The notes under the pieces are model-generated. The model worked only from the letters and a program-made list of their open reading frames with translations, searched no databases and was not told where the DNA came from. Both the position numbers and the translations under genes were made by a program. From contig NZ_DS483474.1 of the NCBI RefSeq assembly GCF_000154285.1, positions 62,001-126,000 on the forward strand: 64,000 nucleotides of DNA. The letters run 5' to 3'. Source of the stretch: Amedibacillus dolichus DSM 3991. GTDB lineage: Bacteria; Bacillota_I; Bacilli_A; Erysipelotrichales; Erysipelotrichaceae. Below are positions 1 to 64,000 of the stretch, piece after piece; within the stretch, counting starts at the first letter, position 1, and every line of letters starts with the position of its first letter.

Positions 1-551
1 AACACCGCAGCATTGGTATTGGAATCATCACCACCGATAATTACGATTGCGGTAATTCCATGCTTTTTACAAACCTCAGCAGCAACTGCAAACTGTTCGT
101 TTGTTTCCAATTTTGTTCTACCGGAACCGATAATATCAAATCCACCGGTATTGCGATATTCGTTAATATATTGATCATCGAAAACCAAATAGTCATCTTC
201 GATCAGTCCGCTTGGTCCGTTCTTGAAGCCATACAATTCATTGTCTGGATTGGTTGCCTTCAAAGCATCATACAAACCACAGATTACGTTGTGTCCGCCC
301 GGAGCCTGTCCACCGGAAAGAATAACACCTACAACCTGTTTTTTAGCTTCTGATGTGTTTGCTCCCTTTTGGAAAGTGATTTCCTTTTTTCCGTATGTAT
401 TTGGGAACAAAGCCTTGATTTTTTCTTGATCTGCAACACTTTGAGTTTCTTCACCCTCTAGCACGCTGATTTCGGAAATTCCGTTTCTCAACATTGCCGG
501 AAGCTTTGGAGAATACTCGTATCTTGCTTTTTGTAACGATGAAATTTTCAT
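1..551 (-). CDS. pfp: Pyrophosphate-dependent 6-phosphofructokinase, 5' part
   Basis: Glycolytic enzyme that phosphorylates fructose 6-phosphate with pyrophosphate instead of ATP, a reversible cytosolic step. The first about 183 codons are visible and the gene runs off the left edge. The start is the ATG at 551, behind an AAGGAGATATA ribosome site. Family signatures seen are the glycine-rich phosphate loop [12 protein letters not shown] and, near the cut, [12 protein letters not shown]. The GGDD at the second loop is the form of the PPi-dependent enzymes, whereas ATP-dependent PfkA proteins have GGDGS. The N-terminal extension before the first loop matches the long PFP class. A plausible promoter on this strand is TTTACT, 17 nt, TATAAT, and its -35 lies inside a dyad at 598-616, so the gene may be regulated there. 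Confidence 0.9.
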
Positions 552-597
552 ATTATATCTCCTTCTTTATAACAGTTAAATTATAAGATATATTGCT

Positions 598-625
598 GTA
601 AAAGTAAACCTTTTACCCCATCATA
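598..625. repeat. Left copy of a 28-bp direct repeat with an internal dyad
   Basis: The sequence begins with the dyad GTAAAAG-TAAAC-CTTTTAC (7-bp arms, 5-nt centre). A near-identical copy in the same orientation lies at 2471-2498, with one mismatch in the first 20 positions. Together they bracket the abiE pair. Here the dyad overlaps the likely -35 of pfp. It could be an operator, or the trace of an integration event; sequence alone does not decide. Confidence 0.6.
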
Positions 626-746
626 CAGCAACATACTTTTTCGGATATTTTTTCGGCAAATGGAACAAGTGGAGAATACTATTTAATTTTTTGATATTTT
701 GATTACTTTTGACATACAAGTTTCAAATAGTGTCTGCACATAGTTG

Positions 747-775
747 TTGATATTTGCTAAGCTGGATAGTATAAT
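747..775 (+). promoter_or_regulatory. Promoter of the abiE operon
   Basis: TTGATA (747-752), exactly 17 nt, then TATAAT (770-775): a near-consensus housekeeping promoter reading toward the abiEi start at 823. A perfect 9-bp inverted repeat begins two bases downstream. Confidence 0.8.
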
Positions 776-777
776 AA

Positions 778-807
778 CTGCATACATTATTTATTTTTTG
801 TATGCAG
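778..807. promoter_or_regulatory. Inverted-repeat operator at the abiE transcription start
   Basis: CTGCATACA (778-786) and TGTATGCAG (799-807) form perfect 9-bp arms around a 12-nt AT-rich centre, covering the expected start of transcription. AbiEi antitoxins of other bacteria repress their own operon by binding inverted repeats in the promoter, so this is the natural candidate operator (inference from position and family). Confidence 0.6.
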
Positions 808-822
808 AAAGTTGGTGTATGA

Positions 823-1428
823 TTGAGTAAAAAAGAACTTTTAAAAACGATAATCGAAAATAATGGCGGCATTGCAAAAACTTCAGATTTTGCCGTTAAC
901 GGGATAAATAAATACGAGGTAGCGGCTTTTTGTAAAAAAGGAGTCATTGAAAGAATTCGCAGAGGCTTTTATCAGCTCCCCCAAAGTAAAAATATTACAG
1001 AAGAACAGCTCATACGAAAGCTTCTTCCCCAGGGAATTATTTGTGTAGAGTCCGCTTTGTTTCACTACGGATATAGTGATTTTTCTCCCCGTAAATGGTC
1101 GATTGCTGTACCGAGAACAGCGTCCCGTAGCGTAAAGAACATTGAAGAATTTCCGATGAAGGCTTACTATATTCAAAAGGAATTTTTAGATATAGGTAAG
1201 TCCATAAGCAATTTTAACGGTGTAATATTGCCTGTATATGATCGTGAACGAACAATATGCGATTGTTTTAAGTACCGCACAAAACTTGATAACGAAATTT
1301 TTAATAAGGCTGTCAATGCCTATGCTGCCGATGAAAAAAAGAACCTTGCAAATTTGTCTAAATATGCAAAAGAAATGGAGCTTTATACAAAGGTTATGAA
1401 TGTAATGGAGGTGCTGCTTAATGCCTGA
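823..1428 (+). CDS. abiEi: AbiEi-type antitoxin / transcriptional autoregulator
   Basis: 201 residues. The N-terminal about 60 residues form a winged-helix region, with KYEVAAFCKKGVIERIRRGF as the recognition part, and are followed by the AbiEi antitoxin domain (VESALFHYGYSDFSP, then CDCFKYR). In type IV systems this protein represses the operon and counteracts AbiEii without binding it. The TTG start at 823 follows an in-frame stop directly; the ATG at 819 is in another frame and meets a stop after three codons. The gene overlaps abiEii by 8 nt, which implies translational coupling. The pair sits between the metabolic genes pfp and ydcF and is flanked by short direct repeats, as expected of a mobile defence module. 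Confidence 0.88.
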   Translation: MSKKELLKTIIENNGGIAKTSDFAVNGINKYEVAAFCKKGVIERIRRGFYQLPQSKNITEEQLIRKLLPQGIICVESALFHYGYSDFSPRKWSIAVPRTASRSVKNIEEFPMKAYYIQKEFLDIGKSISNFNGVILPVYDRERTICDCFKYRTKLDNEIFNKAVNAYAADEKKNLANLSKYAKEMELYTKVMNVMEVLLNA

Positions 1429-2317
1429 TATAGCTGCGTCCGTGTTGACACGACTCAAAAATAAGGCAAAAGAAAGCGGAAGAAGTTATCAGCTTTGTTT
1501 GCAGCTCTTTTGTCAGGAAGAGTTTTTACGCCGTTTGGAAAAGTCCAAGTATGCCGAAAACCTCGTGTTAAAAGGAGGCTTGTTCCTCTATTCGCTTACT
1601 GACTTTGATAGCCGAGTAACGGTTGATGTAGATTTTTTGCTTCAAAGAATACCTAATACACCGGAAAAATTAAAAGGCATACTTGAAGAAATTATTACAG
1701 TTCAAACCGGCAATGATTTTGTAACCTTTGAGATAAAAGATATTACACCTATTGCTGTTACGAAGAAATATGCCGGTATAGGCGCTTCAATGGTCGCTTA
1801 TATTAAAAATACTCGAACACCCTTTGGCATTGATTTCGGTGTTGGCGATATCATTGTGCCAAAGCAAGAAAAAAGAAAAATCCCCACTCAGCTTGATGAT
1901 TTTATTGCGCCGACAATCAATACTTATTCCATTGAAACGACCGTTGCCGAGAAAATTGACGCAATCCTCAGTCTGATGGAGTTTTCCAGTCGCATGAAAG
2001 ACTATTACGATATTTATTATCTTGCCAATAAATTTGATTTTGATGGCACGACACTATCCGAAGCTCTCAAAAAGACCTTTACAAACAGAGCGCATAGTTT
2101 TACAGCGGCTCAGTTTGAGCAGGTTATGAATTTCGATGACGATGCTGCTATGCAGAAGAAATGGAAGACATTTATCCGTAAGATAGATACAAAAACAGAT
2201 AACTATAGTACCATATTGAAAACAATACAAGCCTTCTTGACAAAACCATTTACAGCAGCGATAGAAGACAGAGTATTTACAGGCAGTTGGATTGCACAAA
2301 ATAATGAGTGGATATAG
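1421..2317 (+). CDS. abiEii: AbiEii-type nucleotidyltransferase toxin
   Basis: 298 residues, AbiEii/AbiGii family (DUF1814). The nucleotidyltransferase core is visible: a VLKGGLFLYSL glycine pair near residues 50-60, then the acidic motif VDVDFLL near residue 70. A conserved segment follows around 185-205 (ETTVAEKIDAIL and MKDYYDIYYL). Family members are bacteriostatic NTP-dependent transferases that abort phage infection. The start ATG at 1421 lies inside the end of abiEi. The gene appears complete and undamaged. A strong hairpin follows at 2381-2454. What it modifies in this organism cannot be read from the sequence. Confidence 0.88.
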   Translation: MPDIAASVLTRLKNKAKESGRSYQLCLQLFCQEEFLRRLEKSKYAENLVLKGGLFLYSLTDFDSRVTVDVDFLLQRIPNTPEKLKGILEEIITVQTGNDFVTFEIKDITPIAVTKKYAGIGASMVAYIKNTRTPFGIDFGVGDIIVPKQEKRKIPTQLDDFIAPTINTYSIETTVAEKIDAILSLMEFSSRMKDYYDIYYLANKFDFDGTTLSEALKKTFTNRAHSFTAAQFEQVMNFDDDAAMQKKWKTFIRKIDTKTDNYSTILKTIQAFLTKPFTAAIEDRVFTGSWIAQNNEWI

Positions 2318-2380
2318 TAAAAGAATGTTATGAGTATAAACAACAATCCAAATATTTTTTTGAATATGCCTGCATTTGAT

Positions 2381-2454
2381 ACACTTAGAAGGATAAAACT
2401 TAAAAATCACCGATAGATAAAGGTAATTTTTTAAGTTTTTTTCTTTTTAAGTGT
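2381..2454. terminator. Terminator after abiEii
   Basis: An inner stem AAAACTTAAAAATCACC (2396-2411 region) pairs with GGTAATTTTTTAAGTTTT (2422-2439) around the loop at 2412-2421 and ends in a T-rich tract. Outer arms ACACTTA (2381-2387) and TAAGTGT (2448-2454) can extend it. The A/T-rich stem is probably bidirectional. Confidence 0.65.
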
Positions 2455-2470
2455 CGAAGATGGATTTAAT

Positions 2471-2498
2471 GTAAAAGTAAGCCTTTTACCATATCATA
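2471..2498. repeat. Right copy of the 28-bp direct repeat
   Basis: The dyad GTAAAAG-TAAGC-CTTTTAC is followed by ATATCATATA, matching 598-625 in the same orientation. No promoter-like context comparable to the pfp copy is evident, so its presence here is better explained by duplication on module insertion. The remaining DNA between the abiE terminator and 2713 holds nothing else I can support. Confidence 0.55.
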
Positions 2499-2713
2499 TA
2501 CAAAATAGGACTTGCCTATTTGATAAAGGACACAAAACAAGTATTTTACACATGATATATGAAAATATAAAACGATGAAAAGCACATAAAATTACTACAT
2601 ACTTTCGTTTTTGATAATACTAAACAGGCTGTCAAAATTTTTATAGAAATGTAATAGTTTCTTAAAACTTTATTCAGCTTTTTTGATTATGATTAGTATA
2701 TGAGGTGAATGGC

Positions 2714-3481
2714 ATGAAAACATATAAACCAATCATAACAAATATTTTACTATTTCTAGGCAGCTTATGTATTCTTTACTTTTTTATTTTATCCTTCGCT
2801 TACGGCTTCTTTCAGATTTCCTTCTCCTTTTGTTTTCTTATCGGAGGTTTGCTGTTGGTAGGCTATGGCTTGATAGAAAGAAAACAGCAACAGCATGTAT
2901 TAACATATCTGCCTAAATTTTTACGCATTGCTGCCATTGGATTGCTTACTATCTTTTTAACTAGCTTCCTTATTGTGGAAGGACTGATCCTTGCTAATGG
3001 TTTGCATACACCTAATGAAAAATTAGAGTATGTCATCATTTTAGGGGCAGGTTTAAACAAGGATAAGATTTCCCTTTCCTTGCAGCATCGCCTTGATGAA
3101 GCGATTGCCTATCATAAGCAATACCAAGATACTACCTTTATTGTCAGTGGCGGACAGGGAATCAACGAAAGCATATCCGAAGCCGAGGCTATGCGCAGCT
3201 ACTTGGTTGCTCATGGAATCCCGCAACACCAAATCATAGAAGAGGAGCTTTCTACCTCGACCTTTGAAAACTTTGCATTTTCTAAGGAATATATAAAAGA
3301 TAAGACACAGAAAGTAGGTGTAATTACCAATTCCTTTCACATGCTTCGTGCCTTGATCCTTGCAAGACAGCAAGACTTACAAGCGGTTGGTATTCCGGCA
3401 AAATCCGATTTACTGACTTATCCATGCTTTAGCATTCGTGAATATTTCGGAATATGGAAGGCCTTGTTTTTGAGGCAATAG
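2714..3481 (+). CDS. YdcF/ElyC-like membrane protein (DUF218 domain)
   Basis: 255 residues. Three hydrophobic segments in the first about 95 residues anchor the protein; the soluble DUF218 domain follows (YVIILGAGLN, then FIVSGGQG around residue 145, then ITNSFHMLRA). Relatives such as SanA and ElyC affect envelope integrity and vancomycin sensitivity; the biochemical activity of this subgroup is unsettled. ATG 2714 is preferred over the in-frame GTG at 2705 because GAGGTG at 2702-2707 gives a normal ribosome-site spacing. The gene is monocistronic and convergent with the PfkB kinase gene. The function in this organism is not defined by its neighbours. Confidence 0.8.
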   Translation: MKTYKPIITNILLFLGSLCILYFFILSFAYGFFQISFSFCFLIGGLLLVGYGLIERKQQQHVLTYLPKFLRIAAIGLLTIFLTSFLIVEGLILANGLHTPNEKLEYVIILGAGLNKDKISLSLQHRLDEAIAYHKQYQDTTFIVSGGQGINESISEAEAMRSYLVAHGIPQHQIIEEELSTSTFENFAFSKEYIKDKTQKVGVITNSFHMLRALILARQQDLQAVGIPAKSDLLTYPCFSIREYFGIWKALFLRQ

Positions 3482-3550
3482 GTGAAAAAGAAATACTTTC
3501 TTAATCTAAATAAGTTTTTTGATAAATACGGATCACCTACCTTATTCCAT

Positions 3551-4465
3551 TCATTTCAATTTCAGATAAATATCATGACTTTCCAAAAAATATTGTACAT
3601 CTTGTTTTTGCGGAATCGAAGTTTGTCCTCCTAGTATTTGAACTGCTATTGCACTTGCAGCAGAACATATTATTAGTGTATCGCGCAGAGAATAACCGTT
3701 ATATAGACAATATGCGAAAGCTCCATGAAAAATATCCCCTGCACCTGTTGTATCAATTGCCGAAACAGAAAAAGAAGGAATGTGATAGATTACATTATGT
3801 TCCTTATATAACAATCCATTTTCCCCTAATGTTATAACCACAATTCCAGAATTTAACTGACATAAAGTATCAAACGCTTGTTTCCAGCTACCTTCGTCGT
3901 CTAATGTAATCTTTGTCTGACTATACTGCTCAGCATAATTTTGTGAACAGACTAAGTAATTAACGCGTTGAGCAATTTCTTTTGTTTCTTCATGATATGT
4001 TCCAGCATCCATTACACTTACAGCATCTGGAAATTGATTCAAAGCCTCTATAGAAGCCTTAAGTTCATGTCCATCTAGCAAGAGAACTCTTGGTTTTGTG
4101 GGAAATGTGAAACATAACTCCTGTAATTTGCCTGGACAATTAAAAATTGTTCGATATCCATTACAAGCGTTCGCAATTATTGCACTCCTGGGTGTTTCAA
4201 TTGTAGGATCTATTATTAAATGACTAATATCTACTCCTACTTTTTCTAAAGTATCACAAATTTCTTTACCATAAAAGTCCGTTCCACATCTAGATACCAA
4301 TGTAGTTCTCACATTCCATAATGCACATAGATATGCTGCATTAGTTGCTGGACCACCTATACACGCAAATGGTTCTAACACTCTATATTTTTGATTTTCA
4401 ACTAATGGTGTTTCAATAGGAAAAGTCATATCATAAGTGCATTGTCCAATACATACTATACTCAT
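3551..4465 (-). CDS. PfkB-family carbohydrate kinase
   Basis: 304 residues, ribokinase fold. The N-terminal substrate region includes the glycine pair at CIGGPATNAA (signature 1 area) and the C-terminal signature is DTTGAGDIFHGAF (about residues 238-250), with the catalytic Asp in GAGD. Family members phosphorylate sugars or sugar phosphates with ATP. As the last gene after a PTS, dehydrogenase and aldolase operon, it probably makes the ketose bisphosphate that the aldolase at 10359 cleaves (inference). A strong hairpin at 4511-4538 lies between it and the upstream kinase gene, so it may be expressed at a lower level or separately. The start ATG has a GAGGAGAATT ribosome site. Confidence 0.85.
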   Translation of the reverse strand: MSIVCIGQCTYDMTFPIETPLVENQKYRVLEPFACIGGPATNAAYLCALWNVRTTLVSRCGTDFYGKEICDTLEKVGVDISHLIIDPTIETPRSAIIANACNGYRTIFNCPGKLQELCFTFPTKPRVLLLDGHELKASIEALNQFPDAVSVMDAGTYHEETKEIAQRVNYLVCSQNYAEQYSQTKITLDDEGSWKQAFDTLCQLNSGIVVITLGENGLLYKEHNVIYHIPSFSVSAIDTTGAGDIFHGAFAYCLYNGYSLRDTLIICSAASAIAVQILGGQTSIPQKQDVQYFLESHDIYLKLK

Positions 4466-4510
4466 ATAATTCTCCTCATATTCTTTTAACGTAATTACAT
4501 CTTATCGGAT

Positions 4511-4538
4511 AAAAATAGCAGACTATACTGCTATTTTT
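4511..4538. terminator. Hairpin terminator or attenuator inside the first PTS operon
   Basis: AAAAATAGCAG (4511-4521) and CTGCTATTTTT (4528-4538) form a perfect 11-bp stem with a 6-nt loop and T-tracts on both strands. It separates the P-loop kinase gene from the PfkB gene by a potential stop of transcription. Confidence 0.75.
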
Positions 4539-4559
4539 ACACTATATTTATTTTCTATT

Positions 4560-5165
4560 CTAATTCAAAATCAATGCTATTTCATTCATGATTTTATCAT
4601 AAGAAACTTTTGTAAAGTCCGTAACGTCAAGTTCTATCGTTGTTCCTAATTCAAAAGTTCCATAGCCTCTACATTTACAACGTTTAATAAATTCGTCGTT
4701 ATCTAGTAAATTATCTGCTTCTTCATGATTCATCAAACAAGTCCCTTGGTGATATTCTTTAAGAATATGGCCTAAATGGCGTGAATCATCTAAATCGCGT
4801 TTCTTTTGACGTTTGAATAGAACATCTAAATCTCCAACCATTCGTATCGTAATTACTTCTATACAATATCGACCGCAAATACCTTGAATCTCATCATGTT
4901 GCTTATCACTGAATGGGTAATCACTAATTAAACTATAACCTCTTTCTAATTTCCAGTTCAATCTTTGATAATATTCATTCCAACTCTTTTTAATCAACTT
5001 TTCTTTTTCTTCTTCATTGCAAAAACCATACGCATCCCAAAATTCTTCTTTAATTTTATCAGGAGATAAAACTTCAAAATTTTTAAATTTATTTAATAAC
5101 ATATTTGCCATATAAGTTTTACCAGTTCCAGGATATCCTGCAAGTAATATTAATGCCTGCTTCAT
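4560..5165 (-). CDS. P-loop kinase-like ATPase of unknown substrate (AAA_33 type)
   Basis: 201 residues. The Walker A motif AGYPGTGKTYMAN stands at residues 9-21, and an arginine-rich lid-like segment FKRQKKRDLDDSRH around 110-125 is typical of small-molecule kinases of the zeta-toxin/gluconokinase-like superfamily. It lies 15 nt downstream of the GntR gene and is co-oriented with the sugar operon, so a sugar or sugar-derivative kinase is likely, but the substrate cannot be named. The start ATG at 5165 has AGGAGAAAAAGT in front. It is followed by a terminator-like hairpin. Confidence 0.7.
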   Translation of the reverse strand: MKQALILLAGYPGTGKTYMANMLLNKFKNFEVLSPDKIKEEFWDAYGFCNEEEKEKLIKKSWNEYYQRLNWKLERGYSLISDYPFSDKQHDEIQGICGRYCIEVITIRMVGDLDVLFKRQKKRDLDDSRHLGHILKEYHQGTCLMNHEEADNLLDNDEFIKRCKCRGYGTFELGTTIELDVTDFTKVSYDKIMNEIALILN

Positions 5166-5180
5166 ACTTTTTCTCCTCTT

Positions 5181-5912
5181 TTACATAGCAAGTTCAATTG
5201 CTAAATGATAAGTATCCGCTCGATAGTAAGTACATACACATTCTCTTGGTATATTTTCTTTGTCAAATGAAATACGACGTATATAGAGTAATGGAGTACC
5301 AATATCAATATGCATTAGCTTCGCTATTTCTTCACTTGCTATTATTGAATAAATTGATTGCTTTGCATAAAGCCATTGAATTTGGTAGGTATTAGATAAA
5401 AATAATCGTAGGGATTCTTTTGAAAAATCATGATTCATTATTTCCGGAACAAATGACTGTTGAAAATAATTTATTTCCAAATAAAGTGGTTCATCGCCTG
5501 CATAACGAACACGTTTTAAACAAATGATATCATCATTATAAGAAAGTTGGAGACAACGTGCTATTTCATCAGATGATGGTATAACTTTTTGTTCAACCGT
5601 AATTTTAATAGCTGCTACACTATCTCCTTTATATTTTCTATCATAACGAATGACACGTTGAGGAGATGTATTCGGTCGATTAGAAATTACAATAGTTCCA
5701 TAACCTCTTTTTTTCTTAACTAAACCATCATTTGCTAATAACTCCACCGCCTTTCTAGCAGTTGCTCTAGATATCCGATAAATCTCCATTAACTCACTCT
5801 CAGCAGGTATCATTTTTCCAACAGGATATTTGCCACCTACAATATCTTGAAACAAAATATTATAAAGTTGATAATATAACTGTTGTCTGCCGCTAAAATC
5901 TAAAGTTTCCAT
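5181..5912 (-). CDS. GntR-family transcriptional regulator (HutC/UTRA type)
   Basis: About 243 residues. The N-terminal winged helix is seen at YQLYNILFQDIVGGKYPVGK and SRATARKAVELLANDGLV, and a C-terminal UTRA ligand-binding domain runs from about residue 90 (VRYAGDEPLYLEINYF, then RRISFDKENIPRE). Such regulators sense a sugar phosphate from the pathway and repress it. I chose ATG 5912; an in-frame GTG at 5930 would add six residues but would place the GGGGG ribosome-like stretch inside the coding region. The gene is embedded in the operon it probably controls, between the dehydrogenase and kinase genes, in addition to the divergent RpiR regulator at 11476. Confidence 0.85.
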   Translation of the reverse strand: METLDFSGRQQLYYQLYNILFQDIVGGKYPVGKMIPAESELMEIYRISRATARKAVELLANDGLVKKKRGYGTIVISNRPNTSPQRVIRYDRKYKGDSVAAIKITVEQKVIPSSDEIARCLQLSYNDDIICLKRVRYAGDEPLYLEINYFQQSFVPEIMNHDFSKESLRLFLSNTYQIQWLYAKQSIYSIIASEEIAKLMHIDIGTPLLYIRRISFDKENIPRECVCTYYRADTYHLAIELAM

Positions 5913-5941
5913 TATTATGCTATCCCCCACTTACTATTCAT

Positions 5942-6727
5942 TTAATCCATCCATTCTCCTCCCGTTAAATTAATAGATTGTCCTGTTAAATAGCTAGAAT
6001 TATCTGTTAAAAAGAAAATTGCGGCATTAATAACATCCTGTAGCTCCACTAATCTATGCATCGGAATATTCTTTTTGAAATACGGCATAACTTCTTCCGG
6101 ATCAATATTCTTTTTTTGGGCATATTCATATTTTAGTTTTTCCCACATTTCTGTATATACAATACCTGGACAAATAGAATTTACACGTATATTTTGATCT
6201 GCAAATTCCTTGGCAATTGACTGTGTTAATCCTTGTACACCAAACTTACTTGCACAATAAACAGTTTGCCATGCACTTGGTTTCTTACCGGAAAGAGATG
6301 ACATGTTCAAGATTGTTCCTCCTCCATGCAATAACATTTTTTCAATCGCTACTTGGCAACACAGAAAAGTTGCTTTTAAATTTACGTTAATAGTCAAATC
6401 CCACAATTCTTCACTACATTTTAAGAAGGGACGCATTTTACTTATGCCTGCTGAATTCACCCAAGAAGTGATATTACCAAATTCTTTTTCTACAGCATCT
6501 GTCGCATTTTGTATGGCTGATTTATCAGTTACATCTACCTTTTTAAAGATTGCCTTACCATGATTTTCAATTATTTCTTTAACTACACTAATTCCTTTTG
6601 TCTCGTCTAAATCAAAAATCGCAATACTAGCTCCTCGAGCTGCAAAATCTTTTGCCATAGCAGCTCCCATACCACTACTAGCTCCTGTAATAATGATTAC
6701 TTTCCCATCTAATCTTTCTGTATTCAT
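5942..6727 (-). CDS. Short-chain dehydrogenase/reductase
   Basis: 261 residues, classical SDR. The cofactor motif is TGASSGMGAAMAKD at about 14-27, the NSAG motif is at VNSAGISKM near residue 90, and the catalytic Ser-Tyr-Lys are in MSSLSGKKP and YCASKFG (about residues 142-160). CPGIVYTEM follows. The pattern resembles polyol or 2-keto-3-deoxygluconate dehydrogenases (SrlD/KduD side of the family), which suits a PTS operon for a hexitol or keto sugar; exact substrate unknown. Acidic residues after the Rossmann second strand (IFDLDE) favour NAD. It is followed at 30 nt by the GntR gene. Confidence 0.85.
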   Translation of the reverse strand: MNTERLDGKVIIITGASSGMGAAMAKDFAARGASIAIFDLDETKGISVVKEIIENHGKAIFKKVDVTDKSAIQNATDAVEKEFGNITSWVNSAGISKMRPFLKCSEELWDLTINVNLKATFLCCQVAIEKMLLHGGGTILNMSSLSGKKPSAWQTVYCASKFGVQGLTQSIAKEFADQNIRVNSICPGIVYTEMWEKLKYEYAQKKNIDPEEVMPYFKKNIPMHRLVELQDVINAAIFFLTDNSSYLTGQSINLTGGEWMD

Positions 6728-6749
6728 ATCTATCCACCATCACTCTCTA

Positions 6750-7223
6750 TTATTTTAAGTACTCTTTTATATCAATTGGTTTATCTTGTGGCATTACTTG
6801 AATAAAAACATTAACATTTTTATTTAGTAATTGTAGAAATGCCTTGTTTTCTTCCGCACTTGTCGAAATATTTTTATACAATACATTTCGATCATTTCTA
6901 GCTCCCATACCCCCAACATCGACCTCATCAATAGGAATACCGTGATCAACTAGATAATTTAATGCCTCTGGACCTTTAACTAGTAAAATTGTTGGTGCAT
7001 CTAAACCTTGTTCGAAAAACTGTACTCCTTCTTCTTTTGTAAAAATACCAATTGCAATTTCTTCTGGTATTGCCATTTCCAGAACTTCAATCATATACTC
7101 ATCATTAGCTGTTCCATCATCAACAATTACCACTTGATCTGCCTTTTTATTTTTTATCCAAGCGGTCATTACTTGACCATGAATTAACCGGTCATCAATT
7201 CTCGTTAATACTAAGTTTTGCAC
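6750..7223 (-). CDS. PTS mannose/fructose/sorbose family enzyme IIB
   Basis: 157 residues, full length. The phosphoryl-accepting histidine is His15 in RIDDRLIHGQV, the family hallmark, and VDVGGMGARNDR near residue 100 is also conserved. It passes phosphate from IIA to the incoming sugar at the membrane. It starts with GTG at 7223, overlapping the end of the IIA gene by 29 nt. The IIB closest in form in this window is at 62941. Substrate unknown; neighbours indicate a sugar that, once phosphorylated, is oxidised and split by an aldolase. Confidence 0.93.
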   Translation of the reverse strand: MQNLVLTRIDDRLIHGQVMTAWIKNKKADQVVIVDDGTANDEYMIEVLEMAIPEEIAIGIFTKEEGVQFFEQGLDAPTILLVKGPEALNYLVDHGIPIDEVDVGGMGARNDRNVLYKNISTSAEENKAFLQLLNKNVNVFIQVMPQDKPIDIKEYLK

Positions 7224-7644
7224 GTTGTTTTTTCTCTCCTTTTTTTACTATTGTCGCTTTTACTCCTACTGTACTTGAAACATTAACTTTTTCTATCAGT
7301 TCTTCAAGTGTGGTTTTTTCGTTACGCTCTAATGCTAGTGTTAGAAGTATTGGCATATTCATTCCTGAAATTAAACCTATTTTAAAATCTTTAGAAAGAT
7401 AAGCAGCACTTTGAAATGGAGTTCCTCCTGCAATATCTGATAAAATGATAATTCCAGAATTAGCAATATCACCAGCACTTACCTCTTTTAATACTAAAGA
7501 TAATTTTTCTCGATAGGTTTCTGGAGATTCTCCCGGAATGAGAGGAACAGCTCTCACTCCGTAATCTCCACCAGCAATCATTTTTAAACTATCTAACAGC
7601 CCCTCGCAAAATCCTCCATGACTAATCAAAACAATATTTACCAT
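7195..7644 (-). CDS. PTS mannose-family enzyme IIA
   Basis: 149 residues. The EIIA-Man domain begins at residue 3 with the phosphorylation site His9 (LISHGGFCEG), and the DIAGGTPF motif near residues 70-77 is characteristic. It accepts phosphate from HPr and passes it to IIB. The gene stands between the IIC-IID fusion (19 nt upstream) and IIB (overlap). The tail KKGEKKQRAK is basic and was probably part of a IIA-IIB linker in fused relatives (inference). Confidence 0.93.
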   Translation of the reverse strand: MVNIVLISHGGFCEGLLDSLKMIAGGDYGVRAVPLIPGESPETYREKLSLVLKEVSAGDIANSGIIILSDIAGGTPFQSAAYLSKDFKIGLISGMNMPILLTLALERNEKTTLEELIEKVNVSSTVGVKATIVKKGEKKQRAKLSINEN

Positions 7645-7663
7645 ACTTTTGCATATTCACCTC

Positions 7664-9331
7664 TTACCCTACATATCCAAGAATTCCTGTGTAATAACCA
7701 ATGATGCCTACCAAGAAAATTGCAATAATAATCCATACTGTATTGATTTTCTTCTTCAACATCCACCATACAAGCATAGTAATTCCTAATGGAATCAATC
7801 CAGGAGCTAGAGAATCTAAGACACTTTGAATCGTTGTACTTCCTTCACCAATTTTAATGGCAAGTGGTGTATTTACGGTAACCCTAGTTGCTGCCATAGA
7901 ACCAACGACCATTAACCCAACAATACTAAATGAATTAATAATTCGATCAATAGTTCCATTCTTTAAAATCTTCAATAACGAAGTTTTCCCTTGTTTATAA
8001 CCAGTCATAAACATAAAATATCCGCAACCGAAAATCAAGAATTCAAAGATAGCAAAAGACAAAATTGGACCTAAATAACTTCCATCTAATGCCATTGAAC
8101 AGCCAATACCAAATAGAATTGGAAATAAAATACCCTGCATCACTGTATCACCGATACCTGCAACAGGTCCCATTAACCCCGTTCGAACCGCATTAATATC
8201 CTTTTCTGTAACATTTTCTCCGTTTGCTCGTGCTTCTTCCATAGAACATGCAATACCATTAATAATCGGCCCTACAGTAAACACTTCCGAATTGTAAAAT
8301 ACCATGTATTTCTTTAATTCATTCACTCGTTCTTCATTCGTATCATATAATTCACGAATTGGAGTAAGCATTAAATTGGCTGCTCCTAATGCTTGTAATC
8401 TCTCATAATTGTAACAAGCCTCTGTACTTGTTGTCCATAACCATGTTTTAACTAATGTTTTCTTAGATAATTTCTTTTTATATTCTGGAATCTCTGCTGT
8501 ATTTGCGTTCATTTCATCCTGTAAATGCTGTGAAACTTCCACTGTCTCTGTTTTCTTATTTAACGAAAGTCTCTTAACCTTCTTTGTTTCCACTTGCTTT
8601 TGTTTATCGTTACTATTTAAATACATAATTAAAGCGATAATTGCCGAGAAAATTGAAATAGCTGTTAAACCTAATCCAGAATATACCGTCAAGAAGAAAC
8701 CGCCAAAGAACCACGGGATTAACTTCTTTTTTCCTAAATAATTTAACAACATCGCAATACCTAAAGCAGGCATTATTCCACCAACAACCTGTAAAGCACT
8801 AATGACACTCTCTGGTACAGCATTAATTAAATCTGTTGCCCAACTGCTACCAGATACTACTAATAGAAATGCCGGAATACCGTATAAGATAAACGCCATG
8901 AAAAATGATGGAACAAAATTCATAAGGCGGACACCACGTAAATTTCCCTTTTCTAGAAACTTATCTGCTTGATGAATCCACGCTGCATTAACTGTCATAT
9001 ACACTTGATTCAACAACAGACCAAACATACTAAATGGAATAGCAAATGTTACTGCCATTGTTGGATCTGCTCCTGATAAAATAGTCATGGCTGTTCCAAA
9101 AATACCTGCAACAATCGTATTGCTTGGCATTGTACCTCCTGCTGAAATCCACCCTAAATATATTAACTGAATATTTGCACCGGCCATCATACCTGTCATT
9201 GGATCTCCCATAAATAAACCAACTAATGTCCCTGTAGTTAAAGGATAAACCAAACATTTTGTAACTGGCCCAAAGAACCACCATTGTCCCATTGTAGCTA
9301 ATAACGCTACCAAAACTGCCGATAATATCAT
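7664..9331 (-). CDS. Fused PTS IIC-IID membrane protein (mannose family)
   Basis: 555 residues, starting at ATG 9331 behind GAGGAGGG. Residues 1 to about 250 are a complete IIC: hydrophobic helices, GANIQLIYLGWISAGGTMPS, and GGIMPALGIAMLLNYLG. A charged linker of about 50 residues (LNKKTETVEVSQH and similar) leads into a complete IID from about residue 290: ACYNYERLQALGAANLMLTP, then TGLMGPVAGIGDTVMQG, and a C-terminal helix pair. IIC and IID are normally separate genes, as in the second PTS operon here (21025-22648). There is no stop or frameshift in the linker. The protein forms the sugar channel with IIB and IIA encoded just downstream. Confidence 0.9.
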   Translation of the reverse strand: MILSAVLVALLATMGQWWFFGPVTKCLVYPLTTGTLVGLFMGDPMTGMMAGANIQLIYLGWISAGGTMPSNTIVAGIFGTAMTILSGADPTMAVTFAIPFSMFGLLLNQVYMTVNAAWIHQADKFLEKGNLRGVRLMNFVPSFFMAFILYGIPAFLLVVSGSSWATDLINAVPESVISALQVVGGIMPALGIAMLLNYLGKKKLIPWFFGGFFLTVYSGLGLTAISIFSAIIALIMYLNSNDKQKQVETKKVKRLSLNKKTETVEVSQHLQDEMNANTAEIPEYKKKLSKKTLVKTWLWTTSTEACYNYERLQALGAANLMLTPIRELYDTNEERVNELKKYMVFYNSEVFTVGPIINGIACSMEEARANGENVTEKDINAVRTGLMGPVAGIGDTVMQGILFPILFGIGCSMALDGSYLGPILSFAIFEFLIFGCGYFMFMTGYKQGKTSLLKILKNGTIDRIINSFSIVGLMVVGSMAATRVTVNTPLAIKIGEGSTTIQSVLDSLAPGLIPLGITMLVWWMLKKKINTVWIIIAIFLVGIIGYYTGILGYVG

Positions 9332-9344
9332 AATTATTCCCTCC

Positions 9345-10349
9345 TCAATGTTCTCCACTAACTGAAACTAAAACTTTTCCTTTTTTGGCATATTCTAATG
9401 TTTTTAATTCTTTCCCCATTTCTTCTAAAGTAAGACGTGCACTTACTATTTTCTTTGTATCAATCAATCCGCTTTCTAATAAACGAACAGCTCTATCGCT
9501 ACAAAGCGGATTTAAATATGATGTAAATATACTCAGCTCTTTTGTATAAGCTTCAAATTGATTAAAACTAATTGGTTCTTCCGGATCTCCCAAGCCAAAT
9601 AATAATACTTTTGCATTTTTACCTGCTATCTGTATTGCTTGCTCCATAGTTGCTTTCAATCCTATACATTCAACAACATAATCAATATTTTCTTCTTTTG
9701 CAATTTCTTCGATTTCCTGATCCGTAACTGCTACTGTAGCTCCTAGATCGAGAGCTAATTCTCTTTTGGCTTTGTCTCGTTCAATAACTATAATTTTAGC
9801 AGCACCTGTAAACCGAATCAGTTGAAGCATTAAAGAGCCAATTGCCCCCATACCATACATCGCTATTGTTTTCCCACTTTTTATATTTAACAAATCAAGT
9901 CCATGAATAGCACAAGATAATGGTTCTGTAAACGCCGCGCTTTCCAAATCTAAGCTGTCTGCAATATGATAAACATTTTTTTCTGGTGGATATACATATT
10001 CCGAAAAGCCTTTTGCTACTCCATGACGCTCTAAACAGAAATTTGGTAACCCCCTTTGACACCAAATGCATTTTCCACATCCCCAACTTGGATCACAAGC
10101 AACGCGATCGCCAACTTTAAAATATTTACACTTTGGTCCAACCGCTGTTACTATACCTGAACATTCATGTCCCAAAATAATTGGTGGAATTACCACACTT
10201 GCTCCATTTTTTCCTTGAAATTTATGAATATCAGTACCACACAATCCACACCATGCAACTCGAATTTTTACTTCATCTGATTTTGGATCTCGATCTGGAA
10301 TATCGCGTACCTCATATTCAAAATTTCCTACATAATAACCTGCTTTCAT
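9345..10349 (-). CDS. Zinc-dependent medium-chain dehydrogenase (polyol/sorbitol type)
   Basis: 334 residues. Catalytic zinc ligands are visible in CGLCGTDIHKFQG (Cys and the Asp-Ile-His) and GHECSG. The structural zinc loop is CGKCIWCQRGLPNFC, four cysteines. The Rossmann motif is near AMYGMGAIGSLMLQ (about residue 165). Relatives are sorbitol, L-threonine and galactitol-1-phosphate dehydrogenases. In this operon it most simply oxidises the phosphorylated polyol made by the PTS to a ketose phosphate. It lies 9 nt after the aldolase gene and 13 nt before the IIC-IID gene. Confidence 0.88.
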   Translation of the reverse strand: MKAGYYVGNFEYEVRDIPDRDPKSDEVKIRVAWCGLCGTDIHKFQGKNGASVVIPPIILGHECSGIVTAVGPKCKYFKVGDRVACDPSWGCGKCIWCQRGLPNFCLERHGVAKGFSEYVYPPEKNVYHIADSLDLESAAFTEPLSCAIHGLDLLNIKSGKTIAMYGMGAIGSLMLQLIRFTGAAKIIVIERDKAKRELALDLGATVAVTDQEIEEIAKEENIDYVVECIGLKATMEQAIQIAGKNAKVLLFGLGDPEEPISFNQFEAYTKELSIFTSYLNPLCSDRAVRLLESGLIDTKKIVSARLTLEEMGKELKTLEYAKKGKVLVSVSGEH

Positions 10350-10358
10350 ATTTTAACC

Positions 10359-11207
10359 TCAATTATCTAAATTTTTAAACAGATGAATTTTATGTTCAAC
10401 TATTTCAGTTATAATATCTAAACAAGGAACTACATTTTCGCGATTTGATATATTTTCTCGATGCTCTTCATAACATTCTTTTGACTTTCTATTCCATTCA
10501 ACAAGCAACTCTGTACCAACATTAAATTTGCGAATACCTAAATTAATTACACGTTTCACATCTTTTTCTTTTACACCTGTTCCTCCATGAATTACCAAAG
10601 GAATATTTACCGCATTGTGTATTTCCTTTAATCTATCAAAATTAAGGTTTGTTTTTGACTTATACTGACCGTGGTTCGTTCCAATCGCTACCGCTAAAGC
10701 ATCTATTCCAGTTTCTTTTATAAAATTAACAGCATCTTCTGGCTCTGTATAACGAACATCTTCTTGAGCTACCGCAATACCATCTTCAGTACCACCAACA
10801 GTTCCTAACTCCGCTTCGACACTTACATTATGCAGTTTTGCATAATCCACCACTCTTTTAGTTCCCAAAATATTTTCTTTAAGTGGAAGCGAAGATCCAT
10901 CAAACATTACAGAACTATAACCTGCATCAATCGCTTTCCTAATCTCATCAAAATCTTTTGCGTGATCTAAATGTAATACAACATTTATGCCATATTCATC
11001 TGCCATTGAACGACAAACAGCAACAAGATTTTTATGTCCCACATAATTCGCAGTACCGCAGCTTGTTTGTATAATGACAGGAGTTTTTTGATTTACTGCT
11101 GCTTTTATAATTGCCGGAAGCATTTCTAAATTATGCGTATTGAATGCACCAATCGCCATATTCAACTCATCTGCTTCCTTTAATGTTTCTTTTAATGTGA
11201 TATACAT
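10359..11207 (-). CDS. Class II fructose/tagatose-bisphosphate aldolase family
   Basis: 282 residues, a little shorter than FbaA and close to GatY/KbaY. Metal-binding histidines are in VVLHLDHAKD (about residue 84), AIGTNHGQY (about 180) and IHGGTG (about 208). VMFDGSSLP and VEAELGTVGG are also family motifs. It cleaves a ketose bisphosphate to dihydroxyacetone phosphate and an aldehyde. It is the first gene of the minus-strand operon, with an AAAGGAGGAAATT ribosome site, and diverges from the RpiR gene across a 268-bp control region. Which hexose bisphosphate it prefers is not decidable here. Confidence 0.9.
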   Translation of the reverse strand: MYITLKETLKEADELNMAIGAFNTHNLEMLPAIIKAAVNQKTPVIIQTSCGTANYVGHKNLVAVCRSMADEYGINVVLHLDHAKDFDEIRKAIDAGYSSVMFDGSSLPLKENILGTKRVVDYAKLHNVSVEAELGTVGGTEDGIAVAQEDVRYTEPEDAVNFIKETGIDALAVAIGTNHGQYKSKTNLNFDRLKEIHNAVNIPLVIHGGTGVKEKDVKRVINLGIRKFNVGTELLVEWNRKSKECYEEHRENISNRENVVPCLDIITEIVEHKIHLFKNLDN

Positions 11208-11422
11208 AATTTCCTCCTTTGATTACAATAATATAAAAGAATAACACTATTCTTCTATATAGAAATTGCATCCATCTCAGCATTAAATTTGCTGAAATAT
11301 ACGGACATCATAATATCAAAATATACGTATGTTTTGACTACACCCATATTATACTTAATTAATATTAAATTACCTCGTTTTCTGTATGAAAATGCATTCT
11401 AAAAATTAAAAAAACAACACCT

Positions 11423-11448
11423 TCATGAATGCTTATTCATGATACAAT
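11423..11448 (+). promoter_or_regulatory. RpiR promoter -10 with overlapping dyad operator
   Basis: TCATGAAT (11423-11430), GCTT, ATTCATGA (11435-11442) form a perfect 8-bp inverted repeat, immediately followed by TACAAT (11443-11448), the likely -10 of the regulator gene at 11476. A looser related sequence, ATGAAAATGCATTC, lies about 40 bp upstream. It is a candidate autoregulatory and operon operator. The rest of the gap (11208-11422) is AT-rich, with a TATAAT on the minus strand near 11350. Confidence 0.55.
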
Positions 11449-11475
11449 ATTATCGCATTATTAGGAGGTTACATT

Positions 11476-12222
11476 ATGTTTATTCAAATTGACAAAACCA
11501 TTTATGAAAAACTTTCTGAAGCCGAAAAAGGTGTTATTCAATTCCTTAATCAAAATGAAGAAAAAATACCCTATATGAGTATTACCAATATTGCCGAAAA
11601 GACTTTTACATCTCAATCAACTGTTTCCCGCACTATCCAAAAATGTGGTTATCAAGGAATCTCGCAATTACGCTTTGCTATATCTCAACAAGAACAAATG
11701 AAAAATCATCACGAATCTAGTTACGGTGTTAATAATATTCTTTCAAAATCTTATCGTGAAAGTACAAAAACAATTGATAATATTAGCCCTGTTGCTATGT
11801 TACAGACTATTGAATTTATGAAAACCGCAAAAAGAATTTTTATTTTTTCTAGAGGCTTTACCGCATTAATTGCCGAAGAATTCCAAATGTATTTACAGTT
11901 ATTAGGTTACAATGCAATTATTGTTAAAGATGTAAAATGGATGGAAAATACAGAGCGAATCGTAAATACAAATGATGTTGTTTTTATTTTATCTGTACGA
12001 AATACAACACCTGAGCTTGCTACATCGGCTAGAGCCGCCAAAAGAAAAGGTGCTAAAGTAATAAGTTGTTGTTGTAAATCTCCTTGCGAATTAGAAAACT
12101 TTTCAGATATCATCATTTACGGTCATTCAGAACAAATTATGAAAGCTAGCGGAATGACTGTATACTCAAGAATACCTTTATTGATTATCACACGAACAAT
12201 TATTGAATATCTTGGACAATAG
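11476..12222 (+). CDS. MurR/RpiR-family transcriptional regulator
   Basis: 248 residues. The N-terminal HTH_6 domain shows SITNIAEKTFTSQSTVSRTIQKCGY-like spacing (about residues 35-65), followed by a SIS sugar-phosphate isomerase-like domain from about 105 (RIFIFSRGFTALIAEEF, then VVFILSVRNTTPE). Members sense phosphorylated sugars. It is divergent from the PTS operon at 3551-11207, which it presumably controls. The ribosome site TAGGAGGT is 7 nt before ATG. Followed by a terminator at 12276-12330. Confidence 0.88.
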   Translation: MFIQIDKTIYEKLSEAEKGVIQFLNQNEEKIPYMSITNIAEKTFTSQSTVSRTIQKCGYQGISQLRFAISQQEQMKNHHESSYGVNNILSKSYRESTKTIDNISPVAMLQTIEFMKTAKRIFIFSRGFTALIAEEFQMYLQLLGYNAIIVKDVKWMENTERIVNTNDVVFILSVRNTTPELATSARAAKRKGAKVISCCCKSPCELENFSDIIIYGHSEQIMKASGMTVYSRIPLLIITRTIIEYLGQ

Positions 12223-12275
12223 TTAAAGCCTATATCTTATTCTATATTTTTTACTTTCTCATATCCAATAGCATA

Positions 12276-12330
12276 AGAAAACCATATGATTTATTATGAT
12301 GACTAATCACAATATTTCATCTGGTTTTCT
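12276..12330. terminator. Bidirectional terminator between rpiR-type gene and DUF1667 gene
   Basis: AGAAAACCA (12276-12284) pairs with TGGTTTTCT (12322-12330) with a secondary CAT/ATG pairing inside. T-runs occur on both sides and the element ends directly at the stop of the convergent gene. Confidence 0.65.
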
Positions 12331-12681
12331 TTAATCAACATCTTTAGTAACAATTAAATCCGCATCACTTTGACAAATATGCTTTATCAATACATCACCT
12401 CGATGCAACGGTGCTTTTGCCTGAACCTGATTGATAATCTGCATGATTTCAAAAATCTTATCTTTCGCAACATCACAGCTCGTTTTCACACTGACACGTC
12501 TTTCTTTCGAATTTAACAGTTGAACTGTAGTGGTAATCGTACGTGTCGGATTCACTAGTTCTTTATGCCCATACTCAGCTCCCTTAGGACAACTATTGCC
12601 TGTAACAGAGTAATCATTGGTTTCATCTACTTTTAAATGACAGCCCTTGGGACAAACAATACAAATCAGCTCTTTCATCAT
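12331..12681 (-). CDS. DUF1667 zinc/iron-binding partner of GlpA/GlpB-type oxidoreductases
   Basis: 116 residues. The cysteine pattern CIVCPKGCHL (residues 7-16) and a further NSCPKGAEYG (about 29-38) are typical of DUF1667 proteins, which almost always follow a GlpA-like and a GlpB-like flavoprotein gene. The fourth-cysteine context suggests metal or Fe-S binding. Its ATG directly abuts the stop of the upstream flavoprotein gene, indicating coupled translation. The probable role is an electron-transfer or structural subunit of the complex (inference). Confidence 0.85.
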   Translation of the reverse strand: MMKELICIVCPKGCHLKVDETNDYSVTGNSCPKGAEYGHKELVNPTRTITTTVQLLNSKERRVSVKTSCDVAKDKIFEIMQIINQVQAKAPLHRGDVLIKHICQSDADLIVTKDVD

Positions 12682-13947
12682 TTAGTCCTCCTGTTTTAAA
12701 GATACAGTTAATGTATCGCCTTCTATTTTATCCATCAAAATCTTGGGAATCATCACTTTTTCCATTTCTCCCGGTGCTACGTGTTCCCTTTTAAACCTTG
12801 CTATAATCTTATGTTCATCTCGAACCTCGATAGCAACATTTTCACCGACATTGCGCACACGGAATGACAATTCTACTCCCTGATCCACAGCATCAAAGCG
12901 AATCCTCTGCGGTACAATATAGCCTATACAATCTCCCGGCTTTGTATTCAAAACTCTTTCGCTATGGAACGCACCATGCTGAATGTATTCTCCTGCTGCT
13001 TTTCCTGCCTTTTCACTTTCCGCACTGACAAAATCAACCAAATCATGGACATGCACAACATTGCCGGACGCAAAAATACCGGGTATGCTTGTTTCCATAT
13101 TTTCATAAACCACCGGTCCGTTTGTCCGCGGGTCCATTTCAATCGAAGCCTGTCTTGTTAATTCGTTTTCCGGAATCAATCCTACGGACAATAACACACA
13201 ATCACATGCAAATTCGATTTCGGTTCCGGGAATCGGATTTTTATGTTCGTCTACCTTGGATACAATTACCTTTTCCACGCGGTTTTTCCCTTGGATATCG
13301 GTAATCGTATGGGATAGATAGAGCGGTATATCGTAATCATTTAAGCATTGCACAATATTTCGATTTAAACCATTTGAATAAGGCATCAATTCTACACACG
13401 CCAACACCTTTGCACCCTCCAATGTCATACGTCTGGCCATAATCAAACCGATATCTCCACTTCCTAAAATAACTACACGTTTTCCCGGCATATAGCCTTC
13501 TACATTCACATATCGCTGTGCAGCTCCTGCTGTAAATACACCGGCAGGACGATCCCCCGGTATCGCAATGGCTCCTCGTGTTCGTTCTCGACAACCCATA
13601 TTCAAAATCAAAGCTTTTGCCTGCAACACCATATAGCCATGTGTTTCACTGGTACAGTAAACAGTTTTATTTGTATCAATCTCAATCACCATGGTATCCA
13701 ATAAAATTTCGACATTCGTTTTCTTAAGCAAATCCACATACTTCCCGGCATATTCCGGTCCTGTCAATTCCTCTTTAAAATGATGTAGTCCAAATCCATT
13801 ATGAATACACTGATTTAAAATTCCACCAAGCTCTTTATCTCTTTCAATTACCAAAACCTTATTTGCACCATGTTCACTAGCAGCAATCGCACTTGCCAAT
13901 CCTGCCGGACCCCCGCCAATAACAATTACATCATATTGTTGCTTCAT
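12682..13947 (-). CDS. FAD/NAD-dependent oxidoreductase, GlpB-like
   Basis: 421 residues from ATG 13947 (AGGTG six bases upstream); an in-frame GTG at 13956 is less likely. The FAD motif is VIGGGPAGLASAIAA near the N-terminus, the second nucleotide motif is VVILGSGDIGLIMARR about residue 155, and GIFASGNVVHVHDLVD at about 285 closes the FAD site. The layout is that of the pyridine-nucleotide oxidoreductase paired with anaerobic glycerol-3-phosphate dehydrogenase-like subunits. A beta-rich C-terminal tail follows. It sits between the GlpA-like and DUF1667 genes. Whether glycerol 3-phosphate is truly the substrate is open, because no glycerol kinase or facilitator gene is nearby. Confidence 0.87.
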   Translation of the reverse strand: MKQQYDVIVIGGGPAGLASAIAASEHGANKVLVIERDKELGGILNQCIHNGFGLHHFKEELTGPEYAGKYVDLLKKTNVEILLDTMVIEIDTNKTVYCTSETHGYMVLQAKALILNMGCRERTRGAIAIPGDRPAGVFTAGAAQRYVNVEGYMPGKRVVILGSGDIGLIMARRMTLEGAKVLACVELMPYSNGLNRNIVQCLNDYDIPLYLSHTITDIQGKNRVEKVIVSKVDEHKNPIPGTEIEFACDCVLLSVGLIPENELTRQASIEMDPRTNGPVVYENMETSIPGIFASGNVVHVHDLVDFVSAESEKAGKAAGEYIQHGAFHSERVLNTKPGDCIGYIVPQRIRFDAVDQGVELSFRVRNVGENVAIEVRDEHKIIARFKREHVAPGEMEKVMIPKILMDKIEGDTLTVSLKQED

Positions 13948-13948
13948 A

Positions 13949-15385
13949 CTAATCACCTATTTCTTTGGTTTGTCCAAGCAGAACCAAAGAACCTTTCTTG
14001 TCCTTCAAAACATCTTCTTGCGAAATATTTAACTCCCTGGCAATAATTTCCTGTACACGTGGTCCGCAGAATCCACCTTGACATCTTCCCATTCCCGTAT
14101 TGCATCGTCTTTTGATTGCATCAAGTGATGCTACGGTTGGACTTCGATGAAGAGCATCAATGATTTCCCCTTCGCTAATTGTTTCACAACGGCAAATAAT
14201 ACGTCCGTATTGGGGGTGCTTTTCGATCCACTGTGCTCTTTCAGCATGCGACATCTCTTGAAAACGAACAAGTTTCCTTGTAACTTTTGCATTTGGATTG
14301 CTTTCGGTAAATAAACCCTTTGTCTGTATTGCTTTTACCATATCAATTGCAATCGCACTGGCACTTGATAAGCCCGGAGATTTCATTCCTGCTATCTGAT
14401 AAAATCCTGAAACCTTGGATTCACCAATTACAAAATCATGATAATCACTACTTCTTGCTCGAATACCGCAGAATGTGCGGATATTTTCTCTGAAATTAAT
14501 ATTCGGTACAGACTTCAAAGCTTTTTCCTTTACAAAGGATAAGCCTTCTAAGGTAGTCGCTGTATCCGTTTCTCCACAATTTTCACTTGTCGGTCCTACG
14601 ATTAAATTACCATGTACCGTAGGAGCTACAAGAATTCCTTTTCCCTTTGCTGTCGGACATTGGAAAATAACGTGATGCACAAGTCCTCCTTGTGTTTTAT
14701 CTAACAAATAATATTCACCTTTGTTTGGCTGAATATGATATTCCGGTTCCATTACCATGGAAGTTATCTTCTCACAGGCAACTCCTGCAGCATTTACAAC
14801 TGTTTTCGCTTCATAAACGCCTTTTTCGGTTGTTACCAAAAAATAATCAGCTTGCTTTTGAATAGCAGTAACAGCTTCCTCCAAATGAAGATCCACACCA
14901 TTTTGAATTGCCAGTTCACTATAAGCAATAGCCAGCTCCCATGGATTGACGATACAAGCTGTCGGTGCATACAATGCCGCAATGGCATTAGGATTTATAT
15001 TTGGCTCCATTTCTTGCAGTTCTTCTTGATCTATGATGTGCATTCCCTCAACACCGTTTTGTAGACCGCGTTCGTAGATAGCATGTAAAGTTGCAAGTTC
15101 TTCTTTTTCAAACGCTACTACTAAAGAACCGATTTTTTTACAATGTACATCTAAATCCTCGCAAATTTTCGGAATCAGCTTATTGCCTTCAACATTATAC
15201 TTTGCCATATATGTTCCGTTTTCAGGATCATATCCTGCATGAATAATGGCGCTATTTGCTTTTGTTGTTTCATCGGCAACATCATTATTCTTTTCCAACA
15301 ATAAAACGCTCCCCTGATACTTACTTAACTCAAATGCTAACGAAGCTCCGCTTATCCCCGCTCCGATAATCACACAATCGTACAT
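13949..15385 (-). CDS. GlpA-like FAD-dependent dehydrogenase with BFD-type Fe-S domain
   Basis: 478 residues. The N-terminal FAD-binding motif IIGAGISGASLAFEL and the DAO-fold segment TKANSAIIHAGYD identify a glycerol-3-phosphate dehydrogenase/L-2-hydroxyglutarate oxidase-like subunit. The C-terminal BFD-type [2Fe-2S] domain has CRCETISEGEI (about 405) and RRCNTGMGRCQGGFCGP (about 440), i.e. four or five cysteines. It oxidises a 2- or 3-phosphorylated polyol or hydroxy acid and hands electrons to the partner flavoprotein. It is the first gene of a three-gene operon with a GGGAGGTACG ribosome site, divergent from the LacI-type gene. Confidence 0.87.
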   Translation of the reverse strand: MYDCVIIGAGISGASLAFELSKYQGSVLLLEKNNDVADETTKANSAIIHAGYDPENGTYMAKYNVEGNKLIPKICEDLDVHCKKIGSLVVAFEKEELATLHAIYERGLQNGVEGMHIIDQEELQEMEPNINPNAIAALYAPTACIVNPWELAIAYSELAIQNGVDLHLEEAVTAIQKQADYFLVTTEKGVYEAKTVVNAAGVACEKITSMVMEPEYHIQPNKGEYYLLDKTQGGLVHHVIFQCPTAKGKGILVAPTVHGNLIVGPTSENCGETDTATTLEGLSFVKEKALKSVPNINFRENIRTFCGIRARSSDYHDFVIGESKVSGFYQIAGMKSPGLSSASAIAIDMVKAIQTKGLFTESNPNAKVTRKLVRFQEMSHAERAQWIEKHPQYGRIICRCETISEGEIIDALHRSPTVASLDAIKRRCNTGMGRCQGGFCGPRVQEIIARELNISQEDVLKDKKGSLVLLGQTKEIGD

Positions 15386-15480
15386 ATACGTACCTCCCTA
15401 GAATCAATATTTACAGCTTTAAAATAGTGGAATTCATAAGAAAAGTCAAATTATGTAACAGCCAAATACTACTGTCTTTT

Positions 15481-15504
15481 TAGTAATCAAAATTTTGATT
15501 ACTA
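15481..15504. promoter_or_regulatory. 24-bp perfect palindrome, candidate LacI-family operator
   Basis: The half-site TAGTAATCAAAA is followed immediately by its exact reverse complement. It lies 96 bp upstream of the GlpA-like gene and 127 bp upstream of the LacI-type gene. Related half-sites TGATTA and AATCAAAA recur at 15571-15620 next to the lacI-type start. LacI-family operators are usually even palindromes of this size. Confidence 0.6.
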
Positions 15505-15570
15505 AAATAAAAGTTATCCGCTTACATAAATCCGTTGATTTTCTGCATCTTTCATGACATACTAATTATG

Positions 15571-15620
15571 TGATTAACATTTTGATTAAAAATCACTTAT
15601 TAATCAAAATAAATCAAAAG
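15571..15620. promoter_or_regulatory. Cluster of TGATTA / AATCAAAA half-sites
   Basis: Four short matches to the 15481 palindrome half-site fall within 50 bp (TGATTA at 15571, TTGATTA at about 15582, TAATCAAAA at 15601, AATCAAAA at 15612) and run up to the GGAGG of the LacI-type gene. This position fits autorepression of the regulator. Confidence 0.4.
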
Positions 15621-15630
15621 GAGGTACATT

Positions 15631-16707
15631 ATGGGAAAAAGAAACAAGATTACAACACGTGATATCGCACAAATCACCGGTGTTTCTCAAACAACGGTAT
15701 CTATGATATTAAGCGGAAAATCCGATGTCAGCTTTAAAGATGAAACTGTTCGGTTAGTGAAAGAGGCGGCCAAAAAATATCATTATGTAAAACCGAAAGC
15801 CAATAAGAAAAAGGTGAATAAAAAAACACTTTTAGATACGATCGTTATCTTTTCTCCGAATGTAACAAACGCTTATTATTCTGTCATCATTTCTAATATT
15901 TGTAAACAAGCGAAAAGATACCATTATCATATTTTTACCCTCACTACCTTACGCGAGGCAAGCTTGGAAAAAGAATATTTATATTATTTAAAAACCGTAC
16001 AGCCAACCGGCATTATCTTTTTATATCCTCCTGCAGCAGGTAATATCGAAATGATAAACGAATTGGCAAAATCTACCATTATTGTTGAAATTGGAGATAA
16101 ACCAAGCGGAAGTGTTTTTGATACGATTGAACTGAATTCTATTAAATCCGGAAAGCTTGTCGGACAGCATTTACTAGCGTTGGGTCATCGTAACATTGCC
16201 TATATTTCAAGTCCGATGTCAGATAAAGAAATCGGTCGAAACGATCGCTATGAGGGGTTGAAACAAGCATCGAACAACGTTCATGATCCGGTTCATATTG
16301 AATGCTATACATCAACACATGAAATCTTTATGAACTACCCTTACGAAAACCAAGAATATATGAATGGCTATCAATTATGCAGTGAAATTTTACAAACCAA
16401 GCACCCCTATACCGCTTTTGTTGGAAATAACGATATGACTGCTATCGGCATCATGGCTGCTTTAAAAGATGCTGGTCATTCCATTCCCAAGGATTATGCG
16501 GTATGCGGATTTGATAATATTCCCTTAGCTGCGAGTGAAATCATTTCTTTAACAACGATTGAGCATTGTTCAAATGAGAAAGGCAAGGAAGCAGTAGATT
16601 TAATTGCCAATAAAAAAAAGGAATCTTCGCGTACACGAAAAACGATTCGAATGGAATATGAACCTAAGTTGATTATTCGTAAATCTAGTCAAAAAAATAT
16701 CAAATAA
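15631..16707 (+). CDS. LacI-family transcriptional regulator
   Basis: 358 residues. The N-terminal HTH is textbook: TTRDIAQITGVSQTTVSMIL (about residues 7-27), then the hinge region. The periplasmic-binding-like sensor domain spans about 65-350 (ISSPMSDKEIGRNDRYEGL, AFVGNNDMTAIGIMAALKD, CGFDNIPLAASEIISLTTIE). It is divergent from the GlpA-like operon and the likely owner of the palindromes in the gap. AAAGGAGGT precedes the ATG by 6 nt. The hinge around residues 50-70 is unusually lysine-rich (KPKANKKKVNKKT). A terminator follows. Confidence 0.9.
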   Translation: MGKRNKITTRDIAQITGVSQTTVSMILSGKSDVSFKDETVRLVKEAAKKYHYVKPKANKKKVNKKTLLDTIVIFSPNVTNAYYSVIISNICKQAKRYHYHIFTLTTLREASLEKEYLYYLKTVQPTGIIFLYPPAAGNIEMINELAKSTIIVEIGDKPSGSVFDTIELNSIKSGKLVGQHLLALGHRNIAYISSPMSDKEIGRNDRYEGLKQASNNVHDPVHIECYTSTHEIFMNYPYENQEYMNGYQLCSEILQTKHPYTAFVGNNDMTAIGIMAALKDAGHSIPKDYAVCGFDNIPLAASEIISLTTIEHCSNEKGKEAVDLIANKKKESSRTRKTIRMEYEPKLIIRKSSQKNIK

Positions 16708-16728
16708 TATCATGATTGCTTATCGTAT

Positions 16729-16785
16729 AAAAACCGGATAGCCGCTAGATTGTTCATACATCTCTAACGAATATCCGGTTTTTTA
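16729..16785 (+). terminator. Terminator after the LacI-type gene
   Basis: AAAACCGGATA (16730-16740) pairs with TATCCGGTTTT (16772-16782), followed by further Ts. The loop contains a small second hairpin. The next gene on the other strand ends at 16864. Confidence 0.8.
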
Positions 16786-16863
16786 TCTTAAATGATACTT
16801 AAAGCCTTCCTTTATACTTAAAATACCTTTGCCTAATACTATATACTATCCCCTATACAGTAT

Positions 16864-17673
16864 TTATAAAAGTGTAGAAAGCACCCCTATGTCTTCTACA
16901 AGAATATCCGGTTTTATTTCACTTTCTAAAATATCCTTTTCTTTTGTTTCTCCGCTTAATACCAAAATACTTGTTACATCGCTTTTATCAGCAACAGCAA
17001 TATCGGTATATAAGCGATCCCCTACAATAGCAATCTCCTCTCCGGAAAATCCCGTTTTTTCAATAATATAGTCTAATGTCCTATGACTTGGTTTTCCAAA
17101 AAACTCCGGATATTTTCCGGTGCTGGCTTCAATAAGCTTCGCCATAGAACCACAATCGGGAATAAACTCTCCGCCTTCAATCGGACAATTTAAATCTGGA
17201 TTGATGCCATAATACGTTTTACCATGGCGAATCCACATACAAGCTTTTTCTAATTTTTCGTATGTTAATGATGTATCAAAGCCTAGTATCACGATATCCG
17301 GATCCTTTTCATCAATAACAAATCCCTGTTTTTGAAACTCTTCTAATAGTGCTGATGTTCCAACGATATAAACAGTTTCATTAAAATGATGCTGCTTTAA
17401 ATATTGCATGATTACATGAGTAGAAACCATCATATGATCCTCTTTAATCGGAATCTTCATTTTTTCTAGTTTATTTAGATATACGTTTACACTTTTCGAA
17501 GAATTGTTTGTAAAAAAATAATAATCTCGTTTCGTTTCCTTAACTTTATTCAAAAACGGCAGTGTACATGGAAATAAATCATTGCCTAAATAAATCGTTC
17601 CGTCCATATCTAAAATAAACACCTTGATTTTTTCCAAATGCTTTTTAATCTCTATCAAATCCTTTTTTATCAT
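16864..17673 (-). CDS. HAD-IIA phosphatase, NagD/AraL-like
   Basis: 269 residues. HAD motifs in order: VFILDMDGTIYLG (motif I, nucleophile and acid-base Asp), FFTNNSSKS (motif II), the lysine in FGKPSHRTLDYI (motif III) and GDRLYTDIAVADKSD (motif IV). The C2 cap of the IIA subclass lies between. Members hydrolyse small sugar phosphates such as glycerol phosphates. It follows the AraM-like dehydrogenase gene by 2 nt, the same pairing as araL-araM of Bacillus subtilis, so its natural substrate may be the product of that dehydrogenase (inference). The start at 17673 has only a weak GGAAT ribosome site, consistent with coupled translation. Confidence 0.87.
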   Translation of the reverse strand: MIKKDLIEIKKHLEKIKVFILDMDGTIYLGNDLFPCTLPFLNKVKETKRDYYFFTNNSSKSVNVYLNKLEKMKIPIKEDHMMVSTHVIMQYLKQHHFNETVYIVGTSALLEEFQKQGFVIDEKDPDIVILGFDTSLTYEKLEKACMWIRHGKTYYGINPDLNCPIEGGEFIPDCGSMAKLIEASTGKYPEFFGKPSHRTLDYIIEKTGFSGEEIAIVGDRLYTDIAVADKSDVTSILVLSGETKEKDILESEIKPDILVEDIGVLSTLL

Positions 17674-17675
17674 AA

Positions 17676-19040
17676 TTATTTAATTCCTTTATAAAAATCC
17701 ACAAAGTCTTGGCTATATGCATCTAAATATCCTAAATCCCATAGCAATTGCAGCAAGCCATAGCGCACACGCACTTCCTTAGCAAGAATCAAACTATCTT
17801 TAACTAAGGAATCTTCAATACCTACGTCTATTGGACGATATGGCGCATCAATTGCTTTTAAAATTTGAATAATCTTAACAGGATCCGGCAACTCATTTAC
17901 AATAACATCTTTTATTGTATCCCAATGCTTTTGAATATGATCGATGCGTTGCTTAGCTTTTTCAATATCATTCTTGCCAGCTTTTTGTTCCAATTCGATA
18001 ACTCCTTGTGCAGCTCCTTCAAAGTGATCACGCACGCATCGCTCCCACGCTTTTTGGTCGAAACTTGCGACTTTTGCTTTGCAACCATCAAAATCAATAT
18101 CTTCCTTAGCCAACTGCTTCCATAAAGCAATTACGCCCGGTGTTGCTAAACCGACTTTGGTACCATGGAATACAGCCTTACGATGAGCAAACAAAAACTT
18201 CATTTCCCAATAATGCGAAACATGGTGTTCACTTCCTGAAGCCGGTCGGGAATTCCCTACAAATCCCATTGCCATTCCTGTTTCAATCAATGCCTCCGTA
18301 ATCGCTTTTACGGCTTTTTTATCTCGTTTAAGCACACCATCAGCATTTTCTACAACTTCTTGAATAGATTTATACACCATTTCTACGATTGTCGGACAAT
18401 AATATTCTTCGTTGATAATATGTGAAATCTTCCAATCTACCAAACAGCTATATTTCCCAACGATGTCTCCTAATCCCGCCTTTATCATTTCTAGCGGTGC
18501 ATTTGCCAAAACATTCAAATCCCCAAAAATAGCAGTAGGTACATGACAATCATACGTAGTCTTTAAATCATGTGTAATCAACGCAGCACCTACTGATGCA
18601 AATCCGTCCATGCTTGGTGCAGTGGCAACAATCCCATAGTCCAACTGAAGCTTAAAAGAGATAAATTTGCTTAAATCATTTAATGTTCCTGATCCGACAC
18701 CTAAGATATAATCGTACCTTCTTTGAAGATTCGCAAATATGGTAAATACTGCCTCCTCATCAGGAACCACATCACCAAGCAAACAAACAGTATCTACCAC
18801 AAAGCCTTGTTTGTTTAAAAATGCTTCTAGCTGTGCTCCAAACGCTTGTTTCGTATTGGTATCCTCAATCAAATAAATAGTATGATAACTATGTTTATGT
18901 AAAAAATCCGCAATATCATCTTTTACATATTCTTTTACAGCCACTTTCTCTAAACAAGTGCTATGTGTTCTTCCACAATCGCATATAAATTCATGCCCCA
19001 AATAATCATTTATAGTAAACTTATTTACATCAATTTTCAT
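17676..19040 (-). CDS. sn-glycerol-1-phosphate dehydrogenase (AraM/EgsA family)
   Basis: 454 residues from ATG 19040 (TAAGGAGGCTTACT). The nucleotide motif is GVGSGTLNDLSKF (about residue 120). Metal ligands are consistent with SGSEHHVSHYWEMKF (about 270) and VFHGTKVGLA (about 295), with the earlier Asp in GLGDIVGKYS. The enzyme reduces dihydroxyacetone phosphate to sn-glycerol 1-phosphate with NAD(P)H. The protein is longer than AraM because of an N-terminal extension containing CDCGRTHS. In this operon an upstream aldolase would supply dihydroxyacetone phosphate and the downstream phosphatase would release glycerol. Another sugar phosphate substrate remains possible. Confidence 0.87.
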   Translation of the reverse strand: MKIDVNKFTINDYLGHEFICDCGRTHSTCLEKVAVKEYVKDDIADFLHKHSYHTIYLIEDTNTKQAFGAQLEAFLNKQGFVVDTVCLLGDVVPDEEAVFTIFANLQRRYDYILGVGSGTLNDLSKFISFKLQLDYGIVATAPSMDGFASVGAALITHDLKTTYDCHVPTAIFGDLNVLANAPLEMIKAGLGDIVGKYSCLVDWKISHIINEEYYCPTIVEMVYKSIQEVVENADGVLKRDKKAVKAITEALIETGMAMGFVGNSRPASGSEHHVSHYWEMKFLFAHRKAVFHGTKVGLATPGVIALWKQLAKEDIDFDGCKAKVASFDQKAWERCVRDHFEGAAQGVIELEQKAGKNDIEKAKQRIDHIQKHWDTIKDVIVNELPDPVKIIQILKAIDAPYRPIDVGIEDSLVKDSLILAKEVRVRYGLLQLLWDLGYLDAYSQDFVDFYKGIK

Positions 19041-19051
19041 AGTAAGCCTCC

Positions 19052-19906
19052 TTAATCCATATTCGCAAAGCAACGCATAGCTGCTTCTACATCTTTTTGC
19101 ATCGCTTTTTGTCCGGCACGTAGAGCTTCGTGATAATATTGAATCGGATAGATAGCATTAATACCTTCACCACCGGCTTTATCCATATACGTAAAATAAT
19201 TGATTTTCCGTACACCATTTTTAATTACCCTTTTATAATCTTCATGGCTAACACCACTTCCCCCATGCATAACAAGAGGAACTTGGGCTGCTTCACTCAA
19301 GACTTTAACCAATTCAAAATCAATATCCGGTTTTGAAAAATATTCTCCGTGAACGGTACCGAAGGAACAAGCTAAACAATCTACACCGGTCAATTCCACA
19401 AATCGTTTTGCTTGATCCGGATCTGTATAATTACTACGTTTGGATTTACGATTTTCTGTAATTCCTTCATGATTAAGTGTAACTCCTGCCATTTTACCTA
19501 TCTCACCCTCTACACTTGCCCCATAGCGATGAGCCATTTCCACGACTCTTTTGGTCATTTCGACATTTTCATCAAATGGCAAAGAAGATCCATCAAACAT
19601 AACCGAACGAAATCCCATCTTCAAGGCTTTCTCAATATATGCTTCACTAATACCATGGTCTAAGTGTACTGCTACCGGAACACTAGAGGTTTTTGCGGCC
19701 ATGACCATGATTGGTCCTAAAATATCTAAGCTTGCTACCTGATTTTCTTCATGTGTCTGCGCAAAAGCAAGAATTACCGGAACATTAAGCTTCTCAGCCG
19801 TTTCAATAACAGCTACTATATTTTCTAAAGCTACGACATTAAACGCTCCGATTGCCATTTGTTTTTCTTGTGCAATCGGATATATATCCTTTAAAGTAAC
19901 TAGCAT
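19052..19906 (-). CDS. Class II ketose-bisphosphate aldolase family
   Basis: 284 residues. Histidines that bind the metal are seen in VAVHLDHGISE (about residue 80), GTVHGEYFSKP (about 180) and VMHGGSGVS (about 208). VMFDGSSLPFDENVEMTKRV is nearly identical in form to the aldolase at 10359, so the two are paralogs. Cleavage of a ketose 1- or 1,6-phosphate to dihydroxyacetone phosphate is expected. It lies between the zinc dehydrogenase gene (8 nt) and the glycerol-1-phosphate dehydrogenase gene (11 nt). No kinase for making a bisphosphate is encoded in this operon, which hints at a ketose 1-phosphate substrate (inference). Confidence 0.88.
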   Translation of the reverse strand: MLVTLKDIYPIAQEKQMAIGAFNVVALENIVAVIETAEKLNVPVILAFAQTHEENQVASLDILGPIMVMAAKTSSVPVAVHLDHGISEAYIEKALKMGFRSVMFDGSSLPFDENVEMTKRVVEMAHRYGASVEGEIGKMAGVTLNHEGITENRKSKRSNYTDPDQAKRFVELTGVDCLACSFGTVHGEYFSKPDIDFELVKVLSEAAQVPLVMHGGSGVSHEDYKRVIKNGVRKINYFTYMDKAGGEGINAIYPIQYYHEALRAGQKAMQKDVEAAMRCFANMD

Positions 19907-19914
19907 AGTACCTC

Positions 19915-20958
19915 CTATTTCGAAAATCTCAGCATGACTTTATACGTATCACTGCGACTTGCATATTCTATGGCTTCTTCTATATCTTGATAATCAAAAA
20001 TCTTTTCAATCAAAGGCCTAACATCAATAATTCTTTTCGAAATACAATCAATTGCCCTTGCGAATGTTTCGACAGTTCCGTTTTGCGTTCCCGTAATGGT
20101 AATTTCCTGAGAATGCAAACGCCCTGCATCAACTAAAATCGGTTCATTTGGGTGAATAGAGCTAAACATATTCACGATGCCGTTCTTAGCACACATTTCA
20201 ATCGCTTGTATGGCAACCGAAGGAATTGCTGTCGTATTCTCGACTACATCAGCCCCTCTGCCGCCGGTTAAATCACGAACCTGCTGAATCGGATCACTAC
20301 TTAACGGATCAATTACTTCATCGGCGCCTAGTTTTAATCCAAATTCCCTTCGTTTTGCATCTACCTCGCTTAAGATAACACGTGCTCCCTGCAATTTTGC
20401 ACACAAAACATGCAATAACCCCATAACACCGCCACCGATAACAACAACATCATCGCCCATCTTTATGTGTGAACGCTGAATACTATTTAACACGCAAGCC
20501 AACGGTTCACTAAATGCAGCTTCTTCATCAGGTGTAGCTTTGGGATATACATATAGATTTCTTGCTTTTACTACCGCATATTCGGAAAAACCATAAAATC
20601 CGGAATACCCATTAGGGTTATAGTAGGCTTTACTTTTAGTAAAGCTTTCGCAAATGTTTTCATGATTATGTTTACAATCATAACAAATCCCACAATCATC
20701 AATAATATATGCAATAACCTTATCACCTATCTTAAAACTTTCTTTTGGTACATCTTCTCCTATTTTTTCAATAACCGCACTGTATTCGTGTCCTCCTATC
20801 CGTGGATAGCTCCATTTGGATCCTTTATAATCACGAACATCATTGACACAAATACCGGAAACCAAAATCCGTACAAGAACTTCATCAGCTCCTACCTTCG
20901 GCATAGGTATATCTTGAATAGAATATTTTTGAGGTCTTTCCAATACACATGCTTTCAT
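19915..20958 (-). CDS. Zinc-dependent medium-chain alcohol/polyol dehydrogenase
   Basis: 347 residues from ATG 20958, with AAGGAGGGTTACAGAA in front. The catalytic cysteine is in SGICVNDVRDYKG, and GHEYS supplies His and Glu. The structural zinc loop has four cysteines in CGICYDCKHNHENIC. Compared with the paralog at 9345, the usual G-S/T-D-x-H motif reads VNDVR, so the histidine after the catalytic cysteine is Arg. A Rossmann motif VVIGGGVMGLLH is near residue 170. It probably oxidises the phosphorylated polyol delivered by the PTS genes just upstream, giving the substrate of the aldolase downstream. Confidence 0.87.
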   Translation of the reverse strand: MKACVLERPQKYSIQDIPMPKVGADEVLVRILVSGICVNDVRDYKGSKWSYPRIGGHEYSAVIEKIGEDVPKESFKIGDKVIAYIIDDCGICYDCKHNHENICESFTKSKAYYNPNGYSGFYGFSEYAVVKARNLYVYPKATPDEEAAFSEPLACVLNSIQRSHIKMGDDVVVIGGGVMGLLHVLCAKLQGARVILSEVDAKRREFGLKLGADEVIDPLSSDPIQQVRDLTGGRGADVVENTTAIPSVAIQAIEMCAKNGIVNMFSSIHPNEPILVDAGRLHSQEITITGTQNGTVETFARAIDCISKRIIDVRPLIEKIFDYQDIEEAIEYASRSDTYKVMLRFSK

Positions 20959-20989
20959 TTCTGTAACCCTCCTTACATTTTTTAAACAG

Positions 20990-21012
20990 AAAGGACCGTA
21001 CACCGGTCCTTT
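20990..21012. terminator. Intercistronic hairpin between IID and the dehydrogenase gene
   Basis: AAAGGACCG (20990-20998) and CGGTCCTTT (21004-21012) form a perfect 9-bp stem with a 5-nt loop, G/C-rich. On the minus strand it is followed by CTGTTTAAAAAA, a weak T-tract. It may be an attenuator or a processing/stability hairpin that sets PTS and enzyme levels differently. Confidence 0.6.
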
Positions 21013-21024
21013 ACTTCATAATAC

Positions 21025-21861
21025 TTAAGCTAAAATACCAGTTACGCCACCAACGATACCGATAACAACAATAAGCGCAATAATTTTTAATGAAGTCCAA
21101 CGCTTTTTCATCAACCAATATACCAACATAGTGAATGCAAACGGTAAAATCCCCGGCATTACTGCGTCAAACAATTGTTCCTGTACATTAAAGGTAGACC
21201 CAGATGTAACAATTTCCAATCCACAAGATAGCTTCACATAGTTAGCAATCAATCCACCCATCACCATACAGCCCATTACTTGTGCACCTAACAGTAATTT
21301 ATCCAAGATTCCTTTCTCCAAGAAATCCATAATTGCCTCTGAGCCTTGTTTATAACCGAAGAAGAAATTTGCAAAGCTGAAGATATATGTGATTGCCAGC
21401 ATCAAAACCAGATAAGCAACTGCTCCCCAAACCGTTCCGGTTAATGTAATATCAATGCAGATTGCCAATAAAATCGGAATCAATACTCCTTGCCAAATCG
21501 TATCTCCGATACCTGCCAAAGGTCCCATTAAAGATGTTTTCAACGATGTTATAAATTCTCCCGGAATCGGCTCTCCCAAGGATTTCTGTTCTTCTAAGGC
21601 TATCGCCATACCTAAAATGCAAGAACCGAATTCTGGGTGTACATTAAAGAACTCCATCTCACGCTGCATGACTTCTTTGCGCTTCTCATTCCCATTAGGG
21701 TCATCTTTATATAAATATTGAATGATCGGTACAAAAGTATGACCGCAAGCCATTCCCATCATACGTTCATAGTTATAGTTTGTCTGTACCCATGTTTCCC
21801 AATTAAAAGCTGCATGATATAACGCTTTTTTAGGAATAATATGTTTTGCTTTCTCTGCCAT
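21025..21861 (-). CDS. PTS mannose-family enzyme IID
   Basis: 278 residues. Family motifs: WETWVQTNYNYERMMGMACG near residue 25, TSLMGPLAGIGDTIWQG near 115, and C-terminal hydrophobic helices ending in a short lumenal tail. It is an integral membrane subunit that forms the channel with IIC. Its gene starts one base after the IIC stop, so translation is coupled; in the first operon the same two subunits are a single chain. Confidence 0.93.
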   Translation of the reverse strand: MAEKAKHIIPKKALYHAAFNWETWVQTNYNYERMMGMACGHTFVPIIQYLYKDDPNGNEKRKEVMQREMEFFNVHPEFGSCILGMAIALEEQKSLGEPIPGEFITSLKTSLMGPLAGIGDTIWQGVLIPILLAICIDITLTGTVWGAVAYLVLMLAITYIFSFANFFFGYKQGSEAIMDFLEKGILDKLLLGAQVMGCMVMGGLIANYVKLSCGLEIVTSGSTFNVQEQLFDAVMPGILPFAFTMLVYWLMKKRWTSLKIIALIVVIGIVGGVTGILA

Positions 21862-21862
21862 T

Positions 21863-22648
21863 TTAGAAATCCTCCTCTAACTCAGCTTCTTGGGCAATAT
21901 TACCCTTTTCACTACCGCCTTTAAAATGCAACTGTACGTAAACAATAGAACAAAGCAATGCTAAGATTCCAAGTGGCAACAATGCAAGCCCGGAATACAC
22001 CGCAACTACAAATCCCAAGAATAAGAACACACGACTCTCTCCCTTAAAGATGTATTGCAATGTAATCGCTATTCCAAGTGCCGGCATCAATCCACCAATG
22101 ATTTGGAAAATCTTTAACGGTGTTCCGGATAGCATGGTAATAAAATCCTCTACATAAGCAGCACCAAAATAAGCTGCCAAAGTTGCCGGTACCACACAAA
22201 TGATTGCGGACATGATTTGCGGCAATAGAATATTTACAATCCAAATCTTATTGTATTGTTCTTTTTCAACAAACTTATCCCCTAAATGAACAAAGAAGGA
22301 ATCTAATGTCATACGTGTATTCCAAACCAAAGTTCCCAACAATCCGATTGGAACTGCCAATGCTAAAGCTGTTTCCGCATCAAGATCTCCGGTAATCGCA
22401 AATGCTGCACCTAACGTTCCCGCTAATGCCATATCGGCTGGCATGGAACCCCCTGCAGAGATAAACCCCAAATATACCAAGTTAATAGAAGCACCTACCA
22501 TGGCTCCCTTTAACGAATCTCCTAAAATAAGTCCAGCAATCCAACCACACACAAGCGGACGCTGTACGGTCCATAGTCCTACAAATGGCAAGTTTGCTTC
22601 TCCAATCCAATACAAGACCCCTAAAAGTATTGCCTGTAAAATTGACAT
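21863..22648 (-). CDS. PTS mannose-family enzyme IIC
   Basis: 261 residues, multiple membrane helices. Hallmarks are GASINLVYLGFISAGGSMPA (about residues 50-70) and GGLMPALGIAITLQYIFKG (about 195). It forms the sugar-conducting channel. A 48-nt gap separates it from IIB upstream. The charged tail (GSEKGNIAQEAELEEDF) is short, with no sign of the linker found in the fused version at 7664. Confidence 0.93.
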   Translation of the reverse strand: MSILQAILLGVLYWIGEANLPFVGLWTVQRPLVCGWIAGLILGDSLKGAMVGASINLVYLGFISAGGSMPADMALAGTLGAAFAITGDLDAETALALAVPIGLLGTLVWNTRMTLDSFFVHLGDKFVEKEQYNKIWIVNILLPQIMSAIICVVPATLAAYFGAAYVEDFITMLSGTPLKIFQIIGGLMPALGIAITLQYIFKGESRVFLFLGFVVAVYSGLALLPLGILALLCSIVYVQLHFKGGSEKGNIAQEAELEEDF

Positions 22649-22696
22649 AATTACTCTCCTCTCTATTATTTCTTATGTCTTTTACAGAATGCATCG

Positions 22697-23176
22697 CTAT
22701 AACAAATTGGAAATATCGATGACCTTCTGTTCCGGTACTAATTGATAATACACATTGACTCCTTTTTCATTTTTCATTCGACGAATGGAATCCACTTCCT
22801 CTGGACTTGCCGAAACATTGTTAATAAACGGCTTACGATCACCACGAATCCCCATGCCACCTAAACAAACCTCCTTGATAGCTACTCCGGCATCAATAAG
22901 TTGTTCAAATACAATAGGTGTTTTCGTTAAAACAATAACTCGTTCATTCCCCGGATCCGGTTTCTGTAAAGCTTTCGCAGCCCCTTCCACAGTCAAAACA
23001 GCCACCTTTGTTCCTGCCGGTGCCAAGGCCATCAGCACCCGCTTATTAAACTTATCCGCTGCTACGACATCATCTACAATCACAATGCGATTGGCACTTA
23101 AACTTGGTGTCCAAGCAGTAACAACTTCACCGTGTATCAAACGATCATCTACACGAGCTAAAACGACGTTTCGCAT
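22697..23176 (-). CDS. PTS mannose-family enzyme IIB
   Basis: 159 residues, phosphorylation site His15 in RVDDRLIHGEV, conserved CLGGMGIRGDRKPF near residue 105. It transfers phosphate from IIA to the sugar. The gene overlaps the IIA gene by 19 nt. Pro- and Ala-rich replacements relative to the IIB at 6750 indicate an older divergence, so the two transporters probably take different sugars. Confidence 0.93.
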   Translation of the reverse strand: MRNVVLARVDDRLIHGEVVTAWTPSLSANRIVIVDDVVAADKFNKRVLMALAPAGTKVAVLTVEGAAKALQKPDPGNERVIVLTKTPIVFEQLIDAGVAIKEVCLGGMGIRGDRKPFINNVSASPEEVDSIRRMKNEKGVNVYYQLVPEQKVIDISNLL

Positions 23177-23601
23177 TCTTCATCACCCTCCTCTAATGCT
23201 AATAAATCGGTTAAATATTTTTTTACGTCCTTCACTGTTTCGTTAGCTAACTTTATAGCTTCTTCACAAATTTCCGCAGCACACTTTCCATTGCCACGCA
23301 TCAATAGGATTTCCATTAACAGTGGAACGTTAATACCGGTAAGATGGTACACATCATAGTCATTCATCAGCTGAACTACTGCATTAAATGGACTTCCATA
23401 AAACAAATCGGTTAGTACAAGAATTTCTTCATCTTCCTTTGCTTTCTGAAATTCATCTTCTATTCTGCCCTTCAATGCATCAATTCCTTCTTGTGGATAT
23501 AATCCAACATAAGACAAATCCTCCTGTGGTCCTAAAACCATTTCCATTGTTTCAAACAAGCCCTTGGAAAAGGACCCATGCGATACTAAAACTATTTTCA
23601 T
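23158..23601 (-). CDS. PTS mannose-family enzyme IIA
   Basis: 147 residues. The phosphorylation site is His8 in VLVSHGSFSKGL, and TDLFYGSPFNAV near residue 65 replaces the more usual DLxGGTP motif, the alanine/tyrosine variant seen in some paralogs. First gene of the second PTS operon (IIA-IIB-IIC-IID-dehydrogenase-aldolase-araM-like-araL-like). A consensus cre site stands 17 bp upstream of the start, and palindromes proposed for the divergent PRD regulator lie further up. Confidence 0.92.
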   Translation of the reverse strand: MKIVLVSHGSFSKGLFETMEMVLGPQEDLSYVGLYPQEGIDALKGRIEDEFQKAKEDEEILVLTDLFYGSPFNAVVQLMNDYDVYHLTGINVPLLMEILLMRGNGKCAAEICEEAIKLANETVKDVKKYLTDLLALEEGDEECETSF

Positions 23602-23618
23602 ATTTACGACCCCTTCTT

Positions 23619-23632
23619 TGTGAGCGTTTTCA
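23619..23632 (-). promoter_or_regulatory. cre site (CcpA operator)
   Basis: On the minus strand the sequence is TGAAAACGCTCACA, which fits the consensus TGWAANCGNTNWCA at every position. It lies between the probable -10 (TACAAT, complement of 23645-23650) and the IIA start codon, a position where CcpA blocks transcription. It indicates glucose-type catabolite repression of the second PTS operon. Confidence 0.75.
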
Positions 23633-23681
23633 TTTGACAGCTTTATTGTAGTAGATATTTCAGCAAATTATTTTTTTAATA

Positions 23682-23735
23682 TTCGCAATCATTGTGAAAT
23701 TTAAATTTTACTAACTTCATAATCATTATGAAGTT
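23682..23735. promoter_or_regulatory. Two related palindromes upstream of the second PTS operon
   Basis: TTCGCAATCATTGTGAA (23682-23698) is an imperfect dyad centred on C23690. At 23713-23735, AACTTCATAAT-C-ATTATGAAGTT is a perfect 11-bp dyad. Both share the core AATCATT. They lie about 50 and 85 bp upstream of the expected transcription start, as for an activator. Candidate sites for the PRD regulator encoded at 24211. Confidence 0.6.
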
Positions 23736-24051
23736 TTCGAACAATCTTTTTCGTTATTCCACTGCTTGTTTTGCCGAATTACCTTCCGTTTCATTTACGG
23801 TTTTTTCACTTTGTCTTATATGACAGCTGTTATATTCAGCCTATAATGTTCATCTTTTCAAAGAAAACGCATAGATACTTGAGTAGGGAAGACATTTTTT
23901 ACTTAGATCATACACATATCAGCAAACACCAAGGCCTCCTTTTCCTTCTTGAATTATTCTAATGTCCTCCGACAAATTCATTATATAAAACCGAATTACA
24001 TAATTGATTCAAACAATTTCATATTATCTACGTAAAAAAATTGTTATAATA

Positions 24052-24160
24052 TTGCGTAATGATTATGCAAATCTATATTTTTTCATAATTAAATACAGGA
24101 TATTATTATAGGTGTAATTCATTAATAGAGATTTTTGTTTTATGGAATAATGATTCTGCA
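24052..24160. promoter_or_regulatory. Two more AATGATT-centred dyads near the PRD regulator gene
   Basis: TTGCGTAATGATTATGCAA (24052-24070) is a good dyad around G24061, and a weaker version GGAATAATGATTCTGCA follows at 24144-24160. The core is the complement of that in the 23682 and 23713 sites, giving four related sites in the 609-bp gap. The middle of the gap, 23740-24050, shows nothing I can assign. Confidence 0.5.
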
Positions 24161-24210
24161 TTTTTCTATATATTTGATGCTTAGATGATGAGAGGAGAGA
24201 ATGACAGTCT

Positions 24211-26127
24211 ATGTTGATCAAACGCCAAATCAGTATTTTATTGGAAATGTCTAATCAAGTTGGTGAATATTACAAAGCCAACCATTTTTCAGATAAATTT
24301 AATGTAAGCTTACGAACTGTCCAAAATGATTTAAAAGCTATCAAAGAAGAAACATTGATGTATAAAAACGATTTTATCATTGAGTCAAAAGTTCCTTTCG
24401 GGACACGAATTATCGTGATGCATAATGAAAAATTCAAACAATTCATCAACGATTTAAAATTGCAATCCGATGAATTCAATACAAATGATCGTGATGATCG
24501 CATCTATAAGCTTTTAAATTTCCTACTCGACCAAAGAAAAAGCATCTCGATTACAAAATGCGCTGATTATATCTTTGTATCAAAATCTACCTTAATGCTT
24601 GATTTAAAGGAATTAGAAACTATTATTTCCAAGTATTCCTTACGTCTGATTCAATCCAAAGGCTACCTTTGGATCGATGGCTTAGAAAGAGATAAACGAA
24701 TCTGTTTAATGGATAATAACTATGCGTATCTCTCTGTTTTGCCTACCAATTTGATCACCGGCTCCGAAACCGGACATATTTCCTTTATTCACAATCTGTT
24801 GATTAATGAGCTTTTACATAAGCAATATCCGATTTCCGATGTCGAATTTCAAAACTTAATACTTTGGTTAAATATCTCCATTCGCCGCATTGGTTCCTTT
24901 TTTTATCTCAATGAGGAGGATATCAATGACGATATTACACATTCTGTGGAAATTGAAATCGCAAGAAATATCTTTGAGCGTATTGAAACAAAATATCTGT
25001 TACGCGTACCGCAAACAGAAATCAATTTTTTGGCAATGTATATCAACAATCACTCCAACTTCCGCAATACAGATTATATCTCCGAAGATCTAAACGAGTT
25101 TATTTTGTATGCTTTGGAAAAAATCAAAGAATCCTATCCAACTGATTTTTTGCATGATGTAAATTTAAGAATGTCATTGGCACTTCACCTCGTTCCTCTC
25201 ATATCCCGTGCCAAAAACAACGTACAAATCAAAAATGAGATGTTGGATTATATCAAACAAAGTTTTCCTTATGCCTTTGACATAGCCACTTATTTTTCTT
25301 ATTTATTATCCGAACGCTATAACTGTTTGATAAAAGAAAGCGAAACTGCCTTTTTAGCAATATACTTTAACAAAAGCATCAATGATTATGCGGTATTAAA
25401 AGGAAACAAAAGATTATGTATCATTACCAATTTGAAACGTTCTGAATATTTTTTATTGGAACAGCTTCTTTACGATCAATTCAGAAAATATATCGCTGAT
25501 ATTACCTTTGTTTCCTCTCAAGAATTAGAAAAAATCGACTTAGATGCCTTTGATTTATTCTTCTCTACCGAAGATAACAAGGCTACCGAGGTTGGCTTAG
25601 CCACAAAACTTACCTTTTTCCCCGATGCTTCGGAACTACAAAAAATTAAAGTTCGCATCGAAGGATTTAAAAATGTCGAAGATATTATCCGTTTATTCGA
25701 TCCTCGTCTGTTTTTCCGTGCGGAAATCCCCGCTAAAGAAAAGGTACAAAAAAAGCTTGTCAAAACGGCTAGCCAATTGTATCAGATTGAAAATTTATAC
25801 GAAGAAATTGAACTTCGTGAAGAATTTGGAAGTACCTATTTCGGAAACGGAGTTGCGATTTTGCACCCCATGCACTTAATTACAAATGAGTCTTTCATCG
25901 GTGAAATTGTTTTAAAGAAGCCGATTCCATGGGATAATGATGGAAACTATGTAAATTTAGTATTCCTTGTATGCATACAAAAAAATAATCTAGAGGCCTT
26001 TCGTGCTTGGGATTATCTATCTCCTCTACTGTTTAATAACCAATTTAAACAAGAGGTATTAGAGGTAGAGAACTACGAACATTTTAAGCAAGTTCTTGAA
26101 GCAAACTTAAAATCCAATATTTTATAA
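24211..26127 (+). CDS. PRD-containing transcriptional regulator with EIIB-like and EIIA domains (BglG/MtlR type)
   Basis: 638 residues. Order of domains: N-terminal HTH (about 1-60, FNVSLRTVQNDLKAI), second helix-turn-helix (about 110-150, SKSTLMLDLKELETI), two PTS regulation domains (about 200-290, with ETEINFLAMYINNH; about 300-395, with ESETAFLAIYFN), an EIIB-like region (about 405-480) and a C-terminal EIIA type-2 domain whose phosphorylation-site region is FGNGVAILHPMHL (about 550). Phosphorylation of these domains couples activity to sugar transport. It diverges from the PTS operon at 16864-23601, which it likely activates. It begins a plus-strand operon with the epimerase. Confidence 0.88.
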   Translation: MLIKRQISILLEMSNQVGEYYKANHFSDKFNVSLRTVQNDLKAIKEETLMYKNDFIIESKVPFGTRIIVMHNEKFKQFINDLKLQSDEFNTNDRDDRIYKLLNFLLDQRKSISITKCADYIFVSKSTLMLDLKELETIISKYSLRLIQSKGYLWIDGLERDKRICLMDNNYAYLSVLPTNLITGSETGHISFIHNLLINELLHKQYPISDVEFQNLILWLNISIRRIGSFFYLNEEDINDDITHSVEIEIARNIFERIETKYLLRVPQTEINFLAMYINNHSNFRNTDYISEDLNEFILYALEKIKESYPTDFLHDVNLRMSLALHLVPLISRAKNNVQIKNEMLDYIKQSFPYAFDIATYFSYLLSERYNCLIKESETAFLAIYFNKSINDYAVLKGNKRLCIITNLKRSEYFLLEQLLYDQFRKYIADITFVSSQELEKIDLDAFDLFFSTEDNKATEVGLATKLTFFPDASELQKIKVRIEGFKNVEDIIRLFDPRLFFRAEIPAKEKVQKKLVKTASQLYQIENLYEEIELREEFGSTYFGNGVAILHPMHLITNESFIGEIVLKKPIPWDNDGNYVNLVFLVCIQKNNLEAFRAWDYLSPLLFNNQFKQEVLEVENYEHFKQVLEANLKSNIL

Positions 26128-26147
26128 ACGATAGAAGGTATAAGACG

Positions 26148-26849
26148 ATGAACAATGAACCTACATTTCTATACAATGCTTCCGTTTCCTGTATGCATTT
26201 AGGACATATCGAAAAATCTATTCAAGAATTAAATGTTTCTGAAATCAACGGACTGCATTATGATGTCGTTGATGGTATTTTTAACGATTGCTTCATCTTC
26301 GGAGATAAAATTCTTCAAGTCATCAGCGAGTATACAAAGCTTCCTATCTTAGTCCATCTGGCATGTGAAAACCCTTTTCCTTACTTGAAACCCATGATTC
26401 GAAGTGGTGCTAGCGAAATCGCTATTCATTATGAAGCAACTGTCGATTGTATGGAGACCCTTAATATCATCAAACAATTAGGAGCTTGTGCAGTTCTGGC
26501 ATTCAAATGTGATACCTCCCCACCAAAAGATTTTCTATCCCTTGCCAAGGTCGCAGATAAAATACTTAAATTAACGGTAAATCCTGGATATGCCGGTCAG
26601 ACAATTCATCTAGATGCTTTAGAACATGTTAGACAAATGCGTGAACTGTTAAACCAAGCAAAGATTTATCGTAGGATCGAAGTTGATGGAAATATCAACC
26701 AAACTACGATCAACCGCTGTATAGAAGCCGGTGCGGATACATTCACATTGGGCTCCTCGGGATTATTTCTTCAAGAAGATACTTTACAAAACAATTTAAA
26801 ACATATAAAAAATATCGGAGGTAACTTTCATGGCAATATCATTAAATAA
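26148..26849 (+). CDS. Ribulose-phosphate 3-epimerase family protein
   Basis: 233 residues, TIM barrel. Metal and catalytic residues of the family are present: HYDVVDG (about residue 38, His and Asp), LVHLACEN (about 68), NPGYAGQ (about 146) and EVDGNI (about 180). The usual HLM methionine is replaced by Ala. Epimerisation of a pentulose or hexulose phosphate is expected; allulose-6-phosphate epimerases belong here too. It follows the PRD regulator by 20 nt, so it probably serves the PTS pathway rather than being the housekeeping Rpe. Confidence 0.82.
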   Translation: MNNEPTFLYNASVSCMHLGHIEKSIQELNVSEINGLHYDVVDGIFNDCFIFGDKILQVISEYTKLPILVHLACENPFPYLKPMIRSGASEIAIHYEATVDCMETLNIIKQLGACAVLAFKCDTSPPKDFLSLAKVADKILKLTVNPGYAGQTIHLDALEHVRQMRELLNQAKIYRRIEVDGNINQTTINRCIEAGADTFTLGSSGLFLQEDTLQNNLKHIKNIGGNFHGNIIK

Positions 26850-27261
26850 CGAAAGTATGGACAATGCTTTAAAACCGATTACTGATGCGAATGAAACCAT
26901 TCTTGCGAAAACATGGGGAACCATCAATTACACTCCTAAGCTTAACAGCTACCGTGTAGATTCCTCTAAATCATCAATCGGTTTTCAAAATATATATGCC
27001 TATGTTGCTTTAAGTAATACCCATATAAAAATTATTACCTTACATTCTTTAGATACCACGCGAACAACCGGTCTTTTTAATATTCCTCTATCCGATATTA
27101 CAGCTTCAAAGATTCATAAAGGTATTTTAAAAAGTCATTTACAGTTAGAATTCAATCAAGAAAAAATAAAAATCTTATGGTTAAATTCTTCTACAATCAG
27201 TGAATTTAAAAATCAAAAAAGCAATGTCGAAGCCTTTTGTGATTTCTTTCATCATGTATAA
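26830..27261 (+). CDS. Small protein of unknown function, possibly PH-like
   Basis: 143 residues, no family I recognise with confidence. A predominantly beta pattern (GFQNIYAYVALSNTHIKIIT, then FNIPLSDITASKI and LQLEFNQEKIKILWL) ending in a single C-terminal helix (NVEAFCDFFHHV) suggests a pleckstrin-homology-like fold. No signal peptide or membrane segment. The ATG at 26830 has ATCGGAGGTAACTTTC before it and overlaps the epimerase gene by 20 nt, so the two are co-translated. Last gene of the regulator operon. Confidence 0.65.
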   Translation: MAISLNNESMDNALKPITDANETILAKTWGTINYTPKLNSYRVDSSKSSIGFQNIYAYVALSNTHIKIITLHSLDTTRTTGLFNIPLSDITASKIHKGILKSHLQLEFNQEKIKILWLNSSTISEFKNQKSNVEAFCDFFHHV

Positions 27262-27301
27262 ATAGAATCATATGTCAATCTTACATATTTAAGCTTATCA
27301 A

Positions 27302-27376
27302 AAAAACCAGATCACCACACCTAGGATATATAAAAATTCAATCTCCCTATCTGTGTGTTATCCGGTTTTCTTTTTA
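27302..27376. terminator. Terminator between convergent genes
   Basis: AAAACCAGATCACCACAC (27302-27320 region) pairs imperfectly with GTGTGTTATCCGGTTTT (27354-27370), followed by CTTTTTATT. It serves the plus-strand operon and, on the other strand, the end of ispE. Confidence 0.55.
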
Positions 27377-28216
27377 TTCCTTCACTATTTTGGTCTTCGC
27401 AACAAAATAGCCTTTGGCTTTCATTTTCTCTGCTTGTGTATTCAATAACGCTTGATTTCTAGTCAAGGCAAACACCGTACTCCCACTTCCGGACATTAAA
27501 ACAACCTCAAACCCCGCCTCACTTAATTCCGTTTTAATCTTGGCAATATCCGAAACAAGCTGAAAGGCACTGTATTCCAATGAATTTCCCATACAATGCG
27601 CTAATTCTTCAAAGCGATCCTCCTCCAAGCACTTACGCACCGCCATACTGCTTGGGTGAGCACACTTAGAAAAGTCCAGCATCGAAAACGCCTGTTGTGT
27701 CGATACTCCCATCGGTGGTTTAACAAGCAAAATATCAAAATCACAATGAACATCAAACGGTGTAATATATTCACCAATTCCTTGCACAACTGCACTTTTT
27801 GCCATAACACAAAATGGTACATCGGCACCGACCCGCTTGCTCAGCATTGCCAGTTCCTCTATCGGTACATCTAATTTACACAATTCCCGAATACCTCGCA
27901 TCACCGCTGCTCCATCACTGCTTCCCCCTGCCAAACCGGCTTGAGCGGGAATATTTTTTTCCACATGAATATGGAATTTTTGATCCAAATGATATACTTC
28001 ACGCATCAATGTAGCTGCCTTAACAACCGTATTGCTGCTATCCATAGCAAGTCCTTCCACATTGCATGTAAAACGATCTTCCGTTGCCAATTCGATATTC
28101 ACGAGATCGTAAAGATCGATCGGTACCATGATCATATCAAGCTCATGATAACCGTCTTTGCGCTTTCCCTTTACATCTAAGGAAAGATTGATTTTCGCAT
28201 ACGCCTTAAGCTTCAT
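27374..28216 (-). CDS. ispE: 4-diphosphocytidyl-2-C-methyl-D-erythritol kinase
   Basis: 280 residues, GHMP kinase of the non-mevalonate isoprenoid pathway; phosphorylates CDP-methylerythritol. Motifs: AYAKINLSLDVKGKRKDGYH at the N-terminus, the ATP loop IPAQAGLAGGSSDGAAVMRG (about residues 90-110) and the C-terminal MSGSGSTVFAL (about 245). Length is normal. The gene overlaps rsmA by 11 nt and belongs to the rnmV-rsmA-ispE operon conserved in Bacillota. Confidence 0.95.
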   Translation of the reverse strand: MKLKAYAKINLSLDVKGKRKDGYHELDMIMVPIDLYDLVNIELATEDRFTCNVEGLAMDSSNTVVKAATLMREVYHLDQKFHIHVEKNIPAQAGLAGGSSDGAAVMRGIRELCKLDVPIEELAMLSKRVGADVPFCVMAKSAVVQGIGEYITPFDVHCDFDILLVKPPMGVSTQQAFSMLDFSKCAHPSSMAVRKCLEEDRFEELAHCMGNSLEYSAFQLVSDIAKIKTELSEAGFEVVLMSGSGSTVFALTRNQALLNTQAEKMKAKGYFVAKTKIVKE

Positions 28217-29063
28217 TACGCATCACCTCATACAATACCAAAAACTCAGCTAAGCTAACACTTTCTCCACGCCGCTTCGGATCGATATTTGCCTGTTCCA
28301 GCAATGCCATTGCTTTGGCTTTATCTTGCAGATATTCTCCAAAATTATTTAACATCGTCTTTCTTCGTTGCTTAAAACAAGCCTTAACCATCTCGAAAAA
28401 GACTTCTTCCTCAATATTTTCATTACGCTGTTTAAAGCGAAACTGCAAAACCGCACTATCGACATTGGGCTTTGGCATAAATACATTTTTAGGAACCTTC
28501 ATCACAGGCGATACCTCACAGCGATACTGTGTGATAACACTAAGCGCATTATAATCCTTCGTATTCACTTTCGCATAGAAGCGATCTGCGACTTCCTTTT
28601 GCATCATCACCGTAATCGAAGATATGTTAGCTTCCGCCTCAAAGATTTTAAACAAAATCGGTGTGGTAATATAATACGGAAGATTAGCCGCCACTACAAC
28701 CTCATAGCCCTCTTGACGATATTTTTCCACCCAAGCGTTTAAATCAATCGTTAAAAAATCCTGTAAAACAATTTCAAAATTATCATATTCCTGTAAGGTA
28801 TCTTTCAACACCTCCGGTAATCTCTCATCAATTTCAAAGGATACCACCTTTTGGGCATATTCACAAAGATATTGCGTAAGTGCTCCGATGCCCGGTCCGA
28901 TTTCAAATGCAACACACTTCTTTTCGCCAATCGCACTGCGTGCAATCTTTTCCACTACGCTTGGTTCAATCAAAAAGTTTTGTCCATAGTTCTTTTTCGC
29001 AAATACATCATGCTTAGCGAGTATCTCTTTTGTTCTGCTTGGGGTTGCGATTGGTTTTATCAT
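28206..29063 (-). CDS. rsmA: 16S rRNA dimethyladenosine transferase
   Basis: 285 residues. Dimethylates two adjacent adenosines in helix 45 of 16S rRNA. Motifs: KKNYGQNFLIEPSVVEKI (about 22-40), the SAM loop FEIGPGIGALTQYL (about 54), and the catalytic NLPYYITTPI (about 125). MPKPNVDSAVLQF is a family hallmark as well. Its ATG overlaps the rnmV stop as ATGA, so the two are coupled. Confidence 0.96.
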   Translation of the reverse strand: MIKPIATPSRTKEILAKHDVFAKKNYGQNFLIEPSVVEKIARSAIGEKKCVAFEIGPGIGALTQYLCEYAQKVVSFEIDERLPEVLKDTLQEYDNFEIVLQDFLTIDLNAWVEKYRQEGYEVVVAANLPYYITTPILFKIFEAEANISSITVMMQKEVADRFYAKVNTKDYNALSVITQYRCEVSPVMKVPKNVFMPKPNVDSAVLQFRFKQRNENIEEEVFFEMVKACFKQRRKTMLNNFGEYLQDKAKAMALLEQANIDPKRRGESVSLAEFLVLYEVMRNEA

Positions 29064-29599
29064 GCTTCTGTTCCTTTCAAAATACGTAATACATCTTCCT
29101 TGGTATAACCGATCATATTTAAACGCTTATACAGTGTTTTGGCATTGGGCTTACCTAAATATAATATTCTTCCTATTTCCTCACGATGCTTCGCCGCCTC
29201 TTTTCCTCCGACTAAGCCAAGATCTATAAATTCCTCATAGGATAAGCTTTCCTTTACTTCTTCATCATAAGTCATCAAATGCTTTAAAGCATCTAGAATA
29301 TCCTCTTTTTTCGCATGCTCAACGCCTACCTTTTTGGTGGTCTTTGCCTTTCCCTTTTCAATAAAAGCATTCTTACAGCCGGGAATAAATTGATTGATCT
29401 TACGACGTATCATTTCTCCCGGATAATCCGGATCGGTAAAAATAATAACGCCTCTTGTTTCTTGCATTTCACGAATCTGACATAGCGTTTCTTGCGAAAG
29501 CGCACTGCCATGTGTTTCAATCGTATCACATTCCACATAGCTTTGTAAGACGTTCGTATCGTTTTTTCCCTCTACAACAATGACTTCTTTTATTTTCAT
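29060..29599 (-). CDS. rnmV: Ribonuclease M5
   Basis: 179 residues from ATG 29599; a longer in-frame start at 29623 is possible but the family begins MKIKEVIVVEG. Toprim nuclease that matures 5S rRNA precursor. Motifs: VVEGKNDTNVL near the start (catalytic Glu) and FTDPDYPGEMIRRKI (DxD, about residue 60), with a C-terminal domain typical of RnmV. Its upstream region is interrupted by the IS element, whose end lies only about 45 bp before the start, so the native promoter may have been displaced. Confidence 0.94.
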   Translation of the reverse strand: MKIKEVIVVEGKNDTNVLQSYVECDTIETHGSALSQETLCQIREMQETRGVIIFTDPDYPGEMIRRKINQFIPGCKNAFIEKGKAKTTKKVGVEHAKKEDILDALKHLMTYDEEVKESLSYEEFIDLGLVGGKEAAKHREEIGRILYLGKPNAKTLYKRLNMIGYTKEDVLRILKGTEA

Positions 29600-29643
29600 T
29601 TTCACACCACATTTCATATACATTTTACAGGAAATCGCTTAAA

Positions 29644-29800
29644 GTCAACTACCCATCACCTGAAGGTAATGGGCTTGTAACTGCCCAGTCGTACCAACGA
29701 TTTGCATCTCCGACCTTTGTTATTCTACAAACATCACTGTTCATAGTGGCGTTACATCATAGGGTGGTTGACAGCACCCTTTGCCGTAGAGTTTACTCTA
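29644..29800 (-). ncRNA. Predicted TnpB-associated omega RNA (right-end RNA)
   Basis: The stretch after the tnpB stop to the right end is 150 nt without coding potential. It contains GAATAACAAAGGTCGGAG, then a CCCAT...ATGGG hairpin and GTTGAC, the typical 3' sequence of RNAs that guide TnpB of this class. The sequence just beyond the end, on this strand TTTAAGCGATTTCCTG, would be the guide. Assigned by position and resemblance, not by expression. Confidence 0.6.
29652..29673. repeat. Right-end hairpin of the IS element
   Basis: CCCATCACC (29652-29660), loop TGAA, GGTAATGGG (29665-29673): a 9-bp stem with one C/A mismatch. Subterminal hairpins like this are recognised by TnpA in the IS200/IS605 family and here are also part of the predicted guide RNA. 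Confidence 0.7.
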
Positions 29801-30932
29801 CAACAACTGTATTTGGTACTTGACTATCCACTAGATAATTGATTCCCATTCGATACAGATTCATTGCTCCAATACGGTCATCATTTGATTGATACCCACA
29901 ATTCTTACAAGTAAACAAATGTTTCTTTTTATTTCGATTTGCTTTTTCAATATGTCCACAAACAGGACAACATTGACTTGTATAGTGAGGGTCAACTTTG
30001 ATAACTGTTGACTGATTTTGTTTTGCTTTATAAATAAGTTTTTGTTCAAGGTCGTAAAAAGACCACGATACAGATACATATCTATCTTTCATGCGTACTC
30101 GTTCCGTAGCATTACGGACACCAGATAAATCCTCAAGTACAAAAAGGGTATGCTTTGGGTTCTTTTCAACAAGTGCCTTTGATACCTGATGGTTAATATC
30201 CTGCATCCAACGGTTTTCTCGTTGATCAATTGCTTTAATTCTTCGTCTTGAAGACGATGTATGTCGCATCTGCAACTCTTTGCGAAGTTTAGAATAATTC
30301 GCTCTCTTTTGTTTTATTTCTTTGCCACGAACAAACTTTGACTTATATTTACTGTCATAAGTTGCAACAACAAAGTTGATTCCTCTGTCTATACCGACAA
30401 CATTACATATATCCGAAAGTGATGTTTCTTCAACATCGTAAGTCACAGGAATATGCAGATAATACTTACCATGTTTATTTACAAGTTTAGCTGTTCCAAA
30501 CTTATAGATAGTATGGTCAAAGTATTTATCCATACCTTGAGCGAAATATGATAGTTTCACACGACCATATAATGTATTTACTGAAAAACAATTCTGTGTA
30601 AGAGAATAATCTCGATTCCAGACAAGGTCATACTGAGGCTTTTTAAAACATGGTTTGATCCATTCTTTCTGATTTTCAAGAATTGTCTTATATCTAGCGA
30701 TAACAGCCTTAAAAACAGATTGTGTCATTTGTGATTTTAAGCCAAATCTTTCTCGAATCGTAGAATATAACGCTTTATTAAGGGAAAATTGTTTAAGGTC
30801 ATGTGTCTGGGATACATAATTAGAAACATAATTACAAGCATCACGATACGCAAACATTGTATTGTCTAACAATGTTTTCTCATCATCGGAAACAGATATT
30901 TGTATTTTTGCTGTAACTGTCATTTGTCCCAT
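29793..30932 (-). CDS. tnpB: RNA-guided nuclease TnpB of IS605 family
   Basis: 379 residues, full length. The RuvC-like triad is intact: Asp182 in VVGIDRGINF, Glu267 in FVLEDLSG, Asp352 in QSNDDRIGAMNL. A four-cysteine zinc ribbon lies between (CCPVCGH about 321-327 and CKNCGY about 342-347). The start ATG has AAAGGAG at 7 nt. TnpB proteins are guided by an RNA from the element's right end and cut DNA at the empty donor site. With no gaps or missing residues it appears functional although its TnpA partner is destroyed. Confidence 0.95.
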   Translation of the reverse strand: MGQMTVTAKIQISVSDDEKTLLDNTMFAYRDACNYVSNYVSQTHDLKQFSLNKALYSTIRERFGLKSQMTQSVFKAVIARYKTILENQKEWIKPCFKKPQYDLVWNRDYSLTQNCFSVNTLYGRVKLSYFAQGMDKYFDHTIYKFGTAKLVNKHGKYYLHIPVTYDVEETSLSDICNVVGIDRGINFVVATYDSKYKSKFVRGKEIKQKRANYSKLRKELQMRHTSSSRRRIKAIDQRENRWMQDINHQVSKALVEKNPKHTLFVLEDLSGVRNATERVRMKDRYVSVSWSFYDLEQKLIYKAKQNQSTVIKVDPHYTSQCCPVCGHIEKANRNKKKHLFTCKNCGYQSNDDRIGAMNLYRMGINYLVDSQVPNTVVVE

Positions 30933-30999
30933 AAGCGTACTCCTTTCATTGATATTTCACTATCTAAATTATATAATTTTAATTAGTGAGATTCAAGTA

Positions 31000-31086
31000 A
31001 GTAGGAATTCAGATGGTTATTTTGCTTATAGCATCGGAGAAGTATCATCCGCTACCATACAAAGATATATCGAATCACAAGGATAG
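31000..31086 (+). pseudogene. 3' remnant of tnpA (Y1 transposase)
   Basis: The frame ending at TAG 31084-31086 reads SDGYFAYSIGEVSSATIQRY then IESQG, closely resembling the end of IS200/IS605 TnpA proteins (GYF-S-x-G ... I--YI--Q). The catalytic HUH and tyrosine portions upstream are missing. The stop is three bases from the left-end hairpin, the normal TnpA arrangement, so this is an internal deletion of the element. Confidence 0.75.
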
Positions 31087-31088
31087 GT

Positions 31089-31110
31089 CCCACCACCCAA
31101 AGGAAGTGGG
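31089..31110. repeat. Left-end hairpin of the IS element
   Basis: CCCAC (31089-31093) pairs with GTGGG (31106-31110), with additional short pairing inside. It resembles the right-end hairpin at 29652-29673 and directly follows the tnpA remnant. Confidence 0.65.
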
Positions 31111-31238
31111 TTTCCGCAACCTAAAAAATTTATGAAAAGTAACAATCCATTCTCTTAATGCTTTCTTTCCGATGTTAATTTTCGTTGCTTGGAAAAAATC
31201 ATAATGAATTTTATAATAACGGAAACGAGGTGTTTTTA

Positions 31239-32126
31239 ATGCTAAATGAAAATATACGTAAATATCGTAAAGAATGTGGATTAAGTCAAGAGGAAATGGC
31301 AGTAAAGCTGCATGTCGTACGACAAACCATATCAAAATGGGAAACAAATCTATCCGTTCCCGATGCGGATATGTTGGTTGAAATTGCCAAGCTGTTACAA
31401 GTTTCCGTAGAACAGCTGTTGGATTACAGTGGAAAGGATAGCCTATCGGTTGATACAGAATTAGCACGCTTAAATGAAGAATTGGCCAAGCATATTAAGG
31501 AGGAACGCAGGTTACAGCTTTATCATCAAAAACGCAACCTGATTTTATATCTTCTTATTGCCTCTCTTACCATTGCTCTTGTCGTTAAAAATACCTTCTT
31601 GTCTATCGGTTTGATCTTACTTTGTGTTTTAGCAAGCCTTTGGGTTTTATATCGCAATTTAGCACTCTTAGCATCACAAACCTCCTCTCCCTCTAAGCAA
31701 CAGTTCCACGCCTTAAAGCTGTCCTTGCTTTTTTCACTTTGTTTGATCCTTTTTATCGTTGGCTTTGTATGCTTGGAAAAGCTAGGCATGGTAGGAGAAG
31801 AAAGTGAGTTTTGCTTTGCGGTAGGTATCGTTATAGTCGTGATGCTGTTTTTAGGCCATATCAGTCCGAAACTGCCTTACACCCGCTTTGTCGGTCTGCG
31901 TCTGCCATGGACCGTTTGTGATGAAGAAACTTGGTATTTCGCTCATCGTATCATTGCCTTGATCACAGTTCCTTCTATTATGTTAATGATAGTAGGACTT
32001 CTTATGTTTGCGGATAAAGAAAAGGTTTTGCTTATCAGCATGTTTTCATGGATCATCATTCCAAGCGTAGTATCCCTTATATTTTATCTTCGTAAATATA
32101 AGATTCCTTCCAAATGGAACAAATAA
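31239..32126 (+). CDS. XRE-family HTH protein with membrane domain
   Basis: 295 residues, starting at ATG 31239 (AACGAGGTGTTTTTA). HTH of the XRE type occupies residues 1-65 (CGLSQEEMAVKLHVVRQTIS then KWE). About six hydrophobic segments follow from residue 100, the last in the C-terminal 60 residues. Such proteins are presumed membrane-linked sensors; the ligand is unknown. The left end of the IS element lies 110 bp upstream, so its promoter region may have been altered. No partner gene is adjacent. Confidence 0.8.
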   Translation: MLNENIRKYRKECGLSQEEMAVKLHVVRQTISKWETNLSVPDADMLVEIAKLLQVSVEQLLDYSGKDSLSVDTELARLNEELAKHIKEERRLQLYHQKRNLILYLLIASLTIALVVKNTFLSIGLILLCVLASLWVLYRNLALLASQTSSPSKQQFHALKLSLLFSLCLILFIVGFVCLEKLGMVGEESEFCFAVGIVIVVMLFLGHISPKLPYTRFVGLRLPWTVCDEETWYFAHRIIALITVPSIMLMIVGLLMFADKEKVLLISMFSWIIIPSVVSLIFYLRKYKIPSKWNK

Positions 32127-32152
32127 GATATATTTATAAAAAAGATATGCCC

Positions 32153-32884
32153 TTAAAGAGCACACCCTTGTCCATTATTCCCACCATAACGTATAAGTTC
32201 TGCATTGGCAGTGGATACATAGATACGTTGTAAAGGATTAGCGGATTGTAAACCAATATATAAATCGAAATGATTTCCTTGAATAGCACCTCCGCGATCC
32301 ATCACCATTGCATAAAAGGGCTGTTCTACCTTAATTCCGGCACCGCTTAAGCCATGATTACTGATTTTAAAAATCGAACACATCGGTATGCTTGGATCAG
32401 CGGCGATAATATAGTAACCTCCATATTGAATGCCCGCTTTCCACTCCCCATTTGGCTGCATAACACCCAATGAAGCATCTAAGGCTATCCCCATTGCCGT
32501 ACCTCCTCGCCCATTATACGATTGACAACCAACACAATCTATCCCATAAGTAGTAATACTCGCCGGTATGGTTCGTTTTTGACGCTCTGCTTCTTGCTGT
32601 GCTTGTATTTCCTTTAAGAAGCTGAGCGTTATTTTTTTTATTCCGGAGTTTATTACCAGCTTATCGAATACCCTATGAATATGTTTTAACACTCGATTGT
32701 TTTTTATCGGCGAATTATGTACTTGAAAAAGGTCTTTTGGCAAGCGGCTGTTTTCATCTGTGATGTGCATAACCATTGCAGCCTGTTGTTTACCGAAAAC
32801 ATCATCATATATATATTCACTGTATCCATTGCAAAACAAAGTAAGGCTACAAACAACTCCAAAGAGCATTCGCTTTCGTTTCAT
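32153..32884 (-). CDS. Secreted 3D-domain protein
   Basis: 243 residues. An N-terminal signal sequence (RMLFGVVCSLTLFCNG) is followed by a poorly conserved stretch and a C-terminal 3D domain: YYIIAADPSIPMCSIFKIS (about 160) and the diagnostic acidic motif VMDRGGAIQGNHFDLYIG (about 200), three conserved Asp. 3D domains occur in cell-wall lytic enzymes of the Rpf/YabE/MltA group. Two cysteines in CVGCQSYNGRG may form a disulfide. Monocistronic. Confidence 0.78.
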   Translation of the reverse strand: MKRKRMLFGVVCSLTLFCNGYSEYIYDDVFGKQQAAMVMHITDENSRLPKDLFQVHNSPIKNNRVLKHIHRVFDKLVINSGIKKITLSFLKEIQAQQEAERQKRTIPASITTYGIDCVGCQSYNGRGGTAMGIALDASLGVMQPNGEWKAGIQYGGYYIIAADPSIPMCSIFKISNHGLSGAGIKVEQPFYAMVMDRGGAIQGNHFDLYIGLQSANPLQRIYVSTANAELIRYGGNNGQGCAL

Positions 32885-32983
32885 TGTTTCCTCCTTTAGG
32901 ATACATCTTACAATATATCCCTAATTACTATTTATTTTCTTAGTTATTGCTAATATTCCCTAATTTCAAATATTCATACATGT

Positions 32984-33018
32984 TAAAAGTAAAAACTCCC
33001 TCGCTAAGAGCGAAGGAG
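32984..33018 (-). terminator. Terminator of the envelope locus
   Basis: On the minus strand CTCCTTCGCT-CTT-AGCGAGGGAG (10-bp stem, one G/T-type wobble) is followed by TTTTTACTTTT. It lies 29 bp after the thioredoxin-like gene. Confidence 0.85.
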
Positions 33019-33046
33019 CAAACTATGAACCACGATTAAATATATT

Positions 33047-33499
33047 TTATTTTTCCATTGCATACTTTTGTACCCATTTATCAAACAATTCCGCATTTAA
33101 CGTTCCATTCATATTGTCATATTGACTCACAATTTTACCATCTTTAACACAAAAAATATTAGGTGTTCCTATATAACTAGGAAACAACTCTCGAATTTCA
33201 TTTTCATCACTTAATTTATTTTTGTCAATGTTCAAATCATATATTGTTACATCATGATCTTGTAAATAATCGCTTATCATCTGGTTCCACTCATGACAGT
33301 ATTTGCAATTATCTCTGGTAACAACTGCTATAAACGTATCCTGATTATTAAACTTAGACTTCATTTCCCTTTGGGTAATTGAAATAACTTCCCCAAAGGG
33401 CGCGCTATTGTTTTTTCGAGACGATAAATACAGCATTCCACAGATGGTAAACACAACAAAGAGGATTGATAAGCAATGCTTTTTTTTCCATTTCCTCAT
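33047..33499 (-). CDS. Membrane-anchored thioredoxin-like protein
   Basis: 150 residues from ATG 33499 (GAGAGGG upstream; a TTG at 33517 is less likely). One N-terminal membrane helix, then an extracytoplasmic thioredoxin fold with the redox motif CKYC in TRDNCKYCHEWNQ (about residue 68) and a cis-proline-like YIGTPNIFCVKDGK near residue 112. Likely a thiol oxidoreductase acting outside the membrane. It is the last gene of a four-gene unit, one with a lipoprotein and two paralogous membrane proteins; whether these carry disulfides is not clear (two have an NPCYF motif with one conserved Cys). Confidence 0.75.
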   Translation of the reverse strand: MRKWKKKHCLSILFVVFTICGMLYLSSRKNNSAPFGEVISITQREMKSKFNNQDTFIAVVTRDNCKYCHEWNQMISDYLQDHDVTIYDLNIDKNKLSDENEIRELFPSYIGTPNIFCVKDGKIVSQYDNMNGTLNAELFDKWVQKYAMEK

Positions 33500-33517
33500 A
33501 CTATCCCTCTCAATCAA

Positions 33518-34060
33518 TTATTTTTTAAATACCTTAGGTATTTCATAGGTTAGCTTATAATCAAATTCAACTTGTTCTTCTTCCAACTTATTATCCTCAT
33601 CATAATAGAAATGAAAATAATCAGGGTTCTTTTCATCATCTTTTACAATAGAAAACAAGTAGAATTGAAGCGAGCCATTGGGTCCTATTTCATCCCAAAA
33701 ATAACTCTCTATCTCATTGATCAGAACTAATTTTGCAGGCAATAAACCCTTAGCGTTGCTCCCATTAACTTTTATATTCTTTAAATTAAACGTAGATTTC
33801 CCAAGATTTTTAAGTGTTCCGGTTAATACATAATAATGGTATCCTTCTTTTTCTTTATAATGTGGATAATATCCTTGAGGTTTCTGCGGTTTCACCTCTT
33901 TTTGTATCTTCGCTGAATGAAAATCCATCTCTAAATCTGTAACAACAATCGTCTTACTGCTAACAACATCACTCTCTTTTGCACTCCATTCGTTATCTGA
34001 ACAGCCTGCAATTGCAATAAAGAAAACACATACCATACTTAAATTTCTTATCTTCTTCAT
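33518..34060 (-). CDS. Lipoprotein of unknown function (FxLYD/DUF4352-like)
   Basis: 180 residues from ATG 34060. A type II signal peptide ends in the lipobox IAIAGC (about residue 20). The mature part has YYVLTGTLKNLGKSTFNLKN (about 90-110), the pattern of small immunoglobulin-like FxLYD domains, and a lysine-rich tail. The gene overlaps the preceding coding unit by only its start region (1-nt gap to the stop at 34062) and precedes the thioredoxin-like gene by 18 nt. No defined role; likely on the outer face of the membrane. Confidence 0.7.
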   Translation of the reverse strand: MKKIRNLSMVCVFFIAIAGCSDNEWSAKESDVVSSKTIVVTDLEMDFHSAKIQKEVKPQKPQGYYPHYKEKEGYHYYVLTGTLKNLGKSTFNLKNIKVNGSNAKGLLPAKLVLINEIESYFWDEIGPNGSLQFYLFSIVKDDEKNPDYFHFYYDEDNKLEEEQVEFDYKLTYEIPKVFKK

Positions 34061-34061
34061 G

Positions 34062-34823
34062 TCATTCAACCTTCAAAGTTGATTCTATTTCTCCGCCATT
34101 TAAAGCTACGCTTGGATCATCTAAACTTCCGCTTTCTACCTTGATCGTAATAGGATATGTTCCTATTTTTAATTTTTCTTTAATTTCAATTTCAACTACT
34201 GCAGTACCCGGCTCTATCCACTTACTCTCATAAATCGTCTTTTTTGATTCTTTCAACACAATCTTATATTTAAAATAACAAGGATTTCCTTCCGGATTTA
34301 CTAAACCAACCGAAATTGTATTAGAATTATGATTCGTTTTTAGTTGATTGAAAACCGGTATCATGATCTCTTGAGGATTATCATTTTTCATGCCATTCGG
34401 CATTTGATAGGATATCGCAGCTTCATCTAAATCTACGGTATTCTGATGACTTAGAAAATACCAACCCCCTATAAGCAACCCAATTAAAAGCAGTAAGGGA
34501 ATCAAAAACAATAAAATCCTTCTCTTTTTCCTAATAATGCGTAAAAAACCTTTTTCTCCATCTTCATTAACACAAGGAATGTAACCAATCACCATCTTAG
34601 TAGATATTGATTCATCTATCGCATTCAGCTTCAGTTTTCTACCGCAATACGATAAAAAACTACCATTTGTCTTTTTCTTATCCAATGCAACATCAGCAAA
34701 TAGCATAGGTGCATCCACCCCATTAGCAATCAAATCTTCTTGAGACAAATACGGCCACTCTCGCTTATGATCATCTTTCCATTTTTTTAAACAAGATTCT
34801 ATCTCTCTATATTCATATTTCAT
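34062..34823 (-). CDS. Bitopic membrane protein of unknown function, paralog 2
   Basis: 253 residues, not recognised. N-terminal cytosolic part of about 105 residues (REWPYLSQEDLIANG, then VIGYIPCVNED), one membrane helix (ILLFLIPLLLLIGLLIGGWY), then an extracellular beta domain of about 120 residues with NPEGNPCYFKYKIVL, SKWIEPGTAVV and a C-terminal LNGGEIESTLKVE. Each of these blocks has a counterpart in the next gene upstream, so the two are tandem duplicates. Start ATG 34823 follows AGGAGGA. Cell-envelope role likely, function unknown. Confidence 0.72.
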   Translation of the reverse strand: MKYEYREIESCLKKWKDDHKREWPYLSQEDLIANGVDAPMLFADVALDKKKTNGSFLSYCGRKLKLNAIDESISTKMVIGYIPCVNEDGEKGFLRIIRKKRRILLFLIPLLLLIGLLIGGWYFLSHQNTVDLDEAAISYQMPNGMKNDNPQEIMIPVFNQLKTNHNSNTISVGLVNPEGNPCYFKYKIVLKESKKTIYESKWIEPGTAVVEIEIKEKLKIGTYPITIKVESGSLDDPSVALNGGEIESTLKVE

Positions 34824-34826
34824 ACA

Positions 34827-35591
34827 TCATTCCTCCTCTACTACTAATGTCACATCCATTTCCCCACCATTCATTTTAACCGAATGGTCTTGTAGTGAAT
34901 ATGTCTCTACAATAATGAGCGATGGATAACTACCTTTCTCTAATTTTCTATTCACTTTAAATCCCGGAATTGCCGTTCCTGGTTCTATAAGCTTTGAACG
35001 ATAAATTTCCTCATCTCTCTCTTTTAAAATAATACGATAGCCAAAATAACACGGATTTCCTTTCGGATTTGCCAAATTTATTGTAGACTTCATAGTCTTT
35101 GAATCTACATGTATAGTCCCAAATAAAGGAATCGAAATATTCTTTGGATCTTTATTTTCTAATCCCTCAATGTGATACGAAATAGCACTATCATCTAAAC
35201 TAGGCTCATCTTGTTTCCAAATATCTCTACCGACAAATAAACCTGTTCCTATTAAAAGAAGCATCAAAAGCAAAAAAAGAAACTTCTTATTTGATCTTTT
35301 AATGATTCGAATATATGCATCACTAAAATCATTTGATTCCACTGCAATATACCCTAAACAATATTCATTCGATCTTAATTTTGGAATATATGGTGCTACA
35401 TCAATACATTGATCGTGATATTGCAGTGTAAACTGACTTTCTTTCCGACTCCCTACATCTCCGATGATTCTATACCCCCCATTAGGATATATGTGATCCA
35501 TCTGATCATTACTGATATAGGGCCATGATTGATGATTTACATCTACCCAAGAATCCTTACTGTTACTCGTTTCTTTAAGCTTATAAAACAT
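34827..35591 (-). CDS. Bitopic membrane protein of unknown function, paralog 1
   Basis: 254 residues from ATG 35591 (AGGAGG seven bases upstream; GTG at 35597 is too close to it). Same three-part layout as its neighbour: SWPYISNDQMDHIYPNG in a soluble N-terminal domain, a helix (KFLFLLLMLLLIGTGLFVG), then an extracellular domain with NPKGNPCYFGYRIILK, SKLIEPGTAIP and MNGGEMDVTLVVEEE. It stands just after a truncated gene fragment and hairpin, so the original first gene of this operon may be lost. Function unknown. Confidence 0.72.
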   Translation of the reverse strand: MFYKLKETSNSKDSWVDVNHQSWPYISNDQMDHIYPNGGYRIIGDVGSRKESQFTLQYHDQCIDVAPYIPKLRSNEYCLGYIAVESNDFSDAYIRIIKRSNKKFLFLLLMLLLIGTGLFVGRDIWKQDEPSLDDSAISYHIEGLENKDPKNISIPLFGTIHVDSKTMKSTINLANPKGNPCYFGYRIILKERDEEIYRSKLIEPGTAIPGFKVNRKLEKGSYPSLIIVETYSLQDHSVKMNGGEMDVTLVVEEE

Positions 35592-35607
35592 TCTCACACC
35601 TCCTAAA

Positions 35608-35641
35608 AATGGTTCAATGACATTACAGCCATTGAACCATT
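35608..35641. terminator. Hairpin upstream of the envelope locus
   Basis: AATGGTTCAATG (35608-35619) and CATTGAACCATT (35630-35641) form a perfect 12-bp stem with a 10-nt loop, followed on the minus strand by TTTTTA and the ribosome site of the next gene. A terminator or attenuator after the gene whose 3' end remains at 35678. Confidence 0.7.
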
Positions 35642-35677
35642 ATTGCCCTATGGGCTATATAATTTATTTAAATTCGA

Positions 35678-35809
35678 TTATTTCACTTGAGTTAATCCAT
35701 CACCACTTAAACTAGTTACTTTGAATGTTAAAGTATCTGTAAAACGAGAGCCAGGTTTTTCATTCTCTACAATTTTATCCAATTTTTTCCATTTTTTTAT
35801 TTCTTCTTT
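35678..35809 (-). pseudogene. 3' fragment of a gene for a probable secreted or pilin-like protein
   Basis: The frame ending at TAA 35678-35680 reads VENEKPGSRFTDTLTFKV then TSLSGDGLTQVK. It has no start and is cut off by the decayed recombinase gene, with which it overlaps. The TDTLTFKVT style resembles C-terminal beta strands of Gram-positive surface proteins, but 40 residues do not allow assignment. It lies upstream of, and in the same direction as, the envelope locus, and was possibly its first gene. Confidence 0.45.
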
Positions 35810-36325
35810 CTACCCATTTCGTGAATGTGTTATGATTAGTATTCAACTGTTTTGCAGCTTCTCTTTTACTTATTTTATGTTCTGCTCACAAATTGTACAC
35901 TTCATTAAAATTTTGATGCCCTTTGCTTAATATTCTCCCGCTCGATTTGTGCTACATATGAGAGAATCTGTATTACTAACCCTGATATCAATTTCCTCGT
36001 TAAATCATTTGTTTCCACACGAGTATCTAGTAAAGGGCAATCAAGTACGATAATATCAACATTTCTTTCTTTCGTTAAATATCTCCATTGCTCCATAATT
36101 TCATCGTAATTTCTTCCAAACCTATCAATTGATTTAATGTAAACTTCATCTCCCTCCAGCAATTTTTTCACCATCCTTTGATAATTTTTTTCTTTCAAGA
36201 TTTTTCCCAGACTGCTTATCCACAAACATATTCTTATCTTCGATTTTTAATTGCCTAAGTGACTCCACTTGTCTGTCGATATTTTGATCTTTACTTGATA
36301 CTCGTATATATCCATATTTTTTCAC
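35775..36325 (-). pseudogene. Decayed serine recombinase (resolvase/invertase family)
   Basis: It starts at GTG 36325 after AGGAGAGGTTT. Resolvase catalytic Ser in YIRVSSKDQNIDRQVESLRQ, then SGKN; the frame shifts at a 7-A run (36185-36191). The second frame continues VYIKSIDRFGRNYDEI, DTRVETNDLT and LSYVAQIERENIKQR. After further damage near 35920, the C-terminal HTH is readable as ISKREAAKQLNTNHNTFTKW. At least two frameshifts plus stops make it non-functional unless rescued. It is related to Tn3-type resolvases and Pin invertases. Confidence 0.8.
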
Positions 36326-36938
36326 AATAAACCTCTCCTTATGTTCTTATACTTTTTCAAATATTTTTCTGTCAAACTTAGATTATAATAAATTATTATG
36401 AAAAATCACCTAAACAACATGTCATTCTTTTTTCATTCATATAATGGGGATTCTACTAGAATCAGTGGTAGCTTAGTCAAATACTTAGTGAAAATCAACA
36501 AAAAAAGAGCTATAACAATTAAAATAGCTCTAAATATAAAGAACAGGATTGTCTAATCGTTAGTGATATGATGTCACTATAATAGATAGTGTAAATAATT
36601 TAATGCTAGTATAAAATTTTATATTAAGAAGAAAAATTTTAAGCATTGTAAAAAATATTTGGATAGTTAAAATCAAATATTTCTTTAGACAAAGAAATAA
36701 ATATGGCAGATGGAGTTGTTAGTAATTGGACAAAACAATATAAGATATATAATAAAACTGTATATCCTGACCATATACTTATCAGTAACTGCGCTGCTTT
36801 CCCTTCCAATCGAATGTTTTAGCATTCATTAGAATCAGCTTTTTTGCTTGCCAAATCTTTCAATGCATCCTCATCTACTTCATATTTTTCTTTATTTACA
36901 CTTTAATAACAAAGGAAAATAAAAAAAGCGCCGCAGCG
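36326..36938. other. 613-bp gap with gene debris
   Basis: No intact gene seen. A minus-strand terminator is present at 36498-36531 (AGAGCTAT / ATAGCTCT stem with a T7 tract). A 15-bp palindrome, GATTCTA-C-TAGAATC, is at 36449-36463. Two short open stretches (plus strand ending at 36820; minus strand ending near 36824 with VNKEKYEVDEDALKDL) may be remnants but are too short to assign. Confidence 0.5.
36498..36531 (-). terminator. Orphan terminator
   Basis: On the minus strand AGAGCTAT, a 10-nt loop, ATAGCTCT, then TTTTTTT. No intact gene ends at it, consistent with a lost gene in this gap. Confidence 0.7.
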
Positions 36939-36940
36939 CT
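36918..36940 (-). terminator. Terminator of the hisJ-like gene
   Basis: Minus strand: AGCGC-TGCG-GCGCT followed by TTTTTTATTTT. The first arm overlaps the TAG stop codon of the gene ending at 36939. Confidence 0.85.
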
Positions 36941-37736
36941 AAATCTTCTTATCAAATGATAAATCCTCTACAAAGGTTAATGGCAAGTCATAAATGACCT
37001 CTTGATTTACGATGTCATAGCATTTTTGATCACTATATTTCTGAGGAAAATGTGCATCAAGCCCATAAATAACCCGAACATCATATTGCGCGGCAATCTC
37101 CCAAAAGTGACGATACGGATACAAATAACGTGTTTCCTTTCCTCGCTTGCATTTTCCATACTTCACTCCGTTTAAATTTACCTCTAGTAACACCTGATGA
37201 TCCTGTGCCGCTTTACATATATCGTGTGCTACCTTTTCACAGGTCGCAGTCCACTCCTCTTTGCCATACATGAACAAATCCGGATGCGCCAAAATATCCG
37301 GCAATCCTTTTTCAATTGCTTCAACTACCAGCTTGCCATATAATTCGGTATCCTCATCTCGATAATTCTTATAGAAATCAAGAGCAAAAAGACCACGATC
37401 ATGCTGTCCTAAGATGAGATAATCTACCCGATTTTTCATATCCCACAAATACTCCTCAAAATCCGGATAATATTCAAATTCCAAACCGATGCGAATTTCG
37501 ATATCCTTTGCATATTTTTGTTGCAACCGCTGAATGCTTTCCACATATTCCTCAAATTCATCTTCATGCATCCGATCCGTTTCTAAATAACCGTTAGGAT
37601 AGGGTATATGGTCAGATACTCCAATCTTTCGATATCCGTTTCGAATTGCTTCAACAACATATTCTTCATCTTCACCAATCGCATGACCACAGCGTTTGGT
37701 ATGTGCATGATAATTAAAGCTTTGCACCTTCACCAT
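36939..37736 (-). CDS. PHP-domain histidinol-phosphatase family protein (HisJ-like)
   Basis: 265 residues. PHP metal-site motifs: FNYHAHTKRCGHA (about residues 7-19), GVSDHIPY (about 40), RIGLEFEYYPD (about 82), and ILAHPDLF (about 170), GLDAHFP (about 230). HisJ removes phosphate from histidinol phosphate, but many PHP proteins act on other phosphates and no his genes are nearby. I kept ATG 37736 although an AGGAGG abuts it; GTG 37727 has a better spacing and would shorten the product by three residues. Follows yitT by 5 nt. Confidence 0.8.
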   Translation of the reverse strand: MVKVQSFNYHAHTKRCGHAIGEDEEYVVEAIRNGYRKIGVSDHIPYPNGYLETDRMHEDEFEEYVESIQRLQQKYAKDIEIRIGLEFEYYPDFEEYLWDMKNRVDYLILGQHDRGLFALDFYKNYRDEDTELYGKLVVEAIEKGLPDILAHPDLFMYGKEEWTATCEKVAHDICKAAQDHQVLLEVNLNGVKYGKCKRGKETRYLYPYRHFWEIAAQYDVRVIYGLDAHFPQKYSDQKCYDIVNQEVIYDLPLTFVEDLSFDKKI

Positions 37737-37741
37737 CCTCC

Positions 37742-38617
37742 TTACAATTCTTCCTCGTAGCTAAAGCCAAGTCCTTGAACCTCATTGGCATTCATAACAA
37801 TGACAAAGGCTTCGGAATCAATATGTGCCACCATTTTTTGCAGTTCCGGAAGCTGCTTATTAACAACAACTACCATAAGAACCGGCTTTTGTTGTTGCGA
37901 ATATCCACCTACGGCTTGAATGATCGTTGTTCCTCGCTCTAAGCTTTCATGAATCTTATCCATGATTTCCGCATAGTGATCGGAAATAATCATTACATTT
38001 TTTGCATCATGCCCACCAATCAGCATTGTTTTATTGATCATAAAACTACTTACCCATACGGATAAAATACCTGTTAAAGCTGCTTGTAAGCCATAGGTAG
38101 CAGCACCTAATAACACCGTTAACGCATCTACGATCATAACAAGGGTAGGTAATGGAATGTGGGTATATTTATTGATTACCAATGGAGGAATATCCATACC
38201 ACCGGTACTGGCACCGGTACGAAAAACGCAGCCTATCCCAATCCCCATCAAAGCGCCTCCGTAAATCGTTGCCAAATATTTATCCATGATAAAAGTGTCG
38301 GCAGGGATATAGTTTTCCGCAAGATAAGAAAACAAGGAAAGCATTACCGGATAACAAATCGTGCTTAAAATCGTTTTCATCGCAAACTTTTTCCCTAGGA
38401 TAAGCACCCCTACGATAAACAATCCAATCGTTCCGATATTGATCATCAGCTCCGGCGATAGCGGAATCAGCTTCTGCAAGGCAACGGCAACACCGGGAAG
38501 ACCTCCGGTTAATACATTATTGGGTAAAACAAACCATGCAACGCCGGCTGATAATGCAATATTACCGGCTAGAATCCATAGAAGATCCCTCATAAGCTCT
38601 TTATTACTTAGCTTCAT
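37742..38617 (-). CDS. YitT-family membrane protein with DUF2179 domain
   Basis: 291 residues from ATG 38617 (GAAGGAATTGT). Five or six membrane helices in the first about 200 residues with FVLPNNVLTGGLPG, and FRTGASTGGMDI near residue 140. A soluble C-terminal DUF2179 domain (AEIMDKIHESLERGTTI, then SEAFVIVMNANEVQGLGF) follows. The transported substrate of YitT proteins is not established. Its first codons overlap the end of the small cysteine-rich frame at 38604-38822. Confidence 0.85.
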   Translation of the reverse strand: MKLSNKELMRDLLWILAGNIALSAGVAWFVLPNNVLTGGLPGVAVALQKLIPLSPELMINIGTIGLFIVGVLILGKKFAMKTILSTICYPVMLSLFSYLAENYIPADTFIMDKYLATIYGGALMGIGIGCVFRTGASTGGMDIPPLVINKYTHIPLPTLVMIVDALTVLLGAATYGLQAALTGILSVWVSSFMINKTMLIGGHDAKNVMIISDHYAEIMDKIHESLERGTTIIQAVGGYSQQQKPVLMVVVVNKQLPELQKMVAHIDSEAFVIVMNANEVQGLGFSYEEEL

Positions 38618-38822
38618 ACAATTCCTTCTCTCTGCTATATATTTTATTATACCATTTTTTAACGCTTTCATAAATTACCTTTTCAATTCCTTGGTGGCAA
38701 AGAGAACAGAAATTTGTATTCTTACTTTCAAATTGTATTTTATTACAATCTGCATACAAACCACCAAATAGCTGTGAGCCAACATTAGCCATAGCATTAC
38801 AAAATCTGCATTTCGCCTACAT
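38604..38822 (-). pseudogene. Small cysteine-rich reading frame with TAG as codon 2
   Basis: An ATG at 38822 follows AAGGAAGG at a normal distance, but the next codon is TAG (38817-38819). Beyond it the frame stays open for 70 codons and shows paired cysteines (CRFC, a Cys at about 26, CSLC) as in a small zinc-ribbon protein. It ends at 38604, inside the first codons of yitT. The next in-frame ATG (38792) lacks a ribosome site and would miss CRFC. I read it as a small gene inactivated at codon 2, or as a start-stop leader of yitT. Confidence 0.4.
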
Positions 38823-38859
38823 AGCAAAGCCTTCCTTTGATCGCAAGCAGTATATTATT

Positions 38860-38892
38860 CAAAATAAAAAGAATGCCTCCGATCAGCATTCT
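38860..38892 (-). terminator. Terminator of rqcP
   Basis: Minus strand: AGAATGC (38886-38892), loop, GCATTCT (38870-38876), then TTTTATTTTG. The stem lies across the last codons of rqcP. Confidence 0.8.
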
Positions 38893-39167
38893 CTATCCAC
38901 TAAGCTATCCTTTTTGATTAGCTTTTCCTCAACAACCTCAAACATCAAAGCCGCATCATTCTTATTCACTTGCTTTGGTAAAGCCAATACGCGCACCGTT
39001 AATTCACGATAACCGAAGATAACCTTTACAATATCTCCGATTTTTACATCAGTTGCCGGTTTGGCGACACGTCCATTGACATAAACACGCTCATTATCCG
39101 CCAGCTCCTTAGAAACACTTCTGCGCTTCAAAATGCGAGCTGTTTTTAAATATTTATCCAATCGCAT
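38883..39167 (-). CDS. rqcP: S4-domain RNA-binding protein RqcP (YabO family)
   Basis: 94 residues. The S4 domain is at residues 1-60: MRLDKYLKTARILKRRS, then VYVNGRVAKPATDVKIGDI. The protein stabilises stalled 50S-tRNA complexes during RqcH-dependent alanine tailing in ribosome rescue (family knowledge). Length matches B. subtilis YabO. It follows spoVT by 27 nt, as in the spoVT-yabMNO neighbourhood of Bacillus, with yabM and yabN missing here. Confidence 0.88.
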   Translation of the reverse strand: MRLDKYLKTARILKRRSVSKELADNERVYVNGRVAKPATDVKIGDIVKVIFGYRELTVRVLALPKQVNKNDAALMFEVVEEKLIKKDSLVDREC

Positions 39168-39194
39168 AGTTTCACCTCACCGATAGTTTACCAT

Positions 39195-39689
39195 TTATTG
39201 CATTTGTTGGCGAGCTAAAAGTTGTGCAAATGCCTCCATAGCCGCATATTCCTCCTCCTTTACCTCTCTTTTCTCCAATAAGACCACAAATGCTCCATAC
39301 CAATCCCCATAGGCAGTAATCGGATAAATAATCCCCTTATGTAGCTTATCCATATCTTGAAAAACCTGTTTACCTTCAAAATGACATACGCGATGAACAT
39401 GCGTAAGCCGTACAAATTCCTCCTGCAAATGATACTGGTTTCTCTGTAACCATTCTTCTTGGATAAATAATACTGTATTTTGATACATTGCTTGTAAGGT
39501 TTCACACATAATACAGATTTCCTCAATATTTTTTGACATAACATCGAACTTTTGTATTAAAATCCGATCGTTTTCTGTGAAAAACTCAATCGAATCGCCT
39601 TCCTTCAAACGATATTGCTTACGAATTTCTTTCGGTATTACAAGCCTGCCTAAATCGTCCAATCGACGCACGATACCAGTTGCTTTCAT
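39195..39689 (-). CDS. spoVT: Stage V sporulation regulator SpoVT
   Basis: 164 residues from ATG 39689 (AAAGGAAGTGTTGTG). The N-terminal swapped-hairpin AbrB domain is MKATGIVRRLDDLGRLVIPK through about residue 50, followed by a GAF-like domain (ICIMCETLQAMYQNT onward). SpoVT tunes forespore gene expression, so its presence suggests sporulation ability or ancestry. A sequence resembling a forespore sigma-factor promoter is at 39713-39742. Confidence 0.88.
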   Translation of the reverse strand: MKATGIVRRLDDLGRLVIPKEIRKQYRLKEGDSIEFFTENDRILIQKFDVMSKNIEEICIMCETLQAMYQNTVLFIQEEWLQRNQYHLQEEFVRLTHVHRVCHFEGKQVFQDMDKLHKGIIYPITAYGDWYGAFVVLLEKREVKEEEYAAMEAFAQLLARQQMQ

Positions 39690-39712
39690 CACAACACTTC
39701 CTTTACTAAAGA

Positions 39713-39742
39713 TAGTATTGACAAGCACATTATCAAATATAC
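39713..39742 (-). promoter_or_regulatory. Possible forespore-type promoter of spoVT
   Basis: Minus strand: GTATA (39742-39738), 18 nt, AATACTA (39719-39713). This fits the sigma-G/F pattern GHATR and CATNNTA with one mismatch in the -10. Both parts are AT-rich, so chance occurrence is possible. Confidence 0.35.
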
Positions 39743-39866
39743 CGGCAGGTATGCAAAAAAAGTATAGGCGATATGAAAAAAGATTTCCGACATGATTGTT
39801 TTCTTTCATGATGGAAATCTTTGTTTTATGTATCCATTATCAAGAGAAAGCCGATACACAGTCTTT

Positions 39867-41459
39867 CTACTTATCCTTTTTATGAATCTTTAACATTTTA
39901 AATAAGAGCCATAAGCCCATTAGGGTTGCACTCATATACCCCATAAAGCCGATCAGTGGGATACCGAATACCTTTGGCTGCATATCGGTAGTACAAAGCA
40001 AGGAGCTTCCTACCAACAATGCCGCAGCTAAAATACATATAATGATACGATTGACCATCTTATCTAATTTCGTAATCGGTTCTTCACTGCCGATAACATT
40101 TAAATTCAGCTTTAATTGTCCCTTCTTTGTCATTTGAAGAATATGTGATAGCTGTACAGGAATATCAAGGCTGTGATAACCGGCATCGTAAAGCTTCTTT
40201 CCCAATGCTTTGATGTCTTTTTTAATTTTTGCACCATCAAAAGAAGAAGCCATGTGATTTGCCGCTATACGAATCATATTGGTAGAATCACTAAGATCCA
40301 TCAATGTGCTTTCCATGGTTACCATACCACGTGCCAGCATACTGACTCCCTTTGGCATAGATATGCCATGCTTATGACAAAGCTTGAAAATATCTTGTAC
40401 CATTACGTCCATTTTAATCTGTGATAATTCCAAGGTTAGATAGGTGTCCATAAATTCTTCCATGTCATTAACAAGCGTAGAATAATCAACGCTGTCCTCG
40501 TGATTTCCAAGCGTTAACACCACATCGGTTAAGCGCGCAACATCATTGGCAACAATCGTTTGCACCGCTTCTTTCATTAACCCTCGATCCTTAGGATCCA
40601 AAATTCCCATCATACCAAAATCAATCCAAATGATTTTGCCATCACGAATACGAAGATTTCCGGAATGTGGATCGGCATGAAAGAATCCATCATCAATGAT
40701 TTGGGTTATATAATTATCTGCCAACTTATCCGCAATTTCTTCACAATCATAACCGGCTTTTTCCAAGGCAGCTTGGTTGCTGATTTCAATTCCGTCAATA
40801 TACTCCATCATCAAAACTCGTGTTGTTGTATATTCACGATAAATCATCGGCGCATCAATGTATTTCAGATCTTCATACGTCTTTTTAAAGCGTATCGCAT
40901 AACCGGCTTCTACCGTAAAATCCATTTCCTGCTTTGCCGCTGCCCAAAATTCATCAAGCACAATATCAATATCCACAACACTGCCTAATATTTCCGATAA
41001 TCGCAAGAGTCTTGATGCCTTGCGTATGAGGGATATATCCCGTTCCATCATCTCGTAGATATGCGGTCTTTGCACCTTTAAAACAACCTGTTCTCCGTTT
41101 TTCAGCGTTGCCTTATGTACCTGAGCAATCGAAGCACTTCCCAACGGATCTTTTTCGATACTAACAAAAACATTTTGAATATCACAGGCATATTCTTCTT
41201 CAATGACCTGTGCAATAGTTTCAAACGGAAGTGGGTTTACATTACTTCTCAGCTTCTTCAATTCTTTACAATAGCGCTGAGAAAACATGTCCTGACGTGT
41301 GGACATGATTTGTCCGATTTTAACAAAGGTCGGTCCTAAATCCTCAATGATAAGTCGCAGCTTTTCTGGTGATAAGCCTTGGGTAATATGATGCTTGCGC
41401 AAAATAGCAACGATTTGCGCAAGCCTCTTTTTGCTGTTTAATGCACCGGCATCACTCAT
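39867..41459 (-). CDS. ABC1/UbiB-family atypical kinase
   Basis: 530 residues. The invariant KxGQ motif is seen in PTFVKIGQIMSTRQD (about residues 49-63), an alanine-rich loop in GSASIAQVHKA replaces the P-loop, and the catalytic loop is DGFFHADPHSGNLRI followed by IDFGMMG. Two C-terminal membrane helices (about 470-525). The family supports quinone or lipid metabolism through an ATPase activity; no quinone genes are adjacent. Starts inside the upstream gene (8-nt overlap). Confidence 0.9.
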   Translation of the reverse strand: MSDAGALNSKKRLAQIVAILRKHHITQGLSPEKLRLIIEDLGPTFVKIGQIMSTRQDMFSQRYCKELKKLRSNVNPLPFETIAQVIEEEYACDIQNVFVSIEKDPLGSASIAQVHKATLKNGEQVVLKVQRPHIYEMMERDISLIRKASRLLRLSEILGSVVDIDIVLDEFWAAAKQEMDFTVEAGYAIRFKKTYEDLKYIDAPMIYREYTTTRVLMMEYIDGIEISNQAALEKAGYDCEEIADKLADNYITQIIDDGFFHADPHSGNLRIRDGKIIWIDFGMMGILDPKDRGLMKEAVQTIVANDVARLTDVVLTLGNHEDSVDYSTLVNDMEEFMDTYLTLELSQIKMDVMVQDIFKLCHKHGISMPKGVSMLARGMVTMESTLMDLSDSTNMIRIAANHMASSFDGAKIKKDIKALGKKLYDAGYHSLDIPVQLSHILQMTKKGQLKLNLNVIGSEEPITKLDKMVNRIIICILAAALLVGSSLLCTTDMQPKVFGIPLIGFMGYMSATLMGLWLLFKMLKIHKKDK

Positions 41460-41751
41460 TCACTTCTCCGTTATCCTGTAAGGCTTCCAGCTTTGCCTTT
41501 AATACAGCCAATTCCTCGGCAGACAGATCCTCCATCATCTTTCCGATTTGATCTACATCTTTTTTTAATTTCAGTTTTTCTTTAATGTCGTGCTTTAGTT
41601 CTTCATTGATGATCTTTCCTTGCTCTACCGTTAATTCTCCTTTCTTTACCAATTCATCAATCACATCTTTGCTTTTCTCAGCAGTTAAAGCTGCTGCGCC
41701 GATACCGGCTAATAATACTTTTTTAACATCTTCTCCTAAACGATCAAGCAT
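41452..41751 (-). CDS. Phasin-like small helical protein
   Basis: 99 residues from ATG 41751 (AAGAGGTGCTGATC). Nearly all helical, with an alanine-rich first helix (KKVLLAGIGAAALTAEKSKD) and charged coiled coil (ELKHDIKEKLKLKKDVDQI). It resembles the PhaI/phasin-family proteins that stand upstream of ubiB-like genes in many Bacillota. No polyhydroxyalkanoate genes are seen, so the phasin name describes shape only. Translationally coupled to the UbiB-type gene. Confidence 0.7.
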   Translation of the reverse strand: MLDRLGEDVKKVLLAGIGAAALTAEKSKDVIDELVKKGELTVEQGKIINEELKHDIKEKLKLKKDVDQIGKMMEDLSAEELAVLKAKLEALQDNGEVNE

Positions 41752-41879
41752 GATCAGCACCTCTTTTCTTATCTCTATTTTATCACTTTTTAAAGTATAG
41801 TTCACTTTTTAAAATAATATTTCTATTATTTGTCATTGTTGAAAAATATGCTAAATCACTTATATAAACCAACAGAAAG

Positions 41880-42133
41880 CTACCTTTTTGTATATATTAA
41901 ATCTGTCATGCCATTATATGATTGTGTTTTTAACAGTTTAAGCTTAATTTCATGATCCGTTTCTCCAAAAAGGCGAATGCCTGAACCTAAAATTGTCGGA
42001 ATAACAGTAATATAATAACAATCTATAATATCTTCTTTAACAAGCTGTTGGATTAGATTTGCTCCACTACATATCCAAATACCCTTTCCAACTTTTTTAA
42101 TAGGTCAATAGGATTTTCATTGGTGAAACGGGC
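41880..42133 (-). pseudogene. Remnant of a dihydrofolate reductase/RibD C-terminal-like protein
   Basis: Readable end: GKGIWICSGANLIQQLV, VIPTILGSGIRLFGE, and a TAG stop at 41880. Before it, RFTNENPIDLLKK is in another frame, joined at an A-run near 42098, and the 5' two thirds are missing. The intact family (YwjB/YyaP type) is about 175 residues. No function remains. Confidence 0.75.
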
Positions 42134-42164
42134 TTATTCAAAGATGCTTAAGATTTTATTGTTG

Positions 42165-42482
42165 TTACTTAATTTCAATATTCGACATGGTTACTAGCCC
42201 CAACCGAATTAAAATCGTTTCTACAATACGATACCAGATAATAATGAGAATCAGAGCTAAGGTATATAAAATTATCGACGCTTGAAAATATTGTCTACTG
42301 AAATAAATAATAACAAATGGCGGCAACATTAAAATTACAAAGAATATTATACTTATGATTATTTTCGCGGTATTCTTTGTATCTACTAAATTAAATTCAG
42401 CTCCACAAGAACATTTGTGTGGTATCATTCCAAATTTAATATTTAATTTCGTACCACAGCTCGTACAATACAATTTCTTCAT
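42165..42482 (-). CDS. Small zinc-ribbon membrane protein
   Basis: 105 residues. Zinc ribbon at residues 6-28: CTSCGTKL and HKCSCGAEF, two CxxC-like pairs. Two membrane helices follow (IIISIIFFVILMLPPFVIIY and IILYTLALILIIIWY). Unknown function; monocistronic. The gap between it and the metK terminator shows nothing more. Confidence 0.6.
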   Translation of the reverse strand: MKKLYCTSCGTKLNIKFGMIPHKCSCGAEFNLVDTKNTAKIIISIIFFVILMLPPFVIIYFSRQYFQASIILYTLALILIIIWYRIVETILIRLGLVTMSNIEIK

Positions 42483-42626
42483 TTTCTCACACTTAATTTA
42501 TTGTTATCTTTCAAAAGTATTATATCATTGAGGAATGAAACCGGCATGCTTTTTTCAAACATTTCATTTATAAATTTTTTATAAGCGCCATACTTCTGTG
42601 TGCGTCTATATGCGTCATTGGGTTAT

Positions 42627-42654
42627 TAAAAAACCTGTATGTTTGGCATACAGG
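42627..42654 (-). terminator. Terminator of metK
   Basis: Minus strand: CCTGTATG (42654-42647), loop CCAAA, CATACAGG (42641-42634), then TTTTTTAATAA. It starts one base after the metK stop. Confidence 0.88.
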
Positions 42655-42655
42655 C

Positions 42656-43828
42656 TTATAAATATTTCTTCAATCTTTCCGCAGGCTCTACGCTTTCCCA
42701 CTTCACACCTAAATCCTCACGACCAAAGTGTCCGTAAGCAGCTAGCTGACGATACATCGGTTTACGCAGCTCCAATTCCTCAATAATTGCAGTTGGTCGT
42801 AAATCAAATTCCTTATTTACGATTTCCGCAATTTTTTCATCATCAAGTTTTCCCGTACCGTATGTATCCACAAGCAAACTTACCGGTTTGGCAACACCGA
42901 TAGCATACGCTAACTGTACCTCACATTTTTCTGCTAATCCGGCAGCTACGATATTCTTCGCAACATATCTTGCGGCATAAGCAGCACTGCGATCGACCTT
43001 TGTAGGATCTTTTCCGGAGAAGGCACCACCGCCATGTCTTGCCATTCCGCCATACGTATCAACAATCAGCTTACGTCCGGTCAATCCACTATCGCCCTGT
43101 GGACCACCGATGACAAAGCGACCGGTTGGATTGATATAGATTTTCGTATCTTCGTCCATCATATCCTTATCAACGATCACATCAATCACATGCTTCTTTA
43201 AATCTTTACGAATCGTATCTAAAGAAACACTATCCGAATGCTGTGTAGAAATAACGATCGTATCTACACGCTTTGGTTTCCCATCATCATATTCAATCGT
43301 AACCTGTGTTTTTCCATCAGGACGAAGATAGTCCAAAACACCGTCTTTACGTACCTTGGTTAATTGCTTAGCTAACTTGTGTGCTAAAGAAATCGGAAGC
43401 GGCATAAGCTCCGGTGTTTCATTGCAGGCATAACCAAACATCATACCCTGATCACCGGCACCGTTATTTTCTTCTCCGCCTTCCTTGGTTTCCAAGGAAT
43501 GATCGACACCTAAAGCAATATCGCTTGACTGCTCATCAATAGAAGTAAGTACGGAACAAGTAGTTCCATCAAAACCATACTTCGCACGATCATAACCGAT
43601 ATCCAATACCACATTACGTGCAATGCTTGGAATATCCACATAGCAGTTTGTAGATATTTCTCCCATAATCATAACCATACCTGTCGTACAGCAGGTTTCA
43701 CAAGCTACACGAGCAGCTGGATCCTTAGCTAAGATCGCATCAAGCACCGCATCACTGATTTGATCGCAGATTTTATCCGGGTGTCCTTCCGTTACAGATT
43801 CCGATGTAAAATATTTTTTTTGTACCAT
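42656..43828 (-). CDS. metK: S-adenosylmethionine synthetase
   Basis: 390 residues, full length. Makes SAM from methionine and ATP in the cytosol. Motifs: [20 protein letters not shown] at the N-terminus, [12 protein letters not shown] (about 120), [13 protein letters not shown] (about 240), and [19 protein letters not shown] (about 265). The 157-nt region upstream has no recognisable SAM riboswitch; it is short and partly occupied by the divergent gene. Confidence 0.97.
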
Positions 43829-43985
43829 ATATATTTCCTCACTTTTGCTACTTTATTCTAACACTTTAAAGGGAAATTTCAATCTATTTCGCTACTTTCC
43901 TAGCATACTTGTTACGAAGATAAAAAAGCTGCTGTTCCATAATGCCCAATTCGTGCTATACTTTTCCTATTCGGAGGTGTCTATC

Positions 43986-44540
43986 ATGGGATTATTTCGA
44001 AAGAAAAAGCAAAGCAAGGCAACGGCATCAGCTGAAAAAACGGAGCCTACGCTTATCATTGAAGCTTCTGACAATCAACCGGAAGCATTGAAAAGAGAGA
44101 TTTTACCTACCTTTATTGCCTTTCTGCGTGATATTACAAGATTGGAAGAAAATACTCAGCGCAAAAGTCAAATCCTAGAGCGTGAAAAGCTCGAGGACGG
44201 TTTATCTGATTTCGCACGTACACCAGAGATTGAAAAGTTATGGATTCATTATCATGAACAATTTGAAAAGCTGGCTACACCTCTTTGTTCCCCTAAACTA
44301 TTACAACGTGGTTATGCCGAAACCTTTGCGACTCCGGCACGATTTCATTACATCAACAACGGTTGTCGCTTATCAGTTACATTTACTAATGAGCATACCA
44401 TCGAAATTATAGCTGAAGATTTCTCTAATCTTCAACAAAAGGATCGCTTTATCCTTCGTTTTATGGATAACAAATGGCTTATTGATGAGGTTTATTTTGC
44501 TTATCCAAACAGTGAACGATGGTATATGGGCAACATTTAA
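43986..44540 (+). CDS. Conserved hypothetical protein, possibly NTF2-like
   Basis: 184 residues, start ATG 43986 (TTCGGAGGTGTCTATC). An N-terminal lysine-rich stretch (GLFRKKKQSKATASAEK) is followed by helices and a C-terminal beta sheet with FILRFMDNKWLIDEVYFAYP then NSERWYMGN. That ending is reminiscent of NTF2-fold proteins, including some toxin-immunity proteins, but there is no toxin gene next to it. Not recognised with confidence. Terminated by a hairpin within the convergent pilin gene. Confidence 0.6.
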   Translation: MGLFRKKKQSKATASAEKTEPTLIIEASDNQPEALKREILPTFIAFLRDITRLEENTQRKSQILEREKLEDGLSDFARTPEIEKLWIHYHEQFEKLATPLCSPKLLQRGYAETFATPARFHYINNGCRLSVTFTNEHTIEIIAEDFSNLQQKDRFILRFMDNKWLIDEVYFAYPNSERWYMGNI

Positions 44541-44567
44541 GCTTATTTTATATACTAGTTTTCATAT

Positions 44568-44597
44568 AAGCATAGTTAACAAATTATGCTTTTTTCT
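44568..44597 (+). terminator. Terminator of the 43986 gene
   Basis: AAGCATA (44568-44574), 10-nt loop, TATGCTT (44585-44591), then TTTTCTTTTTC. The second arm and T-tract overlap the lysine codons at the end of the convergent minor pilin gene. Confidence 0.7.
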
Positions 44598-45258
44598 TTT
44601 TCACAGCTAGCTTTCTTATAACACTTAACATAGCTAATCCTGAAACTAATAATAATACTATCCATAATGTTATATTCGTGTTATCACCTGTTCCAACTGA
44701 ACTATCTGGAACATTAGGAGAAATAGGAACTTCGTTCTCATTTTTCTCAATAAATTTTGGCTTAGAATAGACATTAAATATCTCACTGCTATCTTCAATC
44801 ATAGGTATGGATATTAAAAAAGGTTCTGAACAATATTTACTATCATCACTCTCTTTTTGAGACACTAAATATAAGCCTAAATTTAAATTAGAAAATTGAA
44901 CAACTCCATTGTTATTCGTATTTTTTTCTTCACTAAATGAAATATTCTCACTTTTCATATATGCTTGTAATTCATAACTTGTTTTTTTCATTTGTGATGC
45001 ATTCATATTTGTAGAAATATTCTTGAAATATTTAAAATCTTCCACATTGACAAATTCTCCGTTAACAATATCTGCAACTTTAACAATTTGAAATGGCATA
45101 TCGACAAACTCAATGAGTTTACCATCATCAAGATAATGAGCATACAGAGAAATGGAGCCTATATTTTCTTTAGCAAAAACTGTTCTTGTAGGCAAAAAGA
45201 TAAATAGCATACAAATGATTATGATTTTCAAATGATTTTTATTTACTAACCACTTCAT
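44584..45258 (-). CDS. Minor (basal-type) pilin with sortase signal
   Basis: 224 residues. Signal peptide at about 8-29 (HLKIIIICMLFIFLPTRT). A Cna-B-like domain lies between, with GVVQFSNLNLGLYLVSQKE (about 120). The C-terminal sorting signal deviates from LPxTG: VPDSSVGTGDNTN, then a membrane helix (ITLWIVLLLVSGLAML) and basic tail. In sortase-assembled pili such subunits serve as the base for wall anchoring. It overlaps the sortase gene by 20 nt, end of the operon. Confidence 0.85.
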   Translation of the reverse strand: MKWLVNKNHLKIIIICMLFIFLPTRTVFAKENIGSISLYAHYLDDGKLIEFVDMPFQIVKVADIVNGEFVNVEDFKYFKNISTNMNASQMKKTSYELQAYMKSENISFSEEKNTNNNGVVQFSNLNLGLYLVSQKESDDSKYCSEPFLISIPMIEDSSEIFNVYSKPKFIEKNENEVPISPNVPDSSVGTGDNTNITLWIVLLLVSGLAMLSVIRKLAVKKKKA

Positions 45259-46087
45259 GTTTTTTCCTCCTTACCTTCCATAACAAAAGCATTAATGCTA
45301 AAACTGTAAACCCAATGAGAAGAATTTGAATTTCAAACGGTATATGAATTCCGTTATTAACTTCATTGGCTTGTTCTTCAACCGCTTTTTGATAATCAAT
45401 CCTTGTTCCTCTAACTAACAATCGATGAGTATTGACAGAATAAGGAGTACAAGTAATCAATGTTACATAGTCTTTTCCATCTATAATTTCAAGATCTTTT
45501 GTTTCTGTTGGTAAGACGATCTTGATTTGATCAATTTTATAAGCACTTGTATTTCCCAGCACTTCCATATAGAAAATATCTCCAATTTCTAACAAATCTA
45601 AATCCGTAAACAAACTGGAGCTTGGCAAGCCTCTATGACCTGATAAAGCCACATGGGTACTCTTACCCCCAACCGGTAAAGAAGTTCCTTGTAAATGTCC
45701 GACTCCTTTTTGTAAGACCTTATCTGAAGTAGTATGGTAGATTGGTAATTTAACGTCAATTCTAGGAATCTGAATATATCCCATGACTCCATCTCCATTA
45801 GAATTAAGCAAACTCATGTAATACTTATCTACTTTTTCAATACTCATAAAAGGATCATACAATTCCCCTTTTCCTATCAAAGAGGAATTGTATGCTTGTG
45901 CTTCTTGAAGCATTTTATTTTTTGTCTCTTGATCCAATCCTACAATAGATTTTTCATACGATTGAATGACTTTGGAGCTATGAATTCTTGACAAATAATC
46001 ACTAACTGTGGGATAGAGCAATACACCAACAAAAAACAATAATGCTATGACCCTGATTCCATCAAAAATTCTCTTTTTTCTATTCAT
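45239..46087 (-). CDS. srtC: Class C sortase (pilin polymerase)
   Basis: 282 residues. N-terminal membrane helix (about 8-26) and C-terminal helix (about 252-272), typical of class C. Catalytic residues: His151 in ALSGHRGLP, Cys213 in TLITCTPYS and Arg222 in NTHRLLVRGTRI. A lid-like segment KGELYDPF (about 73-80) precedes the core. It links pilin subunits through lysine-LPxTG bonds outside the membrane. Lies 8 nt after the major pilin gene. Confidence 0.94.
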   Translation of the reverse strand: MNRKKRIFDGIRVIALLFFVGVLLYPTVSDYLSRIHSSKVIQSYEKSIVGLDQETKNKMLQEAQAYNSSLIGKGELYDPFMSIEKVDKYYMSLLNSNGDGVMGYIQIPRIDVKLPIYHTTSDKVLQKGVGHLQGTSLPVGGKSTHVALSGHRGLPSSSLFTDLDLLEIGDIFYMEVLGNTSAYKIDQIKIVLPTETKDLEIIDGKDYVTLITCTPYSVNTHRLLVRGTRIDYQKAVEEQANEVNNGIHIPFEIQILLIGFTVLALMLLLWKVRRKKHEVVSK

Positions 46088-46095
46088 AATATGTG

Positions 46096-47532
46096 TTATT
46101 TATTTTCATTTAATTTATTCTTTTTATTTGATTTCATAAATGAATATAAAACTGCTAAGATTCCTCCTACACCAACAACGGTAAATAACACTGTACCCAT
46201 TCCACCGGTTTCCGGTAATAATGAACCTTTGTTGTTATTTACTGTTACATCGTTACCAGTTACTGTAACATCAGTTCCATTATTATCAGAAGATGCTTCA
46301 ATTGTGATAGTTGTAGGAGTTGTTAATTTGTTATATCCATCTGGTGCTTTTGTTTCCACTAATGTATATTTTCCATCATCTAACCCCTTAACAGTAATTT
46401 TACCGTTAGTTGGTGATACTAATGTAGATGTTTTAGTTAATTGATTATCTGCATCAGTAGCAACTCTATATTCACCATTTCTTAAATCAACAAATTCAAT
46501 TGGATCACCATTTGTATCAGTTCCTCTATATAAGTTGAATTCTGCTCCTGCTAATGTTTCAGTTCCATCTCCATTTTTCTTTGTAATAGTCAAATTATGT
46601 GTTCTTACAATTACTTTATCTGGAGTTCCCTGAGTTAAATGATCAGGATCATTTCCATATTCAACATTTGCAGTATTGGTTTCTTTACCAGCAGTAACTG
46701 CGTTTTCATTTAACACTGCATCATATTCAAATACGATAGCTTCATTTGCTTGATCTTTATATTTAATAAAGTCATTAATTTCGATAGTAATTTCTTGTCC
46801 TTTAACTGTTACTGTATACTCAGTGTCTGTAAGTTGTTTATTACCGATTGTAACTTTTTCATTTAATGTTTCTTTTGTTACTGTTAATCCTGAACTCATA
46901 GTATCTGTTAATTTAAAAGTATATTTATCAAATCCTGTCATGTTTGGAACCATAGACTCAACTTTGAATCGAATAGGATCTCCAACTTGAGCAGAATTCC
47001 ATTTATCTCCATCAACAGTTTTATCTACATCAGGAGTTTTCCCTTTTAGATAAACATCTTGAGTGGCTTTTGCGACTGTTGTAAACATTGGAGTATAGTT
47101 TTCACCACTAGGGATAATAACATAATATCCTGCATCTAAATTCTCGATAGTATATGTTTTGGCATCTGTCCCTATTAATGTTTCAACAGCAACTAAGTTT
47201 TCGGTTTTAACATATTCTTTCACTTTATTTTGAAAAACCGCAGTCTTTACATTTTTTTTAATATAGTTATATGCCTGTTCATCAGTAGCATAACTATTTT
47301 GCGTAAAGAATTTTCTAAAATTATCTGCAATCGTATAAGCTGCTGATTCCCCATCTGCTGTAACAGTGGCATTCATCATCTTATAAACCTTAAATTCCAC
47401 TCCGTTAACATTGTGTTTCCCTGTGTGCAAGGTAATTGTTCCTTGTGTTGCGGCAAATACATTTGTTACCATAGAGAACATAACAACAAATGTAAGTGCA
47501 AGTGTTCCTAGTTTTTTAAGCATGTCTTTCAT
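46096..47532 (-). CDS. Major pilin, LPETG-anchored (SpaA-type)
   Basis: 478 residues. Signal peptide ends near TNVFAATQG (about 28). N-terminal domain, a pilin-like region DVYLKGKTPDVDKTV (about 165, lysine candidates for polymerisation), isopeptide-type domain with DTMSSGLTVT and YDAVLNENAV, then a Cna-B domain (ITKKNGDGTETLAGAEFNLY) with the E-box TLVETKAPDGYN (about 400). Sorting signal LPETG at about 439, membrane helix, positive tail. The start overlaps the adhesin gene end by 17 nt. Confidence 0.92.
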   Translation of the reverse strand: MKDMLKKLGTLALTFVVMFSMVTNVFAATQGTITLHTGKHNVNGVEFKVYKMMNATVTADGESAAYTIADNFRKFFTQNSYATDEQAYNYIKKNVKTAVFQNKVKEYVKTENLVAVETLIGTDAKTYTIENLDAGYYVIIPSGENYTPMFTTVAKATQDVYLKGKTPDVDKTVDGDKWNSAQVGDPIRFKVESMVPNMTGFDKYTFKLTDTMSSGLTVTKETLNEKVTIGNKQLTDTEYTVTVKGQEITIEINDFIKYKDQANEAIVFEYDAVLNENAVTAGKETNTANVEYGNDPDHLTQGTPDKVIVRTHNLTITKKNGDGTETLAGAEFNLYRGTDTNGDPIEFVDLRNGEYRVATDADNQLTKTSTLVSPTNGKITVKGLDDGKYTLVETKAPDGYNKLTTPTTITIEASSDNNGTDVTVTGNDVTVNNNKGSLLPETGGMGTVLFTVVGVGGILAVLYSFMKSNKKNKLNENK

Positions 47533-50500
47533 TTTTCTTTCTTCCTTTCTTTAAACTATAAAATACTGCTGCTATACCTATCATACCTACTAAGGTAAAT
47601 ACATACGTTCCTATTCCACCTGTATCAGGTAAAAATGGAATATGTGAATTGGTAATCGTAATAGTGAATCCATCTTCTGAACTCTCTATTGTTGTCGAAT
47701 AGCCATCAACCTTTTTTTCACTTAATTGATAGGTATAATAAGCGTGTGTACCACCATCTAATACTTTATAGGCTTCTAATCCTTTCACAGTCTCTCGCCA
47801 TATATTTTGCATATCATCTGATGGTTTTACTATAATCGTCTGTTCAAATTGTTCATCTTTAACCACTGTGCCATTTGCTTCGTATGTTCTTGTTAAAAGA
47901 AGTTCGATTTGAGCTGGGCGAATATTTTCAAAATTGCCAAAATCTTTCCAAATCTTGTTGATTGTTAAATTGATTAACTCATCGCAAGGATCTTGCATAT
48001 CAGATGGCGGTGGAGTTAAATTTTCCTCATTATCCGATGTTTTTTTATCTTCCATCAATACTGCTTTTGCTGATGAAACATAAACCCCTGCTTTTTCCTG
48101 TATACCAACGCTAGAAAGAATAGCATTTTCGAACTTAACATATTTATCTATATCATTAATATGTGAAATTACAAACTCATTCCAATTTATATTCGATGAT
48201 TCTGCAGTTATCGTTTTACCACCGACTATAAGAGAAGTTAACTCGTTATGATCACGATAAACACGATATCCATTGTGATTTCCTTCAATATTTTCAACTG
48301 TATTAAAATCGTATGCTGAATCTAAGGAAGTTTCTCCTACAAACGGACCAACCTTATCTTTTATACCACAAATGGTATCTGCATAATACATTTGATTATT
48401 TTCAAATAATCCTTCATCATTATAGCCTACAAAACCACCGGCATATCCTTCTTGATCTGTGCCATCTTTTTCATCATTTGCACCGCCACCAAAAACATCA
48501 TAGCCAATTGAAATTCCTGTAATTGAAGAATTTTTAATACTTGTACGATTGGATTTGATTAATCCGATATTGATATTCTTCTTATCTTCCTCACTTATAT
48601 GATTTCCCTCTGTACTTGTACAAGGTATCTCAATATAACTGTCCCCAATATGTATTTGAGCTAGATCACTTGTTCCATCTCCGTTGTTTCTTACTAAAGC
48701 AACAGAAATCGGTAATCCTAGAAGTGTTACGGAAAGTGTTTTTCCATCACTTAACAATTTGATCTCTAAAAGTTTTCCAAGACCTAAATCAATTACACCT
48801 AAGTTTTGCAAATCACCAACATATAAAATATCCAATAATTTATTTACAATACTCAAAACAGGATTTAATAATGTAGTGGAACCAGCATCAATATCTGCCA
48901 AGTAAGAGAATGTTGTTCTTCCAACAAACCCGCCGGCAATTTGATCACTGTTTACCTTCTTGATGTTTGTAACATGACTATTATTTATTTTTGCAAGATC
49001 CGCAAGACCTGCAAACCCACCGGAAATAGATTCCTTTCCGTTTTGTGAATTTACAAGAAAACCTTCTTGGATTCCATCAACCTTACAATCATCACAATGA
49101 GAACCAAAGTTATCCAACACTCCAGCTGTGGCATTTAACAAGCCGGTAAGTGCGCCTCCGGTTGCTGCTTTATCTAAATCAACAACTCCGCTTTTTCCAA
49201 GATGTCCGATAAAACCACCGCTATAATTTAATGCATTTACTTGATTCAAATTCGTAACGCTTGCATTTTTTACAGATCCGTTTAATAAGCTTCCGCCAAA
49301 ACCTCCGGTATTTCCCGTTTGTACTGTACTTTCAAAGCCACCTGCTTCGTTTTGCGTATTGGCACTGACAATTAGACCATGCTCAGTTGATCCACGCACT
49401 GATGCATGATAAATATATGTTCGAAAGGCATCTAGTACATCTAATTCACCTAGTTTAATGAGACCTAAAATACCATTTGATGCATTGTCCCCTACTTCAG
49501 CAACGGCTGCCACATCAGCTAGTCCAAAGAAACCGCCAACGTGTTCTCCGCCAATTACTTTTCTTATATTGTTTACAATCAATGAATCGCTATTGCTACC
49601 TTTATCGCCTAATACCGCTCCACTCATATTTCCTGCAAAACCACCGCTTGCATAGGTATATTGCGTGTTTGGATCATTTTCTTTTTGATATCTTCCGTCA
49701 ATTGTAATACCCCAATTATCCCATGCATCTACTTTGGCATATTTTATTGTAGATACTGTTGCATTTAATAAAGAAGCTAACTTATCCGGATTTCCTAAAA
49801 TAGGTTTTAATAATATCGGAAGCAATCCGTCATTTGAACCGATATTTACTTCTGCAGCACTTCCTGAAAGGATACTTCCGACAAAGCCGCCGATCGTATT
49901 GGTTCCTTTGACTGTTTTTAATTTTTCAATCGAACAGAAATTATCTTCTTTTCCTTCGATTTGACCACCGATGATGATACCTGCAAAACCACCGGCATTT
50001 CCTTGTTGATTTTTTAAATCCGTTCCGTTAGCAAGGATCGTTGCTCCTGAACGATAGCCGTAAGCAGAGGAAGTCTTAATCACCGGTACAAACGTCTGTA
50101 ACACCGGTAAAGAACCTACAACATCAAGATCTCCTATTTGAATGCCACCGACATTGGCTACACCGGCACTTGACATCTCACCGACAAACCCGCCACTGCT
50201 TCGATAAGCAGTAACTAATTTTATATCGTGTGCTTGCCCGGAAGTTACAACTCCTCCGTCCATTCTTCCAACATAACCACCGGCACTGCCACCTTGCGTT
50301 GCTAATGTACCTGCGATTTCTCTAGCAGCCTTAACATCATATCCATAAGCATATTTTTCAATAATTCCATTTAACTGTTCTTGTGTTTCTACTTTTCCTA
50401 ATTCTTGTAGCTGCTGACCGTATGCTCCATTGACTCCAACTACTCCTACCCAAGCGTTCCATACATCAACGGTTAATTTTCTTAATGGTCCATATACCGC

Positions 50501-53500
50501 TGTGTTTGTTTCCGTAGAATAAACAGCTCCAAGAGCAGACAAAGGATTGCTAATATTGATAATACCAAATAAAATATGCAAATTTCCTGTATCTGCAACA
50601 TTTGCATTTTCTGTTCGGCCACTAAAACCACCGGTGAATTCATATCCATAGACATTTCGAATACGCACTGCTGCATTTTCTTTTAAAACAGTAGGCTTCT
50701 TTTTATTCCATTCCCTTTCAGACATTCCTTCGATTCTTCCACCAATGTTATGTCCAACATAACCACCAGCCAAACCTCTTTCACGTGTTTCATCACTAGC
50801 AGCATTTGCACGAACTGCACCACCACAAGGAACAGATGTGGTTTCTGAATTGTAAATCATTGGGATAAATGATTGAAGAATTGATAACAGATTTCCTTCA
50901 ACCTCTAATAAACCGCCTAAAATATCAGCATTTCCTATAACGCTTGCCACATTTCCCGGTTGCATTCTACCAACATATCCACCGGCCGTTTCTTGACCGA
51001 TAATATATTCAAAATTATAAGCATTGCAATCTTGAAGCGATGAACCATCAATCGATCCTGCATATCCACCGGAATGACCTTGTAGATCATTGCCAGCTTT
51101 GAAGTTAGCAAGTACGGAATATCCTCCTACTTCACCTAAAACATTTGAATGTTCAATTTGTGATGCCACAACATCTAACGCTTGTGTTACATCATTTAAA
51201 CCTAAAACATTACCAAGAACGCCTAACCCTGAACCTAACGCAGCCGAGCTTCCTATATCTAATTTACCAACATAACCACCGGCATATCGTAATCCTTTGA
51301 TTGCATATTTTGATTGATCAGAAAAATAGGAAGATCCATCATTGCTATTTAAATCACTTGGCGCTTTAACCGTTGTATGTCTTAACTGATTTACATGGGA
51401 ATTGCTGATTTTTAATCCACTTCCATATCCGACATAACCTCCGGCACTACCGGAATTACTATCATTTTCATCTGTTGAAGTTACTTCAACAATAAGTCCA
51501 TTTGAAGAAACCCCTGCTGAATTGATGATTGGAATATAGACGTTTAAAACACTTAACAGGTTACTGGCATTAATGTTTAAGAGTCCATTTAAAATGGATA
51601 AATCCCCGGCAGTCGCTAAACCGCCCGAATAGATTTTTCCACCAAATCCACCGGCATAATATGTTCCTTTAACATTTAATATATTAGATACTGCATAAGG
51701 CTTATCTAACCCTTTGTTATCTATATATCCGCTTTGCATTTCTCCGATAAAACCACCGGCATAAGCTGCACGTACTTGCGCAACCTCTGCAGATTCCGGT
51801 TGGTAAGCAACGGTTGTATTTTTAAAATCAGAAACCAAATATGGAACAGCATTTAACAAGCCATTAATTCCTAAAAGCTTTAGTGCCTCTGTATCCTTAT
51901 TAGCAGCATCAGCTAAGCCTCCGGTTTCTGTTGCACCTGCAAAACCTCCGGCATATCCGCTTATCCCATCAGCTGTAACATCTTTTAGTCCTTTTACATG
52001 AGAATTACGAATATGTACACTTGTTGATTTTCCGATAAATCCACCGGCATAATATTTTGTTACATCAACATCAGATGTTTTTGTTCCTAATGCTTTTACT
52101 GTAAATCCATTTGTTGTTCCCTGCACATCACATTCGCTAATATCCAAGACAAGCCCTTGTGCCAGATCAAGCAAGTTTGCTATTTTAACTAAACCAAGTA
52201 TATTCAATGCCCCGGTTTCAGCTAAACTTCCAGTTCCACCATAACCAGCAAATCCACCTGCATAATTGTTTGCTTCTACTTTTTGAAGTTCACTGATATG
52301 CACATTTGAAACTGTTCCACCCATTGCTTTACCTGCAAATCCACCTGCATAGTCTTGGGTTGCATGAATAATTCCCGGTGCATTAATGCTCGATATCGTT
52401 ATATTTTCAATTTCAAACCCTAAGAAATTTCCAATTCCTAAAGTTTTATTTAAGATTCCTCCGGCACTTGCTGTTTTTGCTTCTCCGATAACTCCACCAC
52501 TACGAGATTGAGCGGAAATTTCTTTTAAATTAGAGATCGTATTCTTTCTTCCTAATACTGTGTAATTTAATTCACCTATTACATTTTTCCAAACATAGGA
52601 TTTTACTTTTAAGTCAGAAGAAGAAATAATTTTTACGCCATCTCCTTGACCAACCATTCCTCCGGCATACTTATCATTTGCTTTGACAGTTAATGAACCT
52701 GTTATTTCATTTCCAGCTAGGACACTCGGACTAATCCCTGTTAAAGACAGCAATACATTTTCTTCATCTTGCGTTAATATCCCACTTAATAAACTTCCTA
52801 ATAATCCTGTTAAGTCCTTTTTTCCAGTATAGAAATCTTTTAAAGAGATTGATTGTCCTAAAGCCGCAATTCCACTAATTCCACCGGCATAAGAATCGGC
52901 TGTAATATTGGTTGTTCCAGATACACTGCAATCAACGATAAAACTGTTTGCTAACGCCCCGCTGATTCCTCCACCATACTTTTCATTTGCATGAACACTT
53001 AAATTATTGGTTTCTACACGACCGTTTAACAAAAATGTATTAAGTTGAAATGCGTTGAATAATTCTATACCTAAACCATTTAACACCCCGACTAATTCAG
53101 CATTTGCGCTATATCCCGCAAATCCACCTGCCATATTTTTTCCTTCAACAGTTAAACTATTCGCTTTGATTGAAGAATTTTTGATTTGTGTTCCAACTGC
53201 TTTTCCAACAAAACCTCCTTGATAATTATATGCTATATTTCCGACTGATAAATTATTGCCACTATTATCAAGATAACAATTCGAAATGGTTGGGCTTTTA
53301 TAGCCGGTTGGAATAAGTTTGTTTAAATCAATAATGTTTCCATCTAAGAGTACCTCAATCAATGTCCCTAAATCTACAAAAGGAATAATATTTAAAATTT
53401 CTTCTAGAATCGTAGTAAGGGTTCCTAAAGCATCTTGTAAGCCACCATATTCTGTAATTCCTTCAACATGCCCGACAAAGCCACCGGTTAAGTCATTTAC

Positions 53501-55243
53501 GTTACTTATTTTTATTACATTTTCTACAACACAATCTTCGACAGATACATCACCGCTAATTCTACCTGCAAATGAACCAGTCGCAAAAACACTTGGATCT
53601 CCATCACCATTAGGATTCAGTAAATTTCCTAACACATCTCCAAGATCCCCTAACAAGATACCTAAAATTGGCTTCAAAAGATCTAAAAGTTCTTGTATTA
53701 ATCCTCTACGATCCACAATCTCGCTAGTTGCATTTGTTACAGAAATATTTTGAAGCTTTATATTCTTTACAGAAACTTGTTGGTCTACAACACCTATTTT
53801 TTGAGTAGATTTTGACATGATACTTCCAAAAAATCCTACACCTGATTGTTCTTTTATGTCGATCGGAGAAGTTTGATTAACTGTAATATTAGAAATTACA
53901 GATTGCCTTGTATTTACAATTCCACTATCATTCCATAAAGTACTTTCAGCATTTTTATCTTCAGAAACAGCACCGACCATTGTGCCACTAAACATCAATG
54001 GCTTCCACTCAACGTTATTTAAGTCAATATCTCTAAAAATAATATAATTCGCATCACTGGAATACTTTAAATCTTTATACTCCGCCTTTATTTTACTTTC
54101 ATCAATATTTTTATCAGGTTGATTCGTTTCGTGATTATATCCGACGATTTCGGATTCTCCTAATAACAACCCGAGAATACTACCTAAAATATCAACAACT
54201 GAATCTAATAATCCTTTATTGTAATCAATGTGCATAAGTTTATTTGAACTGTTCTTATCTTCGTAGTATTTAAACTTATCGCCATCATAGGTAATCTCGG
54301 TATTAAAATCCGCATCTCCCGGATAAAGAGGTTTATATGTTCCAGATCCAATTCCTAACGCTGGTTTCTTATATAAAAACAAAGTAGGTGTTACTGATTG
54401 ATTTGTCCCGATTGCTCTTAATTGTTGTTCATTACCAATTAAAATGTACCTTATACCATTTAGTTCTTTATACACCTGTCCTATATAATCTCTACCGGAT
54501 AACTCTGCATTTCCCCATCTGTTATTCTGCAAAACCTCTATTTCTTGTTTCTTTTCTTCTTGTTCTTTTTGTACTTTTATTGCCTCAGTTGCAGGTCGTA
54601 AAGCAGTAAAGTTTTTTGAAAGAACATAAGTATGTTCATTGCTATATGTTACATAATCTTGTGAATTATTCGGATAGATCAATTTGCCTTGTCCAAATAG
54701 AGTTACATCATAATCTAATGATAATATCGGTTCTAATGAAGCTGAATCACTTTGTATCAAATCTAATTGATATGAATTATATATGTAAATAGTATCTGTA
54801 TCTTCATCATATAATTGAGGGGAGCCTGTTTCTTGTTTACTAAGAAATGAACCATTAAATCCTTCTGGCAAATTCCATTTTTCTCCATTTAATGCAATAT
54901 CGTTTTCTAATATGTAAGTTGCGTCTAATGAATATGTAATTGTTTGATTATCAACAACAATATCCTTTCCCAAACCAAAGCCTTCTTTTGTTTCGTCCAA
55001 ATCCTTAACTTTTTGATTAGTACCTATGGCTTTTAATTGTTCAAGATTATAAATATGAATTGCTTCGTCCTTATATAAATGTGAATAGTCCTCAGATAAT
55101 TCAGCCGGAGCTATATAATCTTCATTCTCATTTACTTCAGCATATATATTTTTATCTGAAATCTCATATACATTAAATGAAGAGAAAGCCACTACTAAAC
55201 TCAACATCAACAATAATAATCGTGTCGCTTTTGTCTTTTTCAT
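47516..55243 (-). CDS. Giant sortase-anchored adhesin, probable pilus tip
   Basis: 2575 residues. Signal peptide at 1-36. Most of the protein is built from about 30 blocks each carrying a glycine motif of the form (A/S/T)GG(F/Y)xG, such as AGGFAGKAMG, AGGYVGRMDG or SGGFIGHLGK, spaced about 60-90 residues. These resemble GLUG-type repeats of beta-helical adhesins, with irregular inserts rich in Leu/Ile/Asn (LLGSLLSGILT). A Cna-B domain lies near 2425-2535, then LPDTG at about 2538, a helix and basic tail. First intact gene of the pilus operon; the start has AAGGGG in front. Probably displayed at the pilus tip, ligand unknown. Confidence 0.9.
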   Translation of the reverse strand: MKKTKATRLLLLMLSLVVAFSSFNVYEISDKNIYAEVNENEDYIAPAELSEDYSHLYKDEAIHIYNLEQLKAIGTNQKVKDLDETKEGFGLGKDIVVDNQTITYSLDATYILENDIALNGEKWNLPEGFNGSFLSKQETGSPQLYDEDTDTIYIYNSYQLDLIQSDSASLEPILSLDYDVTLFGQGKLIYPNNSQDYVTYSNEHTYVLSKNFTALRPATEAIKVQKEQEEKKQEIEVLQNNRWGNAELSGRDYIGQVYKELNGIRYILIGNEQQLRAIGTNQSVTPTLFLYKKPALGIGSGTYKPLYPGDADFNTEITYDGDKFKYYEDKNSSNKLMHIDYNKGLLDSVVDILGSILGLLLGESEIVGYNHETNQPDKNIDESKIKAEYKDLKYSSDANYIIFRDIDLNNVEWKPLMFSGTMVGAVSEDKNAESTLWNDSGIVNTRQSVISNITVNQTSPIDIKEQSGVGFFGSIMSKSTQKIGVVDQQVSVKNIKLQNISVTNATSEIVDRRGLIQELLDLLKPILGILLGDLGDVLGNLLNPNGDGDPSVFATGSFAGRISGDVSVEDCVVENVIKISNVNDLTGGFVGHVEGITEYGGLQDALGTLTTILEEILNIIPFVDLGTLIEVLLDGNIIDLNKLIPTGYKSPTISNCYLDNSGNNLSVGNIAYNYQGGFVGKAVGTQIKNSSIKANSLTVEGKNMAGGFAGYSANAELVGVLNGLGIELFNAFQLNTFLLNGRVETNNLSVHANEKYGGGISGALANSFIVDCSVSGTTNITADSYAGGISGIAALGQSISLKDFYTGKKDLTGLLGSLLSGILTQDEENVLLSLTGISPSVLAGNEITGSLTVKANDKYAGGMVGQGDGVKIISSSDLKVKSYVWKNVIGELNYTVLGRKNTISNLKEISAQSRSGGVIGEAKTASAGGILNKTLGIGNFLGFEIENITISSINAPGIIHATQDYAGGFAGKAMGGTVSNVHISELQKVEANNYAGGFAGYGGTGSLAETGALNILGLVKIANLLDLAQGLVLDISECDVQGTTNGFTVKALGTKTSDVDVTKYYAGGFIGKSTSVHIRNSHVKGLKDVTADGISGYAGGFAGATETGGLADAANKDTEALKLLGINGLLNAVPYLVSDFKNTTVAYQPESAEVAQVRAAYAGGFIGEMQSGYIDNKGLDKPYAVSNILNVKGTYYAGGFGGKIYSGGLATAGDLSILNGLLNINASNLLSVLNVYIPIINSAGVSSNGLIVEVTSTDENDSNSGSAGGYVGYGSGLKISNSHVNQLRHTTVKAPSDLNSNDGSSYFSDQSKYAIKGLRYAGGYVGKLDIGSSAALGSGLGVLGNVLGLNDVTQALDVVASQIEHSNVLGEVGGYSVLANFKAGNDLQGHSGGYAGSIDGSSLQDCNAYNFEYIIGQETAGGYVGRMQPGNVASVIGNADILGGLLEVEGNLLSILQSFIPMIYNSETTSVPCGGAVRANAASDETRERGLAGGYVGHNIGGRIEGMSEREWNKKKPTVLKENAAVRIRNVYGYEFTGGFSGRTENANVADTGNLHILFGIINISNPLSALGAVYSTETNTAVYGPLRKLTVDVWNAWVGVVGVNGAYGQQLQELGKVETQEQLNGIIEKYAYGYDVKAAREIAGTLATQGGSAGGYVGRMDGGVVTSGQAHDIKLVTAYRSSGGFVGEMSSAGVANVGGIQIGDLDVVGSLPVLQTFVPVIKTSSAYGYRSGATILANGTDLKNQQGNAGGFAGIIIGGQIEGKEDNFCSIEKLKTVKGTNTIGGFVGSILSGSAAEVNIGSNDGLLPILLKPILGNPDKLASLLNATVSTIKYAKVDAWDNWGITIDGRYQKENDPNTQYTYASGGFAGNMSGAVLGDKGSNSDSLIVNNIRKVIGGEHVGGFFGLADVAAVAEVGDNASNGILGLIKLGELDVLDAFRTYIYHASVRGSTEHGLIVSANTQNEAGGFESTVQTGNTGGFGGSLLNGSVKNASVTNLNQVNALNYSGGFIGHLGKSGVVDLDKAATGGALTGLLNATAGVLDNFGSHCDDCKVDGIQEGFLVNSQNGKESISGGFAGLADLAKINNSHVTNIKKVNSDQIAGGFVGRTTFSYLADIDAGSTTLLNPVLSIVNKLLDILYVGDLQNLGVIDLGLGKLLEIKLLSDGKTLSVTLLGLPISVALVRNNGDGTSDLAQIHIGDSYIEIPCTSTEGNHISEEDKKNINIGLIKSNRTSIKNSSITGISIGYDVFGGGANDEKDGTDQEGYAGGFVGYNDEGLFENNQMYYADTICGIKDKVGPFVGETSLDSAYDFNTVENIEGNHNGYRVYRDHNELTSLIVGGKTITAESSNINWNEFVISHINDIDKYVKFENAILSSVGIQEKAGVYVSSAKAVLMEDKKTSDNEENLTPPPSDMQDPCDELINLTINKIWKDFGNFENIRPAQIELLLTRTYEANGTVVKDEQFEQTIIVKPSDDMQNIWRETVKGLEAYKVLDGGTHAYYTYQLSEKKVDGYSTTIESSEDGFTITITNSHIPFLPDTGGIGTYVFTLVGMIGIAAVFYSLKKGRKKNERHA

Positions 55244-55266
55244 TCTTTCATTCCCCTTATAACAAA

Positions 55267-55668
55267 CTATTGTTTCAATATTTCTTCAACAGTAATTGAA
55301 GATAATCTTTCCTCCATAATTTTTTGTAGAAAACAATAAGTTTTTCTAACAGAACAATATTCTGTTGCACATCGACTACAATACTTATCCGGTTCTAAAC
55401 ATCGGTTTATCTTAATGGTAGGTTCCATCAATTTTATAATATCTAATAAGTTAATCTGCGCTTTGTCTTTCGCAATGGAAAATCCACCATTTTTTCCATT
55501 CTATACATTTATCAATTTTTCATTTTCTAACTTTTTGGTTACCTTTAATATATAATGCTAAGGGATACACAAATTCTCTGGTAACTCTTTTGAAGTTGAT
55601 TTGCCTTGTGATGTAGCTAGATATAAAACAATTCTAATTGCATAGTCTGTTGTTATATTCAATTGCAT
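55267..55668 (-). pseudogene. Rrf2-family regulator with two in-frame TAG codons
   Basis: ATG 55668 after TTGGAGGATTTAT. The frame runs 133 codons to TAG 55267, broken only by TAG at codon 37 (55558-55560) and codon 56 (55501-55503). The parts read as an Rrf2 protein: LNITTDYAIRIVLYLATSQG, then IP-*-HYILKVTKKLENEK, V-*-NGKNGGFSIAK, and a cysteine cluster (CLEPDKYCSRC, then CS, C) suited to an Fe-S cofactor. Ends 23 bp before the adhesin start. Both stops can arise from CAG (Gln) by one change. It probably used to sense redox or iron and control the pilus operon. Confidence 0.85.
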
Positions 55669-55765
55669 ATAAATCCTCCAATTTTTCTATAACCAAACAT
55701 GTCAGGGTATGTATATCGCAAAAAAACAAACGGATTTTTCACCCTTTTATTTAATGGTTTATAAT

Positions 55766-55876
55766 GTACACATTTTTTACCAGTATCTTCTAAGCTTAAA
55801 TATATGGCTTATTAAGTCATTTAATATGATAATACATAATTTTCCAAAAAACAATAATTTGGTAAAAAATGTGTAC
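55766..55876. repeat. 111-bp segment bounded by perfect 17-bp inverted repeats
   Basis: GTACACATTTTTTACCA (55766-55782) and its exact reverse complement (55860-55876) enclose 77 bp of AT-rich DNA. It lies 98 bp upstream of the Rrf2-type gene that heads the pilus operon. Inside, on the minus strand, is a possible promoter (TTGGAA, 17 nt, TTAAAT) directed at the operon. Candidate invertible switch or MITE-like insertion. The rest of the gap to 56096 shows nothing I can assign. Confidence 0.7.
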
Positions 55877-56096
55877 TTTTTATTGAAAAAACGTTATGAT
55901 TTAATTTTTTATCTATTTATTTAAAGTATTATGATTTATATGTAATAGGCTTCTGCCTTCACATTTACCAATTTTTATTCACTTACCATAATTGATAGAT
56001 TTCATCAAATTCTTTTCCTTATGTCTTATTAGTGTTAGCAATATCGGTGTTACAAATATGCTCATTTTATTTACATACACCTTAGAAGCATAAAAG

Positions 56097-56116
56097 AAAA
56101 CACCTTGCGGTGTTTT
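56097..56116 (-). terminator. Terminator of the pheA-aminotransferase operon
   Basis: AAAACACC-TTGC-GGTGTTTT (56097-56116), followed on the minus strand by CTTTTATG. The first arm overlaps the TAA stop of the aminotransferase gene. Confidence 0.8.
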
Positions 56117-57341
56117 ATAACGTATCTAGGATTTCCTTCATTCGTTTTGCTAAACCCTTGATTGCTGTAACGCTTAAGCTGCATACAGCAACACGAATTC
56201 CCTTATTTACCTTAACGGTAAAGATATGCTCCTTCATTAAAGCTTCATGGTAGCAATCACGTGTTTCATTATCCATGGCTACTGTTACAAAGAAGCCCTC
56301 TTTATATGGATAACATGCCAGTCCGCATTCCTTAGCTTCTTTCATGAAGATATCGCTTCGCTCCTTCAATAAAGCAATATACTTTGCTTTTTCCTTTATA
56401 TAGGCTTCTACATTCGTTGTAGTAACTTGCGTAAAATTATCCATGGCAGCATTAGGAATATTCGACCATGTTGCTCTTGCGGCTTTTTCAAATACGATTT
56501 CTACATCTCGTACAAGCTGTTGTGTTTTCGCCATTAAAATCGCCGCACCACAACGTAAGCCATAGGAGGTTAAAGATTTACTGCAACTAAATGCAATCAC
56601 ACACATCACTTTTTCATCGAAAGCGTCGAAGCAAGAGATATAATCACGACAATGCTCTAAATCATAGGAATAATCAATATAGGCAATATCATTTAACAAT
56701 ACAACCTCACCATGCTTTGCACAACTATTTAAGAAAGCAACGATTTCCTTCCATTCCTCCATGCTTAAGGAGTAACCGGTTGGGTTATGGCATGGATCAT
56801 TGATGACCACCAATAGCTTCTTTTGCTTCTGCATGACTCTTTCACATACCTCTTTAAAGCTTTTCATATTAAAATGATCGTCTTCAAACAAAGAGTAAGT
56901 AGCAACCTCTACATTATTCATGGCTGCCATCAAACGATAAGAACCCCATGCAATTTCCGGAATTACCAGTGTTTCTCCCTCATCTAATATTTCTTGTACG
57001 CTTAGCGCAACAGCTCCGGTTCCTCCGGGTGTCGCAATCACGCTATGTGCTAATGCCGAGCGATTTCCTACAACCCATTCATACACCTGCTTGCGAAAAG
57101 ACTCGTTTCCAACAAAGCTGGAGGCATAAGCTGCCTTTGTTTCCTTAGCAATCTGATTGTAGGGTGTAAATACACTATCGAAGGCTACGATGCTGCCTTC
57201 TTCATTATATAAAGAACCAATGGTCGCATCGACAACATTTTCTGCTCCGACACGCTCCTTATCCTCCTTTGCTTTTTTAACAATCGCAAATACGGTATCC
57301 TCAATCGGTGTCTTATCTACCTTACGTTTTACAAAGCTCAT
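56115..57341 (-). CDS. Class I/II aminotransferase, probably aromatic
   Basis: 408 residues from ATG 57341 (AAGGAAGGGATTAGC). PLP enzyme: TPGGTGAVALSVQ (about 100), NDPCHNPTGYSLSMEEW (about 178), and the Schiff-base lysine in FSCSKSLTSYGLRCGA (about 245). The order of motifs is that of aspartate/aromatic aminotransferases. It begins right after the pheA stop, so the likely reaction is phenylpyruvate to phenylalanine; other amino acids cannot be excluded. Confidence 0.86.
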   Translation of the reverse strand: MSFVKRKVDKTPIEDTVFAIVKKAKEDKERVGAENVVDATIGSLYNEEGSIVAFDSVFTPYNQIAKETKAAYASSFVGNESFRKQVYEWVVGNRSALAHSVIATPGGTGAVALSVQEILDEGETLVIPEIAWGSYRLMAAMNNVEVATYSLFEDDHFNMKSFKEVCERVMQKQKKLLVVINDPCHNPTGYSLSMEEWKEIVAFLNSCAKHGEVVLLNDIAYIDYSYDLEHCRDYISCFDAFDEKVMCVIAFSCSKSLTSYGLRCGAAILMAKTQQLVRDVEIVFEKAARATWSNIPNAAMDNFTQVTTTNVEAYIKEKAKYIALLKERSDIFMKEAKECGLACYPYKEGFFVTVAMDNETRDCYHEALMKEHIFTVKVNKGIRVAVCSLSVTAIKGLAKRMKEILDTL

Positions 57342-57342
57342 G

Positions 57343-58422
57343 CTAATCCCTTCCTTTCGTTTCATATAAACCAAGTATTTTTACTTGCTCGCAAACTTCA
57401 TTCAATTCCGCTAATAACTTCTTCTCTTGGGCTTCATGAATATTGCCGTCAATTTCAATATAGAAATAATATTCCCATGGCCGCTCTTTTATAGAACGGG
57501 AAATAATACTTTGCATATTAAAGCCATATTTCGCAATCAAATTCATAGCCGCAACCAAAGCCCCTGCCTTATGTGGCACAATGATAGCCAGACTGGAGCG
57601 ATTTCCTTTGGTACACAAGGCTTTTCCAAGAATCAGAAAACGGGTTGTATTTTGATCACTGGTGTTGATATTCTCTGCCAAGATATCCAAGCCATACAGC
57701 TCTGCATTTTCCTTAGCTGCGATTGCAGCCTTACTTTTGTCCTGCATTCTTGCAACATATTCTGCTGCTAATGCGGTATTTGGATAAGGAATCAGCTCAT
57801 AACCGCGCCCCTGTAAAAACTGCTTGGATTGATGAATGGCTTGATCCTTAGAATATACCTGCTTGATATCCTCTAAGCATGATCCCTTGATACCCAATAG
57901 GTTTTGTGATATGCGTAAATCATAATCTCCTTGCACATAGACAGGATATTGCATCAACAGATCCAATACTTCTCCGACCTCACCGGTGTAGCTGTTTTCA
58001 AATGGTACGATACCATAGGCAATCTCTTGGTTGACAACCGCTTTAAATACCTCTTCAAAAGTCGCATAGCGTTTTTTCTTTAGATCCGGAAAGATGCGGT
58101 TGGCTGCGATATGCGAGAAGGCTCCCTCTACTCCTTGAAAACCAATCACATCATCGTATAAAACCGATTTCTGATAGGCTCTGGATACTCCCATCAGCTG
58201 TTTCATAAATTCATGATAGCTTGCTTTATATTTTTGTTCTTGAATATAGTTTGTATTATGCTCGATAACAAAAGCTTCACGTTTTTCATCGAGTACAGGT
58301 AAGTGATGCTCCTTCTTGTATTTCACAACTTCTTCCACTGCCTGCATACGTTTTTCAAACAGCTGTGCCATGGCTTCATCGACTTCGTTGATGGTTAAGC
58401 GTGCTTCTTCCAGCTTTGACAT
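57343..58422 (-). CDS. pheA: Bifunctional chorismate mutase-prephenate dehydratase
   Basis: 359 residues from ATG 58422 (AAAGGAAGTGAAACT). Chorismate mutase AroQ domain at residues 1-85 (LTINEVDEAMAQLFEKRMQA), prephenate dehydratase at about 95-270 (GFQGVEGAFSHIAANRIF, VPFENSYTGEV, TTRFLILG), and a C-terminal ACT domain (PHKAGALVAAMNLIAKYG, ERPWEYYFYIEIDG) expected to bind phenylalanine. It converts chorismate to phenylpyruvate. No T-box leader fits in the 142-nt upstream gap. Confidence 0.92.
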   Translation of the reverse strand: MSKLEEARLTINEVDEAMAQLFEKRMQAVEEVVKYKKEHHLPVLDEKREAFVIEHNTNYIQEQKYKASYHEFMKQLMGVSRAYQKSVLYDDVIGFQGVEGAFSHIAANRIFPDLKKKRYATFEEVFKAVVNQEIAYGIVPFENSYTGEVGEVLDLLMQYPVYVQGDYDLRISQNLLGIKGSCLEDIKQVYSKDQAIHQSKQFLQGRGYELIPYPNTALAAEYVARMQDKSKAAIAAKENAELYGLDILAENINTSDQNTTRFLILGKALCTKGNRSSLAIIVPHKAGALVAAMNLIAKYGFNMQSIISRSIKERPWEYYFYIEIDGNIHEAQEKKLLAELNEVCEQVKILGLYETKGRD

Positions 58423-58564
58423 AGTTTCACTTCCTTTGGCTATTTCTTGGTTATTATTATATCGCATTTCTTTGGGTGTTGTGCAGAAGATTTCAAAATC
58501 GTGATGGCTAGATGGGAAAGAAAAAGCACCTTTCTGTCGTGATTGATGCTTTCCTTCTTATTTG

Positions 58565-59245
58565 TTAAGCTGATTTTGTTTGAAACAGAGATTCTCTTGC
58601 GTAGGTGTTTTTCCAATCATTGCTAAATTCTTCTACTGCAATGCTTGTTCCCGGGTGCTCGATCATTTGAAATAATACATCTGTTGAAACCGTAACGGCA
58701 TGAATACCTGCTTTGATCAACTCATGAACCTGTCGTGTGTTTTTAAAGCTTGCGCCTACAATTTTCGATGGAATATGATGAACCTTTAGCATCTCGATCA
58801 AATCCTTTACATTTTCAATACCGTTTCCGTAATTATCCATTCGATTGACATAAGGTGCCAAATATTCGGCTCCGTTTAAAGCAGCCAAAAAGGCTTGATC
58901 CGCTGTGTAAATTGCGGTTGCCAAAGTTTTGATTCCTAATTCCTTACATTTTTTGATTGCTCTTAGACCATCTTTGGTAACCGGTATTTTTACATAAATA
59001 TTTTTCTTACGAAGCGCATGAATTTGTTTAACCTCTTCAAGAATCCCCTCATAATCTGTTTTAACAACCTGAATGAATAGCAGTTGCTCCGGCTTCAAGA
59101 TGTCCGTTAGCTCTTGTATGACGATGCTTGGATCTTTTCCGGATTTGGTGATAATCGAGGGATTGGTCGTAATACCTGTAATGGTTAATAGTTCATTTAG
59201 CTGTCTGATCGCTTCGATATTTGATGAATCAATAATCAGTTCCAT
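58565..59245 (-). CDS. Transaldolase / fructose-6-phosphate aldolase family
   Basis: 226 residues, the short FSA-like form of the transaldolase family. Schiff-base lysine in IYVKIPVTKDGL (about residue 88), plus GITTNPSII (about 26) and APYVNRMDNYGNG (about 135). It cleaves or transfers a dihydroxyacetone unit. A longer transaldolase would be over 300 residues. Close to a PTS/sugar-acid cluster with two mannitol-dehydrogenase-like genes, so a catabolic role is likely. ATG 59245 has AAAGGAGATGATACT. Confidence 0.86.
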   Translation of the reverse strand: MELIIDSSNIEAIRQLNELLTITGITTNPSIITKSGKDPSIVIQELTDILKPEQLLFIQVVKTDYEGILEEVKQIHALRKKNIYVKIPVTKDGLRAIKKCKELGIKTLATAIYTADQAFLAALNGAEYLAPYVNRMDNYGNGIENVKDLIEMLKVHHIPSKIVGASFKNTRQVHELIKAGIHAVTVSTDVLFQMIEHPGTSIAVEEFSNDWKNTYARESLFQTKSA

Positions 59246-59343
59246 AGTATCATCTCCTTTATACCATACACTAACTTTAATGAATTGCTTTTATTTTACC
59301 ATTTTTACTTCTGTAAGTAAAAAACAGCTACCATGAAAACACA

Positions 59344-59934
59344 TTAAAACAAACGCTTTGAAAGCTCTCGATATTTTTGCGCATGGTATTCATCTTTTTT
59401 ATTTTCATACTGTAGAGAAATATAGTACGCACACATCGCTTTTTGTTCATTTTCCATAGTCTCCATTTTTTGTTTCAGCTCATTGATATATGCAGAACTG
59501 TTTTCAAAGAATATCTGAAATAGCATTTGTGCTTCATGTAGTATCGAAGCCTGCTGAATACTTTCTTGAATAGTACCTAATAGTTTTTTACATCTTTTCT
59601 CATCTTGTTCAAACAAATAGTGTTGAAACATTTTCGTTAAGAATTCTTGATTTTGAAGAGGTTTCTTAAGAATTGGATATAATCGTTCAAACTGTTCATT
59701 GATTTTCTTTTTATCTCTTTCCATTAGATACATATTTAATCGAATATTTTCACGATTATATGGTTTTATCAACATTCTTGTTGTTATCGAATCCAATTCC
59801 TTTTCTAGCTTTGAAAAATTCTGCGTTTGAATGAATCTGAAAATTTTTCTTTGCTTTAAATAGCGCAATATGGAAAATACTGCTATCAATAACAGCAAAA
59901 TTCCTATACTTATTAAAATATTTTTATCCTCCAT
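59344..59934 (-). CDS. Hypothetical single-pass membrane protein
   Basis: 196 residues from ATG 59934 (TTAGGAGCGTAGCT). One N-terminal membrane helix (NILISIGILLLLIAVFSILR), then an all-helical cytosolic part rich in Lys, Glu and Gln (FERLYPILKKPLQNQEFL, MENEQKAMCAYYIS), compatible with TPR-like helices. No family recognised. It begins 10 nt after the stop of the dehydrogenase gene at 59945 and shares its direction, so it is a passenger or accessory of that operon. Confidence 0.6.
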   Translation of the reverse strand: MEDKNILISIGILLLLIAVFSILRYLKQRKIFRFIQTQNFSKLEKELDSITTRMLIKPYNRENIRLNMYLMERDKKKINEQFERLYPILKKPLQNQEFLTKMFQHYLFEQDEKRCKKLLGTIQESIQQASILHEAQMLFQIFFENSSAYINELKQKMETMENEQKAMCAYYISLQYENKKDEYHAQKYRELSKRLF

Positions 59935-59944
59935 AGCTACGCTC

Positions 59945-61018
59945 CTAAACGGACAGTACTTCAATAATCGTCATTTGATTATCTAATTTTTTTAAATAAT
60001 CAACAATCTGTGTAAACCACTCCTTAGGGAGAATTTCAAAATACTTCTCAAAGCTTTTTAATAATGTACTTGTTTTTTGTCCATAATAAACGGCACAGGC
60101 AGCTACCAGCAATAATTCATCACTTTGCTTACCATATTTTTTAAGAATACAAAGAGGGGCTAAAATTCTTTCGTTTTCCCCTAATTTACGATCTACATCT
60201 CTTGCATTCCTTTCAATCGTATCAACAATTGCTTTATTTTGAAATTTCGCAACAGCCATTTGAGAAAATTTTGCTTGTTCATCAACATCAATTTCATATT
60301 CCTTACAAATACATGCGTTTAATTTTTGTAAGATGTTATCCATACACATAGTAATTTCCGAATCATTTGCCGCTTTTGCATATTCTTCATAGCCTTTATA
60401 ATATCCCAAATATGTAACAACAGCAGATAAGCAGTTATAGGTATAAATTTTTCTTTGCATCAAACTACTCAAATTTTTTTCAGCTACTGTATGCTTATAG
60501 GGAAGCTGATGTCCCAAAGATACAACATCGTATGGTAAATAATCTAAATCCTCACTAAATACATCTAATGAATTTTCCTGTTTTAAAGTGGTACAAAAAA
60601 CAATCGTCTCTGCTAGATGAACTCGTTTATCTTGACATAACGGAATTAGATAGTTTTTCGTATGAACTCCATTCTCCGCTGTTAAAATATCAACATCACC
60701 TTTTTGACGTATAGCCAAAGCTTTTTGAATCAGGGGAACTAGCGAATCTAAATTCTTTTGTCCTACACTAATCATAACTAAGTCTGCTTGTGCAAGAGCA
60801 TCGAGTCCTTGTTTGGAATCTACTGTATATGCTTTAAAATTATCCAATGTTAATGTTTCTCTTTGCTTACCAAAGAAAATATTATATTTTTTCTCTTGTT
60901 GCAGCCTTTCTATCAGCTCTGAATCAATATCTAAAAAAGTTACTTTTTCATCTTTAAAAAAACGATTCAAATATCCTCGTCCGGTTTGTCCGGCACCAAT
61001 CAACACAATATTACTCAT
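59945..61018 (-). CDS. Mannitol-dehydrogenase-family protein, paralog B
   Basis: 357 residues. N-terminal Rossmann motif IVLIGAGQTGRGYLNRFF, then FLDIDSELIERL (acidic residue favouring NAD). C-terminal MDH domain with KIYTYNCLSAVVTYLGYYKG (about 183-202). In long-chain polyol dehydrogenases the active site is K-x4-N-x2-H; here Lys and Asn align but the last position is Ser. Probably acts on a sugar acid or polyol phosphate. Overlaps the next paralog by 8 nt. Confidence 0.78.
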   Translation of the reverse strand: MSNIVLIGAGQTGRGYLNRFFKDEKVTFLDIDSELIERLQQEKKYNIFFGKQRETLTLDNFKAYTVDSKQGLDALAQADLVMISVGQKNLDSLVPLIQKALAIRQKGDVDILTAENGVHTKNYLIPLCQDKRVHLAETIVFCTTLKQENSLDVFSEDLDYLPYDVVSLGHQLPYKHTVAEKNLSSLMQRKIYTYNCLSAVVTYLGYYKGYEEYAKAANDSEITMCMDNILQKLNACICKEYEIDVDEQAKFSQMAVAKFQNKAIVDTIERNARDVDRKLGENERILAPLCILKKYGKQSDELLLVAACAVYYGQKTSTLLKSFEKYFEILPKEWFTQIVDYLKKLDNQMTIIEVLSV

Positions 61019-62192
61019 GTCCCTTTACCAATCCTTGTTCTTTTATTTGCTCAACTGATTTTAAAATTTCATGATATAAACGCTCTGTTTTATCTAATCC
61101 ACACACTGTTTGCAACACATATTCGATTCCCTTCTGTTGTCGAAGCATTTTGAGCTTTACTGCTTCCACATCGCTTGGTTCATCAAAATAGAGTGCTTTT
61201 GCAATGGTATCTATAAGTGTTTTCGGATAAATACCATGCTTCAAAGCCATTCTACATGGTGCAATTAGACGATCTTGTGGTCCAAGCTTTCGAATTGGAT
61301 CTTTCCCATGACGAATCACTTTATCTACAATCGTCCAATCACAATACTTGGCACGTGCTTTTTGGGAAAATTCCATTTGTTGTTTTTCATCTACACCTAA
61401 CTCGGCGACTAATATTTGATTGATTTCTTTATATGCATCATCTAATAAAGCACTAATTTCTAAACTGTTGGCAGCTTCTGCTAGAATTTCATATCCTAAT
61501 AAATATCCGCTATAAGCAATTACTGCATTGCTTGTATTGTTGGTATACATTTTTTGTGTCAAGAAGTTACCAAATTCATCTAATAATTCAACACATTGGA
61601 TTTTGGGAATCGCTTCTTTTATTCGTGAACCGTCGATTGGTAAGTACCAAAAGTTTTGTACCCAAACATCTTGAGGATAAAGCTTTGCTAATTCTTCATC
61701 TGGTTGTGTTGCTGTACGCATTAAAACAGCTTCAGAAACACCGATGAATTCCTCAAATAAGTTCTTATTCTCTTCATTCAAAAACTTCAACATAGCTGTT
61801 TTAAAGGTATTTGCCGCATCTCTCCAATTTTCACAAACAATGATATTCTTTATCTTTTTTTGAATACCAAACCGATTGAAAATATCAGCTAAACTTTTTG
61901 CTACATCTGTTAGGTGATTCCCACCTACCGATACAAATGCGATATCCGATTCATAAAACGTATGATAGATACTTTCTTTTTCATCAAATAAATATGCTTT
62001 AATATGTGTAACATCACTATCAAGTGATTCATCTCCCAACACATGAACATGATATGTTTTCTTTTCATTCAAAACAGATACAATAGGCTCATAAACATCT
62101 ACAAATGTAATTTCAAAATCGCTTAAATATAATAATTGACCTAGAAACCCTCTGGCGATTTTCCCTGCTCCAAATAGAATTGATTTTTTCAT
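61011..62192 (-). CDS. Mannitol-dehydrogenase-family protein, paralog A
   Basis: 393 residues, near the length of MtlD. Rossmann motif ILFGAGKIARGFLGQLLYL, then FVDVYEPIVSVL. Substrate domain motif KMYTNNTSNAVIAYSGYLLG (about 215-234): the K-x4-N-x2-H site reads K, N and Asn in the place of the His. GHE-type end. AGGAGGAAATA before ATG. Lies 86 bp downstream of the KDPG aldolase gene. With paralog B it may form a two-step or heteromeric oxidation; substrate unknown. Confidence 0.8.
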   Translation of the reverse strand: MKKSILFGAGKIARGFLGQLLYLSDFEITFVDVYEPIVSVLNEKKTYHVHVLGDESLDSDVTHIKAYLFDEKESIYHTFYESDIAFVSVGGNHLTDVAKSLADIFNRFGIQKKIKNIIVCENWRDAANTFKTAMLKFLNEENKNLFEEFIGVSEAVLMRTATQPDEELAKLYPQDVWVQNFWYLPIDGSRIKEAIPKIQCVELLDEFGNFLTQKMYTNNTSNAVIAYSGYLLGYEILAEAANSLEISALLDDAYKEINQILVAELGVDEKQQMEFSQKARAKYCDWTIVDKVIRHGKDPIRKLGPQDRLIAPCRMALKHGIYPKTLIDTIAKALYFDEPSDVEAVKLKMLRQQKGIEYVLQTVCGLDKTERLYHEILKSVEQIKEQGLVKGHE

Positions 62193-62253
62193 TATTTCCT
62201 CCTAGATTATTTATTCAAACTGCGTAATCAGAAACCTTGCTTATTTGTGTTTT

Positions 62254-62281
62254 TAAAAAGAAGAGGCTGTTAGCCCCTTTA
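62254..62281 (-). terminator. Hairpin after the KDPG aldolase gene
   Basis: Minus strand: GGGGCT-AAC-AGCCTC (one mismatch) then TTCTTTTT. It begins immediately after the TAA of the aldolase gene, so it may reduce expression of the dehydrogenase genes further down. Confidence 0.65.
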
Positions 62282-62926
62282 GTTTTCTTTTGCGATTTTT
62301 GTAAATACCTGTGCACGCCTTGTCAGCTCTGCATAGTTTTCTTGAGCTATCATTCCCTTATCAAGCAGTCTTCCGCTAATCCCTGCCGAACAATATCCGG
62401 CCTTCAAGAAATCAGCATAGTTTTCTTCATTGACACCGGCTGCTGCCATAAATTTTACATGATTGATCGGGCCTTTGACATCTTTAAGATATTTTAAACC
62501 AAGCCAGCCTGCCGGAAATACTTTTACAATATCTGCGCCGGCATCATGCGCTTGTAAAATTTCAGTTGGTGTTAAAGCCCCGGGAATGGAAACCAAACCT
62601 AATTCCTTGGACTTTTTTATTACCTCTAAATTTACATTCGGAGATAAACAAAATTCTCCTCCTGCTTCCTTTGTTGCAACTACATGCTCAACACATGTTA
62701 CCGTTCCCGAACCGATTTTCATATCCGGAAAGTTTTCTTTTAACATCTTTATTGCTTGTCCTGTTTTTGAAATTGCGCTCGGATCAGCTTGATCAAATGT
62801 TACTTCTGCCATCATAATTCCACCTGCATGCAACGCAGTAATTAAGTGCAATAGATCATCGCCATAAATTCCTCTGCAAATGACTAGTGTTTTATGATCT
62901 TCAATGAATTTTACAACCTCATTCAT
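62279..62926 (-). CDS. eda: KDPG/KHG aldolase
   Basis: 215 residues, trimeric TIM-barrel aldolase that splits 2-keto-3-deoxy-6-phosphogluconate (or the galactonate/hydroxyglutarate analogs) into pyruvate and a triose phosphate. Motifs: VICRGIYGDD (about 15), EVTFDQADPSAI (about 40, the catalytic Glu), GSGTVTC (about 77), and the Schiff-base lysine in DIVKVFPAGWLGLKYLKDV (about 137). MAAAGVNEEN follows. Between the PTS IIB and dehydrogenase genes; it suggests that the imported sugar acid or ketose is dehydrated to a 2-keto-3-deoxy intermediate. Confidence 0.9.
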   Translation of the reverse strand: MNEVVKFIEDHKTLVICRGIYGDDLLHLITALHAGGIMMAEVTFDQADPSAISKTGQAIKMLKENFPDMKIGSGTVTCVEHVVATKEAGGEFCLSPNVNLEVIKKSKELGLVSIPGALTPTEILQAHDAGADIVKVFPAGWLGLKYLKDVKGPINHVKFMAAAGVNEENYADFLKAGYCSAGISGRLLDKGMIAQENYAELTRRAQVFTKIAKEN

Positions 62927-62940
62927 AAATTCTCTTCCTC

Positions 62941-63414
62941 CTATACATATTTAGCAACATCTTCTTCTGAATCCGAAACCACTACTCTAAAAAACACCTT
63001 AATGTTCTTATCAATTAAATTTCTTAAATCTTTATTTTCTGCTTCACTCGTAGAAATATTTTTATACAATGTTTTTCGTCCGGCTTTAGCACCAATTCCA
63101 CCCACATTTACAAAATCCAATTTGATTCCCGCATCAGTTAATGCTACTAGGGCTTGTGGTGTTTTCACAAGAATGAATTCTTTTTTTCCATTATCCTCAC
63201 CATTCAAGTATTCAATCGCATCTTGTGTATTTAAAATCTTTAAACTGATTTTAGCCGGTACACTTGATTTCATAATCATTTGAATAAACGTATCTTTAGC
63301 AACTCCATCATCTACAATAACGACTTCATTAGCCGAAGCATGTTGAATCCATTGTGTCATCACCTGTCCATGAATCAAGCGATCATCTATTCTTGTCCAT
63401 ACAATTTGTTTCAT
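62941..63414 (-). CDS. PTS mannose-family enzyme IIB (third PTS locus)
   Basis: 157 residues, His15 in RIDDRLIHGQV as phosphorylation site; NVGGIGAKAGRKTLYKNIST is the family block. It most resembles the IIB at 6750. IIA, IIC and IID are not in the window and are expected beyond 64000 if the locus is complete. The ATG at 63414 has GGAGAATATT before it and overlaps the hydroxyacid dehydrogenase gene by 32 nt. Confidence 0.92.
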   Translation of the reverse strand: MKQIVWTRIDDRLIHGQVMTQWIQHASANEVVIVDDGVAKDTFIQMIMKSSVPAKISLKILNTQDAIEYLNGEDNGKKEFILVKTPQALVALTDAGIKLDFVNVGGIGAKAGRKTLYKNISTSEAENKDLRNLIDKNIKVFFRVVVSDSEEDVAKYV

Positions 63415-64000
63415 AATATTCTCCTTTTTCTATCCCAAAGAATTCTAAAATATGATCTACTGCACAGCTTGTCATCTTGTTAATAGCCTCCACACTAACA
63501 GCTGCGGTATGAGGGCTTAGCACCACATTATCTAATGCCTGAAATTTTTCATTGATATGCGGTTCTCCATCAAAAACATCTGTTCCATATCCATATATTT
63601 CATTATTTTCCAATGCTTCAAGTAATGCTTCTTCATCAACCAAAGATGCACGTGCGGTATTGATAATAACAGTATTTTTATTCATCAAACCAATTTCTTC
63701 TTTTCCTATAAGAGGAGTGCCATCAGGATTTCCCGGAGCATGCAACGTAATAATATCTGCTTTTTTAAATATTTCCCTAGGCTCTAATACTTCAATATTA
63801 TTTTCTTTACAATATGCTTTATCTAAGTACTTATCATATCCCAAGAAATGGCAATCAAATCCTTTTAAACGTTTAATCACTTGGCGCCCGATGGCCCCTA
63901 AACCAATCACACCAATCGTTTTATGGCACAAATCAAGTCCTGTTTCTTTTTTCCATTCCCCTTGTTTTAAGTTTGCATCTACATTAGAGATATGGCGAAT
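63383..64000 (-). CDS. D-2-hydroxyacid dehydrogenase family, C-terminal part
   Basis: The reading frame is open to the right edge, so the N-terminus is missing; about 205 codons are visible. The NAD motif is IGVIGLGAIGRQVIKRL, followed by LGYDKYLDK. Then ITLHAPGNPDGTPLIG, VIINTARASLVDEEAL (catalytic Arg and the following Glu), and the catalytic-His region NVVLSPHTAAVSVEA. This is the pattern of phosphoglycerate and hydroxypyruvate/erythronate-type dehydrogenases. With PTS IIB and KDPG aldolase downstream, it is probably part of a sugar-acid pathway. Confidence 0.85.
   Translation of the reverse strand: MRHISNVDANLKQGEWKKETGLDLCHKTIGVIGLGAIGRQVIKRLKGFDCHFLGYDKYLDKAYCKENNIEVLEPREIFKKADIITLHAPGNPDGTPLIGKEEIGLMNKNTVIINTARASLVDEEALLEALENNEIYGYGTDVFDGEPHINEKFQALDNVVLSPHTAAVSVEAINKMTSCAVDHILEFFGIEKGEYYETNCMDKNR

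Follow-up and report, generated by a model that had tools for sequence, protein, structure and literature searches.

A nonsense-disrupted Rrf2-family regulator between an invertible DNA element and a sortase-pilus operon in Amedibacillus dolichus

The pilus operon of the window, by which we mean the whole 64,000-nucleotide stretch of Amedibacillus dolichus DNA analysed here, appears to be the cargo of a mobile, phase-switchable cassette, of which the cis-encoded serine invertase has decayed and the Rrf2-family regulator gene (rrf2) was later disrupted by nonsense codons. We put the probability of this reading at roughly 0.7. The cassette would consist, in this order, of a serine invertase, a 111-bp switch, the Rrf2-family regulator, an adhesin, a pilin, a class C sortase and a minor pilin (Table 1). 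The lineage of the window would have kept the surface genes and the switch, its cis invertase being reduced to a tail and rrf2 being interrupted more recently. Inversion of the switch would decide whether the operon is transcribed, and Rrf2, through putative binding, would modulate the same operon, such that loss of Rrf2 would leave pilus expression to be set solely by the orientation of the switch. Apparently, this pilus was built for on/off switching, and neither of its two local controllers has survived. As a pseudogene, rrf2 is ordinary; the interest lies in its setting.

Table 1. Features of the pilus locus and related elements in the window.
Feature	Position	Strand	Basis or remark
rrf2 pseudogene (Rrf2-family regulator), two internal TAG	55267..55668	-	133 codons, translation + Pfam
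TAG, rrf2 codon 37	55558..55560	-	
TAG, rrf2 codon 56	55501..55503	-	
rrf2 ribosome site GGAGG	55675..55679	-	read from sequence
Giant LPXTG adhesin, intact, 2575 aa	47516..55243	-	Cna_B, Gram_pos_anchor
Major pilin (SpaH/EbpB type)	46096..47532	-	profile matches
Class C sortase	45239..46087	-	profile matches
Minor pilin (GramPos_pilinD1)	44584..45258	-	profile matches
Inverted repeat, operon-proximal arm, GTACACATTTTTTACCA on + strand	55766..55782	.	repeat search
Invertible core, 77 bp	55783..55859	.	77/77 identical to G006, orientation opposite
Inverted repeat, distal arm	55860..55876	.	repeat search
Decayed cis serine invertase tail	55907..56015	-	pieces of last ~40 residues; two frames, stops
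Third serine invertase homologue, broken	35796-36328	-	frame changes + missing stretch

Translation of rrf2 yields exactly two internal stops and a terminal TAG, and translation and Pfam agree on two in-frame TAG codons in an otherwise complete Rrf2 frame, as the original prediction had claimed. Its coordinates were right as well, and the strand is minus. The read-through product matches Pfam Rrf2 over residues 5-132 (E 8e-29), the domain being full-length (PF02082, 100.9 bits; TIGR00738, 93.5 bits with a cut-off of 73.3), and in a comparison with Rrf2 homologues 21 of 23 family-conserved columns are retained. With its frame interrupted by the stops, the gene is best taken as a pseudogene of the family, and the break at codon 37 lies in what we take to be the N-terminal DNA-binding part of the protein. 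A cysteine cluster is present in the sequence, and none of the named Rrf2 subgroups in Pfam and NCBIfam reaches its cut-off; any sensing of redox state or iron by the product we infer only from the family. When the whole genome was searched with the Rrf2 model, this copy (98 bits, with the two TAG inside) proved to be the sole full-length Rrf2 of the 2.19-Mb, 19-contig genome. The good ribosome site (TTGGAGGATTTATATG) and the position at the head of the pilus operon, with a gap of 23 bp (55244-55266) to the ATG of the giant adhesin, are likewise as predicted. What had been overlooked is that inverted repeats and the remnant of an invertase lie immediately upstream. With this invertible DNA switch, the operon would possess another layer of control, and the suggested permanent deregulation of its pili is no more than a possibility.

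The intergenic element upstream of rrf2 spans 111 bp and consists, as in an inverton, of a 77-bp core enclosed by perfect inverted repeats of 17 bp each; with up to two mismatches allowed, the arm repeats occur nowhere else in the genome. The same element is found upstream of the intact rrf2 of the nearest relative compared, a genome of the same family and another genus, which we refer to as G006. When the two copies are aligned unflipped, the flanks match but the core does not, whereas flipping the window core gives a match at every position and raises the alignment score from 343 to 491. BLAST gives the same picture, with the core matching on one strand and a weaker match of the complete stretch on the opposite one. 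As the core is identical only if flipped and the flanks match unflipped, an inversion between the repeats must have occurred since the split of the two copies, so that both orientations are seen between genomes. Moreover, the core is much more alike than the flanks, and this unusually perfect conservation indicates either strong constraint or recent exchange. Promoter scores inside the pilus switch are not above those of shuffles in either orientation, and it is by analogy with the plasmid pGTC3 (see below) that we consider it a putative invertible promoter. A partial match to the switch in a further genome (G265) lacks both an inverted repeat and related genes, and was taken as chance. Viral contigs contained neither a relative of rrf2 nor a copy of the repeat pair.

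In G006, the putative cognate recombinase adjoins the switch as an intact serine recombinase of 203 aa (PF00239, 92.7 bits), the gene of which ends 16 bp from the repeat; the tail remnant of the window sits at this very place. Decay is more advanced in the cis invertase than in rrf2, and the invertase was therefore probably the first of the two to be lost. Elsewhere in the A. dolichus genome, an intact relative (G000:C2:279008-279601) is 84% identical to the pilus invertase of G006 and has repeats of its own behind it, each arm of which contains two tandem sites resembling the pilus repeat. Within the main reading, the pilus switch would now either be locked or be flipped in trans by this enzyme. 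The latter, which would keep the pili phase-variable, is a serious possibility at somewhat short of even odds. Besides the relatedness of the enzyme, it is favoured by the resemblance of its repeats (AAAGTAGACATTTTATCCCA and alike) to the pilus repeat AAAGTACACATTTTTTACCA, although the match counts are partly circular, as these same sites had served to construct the search pattern. Furthermore, the two pilus arms have kept their identity over 17 bp, and the core has stayed the same despite diverged flanks. However, sites of this enzyme's type carry GTAGAC where the pilus arms have GTACAC, serine recombinases may tolerate little variation in their sites, and other reasons for conservation of the core are conceivable.

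Conversely, the switch may be locked as we see it, where the successive loss of cis invertase and Rrf2 would represent a decaying pilus control or would have left the pili constitutive or silent; here, too, we would stop slightly below an even chance. Next to the decay of the cis invertase and the null regulator, the window contains a third invertase homologue that is likewise disrupted, and S. equi offers a precedent in the nonsense codon of its FimI pilus-locus regulator (PMC2654543). Locking is harder to reconcile with an intact related invertase in the same genome, with intact repeats and core, and with purifying selection on the pilus genes.

Apart from the pilus locus, the same genome carries a second switch cassette (L140:9006-9608, 9633-9835 and 9897-13142, on G000:C2), in which the intact invertase just described and its inverted repeats are followed by a surface protein of 1081 aa with SHIRT and Ig-like domains, and a promoter-like TAGACT-17-TAAAAT in this cassette points toward the surface-protein gene. 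In another genome, an invertase that shares 89% identity with the G006 enzyme (L160; G297:C1:2236691-2237296) is broken by one TGA, and no repeat was found adjacent to it. Given this broken copy, loss of the pilus-type invertase may be recurrent.

So how old is the damage to rrf2? The G006 copy, which is without stops, shares 80% amino-acid identity with that of the window. Measured against G006, the dN/dS of rrf2 (0.154) is close to that of the adhesin (0.139), with the sortase at 0.082, and amino-acid replacements, with distant homologues as outgroups, are split 12:11 between the window branch and the G006 branch. Apart from its stops, rrf2 has evolved like its functional neighbours. The damage would therefore be young; we infer from these comparisons that the stops entered rrf2 late on the window branch, and that the gene is most likely a recent pseudogene. 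The genes downstream form a sortase-pilus locus by their profile matches (NF033745, 283 bits; NF033902, 145.8 bits; Gram_pos_anchor on the adhesin) and are under purifying selection, as judged from dN/dS with G006. As such, recent loss of the regulator with the pilus operon intact, one of the meanings originally proposed, agrees with both dN/dS and the replacement split. The derivation of both TAG from CAG stands in part: a one-step origin is plausible for codon 37, which is Gln in G006, but not for codon 56, which is not Gln there, and both columns vary widely within the Rrf2 family. As to the consequences, pilus expression may be raised, lowered or unlinked by the loss of Rrf2, and polarity from the untranslated rrf2 message could lower expression of the adhesin. 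In the same comparison with G006, the dS of the major pilin (0.22) is far below that of the adhesin (0.71) and the sortase (0.66), as if this pilin had been exchanged separately.

That the TAG codons are an artefact of assembly or of a strain mixture is improbable. Although the genome is a draft in 19 contigs, such an origin would have to account for two separate substitutions within 60 bp, free of indels, on a 365-kb contig where the adjacent pilus genes are open. General reassignment or suppression of TAG, the former already considered unlikely in the original prediction, was rejected as unlikely: RF1 is present with a score over its cut-off, and none of the 41 tRNA genes found by covariance search, with anticodons assigned by ARAGORN, carries the UAG-reading anticodon CTA, so that neither hallmark of UAG recoding, a UAG-reading tRNA or RF1 loss, is found. 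Stop statistics, based on 417-449 kb of stretches from this genome, agree. TAG ends 37 of the 196 open frames of at least 250 codons in 417 kb (TAA 124, TGA 35). Frames split by a single stop and lacking an overlapping long frame, counted in 449 kb, number 41 for TAA, 16 for TGA and 12 for TAG, which matches plain stop usage with no excess of TAG. A codon-usage scan for further interrupted genes was set aside, having given a weak signal in which TAG was not in excess. Past the first stop of rrf2, there is no in-frame start codon with a ribosome site that would allow a restart. With RF1 intact, no UAG tRNA, TAG an ordinary stop and no restart site, rrf2 is most likely null. Readthrough of both TAG, yielding Rrf2 at a low or regulated level, is very unlikely given the two serial stops, the intact RF1, the lack of a suppressor tRNA and of a general TAG-split excess, and the variable columns at both codons, as the one point in its favour, the frame showing no extra decay past the stops, is equally explained by young damage.

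Returning to the cassette reading, the whole arrangement is intact in G006, where its neighbours include relaxase, coupling protein, TraG-like and integrase genes, which places it in a conjugative element. Among plasmids, the best match to rrf2 (52.7%) is on the conjugative E. faecalis plasmid pGTC3 (NZ_KY303941, locus L150), where a recombinase, GTAGAC repeats, Rrf2 and an LPXTG leucine-rich-repeat protein follow one another. This is the gene order of the window, with an invertase 70% identical and likewise an LPXTG protein, but the cargo is the leucine-rich-repeat protein instead of a pilus, and the genes are all open. Unlike the pilus switch, that of pGTC3 contains a clear promoter-like site in the deposited orientation, TAGACA-17-TATAAT, which starts in the repeat, is directed at rrf2 and is abolished by flipping. 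Relatives of the invertase (E up to 1e-40) are present in 88 of 316 genomes from the order, and several of them have GTAGAC-like repeats that precede a gene whose start resembles a signal peptide. Operons headed by an Rrf2 gene and containing orthologues of both the adhesin (43% and 48%) and the pilin, but no such invertase, are found in G021 and G049.

In these two genomes, Rrf2 is fused to HD-GYP (L157:9334-10734, + strand, 467 aa, in G049; L154:9313-10752, - strand, 480 aa, in G021), the fusion genes lying directly upstream of the orthologous giant adhesin and pilin. A link between pilus control and c-di-GMP through this fusion is possible; in the open-access literature, we found no paper on pilus control by Rrf2-HD-GYP. 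In a Mediterraneibacter MAG (L118:9279-9546 and 10162-16056), an Rrf2 gene stands 12 bp before that of a 1965-aa protein, and a 27-nt inverted repeat pair upstream (96%, 214 nt apart) is possibly a further switch.

Several known systems share parts of this arrangement. In S. zooepidemicus SZO08560, GTAGACTTTA/TAAAGTCTAC repeats enclose an invertible promoter, which adjoins genes for a recombinase and an LPXTG protein and for which orientation-dependent transcription has been measured (PMC2654543). The short repeat-bordered switch beside a recombinase and an LPXTG gene is like that of the window, and the repeats resemble each other, but neither an Rrf2 gene nor a pilus operon is described there. 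The S. equi FimI locus carries a nonsense codon 43 in the regulator SEQ0934 and, like the window, has retained the pilus genes of a sortase pilus locus; this regulator is TetR-like instead of Rrf2, with a single stop, and no invertible switch is described (PMC2654543). Phase-variable sortase pili of a gut bacterium are also known from Bifidobacterium breve, where the switch is reported to work by replication slippage instead of DNA inversion (PMC9187656). For an Rrf2-headed invertible pilus, no paper was found in the open-access literature.

Switchable surface structures help decide the attachment and persistence of gut bacteria. If conjugative elements carry an Rrf2 sensor immediately after a flipping switch, a single cassette would unite chance, through inversion, with sensing, through Rrf2. 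We suggest, tentatively and with less than even confidence, that an undescribed mobile cassette of Bacillota, made up of invertase, GTAGAC/GTACAC switch, Rrf2 and a surface protein or sortase pilus, couples stochastic inversion to sensing in this manner, and that in the window a trans enzyme would have taken over the switch and Rrf2 been discarded. The window represents a natural loss of both sensor and local invertase with retention of the pilus genes. As the cassette of G006 is intact and the window has lost both, the two controls would be separable in principle.

Follow-up and report, generated by a model that had tools for sequence, protein, structure and literature searches.

The short segment that lies between inverted repeats upstream of a sortase-dependent pilus operon, in the 64-kb stretch of DNA analysed here (the window), very probably acts as an invertible promoter belonging to a mobile, partly decayed cassette for phase variation. 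As read from the sequence, such a cassette would comprise a small serine recombinase, an invertible segment of ~100 bp, an Rrf2 regulator, and a sortase-dependent pilus operon. The recombinase would cut each arm at its 2-bp centre, turning the segment so that the promoter faces either the operon (ON) or back to the recombinase (OFF). In the genome that contains the window, the recombinase acting in cis is deleted except for a C-terminal stump and the Rrf2 gene is disrupted, with the pilin genes left open. Because of these two losses, the switch would now be either locked, probably in the ON state, or flipped in trans by an intact relative of the enzyme, encoded on contig 2.

An inverted core between colinear flanks

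The left arm, GTACACATTTTTTACCA, occupies positions 55766–55782 of the window, and its exact reverse complement occupies positions 55860–55876; the two enclose a core of 77 bp (55783–55859, no strand assigned), just as the first-pass annotation had described. Among repeats separated by 20–200 bp, this 17-bp arm pair is the sole perfect inverted repeat of at least 13 bp in the 64-kb window, and no 17-bp inverted pair arose in dinucleotide-preserving shuffles of the whole window (0/100) or in shuffles of the local intergenic region (0/2000). The first-pass annotation had suggested searching the genome for other copies of the arm. In the 2.19-Mb assembly the arm occurs exactly twice without mismatch, these being the window pair, and no further copy was found in the whole genome at 1 or 2 mismatches; at 3 mismatches, 12 more arm-like places appear, which is the level of a reversed-pattern control. 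The window segment is short, is flanked by recombination sites in inverted orientation, and lies upstream of a surface gene.

The region was searched for in 195 genomes of the family. In G006, a genome of another genus, we found one match spanning the greater part of the region, plus an opposite-strand match that covers the segment only. The core of G006 (L046:12252–12328), when reverse-complemented, is identical to that of the window (77/77), and for the stretch bounded by the putative crossover points (window 55770–55872) the agreement is 102 of 103 bases. The flanks, by contrast, are colinear but diverged, with 324/399 identical positions in the Rrf2 gene (81.2%), 721/880 at the start of the adhesin gene (81.9%), and 65/86 in the leader. 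The simplest explanation is that the segment was inverted at the arms. The genes of G006 are arranged in the order of (i) conjugation genes (a coupling protein, a TraG-like ATPase, and a cell-wall hydrolase); (ii) an intact recombinase of 203 aa; (iii) the arms; (iv) an intact Rrf2 gene; and (v) the genes of the adhesin, the pilin, the sortase, and the minor pilin. Two integrase-like genes, the first of which is below the Pfam cut-off, lie beyond the pilus genes.

The core was present in 3 of 315 genomes of the order, namely the genome of the window, G006, and G195, which belongs to another family; the core pattern had no match (0) in the viral contigs. G195 has an intact recombinase and an intact Rrf2 gene, and its adhesin is split over several frames. 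Its core shows about 82% identity and has the G006 orientation. The arms of G195 (GTACACTTTTCTTACCA on both sides) are identical to each other and differ from the window arms at two positions on both sides, which is expected if the arm pair is kept matched. In the comparison with the window, G195 is closer than G006 in the Rrf2 gene (358/399) and the adhesin gene (700/800) but farther than G006 in the core. The window core therefore seems to have been exchanged separately from its flanks. In the operon-side (far) arm of the G195 locus, a ~5-kb insertion with transposase-type genes (L137, about 9420–14550) parts the switch from the Rrf2 gene and the operon.

The segment is thus found in one orientation in the window and in the other in G006 and G195. 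The genus of the window and that of G006 are represented by one genome each, and this contrast is one between genera, not within one strain. The first-pass proposal that the segment is invertible is supported by the inverted core of G006, which a serine recombinase adjoins, and by the inverted cores of related cassettes described below.

Decay of the window cassette and a relative on contig 2

A DNA search of the genome with the region returned contig 2:279478–279587, which is 79% identical to window 55906–56016 and forms the 3' end of an intact gene for a 200-aa serine recombinase. A gene of this kind therefore survives in the window as a stump. This C-terminal remnant of the cognate recombinase (a pseudogene at about 55906–56016, minus strand) has a frame interrupted by stops, adjoins the arms, and stands at the position of the intact gene in G006. 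No intact recombinase gene adjoins the window segment; because only the stump does so, the locus was classified as a decayed member of the serine-invertase phase-variation cassettes of the SZO08560 type.

On the other side of the segment, the start codon of the regulator (ATG, 55668–55666) follows the arms at about 97–98 bp, in line with the 98 bp of the first-pass annotation, which had, however, overlooked two in-frame TAG codons in the regulator frame. This Rrf2-family gene (55267–55668, minus strand) is a pseudogene; in G006 the orthologue is intact and has a Pfam Rrf2 match. The operon, also on the minus strand, consists of (i) an open frame for a giant cell-wall-anchored adhesin of 2575 aa (47516–55243) with Cna_B and Gram_pos_anchor matches, which had no relative in the viral contigs; (ii) a major pilin of the SpaH/EbpB family (46096–47532); (iii) a class C sortase (45239–46087); and (iv) a minor pilin-like protein (44584–45258) with a GramPos_pilinD1 match barely above the cut-off. 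Since the recombinase has been deleted and the Rrf2 gene is broken while the pilin genes are open, the operon has outlasted its control.

The segment is more likely than not a frozen relic in a single orientation, which would leave the pilus operon permanently on (or off). The stops in the recombinase stump, the two TAG codons in the Rrf2 gene, and the open frames of the 2575-aa adhesin, the pilin, and the sortase are all consistent with such a relic, whereas the presence of an intact relative of the enzyme in the genome and arms without mutation argue against it.

The recombinase on contig 2 is itself adjoined by inverted repeats, the arms of which hold copies of GTAGACATWTTWTnCCA, close to the arm motif of the window, and past these repeats lies a surface protein of 1081 aa that contains SHIRT and Ig-like domains. 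Each of the contig-2 arms (L013:13633–13678 and 13790–13835) comprises two tandem site-like units, and more than two arrangements may therefore be possible at this switch. A promoter-like TAGACT-17-TAAAAT faces the surface protein.

Action of this intact 200-aa enzyme in trans on the window sites, which would keep the switch live, is conceivable, though we regard it as rather unlikely. Along its length, the contig-2 enzyme shares 83% identity with that of G006, and the match takes in most of the DNA-binding C terminus; the sites of the contig-2 switch have the same half-site shape; and both window arms are still perfect despite the loss of the cis enzyme. However, the central dinucleotide is AC in the window and AG on contig 2, and the perfect arms may merely reflect a recent loss of the enzyme.

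The first-pass annotation had expected any inverting enzyme to lie elsewhere; an intact relative does exist on contig 2, but the enzyme remnant that adjoins the arms was overlooked. It had described the recombinase at 35775–36325 as broken and as the only serine recombinase in the window, where the remnant is a second. The broken gene at 35775–36325 was rejected as a partner of the segment: it belongs to the same enzyme family, but no such arm pair was found in its vicinity. Over 99 aa, its part at 35905–36225 shares 65% identity with the contig-2 enzyme. A further recombinase, at C3:103265, was also rejected; it has no such arm pair and is located, as judged by eye, among phage-like genes.

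Crossover sites and promoters in related cassettes

The order of recombinase, inverted arms, Rrf2, and surface protein also occurs on the Enterococcus faecalis conjugative plasmid pGTC3 and in two further genomes (G200 and G231), and an intact recombinase adjoins the segment in G006, G195, and pGTC3. Other Bacillota also have related cassettes. We collected 79 recombinase loci from a scan of named genomes and 3 from a scan of viral contigs; 78 of them (75/79 and 3/3) were long enough for analysis and 4 were too short. An arm pair matching at 15 or more of 17 positions was found within 400 bp after the recombinase in 33 of the 78 loci, compared with 1/75 before the recombinase and 2/234 in shuffles. 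At the closest loci with detected arms (L051–L062), long proteins with a signal-peptide-like start come next, and more distant recombinase loci precede other genes. In a second sample of 52 loci, mostly around 50–60% identical, 3 were too short; such arms were found after the gene in 3 of the remaining 49 and before it in 3 of 47, that is to say, without excess. The link between arms and recombinase is therefore a feature of some members of the enzyme family.

Two pairs of these loci, L084/L102 and L078/L109, have mutually inverted cores with a TGATATAAT element inside. L084 and L102 otherwise differ little. One such switch is inverted between two Oscillospiraceae MAGs. In all four loci the switch, with its strong TGATATAAT, precedes a conserved protein of ~290 aa with no assigned role, so the targets of such switches are not only surface proteins.

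Several related sites are composed of a 12-bp half, a 2-bp centre (AC or AG), and a second 12-bp half, and this 12-2-12 layout agrees with the site geometry of serine recombinases. Modelled on related loci such as L067, two putative 26-bp crossover sites, neither with an assigned strand, can be placed in the window. The operon-side site (55756–55781; GGTTTATAATGT-AC-ACATTTTTTACC) contains the left arm, and the recombinase-side site (55861–55886; GGTAAAAAATGT-GT-ACTTTTTATTGA) contains the right arm; the 2-bp crossover centres would be positions 55768–55769 and 55873–55874.

The window core is predicted to carry a promoter, for which the top heuristic score in the present orientation designates TTGTTT-17-TATCAT (55826–55854, minus strand). 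The score of this candidate, 5.85, is below the shuffle median of 6.14 and was obtained with approximate sigma-factor weights. Its counterpart in G195 is TTGATT-17-TATCAT. Because the candidate faces the pilus operon in the window and the recombinase in G006 and G195, we tentatively assign the ON state to the window, and the switch is probably ON now.

Several relatives have a clear promoter within the segment or across an arm; the window offers a weak candidate. The spacing of −10-like hexamers was analysed in all 52 elements with arms matching at 14 or more of 17 positions and in six added by hand, G195 being outside the 52, and again in 49 elements after the near-identical L056, L057, and L106 had been dropped. 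In 13 of the 49 deduplicated elements, a −10-like hexamer and the arm hexamer TAGACA/CAGACT are spaced by exactly 17 bp; the count is 0/49 at a spacing of 16 or 18 and averages 1.5 at other spacers, and shuffled cores yielded an average of 1.4 and a maximum of 8 in 300. This −10 never occurs at both ends of a core and faces the gene in 4 elements and the recombinase in 9; it points toward Rrf2 in E. faecalis and toward the recombinase in G231. In the second locus sample, the 17-bp spacing was found in 3 of 14 elements with arms of at least 14/17; one of them, L181, would seem to be the L052 locus again. The fixed distance of the −10 from the arm hexamer suggests that the crossover site provides the −35 box in part of the family. 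This arrangement is absent from the window and G006 elements.

These features can be combined into a joint reading that we consider doubtful as a whole. The crossover site of these invertases would itself be the −35 box, its hexamer T-AG-ACA spanning the 2-bp cut, and only one end of the core would carry a −10, at precisely 17 bp inward; each inversion would dismantle the promoter and rebuild it facing the opposite way. The window cassette would be a derived orphan whose promoter is internal. The contig-2 enzyme would still flip it in trans, and its core would stem from a G006-like element through exchange at the crossover points.

Compared with an invertible promoter, it is improbable that inversion makes or removes a transcription terminator and leaves the promoter unmoved, as in a cwpV-like switch. 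Arm length and position are similar to those given for cwpV in the available part of its description, and the core promoter of the window is weak by score; however, no terminator-like site was found inside the window segment, and clear −10 elements stand at fixed spacing in the cores of related cassettes. The least plausible origin, a MITE or insertion-sequence scar, which the first-pass annotation had listed as an alternative, would account for inverted arms flanking a short AT-rich segment but is rejected on account of the single genomic copy, the arm having no other copy in the genome, and is at odds with G006, where the core stands inverted at the corresponding site, next to a recombinase.

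Known switches and biological meaning

The closest known case is the SZO08560 switch of Streptococcus zooepidemicus H70, and the window locus is a partly decayed member of that kind. According to the accessible part of the 2009 report (PMC2654543), a promoter segment at SZO08560/SZO08550, ~115 bp upstream of an LPXTG surface protein, is bordered by GTAGACTTTA/TAAAGTCTAC repeats and adjoined by a recombinase gene; five reads were reversed, RNA measured by RT-qPCR was 44-fold higher in the forward than in the reverse orientation, and the recombinase is missing in S. equi. These repeats resemble the arms of the present cassettes, and the loss of the recombinase in S. equi parallels the decay in the window. 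The two differ in their target, which is a single surface protein for SZO08560 and a pilus operon for the window, and in the Rrf2 gene between switch and target of the present cassettes, which that part of the report does not mention for SZO08560.

In cwpV of Clostridioides difficile, as far as described in the accessible part of PMC2784873, arms of 21 bp stand 195 bp apart, the tyrosine recombinase RecV is encoded elsewhere, the promoter is outside the segment, and a terminator was proposed. Shared traits are a surface protein gene preceded by inverted repeats, the inversion of DNA, and ON/OFF control. The first-pass parallel with cwpV holds for arm length but not for the enzyme family, since both the recombinases next to the segment in the relatives and the window stump are small serine invertases, unlike RecV.

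The Mpi master invertase of Bacteroides acts on many promoters, whereas the present cassettes have one local segment per enzyme. The Mpi family model (NCBIfam NF009949), which describes small serine recombinases of ~200 aa, is matched end to end, but the scores of 49.6 and 38.4 bits are far below its cut-off of 272 and do not indicate membership. The Resolvase domain is common to the present enzymes, Hin/Gin, and Sin/gamma-delta, the nearest solved chain being Sin (2r0q) with Gin also matched, but the targets and arms of these systems are unlike those of the present cassettes. The word "serine" is absent from the accessible text of a gut inverton survey (PMC11892184), and no paper on the present pilus cassette was found among the open-access papers searched.

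With this cassette, the few published serine-invertase switches of Gram-positive surface genes that we found are joined by an operon-scale pilus switch, which in G006 neighbours conjugation genes, and the window locus illustrates how a switch decays after the loss of its enzyme. In the relatives, the distance of 17 bp from crossover site to −10 provides a simple rule that would predict ON or OFF from sequence alone. If the contig-2 enzyme works in trans, one enzyme would switch two surface loci per cell.
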